Source of the DNA: a virus
Reading direction: 5' to 3' (one strand)
Virus record (IMG/VR): IMGVR_UViG_3300027822_000016
Coordinates: 1-55,299 of that record
DNA length: 55,299 bases
In this document: in pieces, positions 1-55,299 of the stretch
Layout: every line of letters begins with the position of its first letter
Numbering within the stretch: the first letter of the stretch is position 1
Made by a program: the position numbers and the translations under genes
Notes under the pieces: generated by a model
The model's input: only the letters and a program-made list of their open reading frames with translations
The model's database searches: none
What the model was told of the DNA's origin: nothing

Positions 1-256
1 TCAACAAACCCGTACCACTAAAAAAGTCCTTCGCCAACAACACCGGATCGGTGTCTTCCGTCCCCCCAATCTGCACACGCAACAATCGACCCTCATCCAG
101 AGAGAACGGCGGAGTATTCAAAGGAGAAGCAGCATTGAAAAACGAAAACCGGTCATCCGAATTGTCAAGAGTCGCACGAAACCTCCCCGGACTGACCTTC
201 CCGTTCAACTGACTCGCGCTATCCCGCCCCGCACTCGTCTCCGCACCCAAAACATA
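1..256. repeat. left copy of terminal overlap
   Basis: These 256 bases recur at 55044-55299 in the same orientation, with differences at 128 (a versus g), 155 (a versus g) and 209 (c versus t). The repeat lies wholly inside the large minor tail gene and its reading frame continues across the join, so it is best read as the overlap of a circular or circularly permuted genome. The mismatches imply a mixed population or consensus errors rather than a perfect terminal repeat. Confidence 0.85.
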
Positions 257-1066
257 TGAAGTAATATCCTCTTCTACCTCGGAAAAATCCCCATCCCCAT
301 CGAAATCCCAAACAATCTCAATATCACTCTCCACCTGGCTTATTTCTTTGGCGGGAACAAACACAGCAGTGCCCGCCCCATCAACAATCAGCCCACCAGG
401 TTGACGCAACGTCGGAGCCAAAAGCACTGAAAGCGGAGACAACACCAATGTATAGACGTTATAACTCTCCGACTCCGAAAGCGTCAAAGCCGCAGGATCA
501 TCCGTTACCGCGTCCAACTGTCTCGCGGCAAAGAAACTCGTCGAACCATTGTTCAGGCCGCCACCGCCATTGACCTGCGTCTGCCGATGCGTATAATTCG
601 TCGGCCACCCCGTCACCGTCGCATCATCATCGGCCGCACCACCGACAACGATAAAAAGATTTTTCTCCGTCCACGAACCAGTCACAGAAGGAGGATTCAC
701 ACTGGAACCGGCACCAGAAACCCCAGACGAAATGGTGAACACCGTCGGGTCAGCATTACGGATCACCCAGGTGATCGCAGAACCACTCGCAGACGTTGGT
801 AGATCAACGTCATGCGTATCAGACGAGTCAAATCCATCGGAAGCTTTGCCAAAAAGCAGCATCGTGGCGCCGGTATCCGACCGTGCCATCTCCGTGAAAT
901 CACCTGTCGTGGGGAATGCCGCGTCCGCTCGCACGCCCTCCAGGTTGACCGAGCAGAGGATAATGTCATCCTCTTGAATTCCTGATGGGAGGGTGACAGT
1001 AAATGTGTTGACATTTGTCGTGTAATTATCTGTGGATTCTGCGACCCACGAGGGGAAAACAGCCAT
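1..1066 (-). CDS. large minor tail protein, N-terminal part (continues at window end)
   Basis: The frame opens at an ATG at 1066 (protein begins MAVFPSWVAESTDNY) and runs off the left edge without a stop. Joining position 1 to 55043 continues the same frame to the stop at 52876, giving 3,234 nt, or 1,077 residues. The N-terminal 350 residues are rich in Ser, Thr, Gly and Val and look like beta-sandwich domains. The gene lies 14 nt downstream of the collar-domain tail gene and would be the last gene of the tail operon. It is probably a baseplate or tail-tip protein contacting the host surface; no catalytic motif was recognised. The position and style are evident; the exact role is inferred. 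Confidence 0.8.
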   Translation of the reverse strand, partial: MAVFPSWVAESTDNYTTNVNTFTVTLPSGIQEDDIILCSVNLEGVRADAAFPTTGDFTEMARSDTGATMLLFGKASDGFDSSDTHDVDLPTSASGSAITWVIRNADPTVFTISSGVSGAGSSVNPPSVTGSWTEKNLFIVVGGAADDDATVTGWPTNYTHRQTQVNGGGGLNNGSTSFFAARQLDAVTDDPAALTLSESESYNVYTLVLSPLSVLLAPTLRQPGGLIVDGAGTAVFVPAKEISQVESDIEIVWDFDGDGDFSEVEEDITSYVLGAETSAGRDSASQLNGKVSPGRFRATLDNSDDRFSFFNAASPLNTPPFSLDEGRLLRVQIGGTEDTDPVLLAKDFFSGTGLL

Positions 1067-1080
1067 AAAAAACTACTCTC

Positions 1081-1992
1081 TCACGTCGCACGGATGATGC
1101 GTGTCACCGCGAGATATGCCGGATTCGCCCCCAGCGTGTAACCCTGCAACGATGTCCCATCGGTTTTTATCCCCGTATCGACAGAGACGACATCCCCCGT
1201 TGCGTTGTACGCACGTCCCGCAGGCCATGACGTGAGCGTTGTCAACCCGCCAATAACAGCATCCGACGCTTCATCCAAAAAAATTTCTGCCCCTGCCCCC
1301 ACCCCATTGAGATCATGCGTGTGGTCCAACGTTCCGCCCGTCTCCCCCAGAACAGATCCAACACCTGATGCGGCGAGACCGAGCGAAAATTTGCCGCGAG
1401 TATCCGGCAATGTGAACGTCGTCGACCCATCACCAACACCATAGGTCGTCCCTATGACCGCAAAAAGATCCGCATACGTTGTCCTCGAAATGTTACTGCC
1501 GTCCTCAAGCAAATATCCATCAGGGGCAGTTGACCCACGAAAATCGACACTCGATCCTATCGGCACGGTATCTCCTGCCCCATCGGAAAAATGAATCACC
1601 GGAGTGATCTCAATTTCGTCACCCTCAGATGTTATGGACATAGGCGCATCCAACTGGCGGAAACCTCGAAGCTTCCCGCCAACGGATTTCGTATAGTAGT
1701 AGCCATAAATTGTCTGCGCCGACCCGGACGATGACCTGGTGAATGTCTGTGTTGCATACGAACCGGACGCGGGATCGCCTTCGGCCGTCACCCACGACGC
1801 AACAACCAGCGTAACATTCGCATACCCTGGAAAGTTTGCCTCCGTAAAATCTGTCTCGTCCAATGCCTCGATCTGTGCTGGGGTCAGGCCGCCTATCACA
1901 TCATTTTGAAAAAGGTGCAGCTTCCAATCCTCCCCCAAAATGAGGTCGAGCATGGCGAGCTCTGCTTCGTCGGGCACACGAAATTGGCTCAA
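1081..1992 (-). CDS. minor tail protein with phage tail-collar-like domain
   Basis: This 303-residue protein probably acts at the tail tip in adsorption. Residues from about 170 carry collar-type features: GSSVDFRGSTAPDGYLLEDG, then TTYADLFAVIGTTYG, then GDGSTTFTLPDTRGKFSLG, and later LDHTHD. This is the order seen in the tail collar family (PF07484), which occurs in fibres and in Mtf2-like proteins. The N-terminal half is different and includes LTPAQIEALDETDF. Its ATG overlaps the last codons of the tape measure gene by 4 nt, so the two are translationally coupled. Receptor binding is an inference from the family and position. Confidence 0.75.
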   Translation of the reverse strand: MSQFRVPDEAELAMLDLILGEDWKLHLFQNDVIGGLTPAQIEALDETDFTEANFPGYANVTLVVASWVTAEGDPASGSYATQTFTRSSSGSAQTIYGYYYTKSVGGKLRGFRQLDAPMSITSEGDEIEITPVIHFSDGAGDTVPIGSSVDFRGSTAPDGYLLEDGSNISRTTYADLFAVIGTTYGVGDGSTTFTLPDTRGKFSLGLAASGVGSVLGETGGTLDHTHDLNGVGAGAEIFLDEASDAVIGGLTTLTSWPAGRAYNATGDVVSVDTGIKTDGTSLQGYTLGANPAYLAVTRIIRAT

Positions 1993-3557
1993 TTCATTCC
2001 CCCGAATCCCCCGCGAAGGAGTTCATCGCGCACGACAGCGACCAGTTCTCTTTCCGAGATGACGCTTCCGGATACGTTCACGACTACCGATGTCCCTGCG
2101 CCTTGTTGTCCACGCATCATTCTTTCGGTGTCCGGGCCAGAGACAACTCTCCGGCCTGCGCCTTGGATAATTTCTCTTCCGCGTTCTCCGACAGTTGACA
2201 TTCCCGATCCGGTGATGCCTCCATGTTGAAAACCGAGGATGTTTCGTACAGCTCCAACACCAGGTATTTTACTGAGCGCATTCACGAGAGAACGTAACTG
2301 TTTTTTCATGAAATTGATAGAACTCACAACAGTATTCTTGATTTTTCCGAATATGTTGCTCACAATGTTGAAAAGTCCGCTAAAAACGGATTGCCCCACG
2401 GAAATGATGGTGCGTAAAACGGACAGTACGACATCTATTGACACTGACACCACTGAAGCAATCGCCCCGAATACCGCTTGTGCCACGGCCAGAAGGCCAT
2501 TGAAAATCGGTGTGCCGACGAAAAGGAGCGCCCGGAATGCCGCGGTTGCCACTGTGGTGATGATTTTGAAGACGATCCGTAGGTAGGCGAGATAGACTTT
2601 TGCGACGACCGAGAGAGCTGCGAACACTGGTTTCGCCACGGCTTTTATAACGTTAAACGACACTGTTGCCAGGGTGGAGATCGCTTTGAACGTGACTCGC
2701 ATGGCGGCGGAGAAGCTGTCGGCGAGGACAGACATTGCAAAAAAGGATGCTTTCGCGATGACGCTAATACCACGAAAAACTTGTACGCCTGTCCGGTAGA
2801 CCACTCCGAGTAGGTATCCCACCAAGTTGAGTGCCACTTTCGCGGTGAACGCCACTGCCTGGAAGGCCGGTTTGGCAACTGCGACAATCCCACCGAATAC
2901 CGTTTTCACCACGGTGAGAATCCCGGAAAACGCGGCTTTTATCGCGTCAAATGCTGCGACAGCTGCGTCTTTTACAAACGTGAAGCTTTTTTCCAGAAGT
3001 GGGCCAACGGGGGCGAAGAAGTCTGCTATTTTCCTGACGGCATCTTTGACAGCATCAGTGACACTTTTCCACACACTGAGCGCGACTTCTCGTACTGTAT
3101 CCCAGTTTTTTACAAGGAGTACGACGACCGCGATCACTGCAAGAACGGCGAGGATGAGTGGACCCATCGAAATTGCCCATGCAGCAGCGTTTTTTATCCA
3201 GGCGACAGAGTTTGCGACGATCACTTTCGTAAAATTTGCTATCGTCGGGACGATAAAATTTGCTATTCCCGATGCGAGGTCTCCGAGACCGGTGAGATAA
3301 TCGACTGGTCCTTCTGCGGTGGAGAGGTCTTCGAGGCCGGTGAAAACGTCGCGTAATCCCAGGATACGTTGTTCTGTGCCGTCTGCCGCGTCTGTCGCTT
3401 TGTCGAATCCTTCGTCGCTTGTTCGTCTGAGTGCTCTGGTTGCATTGTCTGATGCGCCGACGAGTCCGCCTAGACTTTTTTCGGCGTTGTTGAATGCTGG
3501 TGCGGAATCGTCTCTGCCGGTGATGACAATTTCTATTGCGTCCGATCCAGCGGCCAT
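1989..3557 (-). CDS. tail tape measure protein
   Basis: A 522-residue protein that sets tail length and takes part in DNA entry. The N-terminus contains an acidic-helical start followed by long hydrophobic stretches around residues 95-160 (including WAISMGPLILAVLAVIAVVV) and then a repeating pattern of Val/Ala/Phe-rich helices, as is usual in tape measures. A Gly-rich segment near 450 (GGITGSGMSTVGERG) is common in siphophage tape measures. The start overlaps the stop of the frameshifted chaperone by 1 nt, the standard order. At this length a rather short tail, below 100 nm, would be expected from the usual 0.15 nm per residue. Confidence 0.85.
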   Translation of the reverse strand: MAAGSDAIEIVITGRDDSAPAFNNAEKSLGGLVGASDNATRALRRTSDEGFDKATDAADGTEQRILGLRDVFTGLEDLSTAEGPVDYLTGLGDLASGIANFIVPTIANFTKVIVANSVAWIKNAAAWAISMGPLILAVLAVIAVVVLLVKNWDTVREVALSVWKSVTDAVKDAVRKIADFFAPVGPLLEKSFTFVKDAAVAAFDAIKAAFSGILTVVKTVFGGIVAVAKPAFQAVAFTAKVALNLVGYLLGVVYRTGVQVFRGISVIAKASFFAMSVLADSFSAAMRVTFKAISTLATVSFNVIKAVAKPVFAALSVVAKVYLAYLRIVFKIITTVATAAFRALLFVGTPIFNGLLAVAQAVFGAIASVVSVSIDVVLSVLRTIISVGQSVFSGLFNIVSNIFGKIKNTVVSSINFMKKQLRSLVNALSKIPGVGAVRNILGFQHGGITGSGMSTVGERGREIIQGAGRRVVSGPDTERMMRGQQGAGTSVVVNVSGSVISERELVAVVRDELLRGGFGGMN

Positions 3558-3835
3558 TACAATCCCAAGTTTTCTACATCATGTGTGTCAGTATCTGTCT
3601 CGAATTTGTCCGGATGCGCAATCGACTCTATCTCCAGTAAGCGCAGTAGACTCGCCCCTTCATTGTTTACCTGAGACGGTAGACAGTGAAATCTATCGCA
3701 AATCCCGAGTACAAGATCTGCGTCTATTAGCTCGTTAGGTGCGTCTTCAAAATCTCCTGCGAAATTTCCACTGGCATACCACTGCCCGAGCGATGCTCTA
3801 AAGGGGTGGAGATTTGTGCCACCTCTTCCATCCAC
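3557..3835 (-). CDS. tail assembly chaperone, -1 frameshift extension (gpT-like)
   Basis: This open frame lies -1 relative to the preceding gene and ends one base inside the tape measure start. It has no good ribosome binding site of its own. It would be read by ribosomes that slip on CCCTTTA at 3799-3805, giving a fusion from 4158 to 3557 with a tail containing GDFEDAPNELIDADLVLGIC and CLPSQVNNEG. In lambda-like phages the longer form (gpGT) binds the tape measure and recruits tail tube subunits. The arrangement G, then shifted T, then tape measure is conserved, so the assignment rests on layout plus a well-formed slippery site. Confidence 0.8.
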   Translation of the reverse strand: MDGRGGTNLHPFRASLGQWYASGNFAGDFEDAPNELIDADLVLGICDRFHCLPSQVNNEGASLLRLLEIESIAHPDKFETDTDTHDVENLGL

Positions 3836-4158
3836 GTATTGATAATTTTGATGACGCTTGCAAGTCCGAGGTAGTCAAGACCTTCGGTGTTCGCTGGGAC
3901 TGGAATATTGTTTTCGTCGACAATATTCCAGCTGATGAGGGATCTTCCAAAAAAATCGAATACTTTTAGGGCGTTTTCGGTATTCACGCCCACTTGTTCG
4001 CTGCTGATTGCACCTTGAATCCGCATGAGTGAGCGTAACTCGCCAATGGTGAACTCATGTACAGTGATTTCCAGTCCCAGCAGATCATCGTTCGGGTCCG
4101 CAAAAACTATCTTGTACGAACTCTTTTTAGGGCTGAATCCGCTACTTGTTACGACCAC
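3727..4158 (-). CDS. tail assembly chaperone (gpG-like)
   Basis: This 143-residue acidic, mostly helical protein includes LEITVHEFTIGELRSLMRIQ and ends in an Ile/Glu-rich segment. It sits between the second tail-tube gene and the tape measure gene, where siphophages encode the chaperone made in short and frameshifted long forms. The start at 4158 overlaps the upstream tail-tube gene by 10 nt. No enzyme motif is present. It acts during assembly and is not expected in the virion. Confidence 0.75.
   Translation of the reverse strand: MVVTSSGFSPKKSSYKIVFADPNDDLLGLEITVHEFTIGELRSLMRIQGAISSEQVGVNTENALKVFDFFGRSLISWNIVDENNIPVPANTEGLDYLGLASVIKIINTWMEEVAQISTPLEHRSGSGMPVEISQEILKTHLTS
3799..3805 (-). other. 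-1 ribosomal slippery heptamer CCCTTTA
   Basis: On the minus strand the sequence is C CCT TTA in the frame of the upstream gene, an exact X XXY YYZ heptamer. The base at 3805 is the third base of a codon counted from 4158, as required. After slipping, the ribosome reads CCC TTT AGA and continues to 3557. Confidence 0.8.
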
Positions 4159-4556
4159 GTAGGCACCGTCCCGTCCCCCAGAGTAAATGGGACAGAAAAC
4201 GTAAGCTCTCCCGATGAAGCCCTGGTAATCACATAGTCAGTGAGATAGCATTCGTTCGCGAGTGTCTGGCCGTCAACCACCATAGTGATTGTGCGTAGAG
4301 CACTCGTGGACGGGATCGTTTTGAACACGTCGTGTGCCTGATCTGTCGCAGAATCGAAAACGCCCGCCATCGTCCCGGAAAAGTCCGCAAGCAACAACAG
4401 CCGTTCAAATGCGGATTTATCAAGACCGGTAATGTCCTGCACCCCGCGCGGCATTGCGACGTCCAAGCCCGTGATATTCTTCCGCAAACCCTTGGCAGCG
4501 CCCGCGGCGTTGTCGACATCAAGAGTGGTCCATGCGAGACCTGATACTGCAGCCAC
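4149..4556 (-). CDS. tail tube protein (second paralog)
   Basis: A 135-residue protein with the pattern ITGLDKSAFERLLLLADFSG, GVFDSATDQAHDVFKT, RTITMVVDGQTLANECYLTDY and a C-terminal beta segment. This is the style of short major tail proteins in actinophages. It shares a recognisable core with the protein at 5156-5875 (GLDK/GIDK, FDSA, a GQTL strand), so the phage encodes two tube-like proteins. It lies directly before the chaperone, the usual place for the major tail protein. Which of the two forms the bulk of the tube cannot be told from sequence. Confidence 0.7.
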   Translation of the reverse strand: MAAVSGLAWTTLDVDNAAGAAKGLRKNITGLDVAMPRGVQDITGLDKSAFERLLLLADFSGTMAGVFDSATDQAHDVFKTIPSTSALRTITMVVDGQTLANECYLTDYVITRASSGELTFSVPFTLGDGTVPTWS

Positions 4557-4741
4557 TATCGCTCACCCCTTTGCATATCTTTATAAAATTCCCACTGTTG
4601 CTCCGGACCCCACCGGTCATCCCGTGATTCTTGCGCTGGAATGGGACGGATGCTCGTATTGCCGTCATATATGGGTTTTGCGAGGGATTCAAGATCTTCG
4701 TACTCGCCTATAACCCACTTGAAACCAGGAATTCCCCACAT
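4556..4741 (-). CDS. small tail-region protein, unknown function
   Basis: This 61-residue protein (begins MWGIPGFKWVIG) is rich in Trp, Glu and Arg and lacks membrane segments. Its stop shares a base with the start of the downstream tail-tube gene and it begins 2 nt after the upstream gene, so it is part of the tail operon. Its role may be in tail assembly, by position only. Confidence 0.6.
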   Translation of the reverse strand: MWGIPGFKWVIGEYEDLESLAKPIYDGNTSIRPIPAQESRDDRWGPEQQWEFYKDMQRGER

Positions 4742-4743
4742 TG

Positions 4744-5154
4744 CTATTCCTTACGTATTTTGTCGAGGGATTCGGAGAAATGCTCCACCCACAAACCCGG
4801 TTTCTTATGCTCCACCTGCAATGATTCCTTTCGCTTTCCCCTACCATCGAACACCAAAAAATTCTCTTCTCGGATCTGTATTCGGTGTTGTGCTGCCCGA
4901 AAACAGGTCTGGCCAGGGGGGAAGACGAATTTGAGCATGTCGTCCGCGACTTTCTCAACCGTGAATTGCCGCCCACTGTACGTACGAATGTAGAACTCCT
5001 GCCTTCTTCCGAGGTCGGTGCGTAGATCCAGCACCGTTTTCCATCCCTTTTGGTACGCCTGGCAGTCTGCTTCTTGGCAGCTGATCGTTTTCCAGTGTGT
5101 GTCCGCTGGGGAATTGAGAGTGAAAATTTCGGTTGGCGTGGGTCTTACATGCAT
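4744..5154 (-). CDS. conserved actinophage-type tail-region protein
   Basis: A 136-residue protein beginning MHVRPTPTEIFTLNSPADTH with a Cys pair in the segment ISCQEADCQAYQKGW. A similar N-terminus is typical of a family found between tail genes in actinobacterial siphophages; I recognise the style but no function is established. It overlaps neither neighbour, with spacings of 1-2 nt, so it is translated as part of the operon. A structural or assembly role is inferred from position. Confidence 0.6.
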   Translation of the reverse strand: MHVRPTPTEIFTLNSPADTHWKTISCQEADCQAYQKGWKTVLDLRTDLGRRQEFYIRTYSGRQFTVEKVADDMLKFVFPPGQTCFRAAQHRIQIREENFLVFDGRGKRKESLQVEHKKPGLWVEHFSESLDKIRKE

Positions 5155-5155
5155 G

Positions 5156-5875
5156 TCATGGGTTCCTGGATACGGCGACGATCAGGTTGGCTGTGGTGAA
5201 TGTCCCGGTCACGGCGATGCGTAGCCATTGTTCAAGGTTCCCGGTAACGGCGATACGCTCTGATGTGACGTCTGTTGCGGTGGTGAATCCACCGCCTGTT
5301 ATGTTGGCATAGGGGTCTCCTGACCCATCATCAGATGATTCTTGCAGCGTGACTGTCATATCTGTCCCGGTGAACGCCGTGACATGCAAATACGCCTGCA
5401 ACCCACTGGTAGACGCTGCCCCTGCGTCCAACCCGCCCCCATTCCCGACACCAGCAAACGTCTGTATCCCAGTAGTGAGCAAGTTGCCGTGATCGAGCAC
5501 ATGCCCGCTCCCCTGCAACTCCGTCGTAAGAGCCAAAGATCCGTCCGTACCCCTCGACAAACTGTAGTCAACTTGCTTCGCCGAAATACTGGAGGACACG
5601 TACCCCAACGTCTGCCCGTAAGCGACAGTGCAAAGCACATTCGCCATAGGCAAAGACGCAAGAACAGGATGCAATTGCCCCGCAGAAGAGTCGAAAAACC
5701 CCTCAAAAGACATTTTGGCGTCATTCAACCCAGAAATACGCATATACGCATGCTTATCTATACCCGTGACGTCCAGCAACGCAATTTCGCTACTAATCTC
5801 CAGGGAACCAATATCAGCGGATAGATGGTATTGATCCAGGACCGCGAGCATCCCCAGGCCGGATTGACTAGCCAT
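5156..5875 (-). CDS. tail tube protein (first paralog) with C-terminal beta domain
   Basis: The ATG at 5875 (MASQSGLGMLAVL) overlaps the end of the upstream gene and is preferred to an in-frame start at 5953, which would extend far into that gene. The 239-residue product has the same core as the protein at 4149-4556: GIDKHAYMRISGLND, GFFDSSAGQLHPVLA, YGQTLGYVSSS. It adds a C-terminal Thr/Gly-rich beta segment ending in TANLIVAVSRNP. It follows the tail terminator gene, a normal place for a major tail protein. It may be a decorated tube subunit or a receptor-exposed variant. Confidence 0.7.
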   Translation of the reverse strand: MASQSGLGMLAVLDQYHLSADIGSLEISSEIALLDVTGIDKHAYMRISGLNDAKMSFEGFFDSSAGQLHPVLASLPMANVLCTVAYGQTLGYVSSSISAKQVDYSLSRGTDGSLALTTELQGSGHVLDHGNLLTTGIQTFAGVGNGGGLDAGAASTSGLQAYLHVTAFTGTDMTVTLQESSDDGSGDPYANITGGGFTTATDVTSERIAVTGNLEQWLRIAVTGTFTTANLIVAVSRNP

Positions 5876-6332
5876 TTTGCACCCACACATCCCCGACAAT
5901 AATCGGGACCGTAAGATCCACCACCTGATAAAACCCGCTATCACCAGGAACAAACCCGGAAATTGCAGTCATCTCCACGCGCTCAATCTGAAAAATATCC
6001 GTCACAATGGCGTCCCCCGACAATCCGACTGAGGTGTGGATTTGCGCGAGCATCTTTTCCGCTGCATCCCACACAGCAACATCAATGAGATCTATCGGCG
6101 CAGTCATCTTGTTTTTATAAATTCGTACGGTGCAGGTCAGGGCCACGGACGTGCTGCTTAATCCAGAGAATGATGCAGATGGAGTGAGTGAAGTAGCGGA
6201 AATAGCGCAAGCAAGACCCGACGCGGGCAATGTGGTAGGCGAATTCCCGACAATTACCGCATCAAAAATACCAAGCGTTTCCGCATATGTCGTAAGACGC
6301 GCAAGAATTGCGCGAACATCAAGAGACGCCAA
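5868..6332 (-). CDS. tail terminator/completion protein
   Basis: This 154-residue protein begins MASLDVRAILARLTTYAETL and has a mixed alpha/beta sequence with VRIYKNKMTAPIDLID and ends near VDLTVPIIVGDVW. Length, pattern and position between the head-tail connector and the tail tube match tail terminator proteins (lambda gpU/HK97 gp10-neighbour type). These cap the tail and join it to the head. Similarity was judged by eye, so the family is probable rather than certain. Confidence 0.65.
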   Translation of the reverse strand: MASLDVRAILARLTTYAETLGIFDAVIVGNSPTTLPASGLACAISATSLTPSASFSGLSSTSVALTCTVRIYKNKMTAPIDLIDVAVWDAAEKMLAQIHTSVGLSGDAIVTDIFQIERVEMTAISGFVPGDSGFYQVVDLTVPIIVGDVWVQNG

Positions 6333-6338
6333 GAAATA

Positions 6339-6707
6339 TCACTTCCCCATCGACTTTTTCACACTCCGCCGAATTTCATCTTCCGTGCTCCGCCTGGACA
6401 CGCTAATCAACTCTTGATACGCTTTCCTCCACAACGCATACCCGGCAAAACCCCGCCCACCGAACTCCAACCACGGGCCATACGCCACACCACCATCAGT
6501 AATCGTCGTGGAATCTGCCGTTTTTATCTGGACGACACTTCCTTTGTAACGGCCTGTCGGGTGCTTATAGATTTTTGTGGACTGCCGAAAAAATCGCAGT
6601 GTGTGGCTTGAAAGTCCGACAATCGCCTCGTCTGTTGCCGCTTCGATGGCAACTTTTCCAACACCAGGGTAGGGAAAGTCCCCGACATTCAGCCTCACTT
6701 CTGCCAT
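6339..6707 (-). CDS. HK97 gp10-like head-tail connector/minor capsid protein
   Basis: A 122-residue basic protein containing YKHPTGRYKGSVVQI and GGVAYGPWLEFGGRGFAGYA, a pattern typical of the HK97 gp10 family, in which the YG-P-W-LEFG element is common. These proteins act at the neck during head completion or tail joining. It lies 6 nt before the tail terminator gene in the usual connector block. Confidence 0.65.
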   Translation of the reverse strand: MAEVRLNVGDFPYPGVGKVAIEAATDEAIVGLSSHTLRFFRQSTKIYKHPTGRYKGSVVQIKTADSTTITDGGVAYGPWLEFGGRGFAGYALWRKAYQELISVSRRSTEDEIRRSVKKSMGK

Positions 6708-6729
6708 TGATAACCCCTAAAAAATATGT

Positions 6730-7785
6730 CTACACAGAAAAAATGCGTGACCTGCGACGATAACTGTTACGTAACGCGACTCTCTCACTCTCAAGACCTG
6801 CACCGCGGGCTTCCCTCGTCCCATCCCCGGCACCTATTGTTCGGCCGTACGCACTCGCCTGTTGCTGCAGCATCACCGTTGCTTCCGCTATGACATACGT
6901 ACGCAATACACTTGGTACGTCCCAATAACAGACAGTCGTTCCACTATCGTGCGATGTTGCGACAGTCCCGAGGATTGCACGTTCCACCACCGCGTCCTTC
7001 TGTGCAAAAAGCGAATCCGTACCGTGTGATGCGAGGACCGATCCGTGAACTGCCCGCGTGACAGTAAGCTGCGTCGCAGAATCTACCGTCTCCACACGTA
7101 ATGTCTCTGCATCCAGTCGAAGAAACTGTCCGGAGGAGAACGTCGCAGTAGATCCCACCAAGAGCGTTTTGTCGTTACTCGCAGCGGTTAAAGAGTTTGT
7201 TGCGTCGACTGCCGTGTCACCCCAGGAACGTTCTATTACTCCCACCCACTCGTCGTCGATCTTCAGTAACGACCCAATCCCCCAGTGCAACGATGTGCCC
7301 AGGGAGATAACAGTATCCGACAAACCTATGAGTCCAGTTGAATTGCAAAAGGGTGTAGAGCTTGCCGTATAGCCGAACGTGCCTGTTATTTCTATCGCTC
7401 TCTGGCTGGTACTCCCACTGGAAAATGTCCCAGTGTCACTGTCTTTTTTGATCTCTATCGAGGAGTAGGGTGGCCCGACATTCACTGGCTCCAGGAAAAA
7501 ATCTGTGGACGGTATTGTTTGACCTGCGACAACAAGTGTGTCGACACTGATAATGTCGAATCCTTCAGCCCAGAGACGCCACGATTTTGATCGTGGTTTC
7601 GCAGGCCATTCCATATATTTTGTTGCGTTGAACGTGGGGTAAAAGACTCTGTTACAGAGTTCCCGGCTTTCGGCTTTTCGCGATGCCGATGCAATGACTA
7701 TGTCGATTTGGGCATTTATTGCAGATGAGTAGTACGTGTCAGGGGAAAATTGCAAATCCTCTCTTGTACAGTACCATATGCCCAT
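6730..7785 (-). CDS. probable head-tail connector/virion protein
   Basis: The start at 7785 (MGIWYCTREDLQFSPDT) is chosen because it follows the upstream stop by one base with AAGG about nine bases ahead; an in-frame upstream start at 7878 would overlap that gene. The 351-residue protein begins with a helical segment (INAQIDIVIASASRKAESR) as in adaptor proteins, then has a long beta-rich part with repeated DDEWVGV and LRLDAETLRVETV motifs, and ends in a basic helix. Position between capsid and gp10-like genes suggests an adaptor. Function is inferred. Confidence 0.6.
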   Translation of the reverse strand: MGIWYCTREDLQFSPDTYYSSAINAQIDIVIASASRKAESRELCNRVFYPTFNATKYMEWPAKPRSKSWRLWAEGFDIISVDTLVVAGQTIPSTDFFLEPVNVGPPYSSIEIKKDSDTGTFSSGSTSQRAIEITGTFGYTASSTPFCNSTGLIGLSDTVISLGTSLHWGIGSLLKIDDEWVGVIERSWGDTAVDATNSLTAASNDKTLLVGSTATFSSGQFLRLDAETLRVETVDSATQLTVTRAVHGSVLASHGTDSLFAQKDAVVERAILGTVATSHDSGTTVCYWDVPSVLRTYVIAEATVMLQQQASAYGRTIGAGDGTREARGAGLESERVALRNSYRRRSRIFSV

Positions 7786-7786
7786 G

Positions 7787-7969
7787 TTATGCCTTATCCA
7801 ACGGGTGCCCGGACCACTCCCATCCGTCAAATGGACAGACCAACCCACCCCTTGGACTCTCCAAAAGAGGCGTCCCATCGTTCGGGCACGCCTCAGGTGG
7901 GCTTTCCACCCACTCGGCAGTAAAATCGATATTTTGCCGCCGTATCGCTACAAGACTCTCCCACGACAT
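7787..7969 (-). CDS. small CPNDG/CPFDGW protein of head operon
   Basis: A 60-residue protein with two paired motifs, CPNDGTPLLE and CPFDGWEW, around residues 29 and 46. Single cysteines in each half could bind a metal together. Proteins of this kind are common next to the capsid and adaptor genes of actinobacterial phages, which supports the host call; their function is not known. GGGG sits about eight bases before the ATG. The stop is followed after one base by the connector ATG. Confidence 0.7.
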   Translation of the reverse strand: MSWESLVAIRRQNIDFTAEWVESPPEACPNDGTPLLESPRGGLVCPFDGWEWSGHPLDKA

Positions 7970-8104
7970 TACAAAACCCCGTAAAAATATGTGGCGGCAT
8001 GGAACCTACAAGGACACACGCACGTCCCATGCCTTGCCGACTGCCGTGTCGGCTACCAACAGTGTCAACCCCCTGTGACAACATCCGTACGATGTCGAGT
8101 CCTT

Positions 8105-8530
8105 TCACGCAATGAGATTGGAGGGCAGCGAACTCGGGTCGGCCATCTCTGCCAAATCGTAGATAAATGCCATACAAATACCGCCATCAACCGTCGCCTC
8201 GACAGAGTCAAACCCCTCGGACAGCTGACGGGCACGGATTGTCACAACCATTGAGTCGTTCACCGCATCACTCCCGAGATCAGCTGTTGCCGCTGCCGTT
8301 TGTGTGACCTCCGTCCACGCACCACCGACTCCAGGGGATTTCCAGAAGTGTTCAATCTTGACAAGATTCTGCTCCGATGCCCCACCGACCGACTCTTTCA
8401 AAGTAAGAATCGTCGAACCGTCAGCCTCGAATGTCACGAATGAAATTGTCTGTGCCCGTGTCATCGGAATATGTATGCCACTTGCAGCGGCGATGACGTT
8501 AAATGTAAAACCAAGTCCCTCAAAAGCCAT
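8105..8530 (-). CDS. head decoration-like protein
   Basis: This 141-residue protein has alternating beta strands (ISFVTFEADGSTILTLKES, MVVTIRARQLSEGFDSVEA) and no charged helices. It follows the capsid gene and another beta-rich protein. It may decorate the capsid or act as a small head fibre. No family was recognised with confidence. About 130 nt without a convincing gene follow before the small CPNDG protein. Confidence 0.55.
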   Translation of the reverse strand: MAFEGLGFTFNVIAAASGIHIPMTRAQTISFVTFEADGSTILTLKESVGGASEQNLVKIEHFWKSPGVGGAWTEVTQTAAATADLGSDAVNDSMVVTIRARQLSEGFDSVEATVDGGICMAFIYDLAEMADPSSLPSNLIA

Positions 8531-8549
8531 GTATACCTCTCGCTATAAA

Positions 8550-9020
8550 TTAGACTGCTACGATCGCTGCACCATTGTCAATGGGGTAGTACAGTAGCTT
8601 CCAAGAAACAGACCCCGTATTGCTCGCTCCACACTCCAGCTCGATCGCCCCAGGTTCAAGGTATAGCGGACTTGCCAACTGCAAGCTTGACACGAGACAT
8701 TGTAGTCCTGCTGTCATAGCGGTTGCTGCAGTCCCAGTGAGCGAATAAAACGTCCCTACCGCATCAGCAGTGATATCCAGTGTTGCACACAAGTCCGTAC
8801 TTGCGCCTGTCGCGGTCGGATTGAATACAAGTTTTGTAGCATTTATCTGTGTCTCGATCACCGTTGTCACCTCTCCAATAAGAGAGACAACATGCACACC
8901 GCCTCCGGTGATGGTGAAAAGTGATTCTGCCCCTGTCTGTGGTAGCGTCGCAGTCGCACGACTAACGAAAATACCTCCGGCAATCGCCCGTACCTCATCA
9001 CCCTGAATCATCGTCGTCAT
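8550..9020 (-). CDS. head decoration/stabilisation-like protein
   Basis: A 156-residue beta-rich protein (SLFTITGGGVHVVSLIGEVT, LYLEPGAIELECGASNTGSV) encoded 10 nt after the capsid gene. The GGG-V-V-SLIGEVTT pattern resembles domains attached to or encoded beside capsid proteins in siphophages. A decoration role on the head surface is inferred from position and composition. Confidence 0.55.
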   Translation of the reverse strand: MTTMIQGDEVRAIAGGIFVSRATATLPQTGAESLFTITGGGVHVVSLIGEVTTVIETQINATKLVFNPTATGASTDLCATLDITADAVGTFYSLTGTAATAMTAGLQCLVSSLQLASPLYLEPGAIELECGASNTGSVSWKLLYYPIDNGAAIVAV

Positions 9021-9029
9021 AGCAGGACC

Positions 9030-10445
9030 TCAGGCTCTCGTCGCAAGCTTGACAAACGGGGACAACGTCGACGCACTTTTTCGAGGAGTGAGAGCAGTCG
9101 ACAGCCAGGGGCGGCCATCCACTCGCGATATCACCTTGAAATCGGTCTTGTCCGATGTGAAAGAAGAGTGCATGCTAGATGTAAACTGTATCGACTGCCG
9201 GTCACCCACCAGATAATACTTCAGGTCGACAAACATGATGTCCCCGGCTGTACCTAGCGTCTCCATTTTCTCACAGAAAAGAAGCGGACGGCCCAAAATA
9301 CTCATCGGCCGTGCCTCCTCCCCATTCTCCAGCCAAACAGCACTTCCACCTGTACCAACAGATTGCGCCATCGTCGCCAACTCGGGAAACGTATCCAGGT
9401 TCGCAATCCACACAGCATTATTCAACGACTGGGGAAGCATTCGGGAAAACATTTTCACCAAATTTTCCCACACAATGGTCGTCGCAGGCTGTCCCACCTC
9501 CGCAGCAACCTCCACCGCAGCAGAAGCATTCTTAAACCCCTGCGGACGAGACGTACCATTCCCGTCGATGAATGCAAGATCCTCAAAATACGCTTGCGCC
9601 ATTGGCATCGCGACCATAAACCAGCTCTCAAAAGCCGGACTATCAGCCATAAGCTCATTCGCCACAGACGAATTCAACATCAACTTTTTCGGCGAAAGCT
9701 CGATACCACGAAATGTCGCCGAAGTCGTCGCAGGGGCAGTAGCCTCATCCTGCCAGGTGGCAACAACACCACCGAAAACACTCTCGACATGCGAAGAACT
9801 CTCCACAGCAGGGATAATGACGTTCCCACCCTGCATGGTAATCGGGGTTGCACGCCCACGTACAATCGAGGCTTCCAGCGCAAGAGACATAATCTCTGCC
9901 CGGAGTGTCTCCGGAATGAGAATACCGCCCTCCGCAGGCAGTACCGTCCCGTAATCGTTGTTGTATTTCTGGCGTGCTGCCTCCGACTGGGCATGCAGCT
10001 CTTTGAGATTGAGTGGATCGACGACGTCACGTGCCCGCGAGGTCACCGCCATAAAATAGTCGTGAAGTGGACGTCTCAGACTGTCAAGTGGTGCGCCAGG
10101 AGCTTTTTTGTTCGGTAGATGAGCTTTTCTCCGTGTGTATATACGCCGTATATCATCCTCTTCCACCACGACAGACGCTTGCGTGGGAGGACGGTTTTCT
10201 GTGCTGTCGGGAAATTTTTTCAGCAGCTCTGTGAGAACGGCACCCATCTGAGCGTCGATCTGGTCATCGATGTGTGTCTGGTTTTCCGAGGCGAAATTTT
10301 TCAGATAGTTTTGCAGGAAAACGGGAAAGTTCCCCTTTTCGTACAGCTCGGAAAATTCTTTTGTGTTTTTTGGGTCCAGTAGGTTGGCAAGGTCCTCAGG
10401 CGTGTAGGCAGAAGTTTCGCCTGAGGATGTCATCGTCGCAGTCAT
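9030..10445 (-). CDS. HK97-type major capsid protein with N-terminal scaffold domain
   Basis: The 471-residue product has a charged helical N-terminus of about 110 residues that would act as delta/scaffold and be removed by the protease encoded just upstream. The shell domain follows: AEGGILIPETLRAEIMSLAL, then SNVA-type helices (MLNSSVANELMADSPAFESW), a DLAFIDGNGTSRPQGF element and a C-terminal segment with LGRPLLFCEKM and ISRVDGRPWL. These are hallmarks of the HK97 fold. The ATG overlaps the protease stop (ATGA), so synthesis of the two is coupled. Confidence 0.9.
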   Translation of the reverse strand: MTATMTSSGETSAYTPEDLANLLDPKNTKEFSELYEKGNFPVFLQNYLKNFASENQTHIDDQIDAQMGAVLTELLKKFPDSTENRPPTQASVVVEEDDIRRIYTRRKAHLPNKKAPGAPLDSLRRPLHDYFMAVTSRARDVVDPLNLKELHAQSEAARQKYNNDYGTVLPAEGGILIPETLRAEIMSLALEASIVRGRATPITMQGGNVIIPAVESSSHVESVFGGVVATWQDEATAPATTSATFRGIELSPKKLMLNSSVANELMADSPAFESWFMVAMPMAQAYFEDLAFIDGNGTSRPQGFKNASAAVEVAAEVGQPATTIVWENLVKMFSRMLPQSLNNAVWIANLDTFPELATMAQSVGTGGSAVWLENGEEARPMSILGRPLLFCEKMETLGTAGDIMFVDLKYYLVGDRQSIQFTSSMHSSFTSDKTDFKVISRVDGRPWLSTALTPRKSASTLSPFVKLATRA

Positions 10446-11302
10446 GTGCGTGGAAACCTCTCTTTAAAACCGGCCAGAATATTTTGCATGCGCTCCGCAG
10501 AAAAACGATTCTGTGTCACAGGAGGCGTTGCAGTACCGGAACCGACGCCAGCAGGGACACCACGCCCAGAAACCAAAGCGGCAAAGTCATCTAAATCCAC
10601 CTCTGTATACAATTCTTCACTTTTTGTAAAATTAACATTCGGCTCAAGAACATCCGGAGCGGTCGCCCCACCACTGGTCGCACTCTCGTTGGACGCACCC
10701 TCATTGGACGTACCAAAATCGGCGACACTATCCGCAAGACCAACCTCAACCGCCTGCTCTGCGGTAAACATCGTGCCCAGATTTTTTTCGTTCGCAGTCA
10801 TAAATTCAAGCCACTTCTCCGCATCCCCCCCAGCCCGCAAGGCAAAAATCCCTGCGATGTTACGAGTCACCATCTCCACCGTATCCGCAATATCCCTAAG
10901 TGCCGAGGCAGTACCTGACGCATACGTATGCCCCTCATGCACAATCATCATACTGCCGGTATTCATAACAATCTCGTCACCCGCCATCGCAACCACTGCC
11001 CCGATGGACGCGGCCACCCCATCAACAATCACCCGCACTCTTGCAGCATGATTGCGCAAAGCATTGAATATCGCGACACCCTCGAAAACATCCCCACCCA
11101 GGGTGTTGATATGCAAATCAATCTTTGCCGTCCTGACATTTTCAAGCTCGCGCACAAAATCCTGTGCAGTCACATAAAAATAGCCAATGTCGTCCATGAT
11201 ATAGACAGACGTCGTGTCAGAATCCGCAGGGACACGATTCTGGAACCGGTACCAAGGCTGATTTGATGTCGGAAGAAGCCGCTGCACCCTCGTACTACCC
11301 AT
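10442..11302 (-). CDS. ClpP-type prohead maturation protease
   Basis: The ATG at 11302 has GAGG six bases ahead; a GTG three bases upstream is possible. The protein has a ClpP/S49-like core: IDLHINTLGGDVFEGVAIFN, the serine loop VDGVAASIGAVVAMAG with the likely nucleophile Ser near residue 98, and IVHEGHTYASG with the likely His near 121. The C-terminal third is low in structure. Such proteases cleave the capsid scaffold domain during head maturation. The gene lies between portal and capsid and overlaps both. Confidence 0.88.
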   Translation of the reverse strand: MGSTRVQRLLPTSNQPWYRFQNRVPADSDTTSVYIMDDIGYFYVTAQDFVRELENVRTAKIDLHINTLGGDVFEGVAIFNALRNHAARVRVIVDGVAASIGAVVAMAGDEIVMNTGSMMIVHEGHTYASGTASALRDIADTVEMVTRNIAGIFALRAGGDAEKWLEFMTANEKNLGTMFTAEQAVEVGLADSVADFGTSNEGASNESATSGGATAPDVLEPNVNFTKSEELYTEVDLDDFAALVSGRGVPAGVGSGTATPPVTQNRFSAERMQNILAGFKERFPRT

Positions 11303-12410
11303 CACTTGCCTCTTCCTCTTCTTCGGTTTCTTTCACCGGCGAGTCGAAATCGAAATACAGACGCCGAAACCTGTCGGTACCTGCGAAACGGGGAAGAAAA
11401 CAGTTATTCAACCATTCCCGCAGGTCAACAAGAATGGGTTCTATCACCCATTTTGCAAAAACATACTCGGCAGTCTCAGCAGACGCCCTATTCACATTAT
11501 CCGTCTGCCCAAGCAAAATCTTCGGCACCCCGAACGTCTCCAAAACAGCATCACGCAAACCTGCACGTAACTCAGGAAACTGCATATTCCGAACATTTGT
11601 CTCACTCGGCCGCCACTTCCCCCCACTCGCGATGAATATACGGTGAGCGTTGTAGACACCTTTATGGGACTCTTCCAGCTGTTTGGTGATCTGGGCCATC
11701 TCATGATCCTCAAGCACCTGTTCGTACTCAAGTACTCCGCCAGGATTTGCAGAATTGATGAAGAAAAATCTCTGCCAATCAGACGCCAAAGCAGATGAAT
11801 GCAGCTCAGTGAAAAGCGATTTTACCGGGCCAATACCGGATATCGGGCTGGTCGGATCAATGTATCGCATGAAGTCGATATCCGATGCGTCATACATAAC
11901 TTGCCCGCCGCCACTGGGAGGGGTGTACCGGTAGCCTGTCGTCTCCCCGAGTTCGTCGGTGACAGGATCGGTCAGATCGGGGCGGAGGTTATAAATGTGC
12001 AGAGGGCGATTAAGAAAGCCCGGAGTGCCTGATTTTGCGACATAGATGTACGCCTTTCCTGTGAGATCTCTGTGTGCCTGCCAAGTGCGAAAAAACTCTG
12101 TGCGCGACGTCTCCGGATTCGGCTGCCGCAACACGACGAGAGCTGGATGATCTGTGATCTCCGTTGTGCTCCCACTCCCAATATTTCCACGGTACAGGCG
12201 GAATGTCGTTTTCGACACGGCATTCATCCGCAAGTTGATCGCGGCCCAGAGGGTGGAAACTTTTGAGAACATGTCCATTTGGGATCGGTCTGATCCGGCG
12301 AAAAAAGTCCCGATGCTGTTTGGTGGTGCTGTGATAGGCGCATTCGACGTGGAGGTGGTTTTTCGTCGGTTGAAAATTTGCCGTATATCACCAATCGTGG
12401 ATCTGGGCAT
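11295..12410 (-). CDS. portal protein
   Basis: The start is taken at ATG 12410 (MPRSTIGDIRQIFN); a GTG at 12446 is in frame but would overlap the small membrane protein gene. The 371-residue protein matches HK97-type portals: TLWAAINLRMNAVSKTTFRL near the start, HPALVVLRQPNPETSRTEFF, then GISPISG-like PTSPISGIGPVKSLFTELH, and LETFGVPKILLGQTDNVN. It forms the ring through which DNA is packaged and to which the neck binds. The C-terminus is very acidic. Confidence 0.9.
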   Translation of the reverse strand: MPRSTIGDIRQIFNRRKTTSTSNAPITAPPNSIGTFFAGSDRSQMDMFSKVSTLWAAINLRMNAVSKTTFRLYRGNIGSGSTTEITDHPALVVLRQPNPETSRTEFFRTWQAHRDLTGKAYIYVAKSGTPGFLNRPLHIYNLRPDLTDPVTDELGETTGYRYTPPSGGGQVMYDASDIDFMRYIDPTSPISGIGPVKSLFTELHSSALASDWQRFFFINSANPGGVLEYEQVLEDHEMAQITKQLEESHKGVYNAHRIFIASGGKWRPSETNVRNMQFPELRAGLRDAVLETFGVPKILLGQTDNVNRASAETAEYVFAKWVIEPILVDLREWLNNCFLPRFAGTDRFRRLYFDFDSPVKETEEEEEASDG

Positions 12411-12418
12411 GCAAAAAC

Positions 12419-12568
12419 TTATTCTTCCCTGTTCGAGACGCACCACTCAATATAGAGCAAAAAACAGCCCATCGTGAAATAGGCATACTGTATCCCATAG
12501 TGGTAAGCGAACAAAACAAAACATATCGCAGCAGCAATGGGAAAAATAGTCTGCAGACGCACACTCAC
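12419..12568 (-). CDS. 49-residue membrane protein between terminase and portal
   Basis: A GTG start at 12568 overlaps the terminase stop in GTGA and has GAGG just upstream. The product begins MSVRLQTIFPIAAAICFVLF and has two hydrophobic segments (about 8-20 and 28-43) ending in VSNREE. It lies exactly between two packaging genes with its own coupled start, which argues for a real gene. Its role is unknown; a membrane peptide made with packaging proteins could be an exclusion, holin-like or assembly factor. Confidence 0.6.
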   Translation of the reverse strand: MSVRLQTIFPIAAAICFVLFAYHYGIQYAYFTMGCFLLYIEWCVSNREE

Positions 12569-13875
12569 ACCTCAACAGACAAAAACGATGGAGATTTCCG
12601 CAAATCCAGATGGGCAATCATATACCGAATACAGTCCACACCATGATCATTCACCTTCGTCGGCTGGTCAATCCCCGATTCTGTCTTCCGAGCCGACCAC
12701 ACATAACCCGCGATCTCCTCAACAGTCGAACACGGCTTCCCCGTATTGCGTAGTCGCAAATCACGCTCCAACAAGCTGTCGGAAAAAAAACATAGCCGTG
12801 GTTTTTTATCTTCCGGAATGCAAAATCTCGACTGTACCGCCTCTATACCACGCAATACATCTTTTCGTGCAGGTTTTATACTACGCCGCAAATATTTTTC
12901 CAGGGTTGCTCGTCCTTCCGCGTCGTGGTCTGCCAAAACAGCCTCAGGTATCACCCCATCAATATCAATGTGCTCCTGTATCTGCTTTGCATGGTCCTCC
13001 ACAAGACGTTTCGTACGATAAATCTCCCTATACATATATGCACGCCCCTCAGTATCAATCGCCCACCACTGGCACACAAACGGATTTGTGAACCCAAAAT
13101 CGATCGTCAAATACCGAAGCCAATCAGACGGAATAACAAACGGCTTAATAACATGCACACGCTCATGAAACCCAACAAAAATCGTCCCCTCCTCAGAAAC
13201 CCACCTACCCTCATACAACCTCTCACGACGCACCCCAGTGAGCGCACGCAAATGAGACAGATACGCCTCCCCCTTCGCCGTCCAGTCAGACTTTCCACTA
13301 TCCCAAAAAAGCGGATTATCCTGGTGTTTCGAGTGGAAAAGCGTCGTTTTCCCCTCATTGCACCGCTGTTTTATCCAATGGTGCTCGCTGGAGGGATTTG
13401 AGTCGGCAATGATCTGTTGATAAGAGATCCGCCCATTCCTCAGCCGTGAAACAAGCGTCTCCCAGTCAACAAGCGCAAGTTCCGTTGCCTCCTGCACATA
13501 AATCATGTCATATTCAGTACTGAGTACTCTGTCCGCATTGTTCATCCCGCCCAGCATGACGGATGACCCATTCGCGAATCGGTACTGTGGTGGCTCGACT
13601 GCAGAACCGCCATAGTAATTCAGCAGCCCGCACTTCACAGCAGGAGGTATCACATGTTTTCGCCACGTCACCAGCGCACTTGACGAAAGAGACGCTTGTA
13701 CTTTTCGCACGATAAGAAATCGTGCGCCATCGTTTGCAAAAGCACTTGCGTACAATTTCATTAGGCAGGCGTACGATTTTCCCGTCCCTGCAGGACCAGC
13801 AATCAATACTTCGGGGTCCCTGCAGCCGAAAAGCTTTTTTGCCGCACCCCAGGGTATGTAAGTTTGTTGCACCAC
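12565..13875 (-). CDS. terminase large subunit
   Basis: This 436-residue protein is the ATPase-nuclease that packages DNA. The Walker A motif GPAGTGKS lies at residues 27-34, a Walker B-like segment YDMIYVQEATEL near 120, and the nuclease domain begins at YLTIDFGFTNPFVCQWW near 255, with VLADHDAEGRATLE later. The order and length are typical of siphophage terminases of the PBSX/Terminase_6 kind. It follows the small terminase candidate by 9 nt. The packaging mode (cos or headful) cannot be read directly. Confidence 0.92.
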   Translation of the reverse strand: MVQQTYIPWGAAKKLFGCRDPEVLIAGPAGTGKSYACLMKLYASAFANDGARFLIVRKVQASLSSSALVTWRKHVIPPAVKCGLLNYYGGSAVEPPQYRFANGSSVMLGGMNNADRVLSTEYDMIYVQEATELALVDWETLVSRLRNGRISYQQIIADSNPSSEHHWIKQRCNEGKTTLFHSKHQDNPLFWDSGKSDWTAKGEAYLSHLRALTGVRRERLYEGRWVSEEGTIFVGFHERVHVIKPFVIPSDWLRYLTIDFGFTNPFVCQWWAIDTEGRAYMYREIYRTKRLVEDHAKQIQEHIDIDGVIPEAVLADHDAEGRATLEKYLRRSIKPARKDVLRGIEAVQSRFCIPEDKKPRLCFFSDSLLERDLRLRNTGKPCSTVEEIAGYVWSARKTESGIDQPTKVNDHGVDCIRYMIAHLDLRKSPSFLSVEV

Positions 13876-13884
13876 CGTGAAAAC

Positions 13885-14346
13885 TTACTGCAAATTAGTT
13901 GGGTCAATCCCACTGACCGAAACATGCAGACGGTCGTCCCCTCCCTGGCCGGGAACCTTTGCGTCCGACAGTTCTTCTCGGATGGTGCGTAGAACGTCCA
14001 AGGTCATGCCGAATACAGATGTACGTAGTGTCCCGTCGGTGTTGTAATAGTTTCTGCTACTTGACAGTGGGGCCAACATTTTCTGGTATATGAGCATTCT
14101 GCACGCCCGGTTTGCCCCCCAAAACACTGCTTCCAAATTATGTCCGTCTGCATCGCCCCGTATGAGTTCTTCTTGGGCGGCGATGATGAATGCTTTATTT
14201 TCGCCGTAGAACGCGAGGAGTGTTGTGGAGTCGGTGTGGTACCGCTCCTCAAGTTTTTCAATTTCTTTGATGTCTGCTGTGTCGGATTTTGCCATGTCGA
14301 AAATGAGTTGCATGGCGCGTTTTTCCGGGATGTTGTTTGTGTTCAT
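13885..14346 (-). CDS. probable terminase small subunit
   Basis: A 153-residue acidic-helical protein directly upstream of the large terminase. It contains IKEIEKLEERYHTDSTTLLA and a coiled region, and ends in a polar tail. No clear helix-turn-helix was seen, so the call rests mainly on position at the head of the packaging operon and on size. It would bind the packaging site and recruit the large subunit. Confidence 0.55.
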   Translation of the reverse strand: MNTNNIPEKRAMQLIFDMAKSDTADIKEIEKLEERYHTDSTTLLAFYGENKAFIIAAQEELIRGDADGHNLEAVFWGANRACRMLIYQKMLAPLSSSRNYYNTDGTLRTSVFGMTLDVLRTIREELSDAKVPGQGGDDRLHVSVSGIDPTNLQ

Positions 14347-15211
14347 GGTGGGTCCATTTCTGGATGGGTGGGTGTTGTCGGCGCAGACGGCTTGTTTACT
14401 ACTTTACTCTACACTGTACACACATTTTTCCTGTGCTTGTCGATATCACTCTGCGTGACGGACATATGTGGTCGAACGGTGTAAAAAGCTTACCTGCGTA
14501 CCTCAAAATACGATGACGATTATGAAAATATTCCGTCATTTTCTGTCATTTCTTGACAACTTGTCACCCTTTTCTGAGGGCAATCTGAGAGATATACTGT
14601 GTGTGCTAAAATAACGGTACTATTCTATTAGCACAGGAATGGAAAGAATAAAACGAGCATAACGTGCAAAACATTACGAAACACTCGAAAAAAGGTGACA
14701 AATGACAACTTTGCAAATGAACACATACATATTGTCACGGAAGTTGTCACTCCCAGGAAAAGATGTACGTCAGTAGAAATATGCTCTCCTAGCTGGGCAA
14801 ATACACGACACCTCCCCCAGGAAATAGGTACCTCTCTTTACAATGACTAAATGACAACTTTTCTAGTAAAAGTTTAGGGTAGAGAGAATAGAGTATAGTA
14901 GATAGGAGTGTACTATAGTAAATGGGTAAAGATAGGGTAGTATGAGGGGAATGAGAAATAACCCTATAGTGAAAAGGTTTTACCCAGAGAAAAGTCTGTC
15001 ACCACCTACCTCAGACATACAGATACCCACAAAGAGCGAGAAACCACATCCCTGGCAAACAGAACCCTCGACACGATAGAAAGAGAGACCAACACCGGCA
15101 CAGAATCACATTATGGCCGAGTCAGAAAAACTGTGATCCTGTCCATAAATTTCTTCCAAATATGTTAGAGTGAGTCCTCTACATGTTTGCAACCAAAAAT
15201 GTGGGTACACA
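14347..15211. promoter_or_regulatory. divergent control region and possible replication origin
   Basis: This gene-free stretch of about 860 bases separates the leftward packaging operon from the rightward primase gene. It holds at least seven TGACAA/TTGTCA boxes: a near-perfect inverted pair TGACAACTTGTCA at 14554-14566, a direct pair at 14696-14708, an inverse-oriented pair at 14732-14749 and a single box at 14852-14857. From about 14870 to 14990 the plus strand is rich in A, G and T and almost lacks C. Boxes of this kind next to a primase-helicase gene suggest an origin or operators; both are inferences. Confidence 0.5.
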
Positions 15212-17818
15212 ATGGCGAAATTTGCCCCTACAAAAGGGCACACAACCCCATCCCTGGAACTGCACTCTCTCACAAAAACCAACACAAAATGCACACTCAA
15301 CCCGAAAGACCTCCTGTACCTCTCCGCAACATACGCGGAAAAAATGCTCCAACAACCCAACGGAAAATCGGCAGGAAGACTCAACCTCATCCACCGACCG
15401 GGAAACCCCTGGGCAGACAGCAAGGACACAAAAAGGAGCATCTGCCTCTTTTGTGGAGAAGTCGGCTGCAAACACCCCTACCGCTCCTGGAAAGATTTTT
15501 CCTGGGGTTCAGCAGCTCAACTCCTCGATGAAGTATCCAGATTGTCGTCTGCCGCACTGATCCCAGACCCCTGGATCACCCTGCAAATAGCCATACGGTT
15601 GGACGGACTGACTGTTCTGGACTGCGACCCACGACACAATGGGCCAGCCACACCAGAGGAAGCATGGGCATGGCTGGAGGACCTAGGGGTGTCTCTCCCC
15701 AACTCAGCAAGAGATACTCTTATTGTGCGTACAGGAGGTGGTGGCCTGCACATCTATTTTTCCGGAGCCACAAATTTTACCTGGGGGGACAGAAAGAGGA
15801 ATGAGGCGGTTTCGGTATTGTCCGGTGGTGGGAGACAGGCGACAGCTCCATTTTCGTACCACAGTGCCGGGGCGTTCTACCTCCCGGTCAACTGGGAGGG
15901 TATTCCGCTGCTCTCACCGAACGACCTTTTGCAAGTGGCAGGCAAAATACAGCCTTTCCCGGAAGAGGCGTTCAGGAGTTATACATGTCCGTCAAGAAGA
16001 GACGTCCAGCAGGAATCGTCTCTCACACCTACCGCGAGTATCCCAGGGAGATTTTCACCTCCGCCAACTACTCCTACCTCAGTGTTGATTGATGGGGTGG
16101 AGATTCCGGGCGACTGGGCGGAACGTTCACGGACATTGACAGACGGCAGGAATAATTTTCTCACACGGGCAAAATTTGCCTTTGTCGTGAATTACAGACG
16201 GGATGACAAAGAGGCGAATCGTCTTATCCGTGTACTGAATGGTACGTTTCCTGATCCTCTGGAGGAAAAAGAATTACTGGAGTCTGTTTTACGGCCGATT
16301 CCGGCAGAGAAAATTGATCCAGCACAAAAAAAAATCTCCGGAGCACCTGAAATTTCTCTTGGGGATCTTCTTCGCCCGAGCATGGATGACGCCGGAAATG
16401 CTGAACGGTGGATTTTGGTCTCTCCCGACCATCTCTATGTCCCGTCCTGGGGATGGGTGTGCTGGAATGGAGGGGTTTGGGAGCGTTTGCCGATTGATCA
16501 GCCTCCTACCAGGGAGTACACACAGCGTGTTGCACGGTCCATGCAGACTATTGCAAGGGAGATGGTCGAGCACACACAAGGAGACGATGACGGGAGATCA
16601 GAGGCACTACAAAAATACGCATCCGGCCTTGGAATGGAAAAATCCATCCTCAAAGCCCTGAATCTCGCACGAGTCAGACCAAGAGGAGAAACAAAATACC
16701 CCTCGGATTTTGACAACGAGCACACCGCAGAAATCCTCAACACTCCAAACGAAATCGTCAACCTACGCACAGGGGAATCCTTGCCCCACAGTGCAGAGTA
16801 TTTGGTGACAAAACAGACAAGTGTGCCCAGAGAAGATGGCACCCCAACACTGTGGACGAATTGCCTGAACACATGGCAACCCGACAAAGAAGTACAACAT
16901 TTTTTGCAGATGCTGGTCGGTTCCGGCCTCACAGGAGTCCCCCTGGACAAATTCGTCATCAATTCGGGGGACGGGGCCAATGGAAAATCGGTTTTTTGGG
17001 GGGCCGTATCGCGAATCATGGGTAGTTACGCGGGGATTCTCCCAGAGGATCTCATCATCAAAAATCCTCATACAGACCGCGAGCGATGTGTTGTGGAGAT
17101 TTCCGGGGTCAGACTTGCTGTTGCCAGTGAGCTGGCAAATGCTGCACAGATGAACGAATCGATGGTCAAACTCCTCACGGGAGGTGAAAGGCTGAAAGCA
17201 CGCCAGTTGTACAGGGAGTCATTCGACGTGACTCCCACGGGAACAATGGTCCTCCATACAAATGCTGAGCCGACTGTGCAAGGGACAGATCATGGCATCT
17301 GGAGAAGAATTTTGTACGTTCTTTGGGATGTACAAATCCCGGAGGGGGGGCAGGATAAACACCTTCTGCAAAAACTTGTATCCGATGAAGGGGGCCGGAT
17401 TCTCTCCTGGGCAGTGGAGGGGGCAAAGATGTTTTTGGAGAATGGGAGTGAGCTTGTTGTCCCGTCTTGTATGGAGTTGGTGAAAAAGGACCGCCAGGGT
17501 GCGTTTGACACGACTGCAGATTTTTTTCAGGAGTATTGTGTATTCGACGATGATAGTTCTATCGGCAAAGGTGATCTGTACAAAAAATATACGGAAATAA
17601 TGCGGCGTAACTTGCCGATTGAGCCACTGGTATCAAAAATTGCTCTGGGGAAAAGGTTGGAAGCTTACGCCAAGGCGAATGATTTTTCTGTGCGCGACGT
17701 GAGAGACAAAAAGAAGCGTATGTGGCAGGGCGTCGGCATACAGGCACAGAATATGCAAACTGCTTCATCCCCTTGGCAGGAGCAAAACACAAATGCTGCT
17801 CCACGTCCTTGGCAGTAG
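15212..17818 (+). CDS. bifunctional primase-polymerase / D5-type helicase
   Basis: The 868-residue protein joins an archaeo-eukaryotic primase-polymerase domain to a superfamily 3 helicase. The primase part shows the acidic pair in DGLTVLDCDPRHNG (near 133) and the RTGGGGLHIYFSG histidine motif (near 175). A D5 N-terminal-like region lies around 500. The helicase has Walker A SGDGANGKSVFW near 586, VRLAVASELANAA and GGERLKARQLY, then HTNAEPTV. It should prime and unwind phage or plasmid DNA at the origin. ATG 15212 is preferred, but a GTG at 15170 is in frame and neither has a strong ribosome binding site. Confidence 0.88.
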   Translation: MAKFAPTKGHTTPSLELHSLTKTNTKCTLNPKDLLYLSATYAEKMLQQPNGKSAGRLNLIHRPGNPWADSKDTKRSICLFCGEVGCKHPYRSWKDFSWGSAAQLLDEVSRLSSAALIPDPWITLQIAIRLDGLTVLDCDPRHNGPATPEEAWAWLEDLGVSLPNSARDTLIVRTGGGGLHIYFSGATNFTWGDRKRNEAVSVLSGGGRQATAPFSYHSAGAFYLPVNWEGIPLLSPNDLLQVAGKIQPFPEEAFRSYTCPSRRDVQQESSLTPTASIPGRFSPPPTTPTSVLIDGVEIPGDWAERSRTLTDGRNNFLTRAKFAFVVNYRRDDKEANRLIRVLNGTFPDPLEEKELLESVLRPIPAEKIDPAQKKISGAPEISLGDLLRPSMDDAGNAERWILVSPDHLYVPSWGWVCWNGGVWERLPIDQPPTREYTQRVARSMQTIAREMVEHTQGDDDGRSEALQKYASGLGMEKSILKALNLARVRPRGETKYPSDFDNEHTAEILNTPNEIVNLRTGESLPHSAEYLVTKQTSVPREDGTPTLWTNCLNTWQPDKEVQHFLQMLVGSGLTGVPLDKFVINSGDGANGKSVFWGAVSRIMGSYAGILPEDLIIKNPHTDRERCVVEISGVRLAVASELANAAQMNESMVKLLTGGERLKARQLYRESFDVTPTGTMVLHTNAEPTVQGTDHGIWRRILYVLWDVQIPEGGQDKHLLQKLVSDEGGRILSWAVEGAKMFLENGSELVVPSCMELVKKDRQGAFDTTADFFQEYCVFDDDSSIGKGDLYKKYTEIMRRNLPIEPLVSKIALGKRLEAYAKANDFSVRDVRDKKKRMWQGVGIQAQNMQTASSPWQEQNTNAAPRPWQ

Positions 17819-17835
17819 ACGATTTTGAACAGACG

Positions 17836-17867
17836 GGGCCGGACAGAAGGAAAAAACTGTCCGGCCC
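17836..17867 (+). terminator. hairpin terminator after primase-helicase
   Basis: An 11-bp stem GGGCCGGACAG/CTGTCCGGCCC with a 10-base loop starts 17 bases after the stop and is followed by TGTATTTTG. Confidence 0.75.
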
Positions 17868-17961
17868 TGTATTTTGGGCCAATCTCCCGCTTACGATAAA
17901 GACCCGCGATCAGCATACTCTATGCTCCTCCTGGAAAAGACCGCGATGCCGCAGGAGGAAC

Positions 17962-18765
17962 ATGGAGCCACCAGGAAATCCGAGTCCCGCAGTGATCACC
18001 GATGCGATGTGGAACTTTTGGCTAGGGCTGAAAAGTCTTGAGCCGAACAGTCTTCTGTCGGGTATTTATGCCGCGAAGCCTGGTTATCACAATACCAGGA
18101 GGGGGAATCGTCCGGGTGATTACAGTGTCCGGGATGCTGTTGACACGGAAGGTCCTGCAGACAAATCGGCAGCGATTGACTGGACTTTTCCGGATGCCCA
18201 GCGTGGGGATTATCGCACGATACGGATATATGGTGTGCGGGTGGAGAAGGCTTTTGAGACGGATGATCCTCGGATGTGGGCGGTGCGTGAGGCACTGGGG
18301 CAGAGTGATTCTGATGAGGTCGCGGAGGGGTACGATTTTCGCACCAGGAGGACGAGGACGCCGTCAAAGTCTCATGTGTGGCATTGGCATTTTTCGTTCA
18401 ACAGACGTGACGTGGAAGACCCCAAAGGGTACAAAGACTGTCTTTCTGTCCTGTCCGGGGAGTCTTTGGAGGAGTGGAAAAAGAAGAATTCTCCTGAAAC
18501 ACCCCTAGATGCCGTTTTAACGCTCGACACTCTACTAGGCGACAACTATGCCACTGGATACGAGTTACGTACTGTGGGGCACGTTTTGGCGGACCTTTCC
18601 AACCTGCGAGACGGCCTACTCCGAAAACCTCTGGAAAAAATGGACCACAACGGCGAACCCTTTTGGCCTGAAGAGTCCGTTATAGGACTACTTGTACGAT
18701 TCCTCCAACGGGAAATGCAGCCAGACTGCCAACCAAAAAGAAAAGGGAAGCCAGATGTGGAATAA
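17962..18765 (+). CDS. endolysin, M15-like zinc peptidase
   Basis: The start at 17962 is set by AGGAGG at 17953-17958; the frame is open further upstream but without a binding site. The 267-residue protein contains YHNTRRGNRPGDYSVRDA, SAAIDWTFPDAQ and SHVWHWHFSF around residues 55-155. The His/Asp arrangement is that of a family of peptidases (D-Ala-D-Ala carboxypeptidase-like) widespread as lysis enzymes in actinobacterial phages. The C-terminal hundred residues may bind the wall. No signal peptide is seen; release would depend on the holin that overlaps its end. Confidence 0.7.
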   Translation: MEPPGNPSPAVITDAMWNFWLGLKSLEPNSLLSGIYAAKPGYHNTRRGNRPGDYSVRDAVDTEGPADKSAAIDWTFPDAQRGDYRTIRIYGVRVEKAFETDDPRMWAVREALGQSDSDEVAEGYDFRTRRTRTPSKSHVWHWHFSFNRRDVEDPKGYKDCLSVLSGESLEEWKKKNSPETPLDAVLTLDTLLGDNYATGYELRTVGHVLADLSNLRDGLLRKPLEKMDHNGEPFWPEESVIGLLVRFLQREMQPDCQPKRKGKPDVE

Positions 18766-18976
18766 AGCTTTTTTTATTGACCTCGCCGAACGAGTCGTTG
18801 CAACTGCAGCGCAAGCAGCTGTCGCGATCATCGGCACCTACACGTTACTCAGCGATATCGACTGGGCGATCGTCCTCGGCACTACAGGGATCGCCGCGCT
18901 CACTGCCCTGCTGAAGGGATTCGTCGGTCTGCAGACAGGTGATCGCCGAAGTGCAGGAATTTTCGTCCGTAGATAG
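18755..18976 (+). CDS. holin
   Basis: The ATG at 18755 (MWNKAFFIDLAERVV) overlaps the end of the lysin gene by 11 nt and follows GGGAAG. The 73-residue protein has two predicted membrane segments (about 12-30 and 36-52) and a short polar tail LQTGDRRSAG. Size, position after the lysin and the ERVVATAAQAAVAIIG helix match small actinophage holins. It would permeabilise the membrane and time lysis. Confidence 0.85.
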   Translation: MWNKAFFIDLAERVVATAAQAAVAIIGTYTLLSDIDWAIVLGTTGIAALTALLKGFVGLQTGDRRSAGIFVRR

Positions 18977-18980
18977 GAAA

Positions 18981-19019
18981 GCAAAAGCCGGGTAGCACTA
19001 GAGTCTACCCGGCTTTTGC
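18981..19019 (+). terminator. strong terminator after holin
   Basis: A 15-bp perfect stem (GCAAAAGCCGGGTAG and its complement) with a nine-base loop begins five bases after the holin stop. The A-rich and T-rich arms suit termination in both directions. Confidence 0.85.
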
Positions 19020-19162
19020 GGTGAGGGACGTGTGGGTGGCATTGCGTACTCTCGTCCTGGGGGGAAAATCGGAAAGAGCACTATCCCTCGCACGTAGTTC
19101 TCGCGCCACACGGGCCGCAAGTCACAACCACTCTCTCATCCCATAGGGCCGGGAGAACTACG

Positions 19163-19204
19163 ATAGCCAATAGCGGGCAACTCGTACTGCCCGCTATTGG
19201 CTAT
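19163..19204. repeat. 17-bp perfect inverted repeat
   Basis: The arms at 19163-19179 and 19188-19204 are separated by eight bases. It lacks a flanking T-run, so it may be a backup terminator, an RNA-stabilising hairpin or a protein site. Confidence 0.6.
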
Positions 19205-19215
19205 GGCTGTAAAAA

Positions 19216-19247
19216 AGAACCACTGCTACAAATATAGCAGTGGTTCT
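19216..19247 (-). terminator. terminator of the nuclease operon
   Basis: A 13-bp perfect stem with a six-base loop is followed on the minus strand by TTTTTT. It lies about 40 bases beyond the stop at 19287. Confidence 0.85.
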
Positions 19248-19286
19248 GTTCAATCACAAGGACAAATGCTGTGTAAGCCGTAAATG

Positions 19287-19997
19287 TTAGCCGATGTCCC
19301 CCCAGGCAGGGGGACTGTTGTCCGTGTGCTCCTGTGGGACATGTGACTGGGAGTACGGACTTACGACTTGCATCGGAGACTCTTTCGGCTGTCTCGCAAA
19401 GGACTGTCCTCCCGTACTGTTCCCAGGGACTTCAGGGTCGACAAAAGTGCCTTCATTTGTTGGTGGACGGCCTTCAAATGGCATCTCTCCTCCCAGTGTC
19501 TCGGGGAGGTGGAACCAGTTTGATTCTTTCATTTGTTCCCAAAGCGCAAAACAGTTTTCCAGCAGGAGTTTTATTTCGTCGGATGCGTCGTCGTAGTCGG
19601 GGAGGTGGACTCCCCATGCGAGCGTGCCACGTGAAGTTTCGGCCTTTCGCAGGATACCGGCGAGAGGGGTCCACTTGTCGACACCGTCGGTGGGGACAGT
19701 TGCGTGTTTCGCTCGTAGGTCTCGGCGGATGAGTGCCTGGATGATGGACTGATTCGGCCATATTTCGCAGCTGTCCAGGTCAGGGTATGCTTTTGTCGGG
19801 TTTTTTGCGGATGTGCAGAACACGGCGTCGGCGATGACTGCATCCACTTCTTTCGTTCGTGTGGGGTCGGGGCCGAATTTGTCGGGGATGATGATGGTTT
19901 TCATGCGCCGTGGGACGAGGAAGAGAAAACGTCTGTTGTTTGGTTTTGAGACGATTGGGTCTTCCGGCCATGATGTTGCTTCGACTGCCGTAAACAT
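19287..19997 (-). CDS. unknown protein paired with RecB-like nuclease
   Basis: A 236-residue protein beginning MFTAVEATSWPEDPIV. The N-terminal half has beta strands (RRFLFLVPRRMKTIIIP), a middle part with a basic helix (IIQALIRRDLRAKHA) and a Pro/Gly/Ser-rich tail after residue 175, a layout seen in single-strand-binding or recombination accessory proteins; no family was recognised. It lies 47 nt after the nuclease gene and has its own promoter inside the end of that gene. A replication or recombination role is suggested only by context. Confidence 0.6.
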   Translation of the reverse strand: MFTAVEATSWPEDPIVSKPNNRRFLFLVPRRMKTIIIPDKFGPDPTRTKEVDAVIADAVFCTSAKNPTKAYPDLDSCEIWPNQSIIQALIRRDLRAKHATVPTDGVDKWTPLAGILRKAETSRGTLAWGVHLPDYDDASDEIKLLLENCFALWEQMKESNWFHLPETLGGEMPFEGRPPTNEGTFVDPEVPGNSTGGQSFARQPKESPMQVVSPYSQSHVPQEHTDNSPPAWGDIG

Positions 19998-20042
19998 TCT
20001 TGACTTCTCTTTCTGTCTGGATATGATCCTGTAATAAACTTT

Positions 20043-20072
20043 ATTATAGACTGTTATCTGCGTTCAAGTCAA
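20043..20072 (-). promoter_or_regulatory. sigma70-type promoter for 19287-19997
   Basis: On the minus strand TTGACT and TATAAT are separated by 18 bases. The elements lie in the last codons of the nuclease gene. Confidence 0.7.
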
Positions 20073-20871
20073 TTATTTGCTTGTAAATATTCACTGCTTT
20101 CACCCCGTATCCGTAGGGCACTTTCAGCGCTTGACACGTATCTCCGCCACGAGGCAGGTGGAAAATAATACCGTACCCATCCTCCCCACAAATGATGCCC
20201 TCAGGCATCGGCTCGTACCACTCTGTTGCCGGATTGTACGTGTAATCCGCACTCGCATAGAGGTAGAGCTGGGGGGAAAAACCCTTCACCGCATACGGTG
20301 CGACACTGCCGGTTTTTATATCCGCGATGACGTGTGTGCCGTCTGCCAGTCGTAAACACATGTCATAACGTCCTGCGACATTGTATTTGGTGTTGACGAT
20401 CACTCGTTCGGTGAGTTCCACAGGGTTTTTTGATCCTGTGAGGAGGACAATCTCCTGGCGGAGTCCTTTGAGTTGTGATTGCATTCCGGGAGTGAGGGAG
20501 GCAAATTTTGCTCCGGAAAGTCTTCCTGTGATGAATTCTTCGACGATTGCGTGTACTTCTGTGCCGTAACTTGCGGCGTTATTTCCTCCACCGGTAAGGA
20601 ATGCTTTTGAGAATATGTCGTTCAGTCGGCTGTTTATTTCTTTTTTTGGGAGGTCGTGAGAGCGTACTTCGGTGATTTTGCGTGCGAAATATTCGGGGTC
20701 CAGGCTGATCCCGAGGAGGGCGATACGTTGTATCCATTCGTTGAGGGCGGGTTTGTCGAGCATGCCGCAAAAACTTGAGACTCGAAGGAGTTCGAGTTTT
20801 TGTTCAACTCCTTCGATGGGGAGAGTGACGATGTATTTGTTTTGTTTGTTGAGGTACGGTGGCCTTTTCAT
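20044..20871 (-). CDS. Cas4/RecB-type PD-(D/E)XK exonuclease
   Basis: The 275-residue protein carries the nuclease core: ASYGTEVHAIVEEF near residue 108 with the conserved His, AGRYDMCLRL near 172 and VIADIKTG near 184, followed by a Gln in SPQLYLYA. The same motif order occurs in Cas4/RecB-like nucleases encoded in actinophage replication blocks. It probably processes DNA ends in recombination or replication. No cysteine cluster typical of Cas4 iron-sulfur centres was seen. Downstream is an unknown protein likely to work with it. Confidence 0.8.
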   Translation of the reverse strand: MKRPPYLNKQNKYIVTLPIEGVEQKLELLRVSSFCGMLDKPALNEWIQRIALLGISLDPEYFARKITEVRSHDLPKKEINSRLNDIFSKAFLTGGGNNAASYGTEVHAIVEEFITGRLSGAKFASLTPGMQSQLKGLRQEIVLLTGSKNPVELTERVIVNTKYNVAGRYDMCLRLADGTHVIADIKTGSVAPYAVKGFSPQLYLYASADYTYNPATEWYEPMPEGIICGEDGYGIIFHLPRGGDTCQALKVPYGYGVKAVNIYKQIIDLNADNSL

Positions 20872-20913
20872 TCTTCATCTCTGTTTCTTTTTGTTGACCA
20901 ACGATGTGTCTTT

Positions 20914-20943
20914 ATTGTAACACAATGATTTAGACTACGTCAA
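20914..20943 (-). promoter_or_regulatory. sigma70-type promoter for the nuclease gene
   Basis: TTGACG and TACAAT are separated by 18 bases. The -35 box is formed by the last codons of the upstream gene. Confidence 0.65.
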
Positions 20944-21289
20944 TATCTTGACGCTCTCTGGCAAGTTTTTGCTTCCCCGCATACTGGACTCCCACATACA
21001 CTCTCCACCGTAAAAGCTTCTCCACATCCCAGAGAGGTGGCCTCCTCCCGTCTCTCGTGACAACTGGGAGCGGAAATGATGTCGGTTGTTGTCGAATTTG
21101 ACGTGTGCGCAGACTGTTGATTGTGTTTTGTGCCACAGGATATGGGGTGCCGTGCTCATCGAGTTTCCGCGCTATGTCTCCCAGGGCTACCAAAGAGAGG
21201 TTTGCTGTTGCGAAAACTGCGCGTCGGCTCTCTTCTTTGGCTTGATTTTCCGGGGTGTCGTACTCTTCATCCATATACATGCAATTCAC
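20930..21289 (-). CDS. small DNA-binding protein, helix-turn-helix candidate
   Basis: A 119-residue protein with VALGDIARKLDEHGTPYPVA followed by NTINSLRTRQIRQ (about residues 34-65), a pattern like an excisionase or MerR-type helix-turn-helix. The basic C-terminus includes VEKLLRWRVYVGVQYAGKQK. It starts at GTG 21289 with weak GAAG ahead; ATG 21274 is an alternative. Only eight bases separate the start from a 24-bp hairpin, so the gene may rely on read-through of it. Confidence 0.6.
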   Translation of the reverse strand: MNCMYMDEEYDTPENQAKEESRRAVFATANLSLVALGDIARKLDEHGTPYPVAQNTINSLRTRQIRQQPTSFPLPVVTRDGRRPPLWDVEKLLRWRVYVGVQYAGKQKLARERQDIDVV

Positions 21290-21296
21290 CGCTTCA

Positions 21297-21355
21297 CGAA
21301 AAGAAAAAGAAATCTGTTACTGCCTACAACGGTAACAGATTTCTTTTTCTTTTCG
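21297..21355 (-). terminator. 24-bp perfect hairpin upstream of DNA-binding gene
   Basis: Arms 21297-21320 and 21332-21355 are fully complementary. They are rich in A and T and could terminate in both directions or attenuate the gene at 20930-21289. Confidence 0.65.
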
Positions 21356-21371
21356 TCTTATGCGTGTCGGA

Positions 21372-21414
21372 GACAGGTACAGCCAGAGAGAAAAAATCCC
21401 TGGCTGTACCTGTC
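21372..21414 (-). terminator. hairpin just after 21420-21770
   Basis: A 15-bp stem (21372-21386 with 21400-21414) starts six bases beyond the stop at 21420. The TTTTTT run is in the loop rather than after the stem. Confidence 0.5.
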
Positions 21415-21419
21415 GTGTG

Positions 21420-21770
21420 TCATGGAGCGAGGAATTGTATTGCCGGGCACTCCTCCCCGACCTTGCGTCGTAGTCTCTCGACGTGCCTTTGATGTTGCTT
21501 GCCGTGCTTCTCACACAGGTGGATGGCAAATTCGTTCGTTTTGTCGCCGTATGGGTAGATGCAGGGCACTTCGACGGTGCTTGTTCGTGCCTTCTTGCAC
21601 TCTCCGATCGAGCATGTATCCGAGTATACCTCTCTTAGCGTGTACAATTCTGCTTCGCTTTTTATAGCCTCACAATACACCCCGAAGTGTTTTGAAAGGA
21701 TGTCGATAGATCCCGTGTCGAGGTCTCCTGTTGAGGAGAAGGCGTGAGTGAAAAATTCCCAGAATTCCAT
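21420..21770 (-). CDS. MEFWE-family small cysteine protein
   Basis: This 116-residue protein begins MEFWEFFTHAFSS, like its neighbour at 21819-22124. Both share an acidic DTGSIDILSKHFGV-type helix, a Cys pair (CSIGECKKA here) and a C-terminal Cys-X2-His (HLCEKHGKQH). A similar layout occurs at 33761-34237. The cysteines and histidines suggest a bound metal. Function is unknown; it lies in a small-gene operon behind the repressor-like gene. Confidence 0.6.
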   Translation of the reverse strand: MEFWEFFTHAFSSTGDLDTGSIDILSKHFGVYCEAIKSEAELYTLREVYSDTCSIGECKKARTSTVEVPCIYPYGDKTNEFAIHLCEKHGKQHQRHVERLRRKVGEECPAIQFLAP

Positions 21771-21818
21771 TTTCTTTTCTCTCTTTCTTTTTGTTTCGTG
21801 AAGTTCGCTGGACGTGTC

Positions 21819-22124
21819 TTACAGGTTTCCCAGGTGTTCCAAGCATTCGTTGTAGTGTTTGGCGCATAGAGTGGCGACAAGTTTAATTTTGGATTCTTTT
21901 TTCGAGAGTATGTGCTTCGCTTTAAAAGCGTGGTCCCCGTGGTCGACACATCCTGTGAATGCACATATGGACAAAAAAGTATTTCCAGATGTACCAAATT
22001 CTGCTTCGTGTTTTATGTGCTCCGCAGGCACCTCGAAGTACTCTGCGATGCGGCTGGCAACCGTGTCGTCAATCTCCCCCGTAGGAGGAGAAAATGTCTG
22101 GGCGAGAATTTCCCAGAATTCCAT
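21819..22124 (-). CDS. MEFWE-family small cysteine protein
   Basis: The start at 22124 (MEFWEILAQTFSPPTG) is chosen because it aligns with the paralog at 21770 and follows the stop of the HTH gene by one base. The 101-residue product has VASRIAEYFEVPAEHIKHEA, CAFTGC and LCAKHYNECLEHL. The CX4C and CX2H pairs probably bind zinc. Tandem copies indicate local duplication; function is unknown. Confidence 0.65.
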   Translation of the reverse strand: MEFWEILAQTFSPPTGEIDDTVASRIAEYFEVPAEHIKHEAEFGTSGNTFLSICAFTGCVDHGDHAFKAKHILSKKESKIKLVATLCAKHYNECLEHLGNL

Positions 22125-22125
22125 T

Positions 22126-22524
22126 TTATTTTTCCTCTTTCCCTGTTTTTTTGTTTGGCCGGAAATCTTGCAACAGGATGACGTAGCCTGTTGCTGGTGG
22201 CAGTGGGTGTGACCCAAAGTACATGAGCAGTTCGCTGAGATTGAGATTGAGACTCCTGGCGAGCATCTGCATGTACCACGATTTTGGGGCGCAGCGCCCG
22301 TGCACCCATGAACTCATGGCTGCTCTACTGGCCCCGGATAGATCTGCGACGTTAATACCCATGAGTCCGTAGTATTCCGTGAGTTTCGCATAGTCGATGC
22401 GGGTATTGTGTTTTTCTCCGCTGTGGGGCGGTGGGGGCAGGGTGGGTACTTTCGGCAAGAGTTTGCGGTCTTGGCCGAGAAGATTTTCTATTGCGATTTC
22501 GGGTTCTTCTTTTTGGCTGTCCAT
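22126..22524 (-). CDS. XRE-like helix-turn-helix regulator
   Basis: The 132-residue protein has a Cro/C1-like DNA-binding region at about 45-105: YYGLMGINVADLSGASRAAM then SSWVHGRCAPKSWYMQMLAR and LNLNLSELLMYFG. The N-terminus is polar with a proline run. It is the first gene behind a consensus promoter and could repress early phage promoters, which are shared by many nearby genes. Repressor function is inferred. Confidence 0.7.
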   Translation of the reverse strand: MDSQKEEPEIAIENLLGQDRKLLPKVPTLPPPPHSGEKHNTRIDYAKLTEYYGLMGINVADLSGASRAAMSSWVHGRCAPKSWYMQMLARSLNLNLSELLMYFGSHPLPPATGYVILLQDFRPNKKTGKEEK

Positions 22525-22554
22525 TTGTCCGTCTCTCCATTTGTTTACGACTGT

Positions 22555-22583
22555 ATTTTATCGGGTCCAACACTTCTTGTCAA
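22555..22583 (-). promoter_or_regulatory. consensus promoter, copy 1
   Basis: TTGACA, 17 bases, TAAAAT on the minus strand. The spacer ends in GGACCCGA, shared with the next copy. It drives the HTH gene. Confidence 0.85.
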
Positions 22584-22604
22584 CAGAAGAGAACAATAGA
22601 CTCG

Positions 22605-22637
22605 AAGAAAAACCCACTTTTCGTGGGTTTTTCTTCG
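22605..22637 (-). terminator. terminator after 22640-22819
   Basis: A 14-bp A/T-rich stem (GAAGAAAAACCCAC with its complement) and a five-base loop just beyond the stop. Confidence 0.75.
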
Positions 22638-22639
22638 CC

Positions 22640-22819
22640 CTACTCCCCGTCTAGCCCCCTGCACCACCTGTACCAGTCCGCGTTCCTCGACGCTTCCTCA
22701 ACACGACCAATGAACTCTTGGCGATCCTGTTCTGACATGTTTTCCAGTCTGGCTTGGGTTTTCGCTGCACGAGCGTCATATTCTTCTCTTGTCAAGATGT
22801 CGTCGTTCTCTTCTGGCAT
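22640..22819 (-). CDS. 59-residue acidic protein
   Basis: The frame from ATG 22819 to TAG at 22640 encodes a protein beginning MPEENDDILTREEYDARAAK and ending in WYRWCRGLDGE. It lies exactly between a consensus promoter and a terminator, with GGGAGA about ten bases before the start. It is predicted helical and highly charged. No family was recognised. Confidence 0.65.
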   Translation of the reverse strand: MPEENDDILTREEYDARAAKTQARLENMSEQDRQEFIGRVEEASRNADWYRWCRGLDGE

Positions 22820-22850
22820 TTGGTCTGTCTCCCTATTTGCTTATGTATGT

Positions 22851-22879
22851 ATTTTATCGGGTCCAACACTTTTTGTCAA
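22851..22879 (-). promoter_or_regulatory. consensus promoter, copy 2
   Basis: TTGACA, 17 bases, TAAAAT upstream of the 59-residue gene. Confidence 0.85.
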
Positions 22880-22905
22880 CAAAAGAGGACAACAAACACA
22901 AAAAA

Positions 22906-23041
22906 GAGCGAGAACCTGTTGAAGAGGTTCTCGCTCAGTACGGGCAGTAAAGGCAACTCACCGCCCTAGATCCTAAATTCTGGAGTGAGGACCCTATTCA
23001 GATAGTCCTCGCCCAGCATCCAATCACTAAATTCATTACTG
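22906..23041 (-). ncRNA. candidate small RNA 1 (about 135 nt)
   Basis: A promoter with -10 TAGAAT (23048-23053, extended by TGC) and weak -35 TGGCCG leads after about 110 bases into a 12-bp terminator stem at 22906-22936 followed by TTTTT. Inside are a hairpin with GAGGACTAT and ATAGGGTCCTC arms and another GGGC/GCCC stem. No reading frame over 15 codons with a binding site was seen. It is the first of four similar cassettes. Confidence 0.6.
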
Positions 23042-23107
23042 TCTTAAATTCTAGCACGACCTGCCCGAGACGGCCACAAAAAAAATGTTCCGGCAGACAT
23101 AAAAAAA

Positions 23108-23166
23108 GGGCAAGGACTTGTACAAGAAGTCCTTGCCCCGTGTGGAGTCAGTAAACGTATTTACTG
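23108..23166 (-). ncRNA. candidate small RNA 2 (about 60 nt)
   Basis: The -10 TAAAAT at 23173-23178 (extended TGC, -35 TGGCCG) is followed within about 40 bases by a 12-bp stem at 23108-23138 and seven T residues. Almost the whole transcript would be terminator, so it may be a decoy, a leader remnant or a very short RNA. Promoter and flanks are near-copies of cassette 1. Confidence 0.55.
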
Positions 23167-23230
23167 TCTTAAATTTTAGCACGATCTGCCAAAGACGGCC
23201 ACAAAAAATATTCCGGCGGACATAAAAAAA

Positions 23231-23412
23231 GGGCAAGGAGCTATTGAAGAGGCCCTTGCCCTTTAAATAATCAACTCTTTGGCAGGTCTGGAGTGCATAG
23301 CTCCGCCTGCCGTCTAGAACCCTTCACAGAAAAGAGACGTACTCACGAAAGACAACGTACCTACCATGAGAAATGCAACGTATCTACTATGAAGTCGTTA
23401 ATTTCTTAACTG
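23231..23412 (-). ncRNA. candidate small RNA 3 (about 180 nt)
   Basis: The -10 TAGAAT at 23419-23424 and -35-like TGGCTA precede a transcript ending at the stem 23228-23264. Within it, GGCAGG (23281-23286) pairs with CCTGCC (23306-23311) around an inner GGAG/CTCC stem, and TACGTTG occurs twice near 23360-23390. No plausible gene was found. Confidence 0.6.
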
Positions 23413-23473
23413 TCTTAAATTCTAGCACGACCTGCCTGAAATAGCCACAAAAAATGTTCCAGCGGACAAAAAA

Positions 23474-23601
23474 GAGCGGAGACCTATTGTGGGTAGGTCC
23501 CCGCTCGGCAAGGAATTTTTATGCAGCTAGCACTGCGCTTGCTTCCTTCTTGCAAAACACCTGGATAGACCCAATGAATCTACTCTGATGATTATTCCCT
23601 G
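23474..23601 (-). ncRNA. candidate small RNA 4 (about 125 nt)
   Basis: TTGCCG, 17 bases and TATAAT (23608-23636) form a good promoter. The transcript ends at a 13-bp stem with one mismatch (23474-23506) and TTTTTT. A few codons with AAGGAAG ahead (GTG at about 23539) are too short to be convincing. Confidence 0.6.
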
Positions 23602-23658
23602 TGTCGAATTATAGACCATTCTGGTCGATACGGCAATAAAAAATGTTCCCGTGAAATG

Positions 23659-23841
23659 TTATCGGGCTTTACGCTCTTTGTATTTCTCACACCACGGGGC
23701 ATGCTCCCAGTCGTGTTCTTCGTCATCCTTGTCGGATGCCGCTAGGAAAGGTCCGACTATGTATGTGGCAAAGAGCAGCTGCATGGCGTTGAGGATGAGC
23801 CACCACGACACGAATTTTATAAAGTAGAGAAGTATGGCCAT
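23659..23841 (-). CDS. 60-residue single-span membrane protein
   Basis: Residues 3-35 are strongly hydrophobic (MAILLYFIKFVSWWLILNAM and onward) and are followed by an acidic then basic tail ending KYKERKAR. GAGGG precedes the ATG by about eight bases. It is probably an inner-membrane peptide with a cytoplasmic tail; function unknown. Confidence 0.65.
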   Translation of the reverse strand: MAILLYFIKFVSWWLILNAMQLLFATYIVGPFLAASDKDDEEHDWEHAPWCEKYKERKAR

Positions 23842-23872
23842 AGAGTGTCCCTCTTTTGCGTATAAGGATATT

Positions 23873-24277
23873 CTACTGAACCATGTCGGAAACGATTTCG
23901 TCCATCAGTTTCTTATGTTCATTGGCCAATTCGGCGTAGTCTTTCTCCAAGCCGGTATAAAGACTTTGTAGGTCCTTTAATTTATCCTCCAACTTGACAA
24001 TTGTGTCGGCTTCTGAATCTGCTCCTCCGTACGGAAAATCGCCTTTCAGCTCATTACTTTCATCTTCAAGCCCTCGTATTTCGTGCTTCAGTTCGCTGTT
24101 TTCGGCGATAAAACCACCAATTTCGGCTTTTAGGTCGTCGTTTTCACTCCTTAACACTTCATTTTCGTACTTCAAGTCCTTGTTTTCGGCGGTCATTGAG
24201 CGGATCTTGGCCTTCATGCCTCGTGCTCTCGTGACGGGATCGTTGCTGTCGTATTCTGCGTCCCAGTACTCTGTCAT
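23873..24277 (-). CDS. coiled-coil protein
   Basis: The 134-residue protein is almost entirely heptad-like from residue 22, with the repeated pattern ENxxLKxE (for example ENKDLKYENEVLRSENDDLK). A Gly/Tyr break PYGGA occurs near 85. It likely forms a long dimeric coiled coil. It starts behind consensus promoter copy 3. Confidence 0.7.
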   Translation of the reverse strand: MTEYWDAEYDSNDPVTRARGMKAKIRSMTAENKDLKYENEVLRSENDDLKAEIGGFIAENSELKHEIRGLEDESNELKGDFPYGGADSEADTIVKLEDKLKDLQSLYTGLEKDYAELANEHKKLMDEIVSDMVQ

Positions 24278-24310
24278 TGTGTGTCCTTCTCTCTTTTTGC
24301 TTATGGGTGT

Positions 24311-24339
24311 ATTTTATCTGGTCAAACACTACTTGTCAA
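24311..24339 (-). promoter_or_regulatory. consensus promoter, copy 3
   Basis: TTGACA, 17 bases, TAAAAT upstream of the coiled-coil gene. Confidence 0.85.
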
Positions 24340-24368
24340 CAAACGAGGATAATACGGCAAATAAAAAA

Positions 24369-24389
24369 GGAGACCCACTGGGGGTCTCC
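24369..24389 (-). terminator. terminator after 24398-24625
   Basis: GGAGACCC/GGGTCTCC stem followed by TTTTTT on the minus strand. The same hairpin word recurs after several downstream units. Confidence 0.8.
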
Positions 24390-24397
24390 AAATACGT

Positions 24398-24625
24398 TTA
24401 CGCTCCCATCAGTTCGTCAGTGCAGAGTTTGATGAGTGCCGTTTTTTTGGCCAGCTCTTCTTCGAGCTGCTCGGCTTCCGCTTTGAATTCTTGTATTCTG
24501 TTGTTCAACGCTTCAAGGAGTTCTTCAATCTCCTCGTCGGTACCTGTTCTGTTGCTTAACTCATCCAGGAGTCCTTTTGTGTCTGAGTCTATATCTATAG
24601 TGGTACAAATGTGCTGGTCTGCCAT
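24398..24625 (-). CDS. 75-residue coiled-coil protein
   Basis: It begins MADQHICTTIDIDSDTKG and continues as an acidic coiled coil (EEIEELLEALNNRIQEFKAE). No other domain is visible. A promoter lies 50-80 bases upstream and a GATCCC/GGGATC inverted repeat (24651-24670) lies in the leader, possibly an operator. Confidence 0.65.
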   Translation of the reverse strand: MADQHICTTIDIDSDTKGLLDELSNRTGTDEEIEELLEALNNRIQEFKAEAEQLEEELAKKTALIKLCTDELMGA

Positions 24626-24676
24626 TACGTTTTTAAACTCCCGTTATCCCGATCCCACGTATCCGGGATCAAATTT

Positions 24677-24706
24677 GTTATACGCTTCTCGACGGGAGCA
24701 AGTCAA
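24677..24706 (-). promoter_or_regulatory. sigma70-type promoter for 24398-24625
   Basis: TTGACT, 18 bases, TATAAC, lying in the 3' end of the upstream gene. Confidence 0.65.
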
Positions 24707-25304
24707 GAACTCTTTTCACTGCCTCAGCGAAAAGATGAGCAACAGCACCCAACTCGATGGTGTCCGCATACATAATTTCTCGTACTCTGACGAGGGGAGC
24801 TGCGTTTTCTTCCGTTGACAGAGCAGTTTCAGGGAACCAAGAAGGTCCGTCTGTATACTCCTCAACCCTCTTTGCCCACAAACTCCTCTCCCAAACACGG
24901 CAATACACCCTCTCGTGGATGGTGCCCCTTGCGCACAGTACAAGGTTTTTCGCCGCGAGCTGCCCTTCCTTTTCCTGGAGAATCTCCCTTGCATCCTGCA
25001 CAGACGCTATTTTACTATCCCGAAGAAGAAGGGTTTTTTCGTAAGATCGTTCCGCCAGTTCCTCACCGACGATCCCGATAACCCTGGAGGCATCAAAAGA
25101 TAACTCCGACAGCTTCTTCGCCTTGGACGTAAGCCAAGATTCGTATTCGACAGTTTCCTCGTAAAAAGTGCGAACCTCCTCTGGGATTGGAGCTTCTGCG
25201 GAAAAGTGTGGAGCTTTTGCGAAAAGCTCGTGTTCTATGTACAGCAGCTCGGCGAGTGCCCGAACGAGTGATGCTTTTTCTGGTTTGGCTGTCTCTGAGT
25301 CCAT
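24678..25304 (-). CDS. 208-residue helical protein, unknown function
   Basis: Begins MDSETAKPEKASLVRALAEL. It is predicted mainly helical with a central segment rich in Glu, Leu and Lys and two Cys (LCARGTIHERVYCRVW). No motif was recognised. It has its own consensus promoter. Confidence 0.6.
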   Translation of the reverse strand: MDSETAKPEKASLVRALAELLYIEHELFAKAPHFSAEAPIPEEVRTFYEETVEYESWLTSKAKKLSELSFDASRVIGIVGEELAERSYEKTLLLRDSKIASVQDAREILQEKEGQLAAKNLVLCARGTIHERVYCRVWERSLWAKRVEEYTDGPSWFPETALSTEENAAPLVRVREIMYADTIELGAVAHLFAEAVKRVLDLLPSRSV

Positions 25305-25335
25305 CGCGTGTCCCTCTCTTTGCTTCCGTCTGGAA

Positions 25336-25364
25336 ATTTTACTACGTCAAACACTATCTGTCAA
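25336..25364 (-). promoter_or_regulatory. consensus promoter, copy 4
   Basis: TTGACA, 17 bases, TAAAAT. The spacer reads GATAGTGTTTGACGTAG, as in copy 5. Confidence 0.85.
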
Positions 25365-25390
25365 CAAAGAAGAACAAGAGTAGACGAAAA

Positions 25391-25414
25391 AGAGACTCCC
25401 AACTGGGAGTCTCT
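25391..25414 (-). terminator. terminator after 25449-26999
   Basis: A 10-bp stem AGAGACTCCC/GGGAGTCTCT followed by TTTTTCG on the minus strand. Confidence 0.8.
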
Positions 25415-25448
25415 CCACACAAAAAGTGTTCTCGCTCAAGAATACACG

Positions 25449-26999
25449 TCAATGGCATGACCGCATCGCGTGCGCGATCGAATGACGAGCAGTTGACCTG
25501 TGAGGCAAATCCGTGACAGCCAGCAGTTCCCCGTGATGGTAGAAAAACATACGTACAATGTCTTGATCGTCTTGTTTTGTAGACCGCAATGCCATTGCCA
25601 GCTCGACAGGATCAACCGATACGTCTATCGACGCTCCCCGAAGAGAAAATGGCATCCTCTGGTATTCGATCTGGAGGTCAGTCGGCACAAGACTGTATTG
25701 TACATACTGTAGTGTATGTCCTGATCGGCTGATCTCCAGGACTGGTCCACGCTCGGAACTCTCCAAAGTCAAGGACAACTTGACAGGCATTTCGTCGTCG
25801 TCAATCGTTTCCGCACGTAGCCGAGACAGCCCGTGCAACAACATTGATGCGGGGAACATGCACGAATTATACAATCCCATCCATTTGTGCAGTTCCGTCC
25901 ACTGGTCGTACTTGCCAGAGTCGTCATATTCGACTTTCCAGTCGTCTTTCGTTCCAAGATTTCTGAAAAACTTCGCCCAACCAGCCCAACCCAAATCTTC
26001 GGGGGACGGATTCGCACTCATGTAAGGATGGCCGGCTTTTAACAGTGAATCCACGGGCACAAAAGTTTTCGGACCTTCGCTCAGAAAGTTGCTGAAATTG
26101 GCGATATTCGCCAAGGCCACGATCTCGTCAAAATGCTCTGTGTCAAGATAAATCTCCCCTCCATCAGGCAATATCTCATCGATACTCCCGTAGAGAGTCA
26201 CTTTTCGTATTCGATCCGGATTTGCCACGAATAGTTCCAGCTCTGGTCCGTATGTCTGTTTGCTCTCGTCCGGCTGGTCGCGGTGGAGCCAAACAGCTTG
26301 TACCGTGTTCGGTGCATATTCCTCAGGGTTTGAGGGGTCGTACTGCACTCCTTCGATCATGCGAAGGACCTTTTTTGACATCGTTGGTGTTGCGTCCACA
26401 TCATGTACCAGCTGAGCGAGTAACCCGGATCGAAGCCCCCGGTAAGGGATGCCTGTGCGTTGTTCGCCGATCAGTTTTGGCCCGCGATACACGAGAGAGT
26501 ATGCAGGATGGGTGTCAATTCTCGACACTCGTATGGAGACATAGCCGCCCACAGCATCAGGGGCAGATGAGGCGACTGGATGGCATCCGGTCGGTACACT
26601 GCTAATGTCGACTGGAGTTTGGTAGTCCGTCTCCGGTCGACATTCCGGATGGAATGTCGCATATTTGTTGTTGTATCGCAGTACTGCAACGCCCTTTCCA
26701 CGATCGACTTTTCGCCCGCAGGAGAAGCATTCGTTCGAGGATACATTCGGTGTTGCTTCGTAGCTCAGTGAGACTTTTCGACAGCCGTTTCGGCAGAGCC
26801 ATCCGGCGGACGAAATAGTCTCTGTACTTTTATCGTGACGGTCTTCCAGGTGGAGTGAATCTGGATTGTTCCAGGCGCAGTGTTGTCGTAGGGCTTGGCC
26901 GTATCGGCAGTGTCGTCCGCAGTCGTAGCAAAAAACGTCGCGGTCGTTGACCACTGTCGAGAATAGTTGTCCAAGTTCTTCGCTGTTTTTTCGTTTCAC
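25449..26999 (-). CDS. 516-residue zinc-cluster protein, unknown function
   Basis: The first 95 residues carry cysteine pairs: CYDCGRHC near 20, CRNGCRK near 69 and CFSCGRK near 90, probably binding zinc. The rest is a mixed alpha/beta protein with ELELFVANPDRIRKVTLYG and a segment GWAGWAKFFRNLG near 315, and ends with FYHHGELLAVTDLP. The protein at 30467-31438 has the same closing order (LGWSSWPNVL, then YLYVTDVP), so they are probably related. The repeated-domain layout is loosely reminiscent of sliding clamps, but this is not supported enough to call. Confidence 0.6.
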   Translation of the reverse strand: MKRKNSEELGQLFSTVVNDRDVFCYDCGRHCRYGQALRQHCAWNNPDSLHLEDRHDKSTETISSAGWLCRNGCRKVSLSYEATPNVSSNECFSCGRKVDRGKGVAVLRYNNKYATFHPECRPETDYQTPVDISSVPTGCHPVASSAPDAVGGYVSIRVSRIDTHPAYSLVYRGPKLIGEQRTGIPYRGLRSGLLAQLVHDVDATPTMSKKVLRMIEGVQYDPSNPEEYAPNTVQAVWLHRDQPDESKQTYGPELELFVANPDRIRKVTLYGSIDEILPDGGEIYLDTEHFDEIVALANIANFSNFLSEGPKTFVPVDSLLKAGHPYMSANPSPEDLGWAGWAKFFRNLGTKDDWKVEYDDSGKYDQWTELHKWMGLYNSCMFPASMLLHGLSRLRAETIDDDEMPVKLSLTLESSERGPVLEISRSGHTLQYVQYSLVPTDLQIEYQRMPFSLRGASIDVSVDPVELAMALRSTKQDDQDIVRMFFYHHGELLAVTDLPHRSTARHSIAHAMRSCH

Positions 27000-27030
27000 T
27001 GTGCGTTCCTCTCTTTGCTTCCGTCTGGAA

Positions 27031-27059
27031 ATTTTACTACGTCAAACACTATCTGTCAA
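27031..27059 (-). promoter_or_regulatory. consensus promoter, copy 5
   Basis: TTGACA, 17 bases, TAAAAT upstream of the zinc-cluster protein gene. Confidence 0.85.
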
Positions 27060-27088
27060 CAAATGAAGATGGCAGATTCGATAGAAAA

Positions 27089-27110
27089 GAGACTCCCAAC
27101 TGGGAGTCTC
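27089..27110 (-). terminator. terminator after 27130-27432
   Basis: Nine-base stem GAGACTCCC/GGGAGTCTC followed by TTTTCT. Confidence 0.75.
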
Positions 27111-27129
27111 CCCACCGACTCAAACGATT

Positions 27130-27432
27130 CTACGCATACGTAGCAAGCATCTTGTTCAATGCCTCCATGTGGTCGACATCAAGCTCCAGCAACCGAAGTT
27201 CGAGTTGATGGATCTCCAATCGGAGTTTTTCGAGATCGAGTTCCATGAGCGCAGTATCAAAAGCCTCCTCCTCATCGGCGGACATATCCACGCTCTCACT
27301 GAGAGCGACGAGCAATGCTCTTTCTTTCTTGCACTCGTAGAGACCTATTATGATGGTTTTTTTCTCCTCTTCTATCCGCTTTCGGTGAACTTCGATTTCT
27401 GCTGTTGCCGCTGCGACTTTTGTTGCAATCAT
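27130..27432 (-). CDS. 100-residue coiled-coil protein
   Basis: Begins MIATKVAAATAEIEVHRKRI. Two long charged helices, around 5-45 and 58-95, are separated by an acidic loop (DMSADEEEAFD); the second has EKLRLEIHQLELRLLELD. Function unknown. It stands alone between a promoter and a terminator. Confidence 0.65.
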   Translation of the reverse strand: MIATKVAAATAEIEVHRKRIEEEKKTIIIGLYECKKERALLVALSESVDMSADEEEAFDTALMELDLEKLRLEIHQLELRLLELDVDHMEALNKMLATYA

Positions 27433-27460
27433 GATGTCCTCTCTTTGCTTATATATGTAA

Positions 27461-27489
27461 ATTTTATCGCATCAAACTGATAATGTCAA
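27461..27489 (-). promoter_or_regulatory. consensus promoter, copy 6
   Basis: TTGACA, 17 bases, TAAAAT upstream of 27130-27432. Confidence 0.85.
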
Positions 27490-27518
27490 CAGAAGTAGAC
27501 AGTAGCGCCAATAAAAAA

Positions 27519-27540
27519 GGAGACCCACCTGGGGGTCTCC
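27519..27540 (-). terminator. terminator after 27577-28140
   Basis: GGAGACCC/GGGTCTCC stem with TTTTTT after it on the minus strand. The bases 27541-27570 between gene and hairpin are repeated almost exactly at 28258-28285. Confidence 0.8.
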
Positions 27541-27576
27541 ACACATGGAACGAGCTGTCGTAGCTCAGGGCCACAG

Positions 27577-28140
27577 CTATGTCAAAATCATTGAAAGTAG
27601 TCCGAGTATTGACTTTGTTATGCCAATCGCCTCAGACACTTCTGCATTCAGAGTATTGGAGTATCCAACGAGAGCATCTGTGCTTTTGATCAATTTTTCT
27701 GCGATGAACTCTGACATTGGAGCTTCTTTGGAAAATGCCCCCTGTTCTTTCATAAGTTCGCGCATTTTTTGGCTGAGTTCTTCCGCTTTTCCCTGCATCA
27801 GAGGTGCAGTATTGCGAGCTTCATCCCCCAAAGAGAGGACATTATTTCTTATTTCGTCCTCTTCTGCCAAGGCCATCTCCCACAGTATCTTTCCGATTCT
27901 CTCTGTTACTCCGCCGATGTTTCGCAGTGTTTGCGACAGATATCCGGCCTCGTCGGAGAGCCACATTGTGTCGTCCATCACTCGCCCATAGGACTTCACC
28001 ATCGAATCTTGCAGTTCCATCTCCCCGGAAAGTGCTTCTTTTGTGGCGGAGAGATTCACTTTGGTAGCCAGTAGCTCGTTCCTCGTAACAAGCAGCTTAT
28101 CTATGATGTCTATAAGGTTTCTTACTTCTAGGTCGATCAT
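27577..28140 (-). CDS. helical protein family, copy 1
   Basis: First of four related proteins encoded in tandem (27577-30323). The 187-residue product begins MIDLEVRNLIDIIDKLL; the family shares a start with [D/R/S]EV(R/K)xL, a WLSxExGxL motif (residues 60-70 here: WLSDEAGYL), an R-I helix and a later PMSxxxxxK element near 150. All are helical and lack membrane segments. Function is unknown; independent promoters and divergence suggest diversification by duplication. Confidence 0.65.
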   Translation of the reverse strand: MIDLEVRNLIDIIDKLLVTRNELLATKVNLSATKEALSGEMELQDSMVKSYGRVMDDTMWLSDEAGYLSQTLRNIGGVTERIGKILWEMALAEEDEIRNNVLSLGDEARNTAPLMQGKAEELSQKMRELMKEQGAFSKEAPMSEFIAEKLIKSTDALVGYSNTLNAEVSEAIGITKSILGLLSMILT

Positions 28141-28174
28141 CCGTCCTTCTCCCTCTCTTTGCTTCTATTTGTAA

Positions 28175-28203
28175 ATTTTACTACGTCAAACCTTATATGT
28201 CAA
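28175..28203 (-). promoter_or_regulatory. consensus promoter, copy 7
   Basis: TTGACA, 17 bases, TAAAAT for family copy 1. Confidence 0.85.
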
Positions 28204-28233
28204 CAAATGGAGATAGTGGCACCAATAAAAAAA

Positions 28234-28253
28234 GGAGACCCACCTGGGGGCCT
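28234..28253 (-). terminator. terminator after 28294-28872
   Basis: GGAGACCC-type stem with one imperfection, followed by TTTTTTT on the minus strand. Confidence 0.65.
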
Positions 28254-28293
28254 CCACACATGGAACGAGCTGTCGTAGCTCAGGACTCTGATT

Positions 28294-28872
28294 CTAGCAA
28301 AAATCACTCTTCTGTCCGGTGGAAAGCACCTTGAGAATTGCGTTCACCACGCTGTTCACCTCAGTCAATCCTTCGATCAGCAAATGAGTTCCGTTGATGA
28401 GAGATTCTGTGTCGTTGGTCAGTTTTTCTGCGACAGTCCAGGACATGGGGGCAGTCTCGGAAAAGCTTTTCTTCTCGTCTTCAATCCTCTGCATTTCTCG
28501 GCAGAGTTCAGCCGATTTCTTCTCCAGCGCAGGAGCTTTGCTTCTGGCTTCTATCCCCAGACTGCAGATACCCTGCTGCAGCCGCTTTTTATCCGCCCCG
28601 CCTATCTCCCAGAGATTCTTGTCGATCTTTTTTGTTACGGCGTGGAGGCATCTTGATGTCAGAGCGAGGCCACCGAATTCTTCGGAGAGCCACTTGATCT
28701 CTACAAGTACTTCTGCGTAGGACTTTACGATCGTCTTTTGGTTTTTCGGGTCCCAGGAGAGAGCATCTTTCATTTCGGGGAGGATGTTTCGGGCGGTGTC
28801 GCCCGCTTCGTAACTCTTGTAGAGGAGGTTTGCTACGGTGTCTACGAGGTTTTTTACTTCTGAGTTGATCAT
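28294..28872 (-). CDS. helical protein family, copy 2
   Basis: The 192-residue product begins MINSEVKNLVDTVANLLYKS and aligns over its length with copy 1, including IKWLSEEFGGLALTSRCLH, GIEARSKAPALEKKSAELC and APMSWTVAEKL. The downstream untranslated sequence is also duplicated from copy 1, so the duplication involved the whole unit. Function unknown. Confidence 0.65.
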   Translation of the reverse strand: MINSEVKNLVDTVANLLYKSYEAGDTARNILPEMKDALSWDPKNQKTIVKSYAEVLVEIKWLSEEFGGLALTSRCLHAVTKKIDKNLWEIGGADKKRLQQGICSLGIEARSKAPALEKKSAELCREMQRIEDEKKSFSETAPMSWTVAEKLTNDTESLINGTHLLIEGLTEVNSVVNAILKVLSTGQKSDFC

Positions 28873-28908
28873 CTTGCTACTTCTTTCTCTCCATTTGCTT
28901 ACATCCGT

Positions 28909-28937
28909 ATTTTATCTGGTCAAACACTGTTTGTCAA
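28909..28937 (-). promoter_or_regulatory. consensus promoter, copy 8
   Basis: TTGACA, 17 bases, TAAAAT for family copy 2. Confidence 0.85.
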
Positions 28938-28960
28938 CAAAAGACGACGGAAATAAGGAA

Positions 28961-28993
28961 GGAAGAGTCCAGTCTTAATGACTGGACTCTTCC
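28961..28993 (-). terminator. terminator after 29027-29623
   Basis: A 13-bp perfect stem (GGAAGAGTCCAGT and complement) with a seven-base loop and TTCCTTATTTCC following. Confidence 0.75.
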
Positions 28994-29026
28994 TGTGGAG
29001 AAATCAGGTTGCTTAGGAAAGTGTAC

Positions 29027-29623
29027 CTATGCTGTCTTTTGCAATTCCAGTGGAGGAAGAGGTTCGAGTATTTGCTTCATAAGTGAATGTACATCATCTA
29101 CTACATCTATTGCGATTTTAACCCCGTCGATAAGATCCCTCGTACTCCCCTCAAACCACTTCACAAACGTGAGACTCATAGGTTCTTTGCCAGAATGAAT
29201 AAAACTTTCGTCGAGGTACTTTTCTGTCTTTCGGTCGAATTCATAACGTGTGTATTCAAAGTGTTTTTCGTGTGTGTCAGAGGCTTTGTAGTTGCACTCT
29301 CTACCAGGAATGAGGATTGCTTGCAATGCCTCTTCGCTCATCAGCGACTCGTCTAGAATTTTTTTGTCAATTGCGTATGTCAAGGTGTAGATGTCTCTGT
29401 ATATCTGCGCCAAGTAGCCAAATTCTCCGGAGAGCCATTCTGTGTTCTGAACCAGTTCACCGTACATATCTGTGATAGATTTACCGATCGACTGGTAGAG
29501 CGAAAGAGCTATCACAGTGTTCGACAAGTTCTCTTCGCCTTCAGAAAGTCTCTTTTTTGTGGAACTGAGGCTTGCTGCGATGTCCCGGAGCTGTTTCACT
29601 TCTCTGTCGATTATGGTGGTCAT
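29027..29623 (-). CDS. helical protein family, copy 3
   Basis: ATG 29623 (MTTIIDREVKQLRDIAAS) is preferred to the in-frame ATG 29644 because AGAAGG stands nine bases ahead of it and because it aligns with the other copies. The 198-residue protein has TEWLSGEFGYLAQIYRDI and EPMSLTFVKWFEGSTRDLI. Its leader and first 30 codons are nearly identical to copy 4, showing recent duplication or gene conversion. Confidence 0.65.
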   Translation of the reverse strand: MTTIIDREVKQLRDIAASLSSTKKRLSEGEENLSNTVIALSLYQSIGKSITDMYGELVQNTEWLSGEFGYLAQIYRDIYTLTYAIDKKILDESLMSEEALQAILIPGRECNYKASDTHEKHFEYTRYEFDRKTEKYLDESFIHSGKEPMSLTFVKWFEGSTRDLIDGVKIAIDVVDDVHSLMKQILEPLPPLELQKTA

Positions 29624-29658
29624 CTGATGTGTCCTTCTCTCCATTTGCTTACGTCCGT

Positions 29659-29687
29659 ATTTTATCGGGTCACACTCTGTTTGTCAA
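29659..29687 (-). promoter_or_regulatory. consensus promoter, copy 9
   Basis: TTGACA, 17 bases, TAAAAT for family copy 3. Confidence 0.85.
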
Positions 29688-29716
29688 CATAGTGGAACAA
29701 GAAGCCAAATAAAAAA

Positions 29717-29738
29717 GGAGACCCACCTGGGGGTCCCC
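29717..29738 (-). terminator. terminator after 29760-30323
   Basis: GGAGACCC/GGGTCCCC stem with one mismatch and TTTTTT after it. Confidence 0.65.
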
Positions 29739-29759
29739 ATGATACGCCCTTTTTGAATG

Positions 29760-30323
29760 TCAGCGTGGAAGCGGTTCGAGTACTCGCTTCATAAACAACT
29801 CTGCTTGATCTACTACTTTTATAGCAGTTCCAACACCTTCGATAAGATCCATCGTACGCTTTTTAAACCACTTCACAAACGGGGGACTCATAGGCTCTTC
29901 TTCAGAATGGTCGCCACCTTCGCTAAAATACCTTGCCGCTTTTCGACTGAATTCCTCGTAGTATATTTCGTGAATGTCGGAAGCTGTGAAGCTGCCTTCT
30001 TTGCCAAGATGAAGAAGGGTTTTTAATTTCTCTTCGCTCATCACAGGCTTGTCCCAGATTTTTTCGTCAATTTCCTTTGTCAGCGAGTAGACGTCTCTGT
30101 ATATTTGCGCCAAACACCCGAATTCCCCGGAGAGCCATTTTGTGTTCTCGATCAGTTCCGCGTAGGCGCCTGTGATGGATTTACCGTATGACTGATAGCG
30201 AGGAAGATTTCTCTCTATGTATGACAAAGTTTCTTTTTTTCCGGAAAGTCTCTTTTTTGTGGCACTGAGGCTTGCTGCGATGTCCCGGAGCTGTTTCACT
30301 TCTCTGTCGATTATGGTGGTCAT
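29760..30323 (-). CDS. helical protein family, copy 4
   Basis: Starts at ATG 30323 by the same argument as copy 3. The 187-residue product differs from copy 3 mostly in its middle (EEKLKTLLHLGKEGSFTASD) while keeping TKWLSGEFGCLAQIYRDV and EPMSPPFVKWFKKRTMDLI. Function unknown. Confidence 0.65.
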   Translation of the reverse strand: MTTIIDREVKQLRDIAASLSATKKRLSGKKETLSYIERNLPRYQSYGKSITGAYAELIENTKWLSGEFGCLAQIYRDVYSLTKEIDEKIWDKPVMSEEKLKTLLHLGKEGSFTASDIHEIYYEEFSRKAARYFSEGGDHSEEEPMSPPFVKWFKKRTMDLIEGVGTAIKVVDQAELFMKRVLEPLPR

Positions 30324-30358
30324 CTGATGTGTCCTTCTCTCCATTTGCCTATAAGACT

Positions 30359-30387
30359 ATTTTATCGGGTCACACTCTGTTTGTCAA
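30359..30387 (-). promoter_or_regulatory. consensus promoter, copy 10
   Basis: TTGACA, 17 bases, TAAAAT for family copy 4. Confidence 0.85.
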
Positions 30388-30466
30388 CAAAATAGAACAA
30401 CAATTTCAAGAAAAAAGAGCGGGAACACATTCCGAACGTGCCCCACTCTCTACCCAGTCGACAGCC

Positions 30467-31438
30467 TCAAAAATCTGCTTGGCGAAGCACATGCACACAG
30501 CAGCTAGATCCCAAAAAAGATCCATCCACTGGGGAAGAACGCGGGACGTCCGTCACATACAGGTACTCATCAGAAAACACGATACGCGCGGACCCATTCG
30601 GTTCGTTTGCCGACAGTTCATAGTCCGGGCAACTCTCAAGGGCTGCCCGAAACTGTCCAGAGTACGGAACAAACTGCTGGGATTCTGTCGGAAAGACAGA
30701 GAATTCCTCGGGGCGGTACTCGGAAAAATCCATGCCGAGATCGTCAACGAGTTCCCGCAAAAACATCGGGAATTCCTGACCATTCTGACCATTCTGGCCA
30801 AGAGTTAGACAAAAGCTGTCATCTTTGCCGTCAAGAGTCAGTTGCACTGGCTTGTCTTCGCCATATTCGTCAATCAGCTGCATCTTGTCGAGCGTTTCGA
30901 GCAGCATGGGAATCGACATGACGTACGCCCCAGTGGCATCCTCTTGACTGTTTTGCAGTACATTGGGCCAGCTTGACCAGCCGAGTTGATGAGGGTAGGT
31001 GAAATCTTCGAGGACTCCACTCTCGCCGACGATCGACCCGAAATCAATGTCCCAGTGGATTGGCAGGTGTTGTGCTGCGGCAATGAGCGCCATTGCTTGT
31101 GGGACGGGCAAGGAATGTATTTTATCTGCCCCTGGGGAATGGTAGTCCATAAATGTCGGACTATTTATGTATGGCCAATGTCCAGAGAGACGTACAACGC
31201 TCAGCATCTCTCTGTTGGCGGCCAGTATGAATGTGTTCCCCCATTTTTTGTGGGGTGGGTATGGTTTGTCGGATGGGCAGGGACGGTAGAGCCAGATGGC
31301 TTTCGGGCCACCAGTCGTTCGGTAGGGCCAGAGGAGCGTTTCGTGCAGGTTGCGTAGTGATCCTGCTGAGATGGTCCTACGAGTTGGGTTGTCTGTCAAG
31401 GACAGGCCGAATGACAGGGTGGATCGGTCGGTGATCAT
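30467..31438 (-). CDS. 323-residue protein related to the zinc-cluster protein
   Basis: ATG 31438 (MITDRSTLSFGLSLT) is chosen; the longer frame starts only at a TTG inside the promoter region. The protein has mixed strands and helices, a NTFILAANREMLSVVRLSG strand-rich part, HQLGWSSWPNVLQNS near 165 and EYLYVTDVPR near the end, matching the order in the protein at 25449-26999, though without its N-terminal cysteines. A short NGQNGQ insert lies near 225. Function unknown. Confidence 0.6.
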   Translation of the reverse strand: MITDRSTLSFGLSLTDNPTRRTISAGSLRNLHETLLWPYRTTGGPKAIWLYRPCPSDKPYPPHKKWGNTFILAANREMLSVVRLSGHWPYINSPTFMDYHSPGADKIHSLPVPQAMALIAAAQHLPIHWDIDFGSIVGESGVLEDFTYPHQLGWSSWPNVLQNSQEDATGAYVMSIPMLLETLDKMQLIDEYGEDKPVQLTLDGKDDSFCLTLGQNGQNGQEFPMFLRELVDDLGMDFSEYRPEEFSVFPTESQQFVPYSGQFRAALESCPDYELSANEPNGSARIVFSDEYLYVTDVPRSSPVDGSFLGSSCCVHVLRQADF

Positions 31439-31479
31439 AGTTCGGTCGCTTTCTCTTTGCTTATACGTCAAAATTTTAT

Positions 31480-31746
31480 CTAGTCTGAAGATTCGGCCTG
31501 TTGCTTCTTTTCCTGCTCCTCGAAGAACTCGTGTGGGTCTTTTCGGATACTGTCATACTGGTCAGGTGGGAGTTCGTGGATGTAGTCCATGACATCCGTA
31601 AACATGGCCCGGTATTTCGCTTTGTCCTGCTTGTCTTTTTCGTTTTTTCTCACCAGCCAAGCGGTAAGAGGTTTCAGCACAAACAGTACGAATAGTGCCC
31701 AAAGGGTGTACAACCCGATAAGTGTTGTTAGTACGAACTTGATCAT
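31480..31746 (-). CDS. 88-residue single-span membrane protein
   Basis: Residues 4-33 form a membrane segment (MIKFVLTTLIGLYTLWALFV onwards), followed by a highly charged region (RKNEKDKQDKAKYRAM) and an acidic tail. The layout resembles the peptide at 23659-23841. A -10-like TAAAAT upstream of the next gene overlaps its end but has no -35 box, so the two genes are probably cotranscribed. Confidence 0.65.
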   Translation of the reverse strand: MIKFVLTTLIGLYTLWALFVLFVLKPLTAWLVRKNEKDKQDKAKYRAMFTDVMDYIHELPPDQYDSIRKDPHEFFEEQEKKQQAESSD

Positions 31747-31778
31747 ATGAATCTCTCTGTTTCTTTGCCCATAGAACT

Positions 31779-31806
31779 ATTTTACTACGTCAAAGTTGAA
31801 CGTCAA
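31779..31806 (-). promoter_or_regulatory. consensus promoter, variant copy
   Basis: TTGACG, 16 bases, TAAAAT upstream of 31480-31746. Confidence 0.7.
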
Positions 31807-31867
31807 CAAAATAGAACGGTACATTTGTGAAAAAAGAGGCCGCCTTTCGACAGCCTCCTCGCAATCA

Positions 31868-32230
31868 CTACGACAGGTCAGCCTCAAGAAGAGACTGCAG
31901 ATACGTTGTCGACAGGTCAGAATCCGGATAGACACGTAGCTCGGGAGTCTTCAAATCCCGTGTGTACTGGTTGAGCTGAGCGCAGGCAGCTTGGGATAGA
32001 CAACGGTAGTGGTTGATTGTGGCGAGAAGCTTCCATATGTCATGTCCTGGTGTGCCAGGTGTCATGTCTGGATCTTGTTCTTCCATAGCCTTTCGATTCA
32101 GAGCGCAGTAAACTTCAAACGCTTTGGCGTAAGACTGGAATGTTTTCACTTGGCGCTTGCTGTGGGCGACGATTTTTTCAATCTCGTTCTGGATTTGTTT
32201 TGCTTGACTGGTTGCGACAGAGTCGACCAT
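31868..32230 (-). CDS. 120-residue helical protein
   Basis: Begins MVDSVATSQAKQIQNEIEKI and is helical with a PGTPGHD break near 60 and three Cys. No family was recognised. It is alone behind a consensus promoter. Confidence 0.6.
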   Translation of the reverse strand: MVDSVATSQAKQIQNEIEKIVAHSKRQVKTFQSYAKAFEVYCALNRKAMEEQDPDMTPGTPGHDIWKLLATINHYRCLSQAACAQLNQYTRDLKTPELRVYPDSDLSTTYLQSLLEADLS

Positions 32231-32263
32231 TTTTTGTTCTCTCTCTCTTTTGCGTATGTGTGC

Positions 32264-32292
32264 ATTTTACTGCGTCAAACTTAGAATGTCAA
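32264..32292 (-). promoter_or_regulatory. consensus promoter, copy 11
   Basis: TTGACA, 17 bases, TAAAAT upstream of 31868-32230. Confidence 0.85.
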
Positions 32293-32410
32293 CAGAAGAG
32301 AACACAGATACGAATTTTCTTTTACTCCCCCGCCCATGTCGACTAGCATGAGTTGGGTACTCGTTCTGTTCCGTTCGAGCATCTTTCTCTCTTTGCTTAT
32401 GGAGAAAACG

Positions 32411-32446
32411 AAAATCCCACCCTCGTTCATTCGGGAGTGGGATTTT
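32411..32446 (-). terminator. terminator after the zinc-knuckle pair
   Basis: AAAATCCCAC/GTGGGATTTT stem, extended with one bulge, followed by CGTTTTCTCC. It lies 15 bases beyond the stop at 32462. Confidence 0.7.
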
Positions 32447-32461
32447 CTCATGTTGCGGCGA

Positions 32462-32641
32462 CTAATTCTGGCATTCCTCGCCTCTGTCATGTACCGTGTG
32501 ACATTTGAAACACGGTGTACCTATGATTGCAAGATTGACGAAAGGATGACTCGACGTCAATCTCTGTACACTCTGGACGTGAGGAGTTTGATCTTCCTCT
32601 TTCTCTTCCTCTTCCTTCTTCTTCTTCTTTTTCTTACCCAT
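32462..32641 (-). CDS. 59-residue zinc-knuckle protein with Lys/Glu-rich start
   Basis: The ATG at 32641 begins five bases after the upstream stop. The product starts with MGKKKKKKKEEEEKEED and ends with PCFKCHTVHDRGEECQN. The C-X2-C-X2-V-H-X4-C pattern matches the neighbours at 32647-32841, 33343-33579 and 33616-33822. It probably binds one zinc ion. Lys-run composition is unusual and may be a nucleic-acid contact. Confidence 0.6.
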   Translation of the reverse strand: MGKKKKKKKEEEEKEEDQTPHVQSVQRLTSSHPFVNLAIIGTPCFKCHTVHDRGEECQN

Positions 32642-32646
32642 ATCTG

Positions 32647-32841
32647 TTACCCAACCTGGTGGGGAGTGCCGGGCTTATGCACACCGTGACACGTTGGGCA
32701 CACCCAACATGTGTCCCGTGGGTTGGAGGCGTCGTGTACAAGACCGCATTTCGGGCACTCTACACAGCGAGTCTCCAGTGGTCCGTCCCAGCAATGATTT
32801 GATGGAGAGCACGGCTTCGTAGGGTCGAATGTGTTTGTCAT
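32647..32841 (-). CDS. 64-residue double zinc-knuckle protein
   Basis: It contains CSPSNHCWDGPLETRCVECP, then CGLVHDASNPRDTC and CPTCHGVHKPGTPH, two successive C-X2-C-X2-V-H knuckles. The W-GP element is shared with 33343-33579 and 33616-33822. Function unknown, but a zinc-bound adaptor or nucleic-acid contact is likely. Confidence 0.65.
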   Translation of the reverse strand: MTNTFDPTKPCSPSNHCWDGPLETRCVECPKCGLVHDASNPRDTCWVCPTCHGVHKPGTPHQVG

Positions 32842-32868
32842 TGTCTACTTCTTTGTTTCGCTTACTGC

Positions 32869-33240
32869 TTAAAGTGGAGAGCCACGCCGGTAGTCTTCGC
32901 CGCAGCCTTTTGGGTTGAACTTGATGGGGGGCTTGTGGCGAAGTGCCTCATCCATAACAGCTTGTTCTCGCGGGGTGAGGTCGTCGCTATCTCTCACCTT
33001 GGCAGTAGACATTTTGATATAGAAATTTTCTCCGACGAAATGTCCTTTCCCATCTGAGTGCTTTATTACGCTACGCATAAAAGCGTTTGTAGGTTGCAAT
33101 GCACCATCAAGCTTTCGTAATGCGCTGTCGGACATTTTCTCTACCGGTACATCTGATCTAGTTTTCTTGGGACTCTTGGGCTTGTGCCCTCTTGCCTCTG
33201 GTTGCCACGATTCGACTCTCGATCGTCTGAACAATCCCAT
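32869..33240 (-). CDS. 123-residue basic protein, zinc-knuckle neighbourhood
   Basis: Begins MGLFRRSRVESWQPEARG with a strong ribosome binding site AAGGAG. Basic N-terminus, then a helix and LTPREQAVMDEAL, ending in IKFNPKGCGEDYRRGSPL. The last element resembles LRFNAEEGCGEGNRCWYGP of the neighbour, suggesting shared ancestry or a domain lost by truncation. Function unknown. Confidence 0.6.
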   Translation of the reverse strand: MGLFRRSRVESWQPEARGHKPKSPKKTRSDVPVEKMSDSALRKLDGALQPTNAFMRSVIKHSDGKGHFVGENFYIKMSTAKVRDSDDLTPREQAVMDEALRHKPPIKFNPKGCGEDYRRGSPL

Positions 33241-33265
33241 TTCCTACTCCTTTTAGTGTCCTAGA

Positions 33266-33300
33266 GAGTAATAGCGCAAGAAAATCTTGCGCTATTACTC
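33266..33300 (-). terminator. 16-bp hairpin after 33343-33579
   Basis: Perfect 16-bp arms with a three-base loop; no strong T-run on either side, so it may terminate poorly or protect RNA ends. Confidence 0.55.
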
Positions 33301-33342
33301 ACCAATTACTTTGTTTTCGTCTATTTTCTTGTCTATTCGGCT

Positions 33343-33579
33343 TTAACTGGCTGGTTTTCCGCCTCCGCCAAAATGAACACTCTCACATTCACTGCCTGTT
33401 TCACATGAGTCTTTGGGGCTGTGTGCGACACCGCATGTAGGGCAATCACGGCAAAAACCGTCTCTTGGGCCATACCAGCAACGATTTCCCTCGCCGCAAC
33501 CCTCCTCTGCATTAAAACGTAACTTCACTCTACTTCCGGCATTCGGAGCTTCATTTTTCCGTCTTGGCAGCAGTCTCAT
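33343..33579 (-). CDS. zinc-knuckle protein, CPTCGVAH family
   Basis: ATG 33579 (MRLLPRRKNEAPNAG) has GGAG at proper spacing and aligns with MRLLQKAI of the next gene; an in-frame ATG at 33591 has no site. The 78-residue protein contains VKLRFNAEEGCGEGNRCWYG, FCRDCPTCGVAHSPKDSC and a Gly-rich end. The knuckle is shared with two neighbours. Function unknown. Confidence 0.65.
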   Translation of the reverse strand: MRLLPRRKNEAPNAGSRVKLRFNAEEGCGEGNRCWYGPRDGFCRDCPTCGVAHSPKDSCETGSECESVHFGGGGKPAS

Positions 33580-33615
33580 CATTTTCTCCATCTCTTGTTG
33601 TTACAAGTTGTCTCT

Positions 33616-33822
33616 TTACAGGAGCACACTTTCACGTGCCCTGCTCGTCTCGCATGACTCATTTGGACTGTGCGAACGACCGCACACAGAGCACTCCCTG
33701 AAGAACATGTTTATCGGTCCGTGCCAGAAGTGTTTTTCATCCTCGCGCCCTTTGGCTTCATCAAATGTCAGCTCTACCTTTTTCCTGGGCATCGAACTTA
33801 TTGCTTTTTGTAGTAATCGCAC
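33616..33822 (-). CDS. zinc-knuckle protein, CSVCGRSH family
   Basis: A GTG start at 33822 follows AAGGAG. The 68-residue protein has FDEAKGREDEKHFWHGPIN and FFRECSVCGRSHSPNESC. It is a diverged copy of 33343-33579. It overlaps the upstream gene by 62 nt in another frame. Confidence 0.6.
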   Translation of the reverse strand: MRLLQKAISSMPRKKVELTFDEAKGREDEKHFWHGPINMFFRECSVCGRSHSPNESCETSRARESVLL

Positions 33823-34237
33823 TGGTTGCTCCTTTTTGTAGGGAAACGAGACCTTGTTCCGTTCGAGTGAAGAAATTTACGGGTAGTTCCCTGTCGGGAA
33901 GCTCCTTTTTTGCCGCCAGCTCAATGTCAATTGCTGTGTCGCAGTACGTGCTGTAGTGGGTTGCACATAGGCTGCAAACAGGTTGTGTGTCGTCGGGCTT
34001 ATCGACATAGACGTGAGGTTCGCCTGCATACACGTGTATGTTCATTGTGGCAGGCTTCGTGCACTCATCAGCAGAACACACTCCCTCGTCAATAAGCCAC
34101 TTCGCACGACTCGAAATTTTCCTCTGTACCTCCCATTCGGGGACTTTGAAAGTGTTTGCCAGGAGAGTTACGAGGTATCTGTCCGGAAAAGCCTCCGAAC
34201 TTTTCAATGCCTCAATAAATACGTCTACCATTTTCAT
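33761..34237 (-). CDS. cysteine protein related to the MEFWE family
   Basis: A 158-residue protein with VTLLANTFKVPEWEVQRKIS, GVCSADECTKPA and VCSLCATHYSTYCD, the same spacing of helix, CX4C and CX2H as in the proteins at 21420-22124. It probably binds zinc. The last 20 residues overlap the next gene and look less constrained. Function unknown. Confidence 0.6.
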   Translation of the reverse strand: MKMVDVFIEALKSSEAFPDRYLVTLLANTFKVPEWEVQRKISSRAKWLIDEGVCSADECTKPATMNIHVYAGEPHVYVDKPDDTQPVCSLCATHYSTYCDTAIDIELAAKKELPDRELPVNFFTRTEQGLVSLQKGATSAITTKSNKFDAQEKGRADI

Positions 34238-34260
34238 ATGTCTGTACTCCGATCCTGTTC

Positions 34261-34506
34261 TTAGCGTTCTGTGTTGCTGATTTGTTTTCGTGCGCCAGCG
34301 CTTCTGATCTCGCGACCGTCTGCCCAGGTGTCCAACAGTTGTCCGATGACTGCTTGTACAGTCTCTTTCTCGAACGAGACCTCCACTGACACTGGGGCGC
34401 CGTCATCATGGAGGATCGATCCGCCACTTGCACCTATTTCTTTTTGCTGAGGCGGTCCGAAGAACTTCCCGACAAATCTGCTTGGGAGCGTCACTTTTAC
34501 ATTCAT
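34261..34506 (-). CDS. 81-residue beta-rich protein
   Basis: ATG 34506 (MNVKVTLPSRFVGKFFG) fits the position of the binding site; upstream residues would lie in the promoter. It contains VSVEVSFEKETVQAVIGQLL and ends in a basic tail. No family recognised. Confidence 0.55.
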   Translation of the reverse strand: MNVKVTLPSRFVGKFFGPPQQKEIGASGGSILHDDGAPVSVEVSFEKETVQAVIGQLLDTWADGREIRSAGARKQISNTER

Positions 34507-34546
34507 AGCAGTACTCGTTCTCTTTCTGTTGCTTACTGTTGTGTGC

Positions 34547-34575
34547 ATTTTAGTTCTTTGTTGTTGATCTGTCAA
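34547..34575 (-). promoter_or_regulatory. consensus promoter, copy 12
   Basis: TTGACA, 17 bases, TAAAAT upstream of 34261-34506. Confidence 0.8.
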
Positions 34576-34617
34576 TAATTATCTTTACCCAATCATACTT
34601 GCAGAAATAAAAAAACA

Positions 34618-34634
34618 GACACCAGGAGGGTGTC
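34618..34634 (-). terminator. terminator after helicase gene
   Basis: A short GACACC/GGTGTC stem extended by flanking bases, followed by TGTTTTTTTATT on the minus strand. Confidence 0.7.
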
Positions 34635-34727
34635 CGTTTTCTCAGCAAGTATCGCGTCCCGAGAGACACGACACTCTGCACATTGATGTTTGCAACACTA
34701 CTAGTGTAGTGCGCTTCTCCATCCGCG

Positions 34728-36857
34728 TCAACGATTCCGCCGGAGAACACTCCTCGTGTGCAGATCGTCGAAATCCTCAAACAGCATTTCGTACGCTTTC
34801 ATCGCTTCTCCGTGCAGCTTTTCATATTTTTCTTTCTCTTCCGGTGAGGACGCCTCTTTGAGGGCGTTTGCAAATATGTTGACTTGCCGACGACTCGCAT
34901 CGAACCACGACAGTATTTCAATACAGTCATCCTCGTGAGCATTTGCGACTCCTTCGTACGGGTGGTGGAAACGGTTTGGGACCTCCAGGTAGGCTCGCAA
35001 TTCTGCGGAATCGTACTCCCGAATATCTGGTACAGACTGTTCACCCATTGTTGTGCCTCTTCTTTTCTTCGCTGGTTGTGCCTGCCGTACTGGCGGCTGT
35101 CTTCCAGGCACCTGTTTTACTTGTGCTCGTTCTGTTCGTTTCTGGGCTTGACGCTCTGTCACGCTACGGACAAATAACACTCCTGATATTGCCCCGGAAA
35201 GTTCGCCTTTCGTTGGGTACTGGTTGAGATCGAGACCAAGCGTTCGAGCAAATTTTATTTGCCCTGGTGTGGGGTCTTCTTTTCGCCAACGTGCTGTCGT
35301 ACGCACCAAATTACTTGCGTCGCCCAGTGCAATGCGGTTGCATAGTTCAACCGCCTTCGCCCATGAAAGATCTCGTCTTTTTTGAAAAAACTTTGTTTCG
35401 TAAGCCTGTGTCTTCTCTATTGCCCAAACATCCCAAAGACCTTCTACTGCCGATGGCCAGGGAAAATACGTAGTTGTTCCGCATGGCAGGCACCATAGGC
35501 CGTCTGTCCCGCGTAGAGCCATCACCCAGGCGCATGTTTGCCCCTCAAAGAGGTTGATGTCCTCGAATGTCAACTCCTCCATTCCTGGGAGGTCGGAAAT
35601 GTGCTGCAACGATTTTTCTATTCGCTCCCTTTTTTCGGTTTTGTCCCGTTCTTCGCGTTCCTGCTTTTCTTTCTCCTCTTTATCCGGAAATACCACAGCA
35701 GACGTGCAAAGACTGTGCTTTGCGGACACACCGACAACATCGATGATGAGCGCCGATTTCCCCTCGTACGGACGTAATACCCGTCCCACCATCTGCCTGT
35801 ACAGCCCTTCCGATCCTGTAAGACGAGTAATGATGACACATTTTGCACAGGGAGCGTCAAAGCCCTCCGTCAACACCATGCAATTCACCAAAAATTTCGT
35901 CTCCCCAGAACCGTACCGTCCATAAATCGCTGTCCTGTCCTCCACCGGAGTATCCCCAGTGATCATCTCTGCCCGGTGATGCCCTCGCTCGCTGAAATAC
36001 CCGTTAAAAAATTCGGTCCAGTCCTCACCGGTTTGCACTGACGGGCAGAAAATAATCGTCTGCCGTCCTCCGGCATGCTCCACCCATTCCGACGCGACAC
36101 GAGTTTTCGCAGACTCAGACTCTTTCAGCGCCTCCGCAAGATCGGCAGCGGCAAAATCTCCACCTTTCATCTTGACTTTTGAAAGGTCAAAGTCGTCCAG
36201 CTGCACTGTCCTTCCGGAAAGAGCGCAAAGATACCCTTCTTCGATTGCGTCTTCCATCTCGTAGTTGTAGACGACACCGTCCCAGACAGTGCTCAGATCG
36301 TCTTTTCCAGCCCGCATCATTGTGGCGGTAAACCCGACTTTTTTCGCTTCCGGAAAAAAGTCCAAGATTTTTCGGTAGCTGGCTGCAGTGGCGTGATGGC
36401 ATTCGTCCACGATAATGAGCAAATTTTCATCGTCATTATGGGCGAGTGCGTTTCTTAGGGCTGTGAGACGGTTCGCCCGACTGGCAGTCTGTACACTGGC
36501 GATGAGGATGTCTGCATCATGCTGGTTTTTGCGTCCTTTGATGATTCCTGTGGTCGCGTTGAATCCGTCCATGCCTGCGACGCATGTGTCGATACGATTT
36601 TTCGCTTGGGTCAGGAGTTCGTTTCGGTGGGCGATGACAAGTACTTTTGCTTCCGGTTTTCGTTCGAGAAATCGTAGTGCGAGAGCGGTGAAAATAGTTG
36701 TTTTGCCTGTCCCGGTGGCAGCAACGACAGATGCGCGATAGGCGCCGTGGCCATTTGGGCTTCCCTTTTTGTATGTATCTTCGACTTCTCCTATTGCTCC
36801 TTCTTGGTAGTCTCGTAGTCCCAGTTGGGCATGTATTTTTTCGTGTGTAGGGGGCAT
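34728..36857 (-). CDS. superfamily 2 DNA helicase (DEAD/DEAH, UvrB/Res type)
   Basis: ATG 36857 is preferred to GTG 36866 by spacing from AGGAG. The 709-residue protein has the SF2 motifs in order: Q-like RDYQEGAI, I ATGTGKTT near 47, Ia IAHRNELL, Ib ASVQTASR, II VDECHH near 150, III FTATMMR, IV IIFCPSVQ, V VLTEGFDAP and VI QMVGRVLRP. The C-terminal 300 residues contain a CLPCG pair, WRKEDPTPGQIKFARTLG and a Pro/Gln-rich linker. It should unwind or remodel DNA in phage replication or recombination. Confidence 0.88.
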   Translation of the reverse strand: MPPTHEKIHAQLGLRDYQEGAIGEVEDTYKKGSPNGHGAYRASVVAATGTGKTTIFTALALRFLERKPEAKVLVIAHRNELLTQAKNRIDTCVAGMDGFNATTGIIKGRKNQHDADILIASVQTASRANRLTALRNALAHNDDENLLIIVDECHHATAASYRKILDFFPEAKKVGFTATMMRAGKDDLSTVWDGVVYNYEMEDAIEEGYLCALSGRTVQLDDFDLSKVKMKGGDFAAADLAEALKESESAKTRVASEWVEHAGGRQTIIFCPSVQTGEDWTEFFNGYFSERGHHRAEMITGDTPVEDRTAIYGRYGSGETKFLVNCMVLTEGFDAPCAKCVIITRLTGSEGLYRQMVGRVLRPYEGKSALIIDVVGVSAKHSLCTSAVVFPDKEEKEKQEREERDKTEKRERIEKSLQHISDLPGMEELTFEDINLFEGQTCAWVMALRGTDGLWCLPCGTTTYFPWPSAVEGLWDVWAIEKTQAYETKFFQKRRDLSWAKAVELCNRIALGDASNLVRTTARWRKEDPTPGQIKFARTLGLDLNQYPTKGELSGAISGVLFVRSVTERQAQKRTERAQVKQVPGRQPPVRQAQPAKKRRGTTMGEQSVPDIREYDSAELRAYLEVPNRFHHPYEGVANAHEDDCIEILSWFDASRRQVNIFANALKEASSPEEKEKYEKLHGEAMKAYEMLFEDFDDLHTRSVLRRNR

Positions 36858-36890
36858 TCCTGTCACTCTCCTGTGCTGGCGCTGACATTG

Positions 36891-36924
36891 ATAACTGCCC
36901 CCTCCACAACAAGGGGGCAGTTAT
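36891..36924 (-). terminator. hairpin after 36941-37294
   Basis: 13-bp perfect arms ATAACTGCCCCCT/AGGGGGCAGTTAT with an eight-base loop, between this gene's stop and the helicase start. No T-run follows, so read-through is possible. Confidence 0.55.
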
Positions 36925-36940
36925 CGGGCGCTACCGTGTT

Positions 36941-37294
36941 CTAGCGTTTTTTTGCACACTCGGGGCCGACACCATTTTCGATGCTCGCTTTTGCGCTGAG
37001 CTTTTTTGCGCATTTGCCGCACCGTGCGGCACTTTTGGCAAATGTCACCATCGATGCGGTGGGGTCTTTCACGATTTTTTTCAATTCGTCGACGTCGTAG
37101 CCGTTGTATGCCCGGTAGCCTTTTTGGCTTCCTACGAGTGTTCCCTTGCTATGTAGACTTTTGAGGTCTTTGTCGCCTACTTTTCGCACATAGATATTGT
37201 CTAGTTGTGTTTTTTGGCTCAACTGTCGGATGACTCGTAGTACCTCTCCTTTTTCTGTCCGGTAGTATCCTGCTGGGAGGTATTGGAGGTCCAT
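36941..37294 (-). CDS. DUF6011-like phage protein
   Basis: ATG 37294 (MDLQYLPAGYYRTEKGEV) follows AGGAAG and is preferred to ATG 37312. The 117-residue product ends with ARCGKCAKKLSAKASIENGV and GPECAKKR, a C-X2-C...GPxC cluster seen in many phage proteins of the DUF6011 kind. Function unknown; probably binds zinc. Confidence 0.65.
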   Translation of the reverse strand: MDLQYLPAGYYRTEKGEVLRVIRQLSQKTQLDNIYVRKVGDKDLKSLHSKGTLVGSQKGYRAYNGYDVDELKKIVKDPTASMVTFAKSAARCGKCAKKLSAKASIENGVGPECAKKR

Positions 37295-37339
37295 TTGAGT
37301 CTTCCTGTCCATTCCTTGTTTCTCTTTGCTTACATTGTT

Positions 37340-37369
37340 ATTCTAACACACTATCTGTGATTCCGTCAA
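37340..37369 (-). promoter_or_regulatory. promoter for 36941-37294
   Basis: TTGACG, 18 bases, TAGAAT; a diverged member of the consensus set. Confidence 0.65.
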
Positions 37370-37406
37370 CATATTGCGACATGTTTCTCTCTCCATCGAA
37401 AAGAAA

Positions 37407-37445
37407 AAACCCCTTCCCACCAGCAATATCAGTGGGAAGGGGTTT
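37407..37445 (-). terminator. terminator after 37460-37678
   Basis: 14-bp perfect stem (AAACCCCTTCCCAC and complement) with TTTTTTCTTTTCG following on the minus strand. Confidence 0.8.
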
Positions 37446-37459
37446 TCCATGGAAAAAAA

Positions 37460-37678
37460 TTAAGAATCCGACACCCTTTTTACGGTAGATTCCCCGTACA
37501 AAAATGCGGCACGCGTTTCGCAGCAGTTGAGACATATACGATTGGAACCATCAAATGGATCTCTGTCGAAATGCCAGGTTAGAGAAGGTCGAGAACAGTT
37601 TGTACACTCTATCTTTTTAAACTTTTTGTTTATCAGATCTTGTAGTGTTGCAACGTTATTCGTGTCTGTATTTTCCAC
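37460..37678 (-). CDS. 72-residue zinc-ribbon protein
   Basis: Has CTNCSRPSLTWHFD near residue 25 and ICLNCCETRAAF near 49, a standard four-cysteine ribbon. Helical N-terminus LQDLINKKFKKIE. Function unknown; part of a ribbon-protein cluster. Confidence 0.65.
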   Translation of the reverse strand: MENTDTNNVATLQDLINKKFKKIECTNCSRPSLTWHFDRDPFDGSNRICLNCCETRAAFLYGESTVKRVSDS

Positions 37679-37708
37679 TGTTGTTCCGTTTCTTTTTGCT
37701 TCTGGAAT

Positions 37709-37864
37709 CTACGGATACCTATTGAAGCATGCGCTACACACATACTGATCAGTACCGTTTACCTTTACAGGGGTGCTGCTGAAAGCGTCATTTCGACATT
37801 TCTGCCCACATCCAGCACAGGTAAAGGTGTCGTCGGGGTCAGCAGTTACCAGATACAGTTCCAT
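37709..37864 (-). CDS. 51-residue zinc-ribbon protein
   Basis: ATG 37864 abuts the preceding stop and has AGGAAATAG ahead. The product begins MELYLVTADPDDTFTCAGCG and contains VCSACFNRYP at the end, so the four cysteines form one ribbon. Function unknown. Confidence 0.65.
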   Translation of the reverse strand: MELYLVTADPDDTFTCAGCGQKCRNDAFSSTPVKVNGTDQYVCSACFNRYP

Positions 37865-38029
37865 CTATTTCCTGCCTTCGTTTGCCACCACGGCATCGAC
37901 ATTCGTGTCGACGCCCAGTTCTGGCCGCCAACGCATGCCGCCAGGAAGACGATAATCCTCCGATGGGAACTGGGACCCGGACGGATCATATTCCTGGTCC
38001 TCGCCAGAATCGGTAGTGTCTGTAGCCAT
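37865..38029 (-). CDS. 54-residue acidic protein
   Basis: ATG 38029 (MATDTTDSGEDQEYDPSG) follows GAAGGAAAAT. It is low in hydrophobic residues and probably disordered. Function unknown. It is the first gene behind a promoter and is coupled to the next ribbon gene. Confidence 0.55.
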   Translation of the reverse strand: MATDTTDSGEDQEYDPSGSQFPSEDYRLPGGMRWRPELGVDTNVDAVVANEGRK

Positions 38030-38067
38030 AATATTTTCCTTCTCTATTCGTATCCTTGACACTACTA

Positions 38068-38095
38068 ACTATACACCATTTTATGACTGTATCAA
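38068..38095 (-). promoter_or_regulatory. second-class promoter
   Basis: TTGATA, 16 bases, TATAGT. The spacer contains GTCATA, shared with promoters near 40.0, 40.8, 41.0 and 41.8 kb. Confidence 0.65.
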
Positions 38096-38120
38096 GATAT
38101 TGCCTGTATTGGCGAAAAGA

Positions 38121-38156
38121 AAAGCCTCTTTGCCATTGTGTGCGACAAAGAGGCTT
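38121..38156 (-). terminator. terminator after 38174-38371
   Basis: AAAGCCTCTTTG/CAAAGAGGCTTT stem, followed by TCTTTTCGCC. Confidence 0.75.
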
Positions 38157-38173
38157 TCTCATTTCGTGGCTAT

Positions 38174-38371
38174 TTACATGGGATCGTATGCGCACCCCTT
38201 CGGAGTCGAAACAGCATCAACACAAACGGGGCACAAAAAGTAGAATTCGTCGCCCCTCGACACGTAAGGATTGAAACCGAAAAGACAGAGAAGACAGCTG
38301 TAGCCGCAGCCTGGGCATCTCATTCTCTCCCACATAAAGCATGCCAGTGTGTGCAGTGTGTTCATGTCCAT
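38174..38371 (-). CDS. 65-residue multi-cysteine protein
   Basis: Contains CPGCGYSCLLC near residue 19 and FLCPVCVDAV near 46, with a hydrophobic middle. It starts four bases after the preceding stop with GGGAAG ahead. Probably a zinc-binding protein; function unknown. Confidence 0.6.
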   Translation of the reverse strand: MDMNTLHTLACFMWERMRCPGCGYSCLLCLFGFNPYVSRGDEFYFLCPVCVDAVSTPKGCAYDPM

Positions 38372-38374
38372 GTC

Positions 38375-38743
38375 TCAGAGCTTCCCAGTGCGAAACATCT
38401 CACACGCATCACGCAATCTATCCACGTCATTATACAAATGCGGATAGAAATAGTAGGTAGTATCCGCTACCTGAAGGCTATACACACCTGGTGGAAGGTC
38501 AGGCAGCGATGTCGTATGGACAGTTATGTCAGGCGGCGACGTGGCATGCACCCCAAATCGGCCCCTTCGGGGAAAAACTTCCGTTATCTTGTACGTGCAG
38601 GTGAATACGTCATCCGCAACCTTTTTTATATGCACGCCAAGGTGAAAAATGTTTGAGTCCTTCGAGAACTTCGCACATTCCTCTTTGGTGGAGACAGAGA
38701 TTGTCGTGTTGTACGATTTAAATTCCAGTATTCCAGCATCCAT
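38375..38743 (-). CDS. 122-residue beta-strand protein
   Basis: ATG 38743 (MDAGILEFKSYNTTISVS) follows AAGGACGG and is preferred to ATG 38791. It has HLGVHIKKVADDVFTCTYKI then a repeated VHTTSLPD/ATSPPD pattern and PGVYSLQVADTTYYF, and ends in a helix. It resembles in order the proteins at 39147, 41057 and 41850. It overlaps the upstream frame by 118 nt. Confidence 0.6.
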   Translation of the reverse strand: MDAGILEFKSYNTTISVSTKEECAKFSKDSNIFHLGVHIKKVADDVFTCTYKITEVFPRRGRFGVHATSPPDITVHTTSLPDLPPGVYSLQVADTTYYFYPHLYNDVDRLRDACEMFRTGKL

Positions 38744-39108
38744 AGGTTCGTTCCGTCCTTTCGTAATCCGGGAAGTTTTTTTCCCCCCCATATCCGGATG
38801 TACTCCTCATTTTCTGCATAACAATTTCGGCATACGATATGTAGTAATCCTTGGTTTTGTATGGCCCTGTTCGCGCACGAACTGTTTGGCTTGCGTTTTT
38901 CGCACTTCCAGCAGATAAAATTTCCGGCCAGTTCTGTAGCATTCTGCTGCTCTGATGCTGCGTATTTTTCGCAGCACGAGCGGCATACGTCGAGAAAAAC
39001 CCCATCAACAAGTAGGACATCGGCATCGAACGCATCATTTCGTTTGCGTACTTTACACTTCCGACAGATGAATTCCTCCTCTGGGGCCAACCCAAATACA
39101 CGCACCAT
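38626..39108 (-). CDS. tandem zinc-ribbon protein
   Basis: Two ribbons, CRKCKVRKRN with CRSCCEKY, and CWKCEKRKPN with CRNCYAEN, fill residues 14-105. The last 45 residues (Arg/Ser/Thr-rich) overlap the next gene and look like out-of-frame sequence, so the natural end may have been lost by a frameshift. Function unknown. Confidence 0.6.
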   Translation of the reverse strand: MVRVFGLAPEEEFICRKCKVRKRNDAFDADVLLVDGVFLDVCRSCCEKYAASEQQNATELAGNFICWKCEKRKPNSSCANRAIQNQGLLHIVCRNCYAENEEYIRIWGGKKLPGLRKDGTNLWMLEYWNLNRTTRQSLSPPKRNVRSSRRTQTFFTLACI

Positions 39109-39146
39109 AGCATCCTCCTTTTTCCAATACGATAATGGACATTCTG

Positions 39147-39491
39147 TCAGTTTTTGAGTTTCTCCAACTGTTCGGCAATCATCTCCAGTTGTTCTGTTTC
39201 AACTTTGTCCACCACAACGTAGGTCACACCATCCACGCATACGGTGCGCTTTGCTAACGAAACCACTGGAAGATCTTCGTTTTCAATCACCACTTTGTCC
39301 TGTATGCCTCTAACATTGTGCATGCCGAGAATGGTGTGAGAAAAAGATGGCTTATTGGCGTTGCTGCAACAGGAAAACTTGTAATCGTACTTTTTAAGTC
39401 CGTGGATCATGTACAGGCTGAATCTAAAATCTCTGTTCTCCCGTTTCGCGTCTGCTGGAATCGCTTCCGCTCTTGATTTCCTTCGCATCAT
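39147..39491 (-). CDS. beta-protein family ending in KVET-EQLE helix
   Basis: The start is one of three consecutive ATGs (39494-39488) placed after GGAG; 39491 is used. The 114-residue protein has FRFSLYMIHGLKKYDYKFSC, LPVVSLAKRTVCVDGVTYVV and ends VETEQLEMIAEQLEKLKN. The closing strand-loop-strand-helix order recurs in 41057-41392 and 41850-42296. Function unknown. Confidence 0.55.
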   Translation of the reverse strand: MMRRKSRAEAIPADAKRENRDFRFSLYMIHGLKKYDYKFSCCSNANKPSFSHTILGMHNVRGIQDKVVIENEDLPVVSLAKRTVCVDGVTYVVVDKVETEQLEMIAEQLEKLKN

Positions 39492-39534
39492 CATTCTCCA
39501 TCTCGCTTTGTCGACACAGGCACTCCCGTAACAT

Positions 39535-39987
39535 TCAATACGTGTACTGTGCCAATTCAATACTGCCCGTTTCGTCTACACCACACTTGTCGTGATACCC
39601 CTGCTCAAGGTAGATATCACTCATGTCTCTCGCTGTTGCGCAAAATGCGCACCGTCCTGTCTCCCTGGCAAAAAATGCCCTGTACTTGTCAAGTCCGTAC
39701 GGCGAGAGTCTCGTCAACATTTTCATCGGACCCTCATACTCCCCCTGGTACTTTTCGTAGCGTGCAAAAGCAGCTATGTACTGCCTGCCGACGACTACCC
39801 CTGATCGGTAGTCCCGCAATGAGGTACCCGACAAGGGCACAGCAAGGACTATCCTCTCGACACGACCAGAAGGGATCACCCGAAAAGCCGTGTTTTTCGG
39901 CCATTCCACTTTCTCGATTGTTTCAAGACCGTCCGGTGTATCGAGATAGTAAAATCCGTTTGGTATGACATCAAGGTTTACTTCCAT
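39535..39987 (-). CDS. 150-residue protein with CXXC cluster
   Basis: Begins MEVNLDVIPNGFYYLDTPDG, like the N-terminus of the protein at 36941 (a PxGxYxLxT start), and carries GRCAFCATARDMSDIYLEQG then YHDKCGVDE. The cluster suggests zinc binding similar to DUF6011-type proteins. Function unknown. Confidence 0.6.
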   Translation of the reverse strand: MEVNLDVIPNGFYYLDTPDGLETIEKVEWPKNTAFRVIPSGRVERIVLAVPLSGTSLRDYRSGVVVGRQYIAAFARYEKYQGEYEGPMKMLTRLSPYGLDKYRAFFARETGRCAFCATARDMSDIYLEQGYHDKCGVDETGSIELAQYTY

Positions 39988-40023
39988 CGATTCTCATTTC
40001 TGTTCCTCTTGCTGACGTTACCA

Positions 40024-40052
40024 ACTCTAGCTTGTTTCTATGACCACATCAA
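40024..40052 (-). promoter_or_regulatory. second-class promoter
   Basis: TTGATG, 17 bases, TAGAGT, for the genes at 39.1-39.99 kb. Confidence 0.6.
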
Positions 40053-40097
40053 GAATCTATTCTGTTCTTTAGTGACTCTCTCATTCCGGACAGAAAA

Positions 40098-40134
40098 AAA
40101 CCCCTACTCATGTCGACAACATGAATAGGGGTTT
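40098..40134 (-). terminator. terminator after 40193-40759
   Basis: 16-bp stem with one mismatch (AAACCCCTA arms) and TTTTTTTCTG following. Confidence 0.75.
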
Positions 40135-40192
40135 GAGTCACATATCAGACTTATGTCTGGTGTCTCCTCCACTTGCTATTCCGGAATACCAT

Positions 40193-40759
40193 TCATCGGG
40201 GCATCCCGACCTCGTATTCGTCGCGAAGAGCAGGTGGATGGGCGTCGACATCGGCTGCATCCGCGACCGCAAACACCAAAAGATATCGAAAGAGCCAAAG
40301 AAGTCGAGCAGTCCGAGCAGCAACGAGACCACTCGCGTGCAGAACGGCAAGCTCCCACTGTGCCCCTGTGTCGGGAGGACCGTCGAAAAGGAATGCAGCA
40401 AGGAAAATAGGGAGCATCAGGAGTGGTAGACGAATAACACTTACCCATATGGATACGATACTATCCCCGGATTTTCGCATGACGTTAGGTACACGAGATC
40501 CTGCCCCGCGGAAAAGTAGGATGCCATAGGAGGTCATTGTGAACACGACAATGATACTGGTGATCTGCGCGAGTAGCGCATAGAATCCTTGGCGCGTCAA
40601 AAGGTTAACCTCTTCAAGCGGTGCGCCAAGAAGAATGAGTGTCTCATGGATGGCGACGCCGATGGCGAGGCCGATATTGATGTCCAGGAGGGGATGTTTT
40701 GCCCACATGTCCGCGCACCATTCTGAGGCGACGCGAAAACTGGCCGGTTTTCTGATCAT
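40193..40759 (-). CDS. 188-residue membrane protein
   Basis: Likely membrane segments lie at about 27-45, 60-83, 105-125 and 150-168. The N-terminus is basic (MIRKPASFRVASEWC) and the C-terminus is acidic. No family was recognised. It is alone behind a second-class promoter, so it may be an early membrane-acting protein such as an exclusion factor. Confidence 0.65.
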   Translation of the reverse strand: MIRKPASFRVASEWCADMWAKHPLLDINIGLAIGVAIHETLILLGAPLEEVNLLTRQGFYALLAQITSIIVVFTMTSYGILLFRGAGSRVPNVMRKSGDSIVSIWVSVIRLPLLMLPIFLAAFLFDGPPDTGAQWELAVLHASGLVAARTARLLWLFRYLLVFAVADAADVDAHPPALRDEYEVGMPR

Positions 40760-40798
40760 TTTTTGTGCTTTCTGCCGTACGTGTTGGTGACACTACCT

Positions 40799-40826
40799 AT
40801 TCTATGCGATTTTATGATCCAGTCAA
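40799..40826 (-). promoter_or_regulatory. second-class promoter
   Basis: TTGACT, 16 bases, TAGAAT; nearly identical in context to the one at 41427-41454. Confidence 0.65.
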
Positions 40827-40864
40827 GAATCTTCTGCTTGGGGCTTTCATTCTGGGCATAGAAA

Positions 40865-40901
40865 AAGCCTCTGTCCCTGACATCGATAGGGACAGAGGCT
40901 T
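40865..40901 (-). terminator. terminator hairpin, second after small RNA 5
   Basis: 14-bp perfect stem AAGCCTCTGTCCCT and complement, with TTTCTATGCCC following. Confidence 0.75.
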
Positions 40902-40922
40902 CCACTTCAGAGTCGCAAAAAA

Positions 40923-41017
40923 TTTCTGGCGAGCTGTTTTGCGGACGTCTCACCAGAAATATGTAATAGTACCTAGAGGTATCAACTCGAATGGAGACAC
41001 CTACGATCTACCTTGCA
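40923..41017 (-). ncRNA. candidate small RNA 5 (about 95 nt)
   Basis: TTGACA, 17 bases and TATTCT (41024-41052) precede a transcript ending at an 11-bp stem (40923-40933/40949-40959) followed by TTTTTT. Only a 16-codon frame is visible. No gene lies in the 300 bases from 40760 to 41056. Confidence 0.55.
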
Positions 41018-41056
41018 TTTTCCAGAATACATGATTTCTGTGACTCTGTCAAGCAT

Positions 41057-41392
41057 TCAAAGGTAAAGCTCCTTTATCTCCTCCAACTGGGCATTCACCC
41101 GCTCCAGATATTGTCTATCCGCTTTAAGCGGGACGTCATATTCAACGCCGTCCAGGTAGAGGACACGTTTTTCGGGGTCAAGTGCCGGGAGTACATCAGT
41201 TTTGCTGTAGAGGACATCGTCATGGCTTCCGATATTGTACTTGCACTCTATATGGTGGTCGTAGAGGCCGCCCCCAACTCTGTGTGACTTGACCACGATG
41301 TCACAGCGAATTTCGTAGAGCATGTCGCGTCCGACGTCTGTGTAGTGGACGGGCAATCGAAATACGTACGTTCTTTTTTCGTCTGTTGGCAT
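41057..41392 (-). CDS. beta-protein family member
   Basis: ATG 41392 (MPTDEKRTYVFRLPVHYTD) follows AAAGAGAG. The 111-residue protein shows HHIECKYNIGSHDDVLYSKT, LDGVEYDVPLKAD and the closing ERVNAQLEEIKELYL helix, as in 39147-39491 and 41850-42296. Function unknown. Confidence 0.6.
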   Translation of the reverse strand: MPTDEKRTYVFRLPVHYTDVGRDMLYEIRCDIVVKSHRVGGGLYDHHIECKYNIGSHDDVLYSKTDVLPALDPEKRVLYLDGVEYDVPLKADRQYLERVNAQLEEIKELYL

Positions 41393-41426
41393 GGTATCTC
41401 TCTTTGTAATTACGGTAACACTACCC

Positions 41427-41454
41427 ATTCCATACGACTCTGTGACCCAGTCAA
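41427..41454 (-). promoter_or_regulatory. second-class promoter
   Basis: TTGACT, 16 bases, TGGAAT upstream of 41057-41392. Confidence 0.6.
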
Positions 41455-41496
41455 GAATCTTCTACTGGCAGTGATGAGGTGGAGAGACTTGCATTT

Positions 41497-41554
41497 CAGA
41501 AACACGATTCCCGGCGAGAAATTTGCAAAAAACTCGCCGGGAATCGTGTTTCTG
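41497..41554. repeat. 22-bp perfect inverted repeat
   Basis: Arms 41497-41518 and 41533-41554 match perfectly around an A-rich 14-base loop. It lies in a gap of about 460 bases without a convincing gene (41393-41849). Confidence 0.7.
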
Positions 41555-41677
41555 TGTTTGGAACTTGAGGACAGTATTCTCATTTCTCCCATAAAAACAC
41601 TGACTCAAATACCTTCGCCTATCATACCAAAAAATTATGACTGCGCCAGTTTTTTCTATGCTGCAGACAAAAAGAAA

Positions 41678-41818
41678 GCGAGGACCTCGTTACAGATCCT
41701 CGCTTCCCAAGCGGGTGACTCTCCGGCAGACTAGGAGCGTAACGACTCTATCCGCCGTCGAGAAATCACTCACATTCCCAGAAAGGGTAGAGAAAGACGC
41801 ACTAAAATCTCTACTCCC
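41678..41818 (-). ncRNA. candidate small RNA 6 (about 140 nt, structured)
   Basis: TTGACG, 17 bases and TAGCAT (41825-41853) precede a transcript ending at a GCGAGGA/TCCTCGC stem (41678-41703) with TTTCTTTTTG. Around 41715-41775 a GTGA/TCAC outer stem, CTC/GAG steps and a GGCGGA/TCTGCC inner stem can fold into a branched structure. It is not a recognisable tRNA. RNA 3 has a similar GGCAGG/CCTGCC element. Confidence 0.6.
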
Positions 41819-41849
41819 ACATTCATGCTACACCGATACTATGACACCG

Positions 41850-42296
41850 TCAAGAAACAACTTTTTCCGTCCAATCTCCAAAGCGGACTTTCAGCTGCTC
41901 GGAGACCCCTGCCAAATAACTTGTCTCCACAACATCTGCTACGTCGTAGGTTTTTTCATTCACTCGTATCGTATGCTCTACGATGGATATTTTTGGGAGC
42001 GCACTATTTACAGTGACAGATATCGAGGTGACTGATCCGTCCACCAGTTCTGTGATTTTGTGTCCGCACACCAAGTTGTCGTCATTACTCCCGGAGAATA
42101 TGTACACTAATTCGCCTACCTGGCCACCTGGTAGTTCTTCTGTCTCAATGATTGGCAACTTGAAAGCGTAGATCGATCGCGGTTTTTCTCTTTCTTCGTG
42201 TCTTACCTCCCCTTTGTATTCTCCCCATTCCGCACGGTCTCGCTCCAGTTCTGCAAATCCCTCGAATCTCACGTCTTCGTTTTTTTCGTGCTGCAT
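41850..42296 (-). CDS. beta-protein family member, longer N-terminus
   Basis: 148 residues with an acidic-basic leader (FAELERDRAEWGEYKGEVRH), then YAFKLPIIETEELPGGQVGE, IRVNEKTYDVADVVETSYLA and a closing helix. The leader is missing in its relatives. GGGAAAGA precedes the ATG. Function unknown. Confidence 0.6.
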   Translation of the reverse strand: MQHEKNEDVRFEGFAELERDRAEWGEYKGEVRHEEREKPRSIYAFKLPIIETEELPGGQVGELVYIFSGSNDDNLVCGHKITELVDGSVTSISVTVNSALPKISIVEHTIRVNEKTYDVADVVETSYLAGVSEQLKVRFGDWTEKVVS

Positions 42297-42332
42297 TCTT
42301 TCCCATCTCTGTTTTGCTTATTGACACCATCA

Positions 42333-42361
42333 ACTTTACTCTATTTGTATGGCCCAGTCTA
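42333..42361 (-). promoter_or_regulatory. promoter for 41850-42296
   Basis: TAGACT, 17 bases, TAAAGT; a weaker member of the second class. Confidence 0.5.
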
Positions 42362-42389
42362 GAGATCTACTGGTTGCAGGGGCACAAAA

Positions 42390-42428
42390 AAATCTCCCGC
42401 CACCAACAGAGATGGTAATGGGAGATTT
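42390..42428 (-). terminator. terminator after transfer-module operon
   Basis: AAATCTCCC/GGGAGATTT stem with a 21-base loop and TTTTTTGTGCC following, 55 bases beyond the stop at 42483. Confidence 0.75.
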
Positions 42429-42482
42429 TATCGGTAGAATAATGTTTTTGTTGTGACACTGCAAGTTTATCGTGGGATGCCC

Positions 42483-43106
42483 TCACCGACTACGATCTTG
42501 CCTTGTCTTTTTCGCAATCGCAGGAAAAATTGCCATCAGCGTCTCCATTTTCATCAGCCCAAGAGAGACACGAATCTTGCATGTGACATAGTCGGCAAGC
42601 TGTTGCCTTGCCTCCTGCTCACTCTGATCTTCGGCGATCCATTTTAGGTACTTCAACCCTCCGAACACTGTCGGTAGCCAGTCAGCCACCGCTACCAGAT
42701 CGTATATTTTGCCGCGGTACAGTGTGCCGTCCAGTGGGCGGGGGAAATTTTCACCTATATGCACGCGACCATCGACAACGTTGCTTACGTTTTGGGTTTC
42801 GAGTCGTTTCGGACTCCCGACATAAACGGTAAAAATGTCCCGCACCTCACCAAGACCACCGATTAACAGGGCACTTTTGTATATTGCGTCCTGGAGTGCC
42901 CCTTCCAAGATCAAACGACTGGATTCGGCACTCACTTTCTGGCTGCAGGATAACGAGATCTCTTTAATGTCGAGAGATTTGAGCAGTCTCTCGACGTTGA
43001 TGGCCGGGGTGTGGACGAGGTCACCGTTGTCGTCTCTCGGGGCATAGAATCCCATAGGAATGGGTTGTTTCTGCACTTGACTTGCGTCTTTTATAAGCAT
43101 TTCCAT
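42483..43106 (-). CDS. 207-residue protein, end of transfer-like operon
   Basis: Begins MEMLIKDASQVQKQPIPMGF; mixed alpha/beta with ESSRLILEGALQDAIYKSAL and a long C-terminal helix region ending KKTRQDRSR. It starts five bases after the nuclease stop, so it is in the same operon. No family recognised. Confidence 0.6.
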   Translation of the reverse strand: MEMLIKDASQVQKQPIPMGFYAPRDDNGDLVHTPAINVERLLKSLDIKEISLSCSQKVSAESSRLILEGALQDAIYKSALLIGGLGEVRDIFTVYVGSPKRLETQNVSNVVDGRVHIGENFPRPLDGTLYRGKIYDLVAVADWLPTVFGGLKYLKWIAEDQSEQEARQQLADYVTCKIRVSLGLMKMETLMAIFPAIAKKTRQDRSR

Positions 43107-43111
43107 TTTAT

Positions 43112-43531
43112 TTAGCTCCCATCATTAATATTTTTCATACCTATTAAATCATTAATTATATGCCTTGCACAAGGCCAATTTTCCCGGCGCATGCTGGGAA
43201 TTCTCTCGCCAGTGAGCAGGTAGAATACATCTGGAGTGCGCCGACCTTTCACCACATCGCCTTGTTGCGCCACTATGGGGTAGACCGGTAGCCCGTACTC
43301 CTTCCACATGACATTTGTGACAATGTTATAAAAACTATTCCATTCCCCAGCGGATATCGATTTCGCCCCAGTCTTGCACTGCACAAGCAAAATTTGTCGA
43401 TGCCCCATTGCAATAACATCTGCGCCCATAGCACTTTTGCTCCCGGCAAAACGTGCCGCCACATACCCCACGTCCGACAAGGACGCAACGACGACACGCT
43501 CAAAAGCCGCACCTCTCTGATAATTCGTCAT
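43112..43531 (-). CDS. Holliday-junction-resolvase-type nuclease
   Basis: ATG 43531 overlaps the upstream stop (ATGA) and has GGAGG seven bases ahead. The 139-residue protein has the restriction-like core E11, D38 (SAMGADVIAMG) and Q51-C-K53 (ILLVQCKTG), as in archaeal Hjc-type and related phage enzymes. It could resolve branched DNA before packaging or transfer. It is co-operonic with the spread-like membrane protein. Confidence 0.7.
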   Translation of the reverse strand: MTNYQRGAAFERVVVASLSDVGYVAARFAGSKSAMGADVIAMGHRQILLVQCKTGAKSISAGEWNSFYNIVTNVMWKEYGLPVYPIVAQQGDVVKGRRTPDVFYLLTGERIPSMRRENWPCARHIINDLIGMKNINDGS

Positions 43532-44583
43532 CACACAACCTCCTTCGCCTTCATCTCGGCCTTGACTTGTTTTCTCCGATCCTTGAACCCTTCATGTCTG
43601 CAGATGGATGATGGGGATACGCCAATCTCCTCTGCAATGATGTTGTCCATTTTCATGCGTCCTTCATCGTCGAACCAGTTCCCGGATTGCACACCAGCGT
43701 CATCCAGCCAATCCTCAATTGCAGTACGTGCTGTGCCTCGTTTGATCGGGATCACACCCGCCGCAATTTCACGGGCTGATTGCAATGCAATTTCATTTTC
43801 ACGATCCAACCCCGCTGCAATTTCACGAGCTGATTGCAATGCAATTTCACTCCTTGGATTCTGTGCAATTTCATGCGCTGCCTCCTCTGCAATTTCATAC
43901 GCTGATTTCACTGCAATTTCATGCGATGATTTCACTGCAATTTCACTCCTCGGATTCTGTGCAATTTCAGGCTGCACCACAATTTCAGACTTCATCGCCT
44001 CAACATGACTGCGATTCACCACAGCAAAAAGCCTCGTCAACCGCAGCACGCCCTCGATTAAGAGGACAAATACTGTCGATGGCAGAGCTTCAAAAATCGC
44101 ATACCCCGCGTGCCCCACTACAAATAGGGCATACGACGCATTGAGTACGAGCGTGGAGATACCAACACCAAGCATCGCCCAGCGAAAAAGTTGCATCGCA
44201 CTGGCATGCTCCCTCTGCAGCTCTTTCTCGTCATCACCTGGCGAGAGCAGCACAAAAATCAAATTCACACTAACCAGAAAGAGCAAAAACGTATCTAGCA
44301 TTGGTGCTACCAACACTGACAAATTGTCAGGGACACCCAGATAGGCTCCCAATCCCTGGATATTTCGGAACGAAAAAAGATACGCGCACCAAATCAATGC
44401 CCCCGTTGTTGCAAACGATGTGAGAAACATCAATCCCAACACATCGTTACGGACATTGAAAATTCTGTTTTTCAATGTCCGTAACGAATGCACAAAACGT
44501 TGCTTCCGAGCGGCACGAGCGCTCTCACGCACCATTTTCCTCTCCCGTTTCTCCCTCATTTTCACCTGATATTTCGTCTCCAT
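43531..44583 (-). CDS. SpdB/DUF2637-like membrane protein with EIA repeats and HTH
   Basis: A 350-residue protein in three parts. Residues 1-45 are basic. Residues 50-190 hold about four membrane segments (including FLTSFATTGALIWCAYLFSF and APMLDTFLLFLVSVNLIFVL), in the manner of DUF2637/SpdB spread proteins of actinobacterial plasmids. Residues 200-275 carry about nine EIA-type repeats (HEIAVKS, YEIAEEA, REIAAG). The end (DNIIAEEIGVSPSSICRHEG) is a helix-turn-helix. The repeats are written with the DNA word GCAATTTCA (minus strand TGAAATTGC) that also builds the nearby array. Confidence 0.65.
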   Translation of the reverse strand: METKYQVKMREKRERKMVRESARAARKQRFVHSLRTLKNRIFNVRNDVLGLMFLTSFATTGALIWCAYLFSFRNIQGLGAYLGVPDNLSVLVAPMLDTFLLFLVSVNLIFVLLSPGDDEKELQREHASAMQLFRWAMLGVGISTLVLNASYALFVVGHAGYAIFEALPSTVFVLLIEGVLRLTRLFAVVNRSHVEAMKSEIVVQPEIAQNPRSEIAVKSSHEIAVKSAYEIAEEAAHEIAQNPRSEIALQSAREIAAGLDRENEIALQSAREIAAGVIPIKRGTARTAIEDWLDDAGVQSGNWFDDEGRMKMDNIIAEEIGVSPSSICRHEGFKDRRKQVKAEMKAKEVV

Positions 44584-44605
44584 TTTCTTCTCCTCTCCCC
44601 CTAAG

Positions 44606-44620
44606 AACCCCGAAGGGGTT
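44606..44620 (-). repeat. tetraloop hairpin in leader
   Basis: AACCCC-TTCG-GGGTT type hairpin lies between promoter and ATG of 43531-44583; possibly a leader stabiliser or translation control element. Confidence 0.5.
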
Positions 44621-44628
44621 GCCGTCGA

Positions 44629-44658
44629 TTTTTATGCGGTCTGACCTGCACTTTTCAA
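44629..44658 (-). promoter_or_regulatory. promoter for 43531-44583
   Basis: TTGAAA, 18 bases, TAAAAA in the gap between the two transfer-like genes. Confidence 0.55.
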
Positions 44659-44678
44659 TTTTTGATTCCGGACAGTTC

Positions 44679-45716
44679 CTAGTCATTTCCTGGTCGGTTT
44701 CCCACTCGATCTCCCGTTCGGTTTCCCACCCGGTTTCCCACTCGATTTCCCGTTGGGTTTCCACCGTTCTCAATGCTCCTGCGCTTTGGCGGAGCCAAGG
44801 AGAAGAGGGTCATCGGTCGGTCCTTGGCAGCATGGCTTCCCAGTTTTCCCCATATTGCGGAGAGGGCGCCATGCTCGTAGTCGGGTGTGAAGAATGCCTT
44901 TTTTGTAGCGACGCCGACGTTAAAACCTGGGGGCATTTCGGTGTTTCTGTGGGTTTCCCAGATTGCTTTTGCGCATTCTTTGCCGCCGAATCCACGCCGG
45001 TCGTCTTCTGTAATGATGAGTAGGCGGGGGAATTCTCCTCCGGGGAAGCGTTCTCGCCATGCGTCTGGGGTGTTGTACAAATGCTTATATTTTTGCACTT
45101 TTTCTGCTAGTTTGCTTACTCCTTGTGTGCCTCTGTCCAGCTCAATGATGAGTGGCACTACTGTTATCTGCCCGTTGCGCACCGCGATGTAGTGCAGGAT
45201 CATGTCGGAGATCAGCAGTTGCTCATCACCTCGTTTTGTTTTGCGGTACTTGAACGCAATTTCGTGCTCCCATGCGTATGGGTCGCACTGGTCGCCCATT
45301 GTTAGTGCGATTTCGCAGAATCGCAGTCCGACCCGGTTGGCGAGGAGCGGATGGTAGGGCCATATTCTCCCTGTTGGGTTGTGCAGCCATCCACGGTCAA
45401 GCTTTGGATTCCCTTGGCATACTGCGTCGATTCCTTTTTCCGTCGCATGCCAGCAGACCCGATTTTTCTTGCCGACCTCGCCAGTGCGTTTGTTGATGTA
45501 CTCACCATTTTTCAGTGTTGTCAAGTGGTCGTTAAATTTACTCAGGGGTGATAAGCCCAGGTAGAAATGCATTTTTTGTAGTGTGCTGGAGGTGATGTAT
45601 CTGTGTTGGGTAAGTAACGTCACCGTGGTGGCTTGCCGCTCGGAAAACACAGATGCGCCACTTTCCCCCCCTTTCTCTGGTGGTGTCCCTCGCGGTTTTG
45701 TCTCTGTCGCTCGCAT
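44679..45716 (-). CDS. replication-relaxation family protein
   Basis: The first 110 residues form a winged-helix-like domain: ERQATTVTLLTQHRYITSST, then KFNDHLTTLKNGEYINKRTG and VCWHATEKGIDAV. A nuclease-like or binding fold follows with EHEIAFKYRKTKRGDEQLLI and VPLIIELDRGTQG. This is the layout of the replication-relaxation family (PF13814) found on actinobacterial and firmicute plasmids and integrative elements beside DNA-translocating ATPases. The C-terminus ends in NRVGNRVGNRTGDRVGNRPG, a short repeat array. GGGG precedes the ATG by eight bases. It probably handles DNA at the adjacent repeat array, by inference. Confidence 0.7.
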   Translation of the reverse strand: MRATETKPRGTPPEKGGESGASVFSERQATTVTLLTQHRYITSSTLQKMHFYLGLSPLSKFNDHLTTLKNGEYINKRTGEVGKKNRVCWHATEKGIDAVCQGNPKLDRGWLHNPTGRIWPYHPLLANRVGLRFCEIALTMGDQCDPYAWEHEIAFKYRKTKRGDEQLLISDMILHYIAVRNGQITVVPLIIELDRGTQGVSKLAEKVQKYKHLYNTPDAWRERFPGGEFPRLLIITEDDRRGFGGKECAKAIWETHRNTEMPPGFNVGVATKKAFFTPDYEHGALSAIWGKLGSHAAKDRPMTLFSLAPPKRRSIENGGNPTGNRVGNRVGNRTGDRVGNRPGND

Positions 45717-45807
45717 ACTTTGGCCCCATTTCGTGAAATTTCACAGGAAATTGCACATCCGTCATTGTCGTTACTCCGTCAACACATTTATTACGTAGTA
45801 TAGTTGT

Positions 45808-46396
45808 GCAATTTCATCCACGCCATCTAGAATTTTTGACCGTGAAATTTCACGAGCTAATTTCATGAGCAATTTCACGAGCCAATTTCATGAGCAATTT
45901 CACGAGCCAATTTCATGAGCAATTTCACGAGCTGATTTCACAAGGCAATTTCACGAGCTGATTTCATGAGTAATTTCACGAGCTGATTTCACAAGACGAT
46001 TTCATGAGCAATTTCACAAGGCAATTTCACAGGCAATTTCACAAGGCAATTTCACAGGCAATTTCACAGGCAATTTCACGAGCAATTTCACTAGCCAATT
46101 TCACAAGGCAATTTCACGAGCTGATTTCATGAGCAATTTCACGAGCTGATTTCACAAGGCAATTTCATGAGCAATTTCACGAGCAATTTCATGAGCAATT
46201 TCACGAGCAATTTCATGAGCAATTTCACAAGACGATTTCATGAGCAATTTCACGAGCAATTTCACAGGCAATTTCACTAGCCAATTTCATGAGCAATTTC
46301 ACTAGCCAATTTCATGAGCAATTTCACTAGCCAATTTCATGAGCAATTTCATGAGCAATTTCATGAGCAATTTCACTAGGCAATTTCATGAGCAAA
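45808..46396. repeat. about 45-unit short tandem repeat array, core ATTTCA(C/T)
   Basis: The array consists of units of 12 or 13 bases, each ATTTCA followed by C or T and a variable filler (ACGAGC, ATGAGC, ACAGGC, ACAAGG, ACTAGC), mostly preceded by GCA. I count about 45 units. The unequal lengths mean it is not a coding repeat, and open frames over it are meaningless. It lies upstream of the replication-relaxation gene and directly downstream of the ATPase gene, whose last codons continue the same word. It resembles a dense protein-binding locus such as a plasmid transfer or partition site. Confidence 0.9.
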
Positions 46397-46398
46397 TT

Positions 46399-49254
46399 TC
46401 ACAACATATAAAAGGGGAGGCCGTCCCCGCCCGCAATTGTCTCTTCCTCGCTACCATCTGCAACTGCACAATCCATCGTGGAATCTTCCACTACAACAGC
46501 ACTGTCATCTGCAATTTCATCTGCGATTTCATCTGCGATTTCATCTGCAATTTCATCCAAATCAAAATCGATGATCCGTTGCACAAGAGTTTTTTGGTGT
46601 CGTGCAACTGTCTCAAATGACACGCCTTCGTCATCCCGTAATACCGGATAAGGCAATTCTCCCGGTTCTCCGAGTATTGCTTTTGCGTCCAGTCCATGCA
46701 GTAGGTGGTGCTGTAGTGGATTCGCCTGGTGGGGCGAACGTGCAACTGCACACATCTGATACTGCAACCCAGTGAGTGGTATGTGGTCGGGGACGAGCAA
46801 TTTTCTCCGAAATTTATCTGCGTCATCCTGCGTGTTGAATGCGACCTGCAGCAAACTTGCATTCGCCAGTACAACGTCTTCTATTCCATAGGGGAGTTGC
46901 CCAAAATTTTGTGCAGCGAAAATGAGGGGCATATTGCTCTTGCGCCCTTGGGTCAGAAGGAGATTTATGGAGTCTCGGAATGCCCCGATAAATGAAGGTG
47001 CCTCATCCATAATAATGAGATGTGGTGGGTGTTCTCTGGCGTCCGCCATGTCAGCCCGGCCGTACACTGATTGCCGCAGGTACGCTGCAATAAATGCGCC
47101 GAAAATGTTTCCAACATGCTGGTCTTTTCCCGTGCGAAGTTGAATGAGCGTGATTTTCCCGCGTCCGACATCCATTTGCGGGGACCATCGAGTTTTTGAC
47201 GATCCCAACATGGTGTACATCGTGTCGTCTACTTTTGCGCTGTCGATGATCTCAAGCGGACCTTCGACAGAACTCCGCTGCACCCTTTCCCAATCTCCTG
47301 CGATGTTTTCCGGCAGAAGAGAGACGATTTTCTCCTGGAATGCAATTGATTTTGGGTCTTCTCGGACCATCGTGGCGAGTTGGAATACTGTGGTTTGGAT
47401 GTCTTCCGGCAAGCGGCTGTTTGCCACTACCAGTGAGGTGATGAGTACTTTGAGTACTCGCCTGATTTTAGGGGCATTGTCCGTCCTCCACTCACCGGCA
47501 GAACAAAGCGCACTGAACGCACCACTCGCGATGTTATCCACCTGTCCCCTTTTTGCACCCTTCGGCACGAATAGAGGATTCATCGGCTTCTGTAACGACC
47601 CCTCCTCTTTATTGTCCATGTCAATAACATGGAGTCGTTCGCGCATGTGCGCGCGTGCATCTGGGCCATCACAATCCTGGAGGTAGTAGTTCAGAAGTTT
47701 CGCTGTTTGTGCATCAGGCACGATAATTGTTGCGGATGCGTCCTCCCGAGAAGAGAGATACGTCACAACAGCGGACACAAGCGCACTTGTTTTCCCCCCA
47801 CCAGAAGGGGCCACAAGCATCCAAGCAACAAAATCCTGCAAATCCGCAGCTTTTCTCTGCCCATCAATCTCCCCAATAGGGAGAGCGTACCGGGGATTTT
47901 CACTGTCCCAATCCGGTAGGGAATTTTCGTCTCTCCCCTGGCCTGCAATTTCAGTGAGCGTGACCTTATTTATAGGGGGCAAAAAGAGCGGGGTGAGCGG
48001 TCCGATTGCCATTGTCCACGCGCGTTGTTTGTCGATTTTCGCTGTCTTCATACTGGTGTCGAATCGTCGAGCAGCGGTGGCCCCGGATGAGTGGCTACGT
48101 TCTTGGAGGATGTTTTGTCCGGAATCCAACGCCAGTCGAAGAGCGGCGCTGATGTTTGTGGCGATTTGTTGTGCGCGTGTTTCGGTTGCCGCCACAGAAG
48201 CGATACTTATGTCGCATACTCCTATGGGGTCGGTATTTGTGAGCTGTGCGCCTGCATCGCGGGCGGCTTTGCGAAATTTTTCTGCGTCTCCCTGGTCGAC
48301 TGGCCCAACATCCACTACGACCCACACAGCGTCGGTGTCGGAAAAGTTTTTCGCCGCTTTCTCAATCTGGACGTGTGGGTCTTGTATGGTGATGGATTCC
48401 AGTGCGCCAACGAAACTGTTGCTACGGCGTTGTGGATGGAAACTCGCCCGTGCGACGCCTACGTTTGCGTTTTTGTGTGGCCAGTCTTCGAGGACTCTCC
48501 CTGATTCTCGTCGTACCTGTATCCCTTTTGGCATTTGTGCGGCAAAAACTTCTTCCATGTCGCTTGTCACCTGGACATAAATAGAAAGTGCGTCTCTCCT
48601 TACCTGCGTGATCCCACGTACGACAGTATTCGTTTCCCCTGCTCGTAGTACCGCCAATCCCAAAACTTTGCTCGCCTCTTCCAGTGGAAGGACGTCAAAG
48701 TCGCTTTCCGGGAGGAGTTGTAAAGTGACGATTTCTTCTTTCGGATTTTTCCCTCGCCAAAACATGGCCACTGCGTCCCTCAGGTCAAATTCTTTCCCGC
48801 TCCGTACACGAGTCAATAACACCGCTATGGAGTACACAACGAGCAAAAAAATGGTCAGGATGATACAGACTGCGCCCCAGAAGAGTATGAGAAAAAGAGT
48901 TCGGTGCAGTGTCCATGCGATCATAAAAAAGACCAGTGCGTAAAACCCGCACACCCACAACATGGCCAAAAGAGAATTCAAACCGGAAGCCAAAAGCGTC
49001 TGCAAAAGAAACAGTCCGTAGACGAACGATGCGATCGTCGACGCCCACGTCACCGACCAGCGCACACTCGTGCCGGATGAGAGCATTGCCAGGAAAATGG
49101 GCACCCAAATAGAAATGGGCACATAGAGCCATACCTTTATAGGCACACTAGGTACAACCACTCGCTCATTACCATCTCCATCATTTGACAAAGATCGCAG
49201 CAAGCGAATGTTTGCAACGTTTTCGAGTAGTTCTTTAAGATCGAGGAGAGCCAT
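46399..49254 (-). CDS. membrane-anchored FtsK/HerA/VirD4-type DNA-translocating ATPase
   Basis: A 951-residue protein. Residues 30-150 include four or five membrane segments (WVPIFLAMLSSGTSVRW, ALVFFMIAWTLHRTLFLILF). The Walker A VAPSGGGKTSAL is near 485, Walker B HLIIMDEAPSF near 748, and GRKSNMPLIFAAQNFGQLPY follows as the sensor-like segment. Middle parts with IASVAATETRAQQIATN resemble conjugative ATPases. The C-terminus holds four DEIA repeats encoded by the array word. Hexameric enzymes of this superfamily pump DNA across membranes. Whether it belongs to the FtsK/TraB or to the VirD4 branch cannot be settled by eye. Confidence 0.8.
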   Translation of the reverse strand: MALLDLKELLENVANIRLLRSLSNDGDGNERVVVPSVPIKVWLYVPISIWVPIFLAMLSSGTSVRWSVTWASTIASFVYGLFLLQTLLASGLNSLLAMLWVCGFYALVFFMIAWTLHRTLFLILFWGAVCIILTIFLLVVYSIAVLLTRVRSGKEFDLRDAVAMFWRGKNPKEEIVTLQLLPESDFDVLPLEEASKVLGLAVLRAGETNTVVRGITQVRRDALSIYVQVTSDMEEVFAAQMPKGIQVRRESGRVLEDWPHKNANVGVARASFHPQRRSNSFVGALESITIQDPHVQIEKAAKNFSDTDAVWVVVDVGPVDQGDAEKFRKAARDAGAQLTNTDPIGVCDISIASVAATETRAQQIATNISAALRLALDSGQNILQERSHSSGATAARRFDTSMKTAKIDKQRAWTMAIGPLTPLFLPPINKVTLTEIAGQGRDENSLPDWDSENPRYALPIGEIDGQRKAADLQDFVAWMLVAPSGGGKTSALVSAVVTYLSSREDASATIIVPDAQTAKLLNYYLQDCDGPDARAHMRERLHVIDMDNKEEGSLQKPMNPLFVPKGAKRGQVDNIASGAFSALCSAGEWRTDNAPKIRRVLKVLITSLVVANSRLPEDIQTTVFQLATMVREDPKSIAFQEKIVSLLPENIAGDWERVQRSSVEGPLEIIDSAKVDDTMYTMLGSSKTRWSPQMDVGRGKITLIQLRTGKDQHVGNIFGAFIAAYLRQSVYGRADMADAREHPPHLIIMDEAPSFIGAFRDSINLLLTQGRKSNMPLIFAAQNFGQLPYGIEDVVLANASLLQVAFNTQDDADKFRRKLLVPDHIPLTGLQYQMCAVARSPHQANPLQHHLLHGLDAKAILGEPGELPYPVLRDDEGVSFETVARHQKTLVQRIIDFDLDEIADEIADEIADEIADDSAVVVEDSTMDCAVADGSEEETIAGGDGLPFYML

Positions 49255-49257
49255 GTT

Positions 49258-49722
49258 TCAACTCCCGTGACGTTCGTCCGCGGCCTTACCCAGCTGAGCC
49301 AGTGCAGTGAGAGCGATTTGGTCCTGGGGATTTGCAGCGAGCATGCTATTGATCCGAGTTTCCAGCTCTTCTGGGGTCGCGCCATGCATGAGCAGCTGCG
49401 TTGCCATATTGATGACAGCCGGATCGTATTTGCTGAGAGGTTTCGGTGGAGTGCCAAAATGCAGCTCCACCGAACCTTTTGCGCCTTTTGCATTCACGAA
49501 CAGATATTTCGGCATGCGTGTTGTTTGACTGTTGTCAATGGCGACATGCCGACTGGTGTCCGTGTGCGTGCTGGCGTTGACACTGACCTCGCCGATATCA
49601 GTGTCAACGACATTCGTATTTTCCATGTGTGTGCTTTCTTCTGGCGGTTTTTTTCTGTGAAAAAATTCCAGGTAAATGAGGAACGCCAAGGTGGAGAGCC
49701 AGAGAATTTCAAGCCCTGTCAT
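49258..49722 (-). CDS. membrane-anchored protein of transfer-like module
   Basis: The 154-residue protein has an N-terminal membrane helix (LEILWLSTLAFLIYLEFF), a polar linker rich in Thr, Asp and Asn, a strand region KYLFVNAKGAKGSVELHFG and a helical C-terminus. It ends three bases before the ATPase ATG, so it may act with the ATPase at the membrane. No family recognised. Confidence 0.6.
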   Translation of the reverse strand: MTGLEILWLSTLAFLIYLEFFHRKKPPEESTHMENTNVVDTDIGEVSVNASTHTDTSRHVAIDNSQTTRMPKYLFVNAKGAKGSVELHFGTPPKPLSKYDPAVINMATQLLMHGATPEELETRINSMLAANPQDQIALTALAQLGKAADERHGS

Positions 49723-50053
49723 GCTCCACCCGGCCGGAAAGCGCCTTCGCCTTCGACTTTTCGATTTTTACCTCTGCCCGTGTTTTCGACGGACTCACGC
49801 ATTGTGCGTGGAATGCGTCATTTGTGAGCACGTCGATGACGTGACGAACTCGAGAAATTGCTTGCACAGCAACGTACATGAGAGTGACGCAAAGGAAAAA
49901 GAGTGCGTCAATCCCCTGGTAGCCGCTTCGGTAGACGCCAATGACCCCGGAGAGAAACGCTCCTGCTTCTAGCATGGCGAGAAAAGTGTTTCTTCGCAGC
50001 CATCCCGCTGGGAGTTGGTCAAGTTTCTCTGAAATGTCCTTGTACCACTTCAT
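49709..50053 (-). CDS. 114-residue membrane protein
   Basis: ATG 50053 (MKWYKDISEKLDQLPAG) follows AGGAAGGGAAC; a longer frame from 50131 lies in the leader. Two membrane segments lie at about 24-43 and 50-68. The C-terminus is basic (KVEKSKAK-like). It is the first gene of the transfer-like operon and overlaps the next by 14 nt. Function unknown. Confidence 0.6.
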   Translation of the reverse strand: MKWYKDISEKLDQLPAGWLRRNTFLAMLEAGAFLSGVIGVYRSGYQGIDALFFLCVTLMYVAVQAISRVRHVIDVLTNDAFHAQCVSPSKTRAEVKIEKSKAKALSGRVEHDRA

Positions 50054-50081
50054 TTTTGTTCCCTTCCTATAGAAAAACGGA

Positions 50082-50108
50082 AGGGTACGGAAATAAATCC
50101 CGTACCCT
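50082..50108 (-). terminator. hairpin between DNA polymerase and transfer-like operon
   Basis: AGGGTACGG/CCGTACCCT stem with a nine-base loop and TTCCGTTTTTC following. It may terminate the polymerase transcript or attenuate the next operon. Confidence 0.6.
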
Positions 50109-50114
50109 ATAAAT

Positions 50115-50143
50115 ATTTTACCCGATCGCATATTTAATTGCCA
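50115..50143 (-). promoter_or_regulatory. promoter of transfer-like operon
   Basis: TGGCAA, 17 bases, TAAAAT on the minus strand, upstream of the hairpin at 50082-50108. Confidence 0.5.
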
Positions 50144-50149
50144 GATATA

Positions 50150-52048
50150 TTATTTCCCCCACCTGGAAAGACCAGTCGCAGCATCCAAATAGACCTTTGT
50201 ATCGACAACAATAGGCACACCAAAAAAATGTCCCTCCCCACGCATTGCCTCCGCAAACAACTGTCTCATCTCCTCCACATCCGCACGGTCAACACACACA
50301 ACAGTCTCGTCGTGAATCAAATCCCAAATATGTCCAGCTATGCCCATCTCCAACATTCTCAACACCGCTCTCGCAAGCAGCTCCCTCGCAGTCGACTGCA
50401 CAACATAATTCAAATTCCTGTAGGTCGCCAGCTCCCCATTCTCCTGGCGAGACACAGGAATTTTTCTCCCGACAAACGTCTCCACGTAATCAGTGAATCG
50501 TGAAAGTACATCCCTGAACTCTTTCGCCTTCGGATAACTCCGCCAAAACCCTTGTACCATTTTCTGTGCCTCATCCATGCCACACCCTGCACGTACATTG
50601 ACCGCATTTGCTCCTCCGCCGTACACAACCATAAAATTAACAATTTTTGCCAATTTTCGGTCGCAGCCAATGAGATCTCTCGTTTGCTGGTGAAGATCCC
50701 CGCCCCGGTCATACACATCAAGCATTCGTGGCTCGCGAGCAAGACTCCCAAGCACACGCAACTCAACCTGCGAAAAATCGAAACCGATAATCACCTGGTC
50801 ATCATTGTGAGGAAGAAACAGCCTCCGTAGCTTCGGGTCGACATTCATGACATTCGGATCTGCGGCACTCAACCTCCCCGTTATTGCACCGACAACGTGG
50901 AAAGTCGGATGCACAAACCCATTACCGTCCACCCGTTCCAAATATCCTTTTGTGGAGGTAAGAGCATTCACCTCCTCGACAACCTGCAGATACAGGCGCA
51001 CAAACTCTCTCCCTTTTGCATCCAACGGTTGCTGCCGAAGAAGCGGAACATCTTTTTTATTAAAACTGACCCGACCTGTCTCTGTCATCGGATACGTGTC
51101 AGTGTCCAGGCCGTGCTCAATAATCCACTCCCCCAGTCGTTGGCGCTGCTTATAGTCATACCCAGTAACATGTTTGATGCCCACGTTCAAGGGGACAATT
51201 CTAGCGTTACACTCCTCGTACACTTTCTCTGCCTGCGGAATATCAAGACGCATCCCCCGATGACGCATCCCCACTGTCACCGCATTCAGAGAATTCGCGT
51301 CCGCTTTGAGCAGCGCATTCGGTGCCCCCGTCTCCGCACACAGCCTATCGAGTATCCTCCGCACCGCGATAGCGTCCATACCTGCATAGATGAGGTACCG
51401 CTCGTTGTCCAGAGAGATGTTCGCCCATCCCCACGACTCTGCTTTTTTCGATGCCTTCTTGAATCCCGCTTCTCGACGACCAATGTCAGAAAGCTCCGTC
51501 TTCAGGCAGTCCGCCAGATTTCCGAGCTGGGGCATTCCGTAGCATGTGGCAATATGTTTGAGGTCATATTTTGAAAATTGCCTGCCTTTTTTTGTCCAGT
51601 ACAGGAAACTTTGTTCGCTGTTCATCCTGGCGATGACGTGTGTGTTCCAGTTTCTTGCGCTTATGTCGATTCCGAGACCGGCTTGTAGGGCATGGACGTC
51701 TGCGTCGGTATGCGAGCAAAATTGGTTGCGTTCGTCCTGTAAAAATGCTGATACGATCGACATTTGGTAGGGATCGTTCGTTCGGAAAACCCACGCGTCG
51801 GTTTTACTCCCTATCTGCACCAGGCGGAGCGAGAAATCTGGTGCCCAGAATGATCCTTGTTCTTCGGGGATGGCGAATTCTGTGTCGAGTCCCCACATGG
51901 GGTGTTTTTCTGTCGTCCGAGAGAATTTTTCCCATTCCGGCAGCCATTCTCGTGTGCCATGTTCGGGGGCATGGACGTGTACAGTTTCGCCTCCGAGGGA
52001 TGTTTCCCATGTTCGGACATATCCTTTTTTTAAAGTGCTGTTCGGCAT
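50150..52048 (-). CDS. DNA polymerase, family A
   Basis: A 632-residue replicative polymerase. The 3'-5' exonuclease residues are intact: GLDTEFAIP near 55, HTDADVHALQ and YAGMDAIAV. The polymerase shows motif A IIGFDFSQVELRVLG near 424, motif B KLAKIVNFMVVYGGG near 470 and motif C LIHDETVVCVD near 578. There is no 5' nuclease domain, as is common in phage enzymes. It should copy the phage genome with the helicases encoded here. AGAGG precedes the ATG. Confidence 0.92.
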   Translation of the reverse strand: MPNSTLKKGYVRTWETSLGGETVHVHAPEHGTREWLPEWEKFSRTTEKHPMWGLDTEFAIPEEQGSFWAPDFSLRLVQIGSKTDAWVFRTNDPYQMSIVSAFLQDERNQFCSHTDADVHALQAGLGIDISARNWNTHVIARMNSEQSFLYWTKKGRQFSKYDLKHIATCYGMPQLGNLADCLKTELSDIGRREAGFKKASKKAESWGWANISLDNERYLIYAGMDAIAVRRILDRLCAETGAPNALLKADANSLNAVTVGMRHRGMRLDIPQAEKVYEECNARIVPLNVGIKHVTGYDYKQRQRLGEWIIEHGLDTDTYPMTETGRVSFNKKDVPLLRQQPLDAKGREFVRLYLQVVEEVNALTSTKGYLERVDGNGFVHPTFHVVGAITGRLSAADPNVMNVDPKLRRLFLPHNDDQVIIGFDFSQVELRVLGSLAREPRMLDVYDRGGDLHQQTRDLIGCDRKLAKIVNFMVVYGGGANAVNVRAGCGMDEAQKMVQGFWRSYPKAKEFRDVLSRFTDYVETFVGRKIPVSRQENGELATYRNLNYVVQSTARELLARAVLRMLEMGIAGHIWDLIHDETVVCVDRADVEEMRQLFAEAMRGEGHFFGVPIVVDTKVYLDAATGLSRWGK

Positions 52049-52102
52049 TTCCGGCTATCCTCTGTACTGTCGTCTGTGACGGATGATCGCGAGATCAAGG
52101 AC

Positions 52103-52141
52103 AGAGTCCCACTCTTTTTATGCGTTCGGGAGTGGGACTCT
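52103..52141 (-). terminator. terminator after 52197-52802
   Basis: A 12-bp perfect stem AGAGTCCCACTC and complement, lying between this gene and the polymerase. A T-run is present only in part, so read-through may feed the polymerase. Confidence 0.7.
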
Positions 52142-52196
52142 TCTTTTCCTGGATTATTGGTGTTCGCTACACTAACAGTGTCATATGAAACGTTTG

Positions 52197-52802
52197 TCAC
52201 ACGATGATGTTTCCTTTTGGACATAGTTTGCTCGCGTGCCGCTGCCAGTAAAATTCCAGATTTACACAGACTGCCTGCGCAAATATCCTCTTTGGGTAGG
52301 TAATGTTTTGTTCGAGGAACGCTTGGTAGCAGAGGAGGAGCACCACTTCCATTGCGATGCTCACAGGACATCCGTCCAGCATGACGGATTCGTGCAACGT
52401 GCGCTTGAATGCTTGTTTTGCGGACAGTAGTTCTTGTGCTCTTTGTACCTCATAAGGGTAATCCCAATCCCCCCCTTCGTGTGCGCACAAACTGTACACT
52501 GTTTGCGCAACTGCGGAGGTAAAGTATACGATCTTGTCCACTGCTGGAATTCCCTGGAGATCCTGCACTATTTGGGGGATGTTCCCCATCTCCAGTGTGG
52601 AATTTTCTTTCGCTGTCGACATGGCGTCTGTCATGTGTCGGGATTGTTCGGTATTCATATTTTCTGAGATATTATGTATGTACTCTTTACGTACATCGTG
52701 CCAGTTCACAAGTGGCAGACATGTACGAAAGTAGTCTTCTTCTGAAGCCAGTTTGTGGGATTGTAGTTCCTCTGGCAGTAGGTCATTGTACGCTGCCCGC
52801 AT
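52197..52802 (-). CDS. 201-residue helical protein, unknown function
   Basis: Begins MRAAYNDLLPEELQSHKLAS; mainly helical with AVAQTVYSLCAHEGGDWDYP and SIAMEVVLLLCYQAFLEQNI. No family recognised. A strong AAGGAG precedes the ATG. Its promoter starts immediately after the tail operon ends, so it is probably an early or replication-associated gene. Confidence 0.6.
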   Translation of the reverse strand: MRAAYNDLLPEELQSHKLASEEDYFRTCLPLVNWHDVRKEYIHNISENMNTEQSRHMTDAMSTAKENSTLEMGNIPQIVQDLQGIPAVDKIVYFTSAVAQTVYSLCAHEGGDWDYPYEVQRAQELLSAKQAFKRTLHESVMLDGCPVSIAMEVVLLLCYQAFLEQNITYPKRIFAQAVCVNLEFYWQRHASKLCPKGNIIV

Positions 52803-52831
52803 TTTTTACTCCTTACCAACTCTATTCTTTT

Positions 52832-52860
52832 ATTGTATCACAAATTATAAGTGCCCACAA
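52832..52860 (-). promoter_or_regulatory. promoter for 52197-52802
   Basis: TTGTGG, 17 bases, TACAAT on the minus strand, about 30 bases ahead of the ATG. Confidence 0.6.
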
Positions 52861-52875
52861 TCCAGCTTCCTCGCC

Positions 52876-55299
52876 TCACACTGGGCTGAGGTCCCACTCC
52901 GTGACCCACGATGTCACTCCATGTGACCAACGATGACGTATAGCGACGATGAGAAAATTTCTCTCAATACCCATACCGGTATTTCCCGAGGCGATCAGAT
53001 GGATCTTGTCCCCGAACCTCCGTATGTACGCCTGGTAGCGGTAATCGCTTCTCTTCGTCGCGGTGAATGAGATCGTGAGAAGCGGCAACGGATCTGCATA
53101 TTTTGCGAGAACCTGAGAGTTAAAACTTTCTGCATCGGCGACAGAGCTAAAAACAGAGTCCGTGTGTTGCCAGGTTTTTATCGCCCCAAGTGCTGCCTGC
53201 GACGCCGTATTATCACTGGCGACAACTCTCCCACCAAGACTCGGAGGAGGCTGCCCCTCGTTCCCTCTTACCGCGAGAACGAGCGTCTCCAAGTGGTCAA
53301 AATTTACCGGTGGGTGGGTGAACCATCCAGGGGCGAAAACGTCTTGCGCCCGGTTCGCTCCCGCGATTTGATACCCGACATCAAATGCGTTTGTACCGCT
53401 TCCTTGCACGATACCGTCATCCAGCGCGTGCATCCGAAACGGGGTGTTGGAGAATGTAAGAGTGGGTACACTTCCTCCTCCCGTTCCGACATTTCCAACC
53501 ATTGCACCGATGTGCGCGAGAAAAATTGTTGCTGTCGCTCCCCAGGGTGAGCCTAATACTGGCGGGAAGTTTCGTCCTGCTCTGGCGAGGGACCCGGTTT
53601 CCGGTTCGCCGTACCCTGAGACCGCGAGTGCTGTGCCTGATTCGATGCTGCCGTACCAGTCACGTAGGTAGATTGCGTGTATACTCCATGCTCCGCCTGA
53701 AATTTCATCGTCGTTGTAAAATGTTGTGAGTGGTCGGCTGGCGACATCATAATCTGTCAATGTCTTTGCGTATACACGTATTTTTCCCAGTTCAGCACCA
53801 GCGCCACGCAAATTATCCCACCCAGGAGGGGTCAACCACTGTTCAGCCTTGTCGTACACCGTTGAGACGATAAACAGGACAGCCAGATCGCCCACTTCGA
53901 TAAGTGTCGAAGGAACCTGCATCTCTATTGCATTTGCTACTCCAGCACTCGTCGACCGACTCGACTCCCCCTTCGTCACGATATTCGGCAGAAATGGTGG
54001 AATAGGAGTGACCACACGATTCACCCGCTCCCCGCGCCAACTATGCAGCTGCAAAGATTCGTAAATAAATTGTCCCCCTGGGGCATCAGATAATTCTATT
54101 GTTGGCTGATTCGCACTAAGCATGTGATTGTACAAAAAGCAAATCCTGCCCTCGTTCCCTTCACATACATACCCCAAGTCTGTGTTTTCATATACTCGTA
54201 GGAGGCTTAGAAGATTCCGCTGAGCGTACGCATGCCCCCCACAATTCAACACCAGGTTGGAATTGAACGGATTTGTGTTGCCCGCAGGGTGCAACAATCC
54301 CCCCTGGCGTAACGCGTGTCCCACCGCAACCGCAACGGACGTCCCCACACTCGCTTCCTCATCGACTCCGACAGTCGCGATACTGTCTACCTCTGTATTT
54401 GCGGCCAGAGAGAGGGGACCTTCCGCCTCCAAAACCGCAAACTTCCCCTCCGTCGGACTCACGGACGGGATAACACTGGTCACACGCCCAGTCCAAATCA
54501 CATCAGCGTTTGTGAATCCGCCCCACGTATTCCAGACGAGAAATTCGTCCCATTCAGGAGCTTCTTTTGTCCGCCACTGGCTATAAAGACCGTATTTCTG
54601 TCCCCCCGTGCCGAATGCCACCGGATTGTCCTTCAGATCCCCATTGATAAAAATGTTCACGTTTGAGCCAGAAACGAACAATTGTAATGTCAGTTCTGGT
54701 GTGTCCTCTATCGTGAATTGGCTTGTTTTTGAAAGAGATCCTGCAGTTTTCGTCCAGTGTTGTATGTTCAAAAAATTTGATATGTCGACTTCTGCGAGGA
54801 CAAGTCCGTAGTTTGAGGCGTCTGTCAGTCTGTAGACGATCCCCAGGTCTGACCTTATGTCCTTCTTGATGTATGTAGCTTGCATGAAGCATGCATCAAC
54901 ACCGAGGTCGACGGCGTCAATCGAACGATAATCTGTCGACGCCACATGCGGACGCAACGGACGAGCAACACCTGACCCACTCCGGTAATGCCCCAAATTC
55001 TCTATCGCCTCCCACGTATTCCCCACCTCATCAAGCGACCCATTCAACAAACCCGTACCACTAAAAAAGTCCTTCGCCAACAACACCGGATCGGTGTCTT
55101 CCGTCCCCCCAATCTGCACACGCAACAATCGACCCTCATCCAGAGAGAACGGCGGAGTATTCAAAGGAGAGGCAGCATTGAAAAACGAAAACCGGTCGTC
55201 CGAATTGTCAAGAGTCGCACGAAACCTCCCCGGACTGACCTTCCCGTTCAATTGACTCGCGCTATCCCGCCCCGCACTCGTCTCCGCACCCAAAACATA
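52876..55299 (-). CDS. large minor tail protein, C-terminal part (continues from window start)
   Basis: This is the body of the 1,077-residue protein whose start lies at 1066. The window edge falls inside it, so an apparent ATG at 55293 is internal. The sequence includes SPGRFRATLDNSDDRFSFFN, a laminin/concanavalin-like strand region (TQLTIEDTPELTLQLFVSG-type), a segment with DLAVLFIVSTVYDKAEQWLT resembling the N-terminal part of the same protein, and a C-terminal QVLAKYADPLPLLTISFTAT region common in actinophage tail proteins. It probably forms the tail tip. Confidence 0.8.
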   Translation of the reverse strand, partial: YVLGAETSAGRDSASQLNGKVSPGRFRATLDNSDDRFSFFNAASPLNTPPFSLDEGRLLRVQIGGTEDTDPVLLAKDFFSGTGLLNGSLDEVGNTWEAIENLGHYRSGSGVARPLRPHVASTDYRSIDAVDLGVDACFMQATYIKKDIRSDLGIVYRLTDASNYGLVLAEVDISNFLNIQHWTKTAGSLSKTSQFTIEDTPELTLQLFVSGSNVNIFINGDLKDNPVAFGTGGQKYGLYSQWRTKEAPEWDEFLVWNTWGGFTNADVIWTGRVTSVIPSVSPTEGKFAVLEAEGPLSLAANTEVDSIATVGVDEEASVGTSVAVAVGHALRQGGLLHPAGNTNPFNSNLVLNCGGHAYAQRNLLSLLRVYENTDLGYVCEGNEGRICFLYNHMLSANQPTIELSDAPGGQFIYESLQLHSWRGERVNRVVTPIPPFLPNIVTKGESSRSTSAGVANAIEMQVPSTLIEVGDLAVLFIVSTVYDKAEQWLTPPGWDNLRGAGAELGKIRVYAKTLTDYDVASRPLTTFYNDDEISGGAWSIHAIYLRDWYGSIESGTALAVSGYGEPETGSLARAGRNFPPVLGSPWGATATIFLAHIGAMVGNVGTGGGSVPTLTFSNTPFRMHALDDGIVQGSGTNAFDVGYQIAGANRAQDVFAPGWFTHPPVNFDHLETLVLAVRGNEGQPPPSLGGRVVASDNTASQAALGAIKTWQHTDSVFSSVADAESFNSQVLAKYADPLPLLTISFTATKRSDYRYQAYIRRFGDKIHLIASGNTGMGIERNFLIVAIRHRWSHGVTSWVTEWDLSPV
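55044..55299. repeat. right copy of terminal overlap
   Basis: Matches 1-256 with three substitutions (55171, 55198, 55252). It marks the point where the circular map closes. Confidence 0.85.

What the first reader, a model, noticed from the sequence alone, without database searches (positions are those of the whole stretch)
43112..50053. A plasmid-transfer-like module inside a tailed-phage genome
One continuous leftward block holds a membrane-anchored DNA-translocating ATPase, a replication-relaxation-type protein, a DUF2637/SpdB-like membrane protein with a helix-turn-helix, a Holliday-junction nuclease and two small membrane proteins, with a dense short-repeat array in the middle. In Streptomyces plasmids a single FtsK-like ATPase (TraB) moves double-stranded DNA between mycelial cells by binding short repeats in the clt locus, aided by Spd proteins. 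The same ingredients here suggest a phage-plasmid able to spread by conjugation as well as by virions, or a module for partition or DNA delivery reshaped from it. No integrase was found, which fits an extrachromosomal state. The component families are recognised by eye; the joint function is inference.
Basis: partly seen in the sequence, partly recalled or inferred. Interest (0 to 1): 0.92.

Follow-up and report, generated by a model that had tools for sequence, protein, structure and literature searches.

The report
Conjugation relaxase-and-pump cassette in actinophage
A complete tailed-phage genome, probably from an actinobacterium, carries a DNA-pump gene and a DNA-nicking gene of the kind that actinobacterial conjugative elements use, with about 60 copies of one short DNA word at and around the join between them, so this virus may also be able to hitch a ride through another element's conjugation channel.

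Summary
The window is a near-complete phage genome (ends overlap by 256 bp). The block contains a membrane ATPase, a Replic_Relax (PF13814) protein, a weakly DUF2637/SpdB-like protein and an Hjc/Mrr nuclease. The repeat array is real: TGAAATTGC occurs 41 times, 40 of them within 43.7-46.6 kb, all on one strand, against 0.9 expected. The ATPase is not of the FtsK/TraB type. It folds like VirB4/VirD4 ATPases of type IV secretion, and its relatives lie directly upstream of PF13814 in 47 of 50 actinobacterial loci, one of them an integrative element with VirB4, VirB6, transglycosylase and integrase. PF13814 corresponds to MOBC relaxases (winged helix plus PD-(D/E)XK nuclease); the characterised MOBC relaxase, TraX of pAD1, binds direct repeats in oriT. 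Here 12/13-bp repeats plus a long inverted repeat lie between pump and relaxase genes. Best reading: a mobilization cassette (coupling protein, relaxase, oriT-like site) without a mating pore, so transfer would need a helper; this function is inferred. Main rival: the same parts recruited for phage replication or segregation, as FtsK+Replic_Relax pairs in Bacillus phages may be. TraB/clt transfer is not supported. New variant of a known kind.

The parts
49709..50053 (-). small membrane protein (sm1, 114 aa), first gene of the cassette
   Evidence: 84% identical in L002, dN/dS 0.12; no family
49258..49722 (-). small protein with N-terminal hydrophobic helix (sm2, 154 aa)
   Evidence: 60% identical in L002, dN/dS 0.21; no family
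46399..49254 (-). T4CP-like (VirB4/VirD4 superfamily) membrane ATPase, 951 aa
   Evidence: 80% in L002, dN/dS 0.13; homologues directly upstream of PF13814 in 47/50 actinobacterial loci; model pLDDT 69.7 with N-terminal membrane helices and a helical domain inserted in the ATPase; Foldseek best hits are type IV secretion ATPases
46505..46557 (-). four repeat units in the 3' end of the ATPase gene (DEIADEIADEIADEIAD)
   Evidence: absent from the 80%-identical relative
45846..46402 (-). array of 45 direct 12/13-bp units TGAAAT(TG/CA)..; proposed relaxase-binding part of an oriT-like site
   Evidence: role by analogy with pAD1 TraX (PMC12857230)
45731..45855 (.). long interrupted inverted repeat beside the array (arms 45731-45744/45842-45855, 14 bp, and 45747-45757/45805-45815, 11 bp, both 100%); proposed neighbourhood of nic
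   Evidence: single-strand DNA fold z -3.7
44679..45716 (-). MOBC-type relaxase candidate (Replic_Relax PF13814): winged helix + PD-(D/E)XK
   Evidence: Pfam 3.6e-11; E152, D171, E192, D194 invariant and K206 nearly invariant in 33 homologues, all kept; model pLDDT 79.5; Foldseek winged-helix regulators and restriction enzyme PaqCI
43531..44583 (-). membrane protein, weakly DUF2637/SpdB-like, carrying about 12 copies of the repeat in its coding sequence
   Evidence: DUF2637 below cut-off; repeat copies in two reading frames, all ten EI(A/V) use GAA ATT
43112..43534 (-). Hjc/Mrr-type PD-(D/E)XK nuclease (probable Holliday-junction resolvase)
   Evidence: PF01870 and PF04471 above cut-off

Best explanation
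The block is a mobilization cassette related to those of type IV secretion-dependent conjugative elements of Actinobacteria: a membrane-anchored coupling-protein-like ATPase (T4CP role), a MOBC-type relaxase (Replic_Relax), and between their genes a cis site of 45 direct 12/13-bp repeats plus a long inverted repeat that resembles a MOBC origin of transfer. Proposed working: the relaxase's winged helix loads on the repeats; its PD-(D/E)XK domain nicks one strand near the inverted repeat; the ATPase receives the nucleoprotein and feeds it to a mating channel. The phage encodes no VirB4 or VirB6, so transfer would need the channel of a co-resident conjugative plasmid or integrative element, while virions remain the main route. 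Shown by computation: gene families, cassette order, conserved catalytic residues, repeats, purifying selection on the ATPase, absence of VirB4/VirB6 families. Inferred: repeat binding, nicking, use of a helper channel.
For: PF13814 above cut-off, a family used as the MobC relaxase class (PMC5357655). Catalytic E/D/ExD/K residues kept; winged helix and PD-(D/E)XK matches. ATPase homologue directly upstream of PF13814 in 47/50 actinobacterial loci and six Streptomyces plasmids. One chromosomal element carries VirB4 (PF12846 5.6e-56), VirB6/TrbL (1.5e-5, just under cut-off), transglycosylase, this ATPase, PF13814 and integrase. Fold of the ATPase matches T4SS ATPases. MOBC relaxase TraX has a winged helix and binds five direct repeats in oriT, 70-120 bp from nic (PMC12857230). 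Array and inverted repeat lie between T4CP and relaxase genes. Repeats constrained as DNA: inside the SpdB-like gene the word occurs in two reading frames, and all ten EI(A/V) use GAA ATT although GAG is commoner elsewhere. ATPase dN/dS 0.13 against L002. No VirB4/VirB6 in the record.
Against: No helper or host is known. FtsK + Replic_Relax pairs also occur in Bacillus phages without a conjugation channel recognised, so the pair can serve some phage function. The ATPase is only about 20% identical to its element relatives and below the PF02534 cut-off. No array was found in the element and plasmid relatives, whose ATPase and relaxase genes abut, so the array is phage-specific. The inverted repeat is built partly from the same repeat word. 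The relaxase gene could not be confirmed in L002, whose contig stops just after the ATPase gene.
Confidence: 0.5

Rival explanations
1. Domesticated replication module: the Replic_Relax protein binds the repeats as iterons and starts or aids phage or plasmid replication by nicking, and the membrane ATPase anchors or moves the DNA in the same cell. No conjugation.
For: Bacillus phages carry FtsK + Replic_Relax pairs, read by their authors as plasmid-type replication and segregation genes (PMC9658697, PMC9703825). PHROG 9381 is annotated 'replication initiation by nicking' (2.5e-8). Repeats resemble iterons. No mating pore.
Against: The phage already has a Prim-Pol/D5 primase-helicase, PolA and a helicase; the ATPase is a T4SS-type membrane protein, not the 430-aa FtsK form of those phages; coarse GC skew shows no switch at the array.
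Confidence: 0.32
2. TraB/clt-type double-strand DNA transfer, as first proposed: the ATPase alone pumps phage DNA between mycelial cells by recognising the repeats, helped by an SpdB-like protein.
For: Membrane ATPase, DUF2637-like protein (sub-threshold) and directional repeats in one block; actinobacterial host likely.
Against: No FtsK hit; T4SS-type fold; relatives in a T4SS-type element with VirB4 and VirB6; last residues of the ATPase of low confidence in the model, no winged helix seen there; GACCCGGA at chance level; a relaxase would not be needed.
Confidence: 0.06
3. Partition/maintenance module: the array is a centromere bound by a winged-helix or HTH protein for stable inheritance of an extrachromosomal prophage.
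For: Some plasmid centromeres are arrays of short direct repeats (own knowledge); HTH-like proteins beside the array; no integrase detected.
Against: No ParA, ParM or TubZ recognised in the scanned ORFs; the relatives' gene pairing points to transfer, not partition.
Confidence: 0.08
4. Repeat array without function, spread by slippage or gene conversion next to acquired genes of little use.
For: Four repeat units in the ATPase gene are absent from the 80%-identical relative; tandem arrays can expand neutrally.
Against: dN/dS 0.13 and 0.12 for ATPase and sm1; catalytic residues kept; repeat word kept in two reading frames and at three separate places.
Confidence: 0.04

Closest known systems
T4SS-type integrative element and linear plasmids of Actinobacteria (Paraconexibacter antarcticus locus L135; Streptomyces linear plasmids L083-L088)
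   Same: ATPase directly followed by PF13814 relaxase on the same strand, small membrane protein gene or domain upstream; catalytic residues of the relaxase shared
   Different: They carry transfer-apparatus genes nearby (VirB4, VirB6, integrase shown for L135) and no comparable repeat array was found near the pair; the phage has no VirB4/VirB6 and an array between the two genes; ATPase identity only about 20%
MOBC relaxase TraX and its oriT on Enterococcus plasmid pAD1
   Same: Winged helix + PD-(D/E)XK relaxase; direct repeats as binding site in oriT (PMC12857230)
   Different: 5 repeats there, 45 in tandem plus copies inside neighbouring genes here; binding and nicking untested here
Bacillus phages with FtsK/SpoIIIE + Replic_Relax (Bolokhovo, Andromeda, Geobacillus PK3.5) and Kirov/Thrax Tyroviruses
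   Same: DNA-pump or T4SS-type gene next to a Replic_Relax gene in a tailed phage
   Different: About 430-aa FtsK-type ATPase in the first group; no repeat array found in Bolokhovo; Firmicute hosts
TraB/clt/Spd system of Streptomyces plasmids
   Same: Actinobacterial setting, membrane ATPase, directional short repeats, possible SpdB-like protein
   Different: Different ATPase family, relaxase present, no enrichment of the TraB word

Membership tests
MOBC relaxase (PF13814) | Match to Replic_Relax above the curated cut-off | tested here: met
   44.0 bits against 25.3, E 3.6e-11
MOBC relaxase (PF13814) | N-terminal winged helix and PD-(D/E)XK catalytic residues | tested here: met
   AlphaFold model; Foldseek winged-helix regulators and PaqCI, best E 3.7e-3; E152, D171, E192, D194, K206 kept
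MOBC relaxase (PF13814) | oriT with direct repeats near the relaxase gene | tested here: met
   45-unit array plus inverted repeat between T4CP and relaxase genes; presence only, not activity
MOBC relaxase (PF13814) | Site-specific binding and nicking | not testable with these tools
   needs biochemistry
VirD4-type coupling protein (T4CP) | N-terminal membrane anchor, Walker A/B, all-alpha domain inserted in the ATPase | tested here: met
   model of moderate confidence; motifs in alignment
VirD4-type coupling protein (T4CP) | Curated profile match (PF02534) | tested here: not met
   11.6 bits against 20.1; two of its element relatives get no Pfam match either. Hence called T4CP-like, not filed as a VirD4 member
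VirD4-type coupling protein (T4CP) | T4CP position in a T4SS element, distinct from VirB4 | tested here: met
   shown for the relative in L135, which has its own VirB4; fold of the window protein also matches VirB4
TraB/FtsK translocase | FtsK/SpoIIIE motor domain | tested here: not met
   no FtsK profile hit; none described as FtsK among the 50 PDB matches listed
TraB/FtsK translocase | clt recognition word GACCCGGA clustered near the gene (word from memory) | tested here: not met
   2 copies in the window, 1.7 expected, neither near the module
SpdB/DUF2637 | DUF2637 above cut-off | tested here: not met
   12.1 and 10.9 bits against 22.8; similarity remains a lead
Self-transmissible T4SS element | VirB4 and VirB6 genes | tested here: not met
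   no match at E<=1 to PF12846 or PF04610
Phage-plasmid | Plasmid replication/partition genes and no integrase | tested here: inconclusive
   no integrase, ParA/ParM/TubZ recognised in scanned ORFs; Replic_Relax could be a replication gene

The most novel reading that the evidence does not exclude
A virion-forming phage that is also mobilized by conjugation with its own coupling protein, MOBC relaxase and a giant repeat-type oriT whose copies extend into the coding sequences of the ATPase and membrane-protein genes: a virus with two transfer routes that borrows a resident element's channel.
Probability: 0.35. Interest if true: 0.88.

Novelty: new variant of a known kind. Interest (0 to 1): 0.62.

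Why it matters
If true, one genome would spread both as a virus and through a conjugation channel, linking two transfer routes usually studied apart, with a defined candidate oriT and relaxase to test. If instead the parts serve phage replication, it would show how conjugation enzymes are recruited by phages, and would offer a testable answer to why Replic_Relax proteins and DNA pumps recur together in phages of Firmicutes and, as here, of a probable actinobacterial host.

Tried and rejected
tblastn of the ATPase and the relaxase against 50,697 phage records: no match; an element relative's relaxase likewise. Scans of IMG/VR for relaxase relatives: none; for the SpdB-like protein: none; for the ATPase: only L002's contig. 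PF13814 and the ATPase profile in 45 records of TerL relatives: only L002's own record has the ATPase. The repeat word scanned through IMG/VR gave 20 places, each a single match, so no second array was seen. Profile test that the ATPase N-terminus is a fused copy of the small upstream plasmid protein: not significant; in five element loci the two domains share one ORF, so fusion in the phage is only suggested by order and predicted fold. PDB sequence search: nothing useful. NCBIfam gave no usable name. PADLOC hits of the ATPase (mad8, DndH) are superfamily level. Rfam: nothing. Bolokhovo: no array between FtsK and Replic_Relax. Viral structure library: near full-length matches in Bacillus phages G and JL, where phage G gp155 is annotated VirB-like, not followed further. 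Closer relatives of the ATPase in 396 genomes of the phylum: 18 with a match, none closer than the elements already found. TraB word: chance level. A few calls failed on coordinates, handles or format and were redone.

Full report
What the window is. The record is a 55.3-kb virus genome. Its first and last 256 bp match at 98.8%, and a 1077-aa tail protein that is whole in the related contig L002 spans the joint, so the genome is effectively complete. TerL is 50% identical to that of Thermobifida phage P1312 and next best to Streptomyces phages, so an actinobacterial host is likely. L002 (24.3-kb contig from IMG/VR) shares tail, PolA, sm1, sm2 and the ATPase in the same order and stops just past the ATPase gene; the module is therefore not an assembly chimera, though L002 cannot speak for the relaxase or the array.

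The genes. Pfam confirms Replic_Relax and Hjc/Mrr above cut-off; DUF2637 stays below. The ATPase has only a sub-threshold VirD4 hit. Its nature comes from three other lines. First, a scan of bacterial genomes with the relaxase found 50 actinobacterial loci; in 47 of them an ATPase homologue lies directly upstream, as it does in six Streptomyces linear plasmids. Second, the locus on the Paraconexibacter chromosome is an integrative element: VirB4, TrbL/VirB6, transglycosylase, this ATPase, PF13814, integrase. Third, the AlphaFold model shows N-terminal membrane helices and a RecA-like ATPase with an inserted helical domain, and Foldseek returns R388 VirB4, Cagbeta, TrwB and the Legionella coupling complex. 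The TM-scores are modest and the model is of moderate confidence, so VirB4 and VirD4 cannot be told apart by fold; the neighbourhood, where VirB4 is a separate gene, favours the coupling-protein role.

The relaxase. PF13814 is classed as MobC by Coluzzi and colleagues (PMC5357655). MOBC relaxases are related to PD-(D/E)XK restriction enzymes; TraX of pAD1 has an N-terminal winged helix and binds five direct repeats 70-120 bp from nic (PMC12857230). The window protein has the winged helix and the nuclease-like core in its model and keeps the conserved E152, D171, E192, D194 and K206.

The repeats. TGAAATTGC occurs 41 times against 0.87 expected, always on the minus strand. Between the ATPase and relaxase genes 45 units of 12 or 13 bp follow one another. 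Four more end the ATPase gene and about twelve lie in the SpdB-like gene; there the core word TGAAAT occurs in two reading frames, and ten of ten EI(A/V) stretches use GAA ATT although GAG prevails in the rest of the gene. This points to selection or copying at the DNA level rather than for the peptide. At the relaxase side the array ends in a long inverted repeat with a fold z-score of -3.7; part of its arms is the repeat word itself. The relatives in elements and plasmids showed no comparable array near the pair.

Is it in use? Against L002 the ATPase has dN/dS 0.13 and sm1 0.12: both are under purifying selection in the phage lineage. VirB4 and VirB6 families are absent, so a channel would have to come from elsewhere.

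Interpretation. The parts and their order equal the cytoplasmic half of a conjugation system, which is what many integrative mobilizable elements carry (PMC5357655). I take mobilization in trans as most likely (0.5), and recruitment for replication or segregation as the main rival (0.32), because FtsK + Replic_Relax pairs recur in Bacillus phages and their authors read them as plasmid replication and segregation genes. That plasmids derived from P1-like phage-plasmids gain relaxases or oriTs while all but two of the P1-like phage-plasmids lack them (PMC10879196) shows why a complete phage with a whole relaxase-pump cassette would be unusual.

Limits. All functional steps are inferred. ATPase identity to element relatives is about 20%. 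The collections searched hold few relatives of this phage, so absence elsewhere is weak evidence.

Noticed in passing
27577-30344 (-): Four tandem, similar-looking genes of about 190 codons; those at 29027 and 29760 start with nearly identical protein sequence. Function unknown.
   Followed up: no
20044-20871 (-): PD-(D/E)XK exonuclease (phrog_466, 2e-30).
   Followed up: partly
15170-18976 (+): The only clear rightward genes: Prim-Pol/D5 primase-helicase and an r1t-type holin, opposite to the rest.
   Followed up: partly
22126-22524 (-): Weak transcriptional regulator hit (phrog_2967, 0.0019), a possible repressor.
   Followed up: no
1-256 and 55044-55299: Inexact terminal overlap (98.8%, 3 mismatches) shows the record is near complete.
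   Followed up: yes
44694-44762 (-): The 3' end of the relaxase gene carries its own 12-bp repeat (GGAAACCGGGTG-like, GNRVGNRV), a different word from the main array.
   Followed up: partly
L186:1-3337 (Bacillus phage G gp155, gp156): Adjacent genes, gp155 annotated VirB-like; gp156 is a near full-length structural match to the window ATPase.
   Followed up: partly
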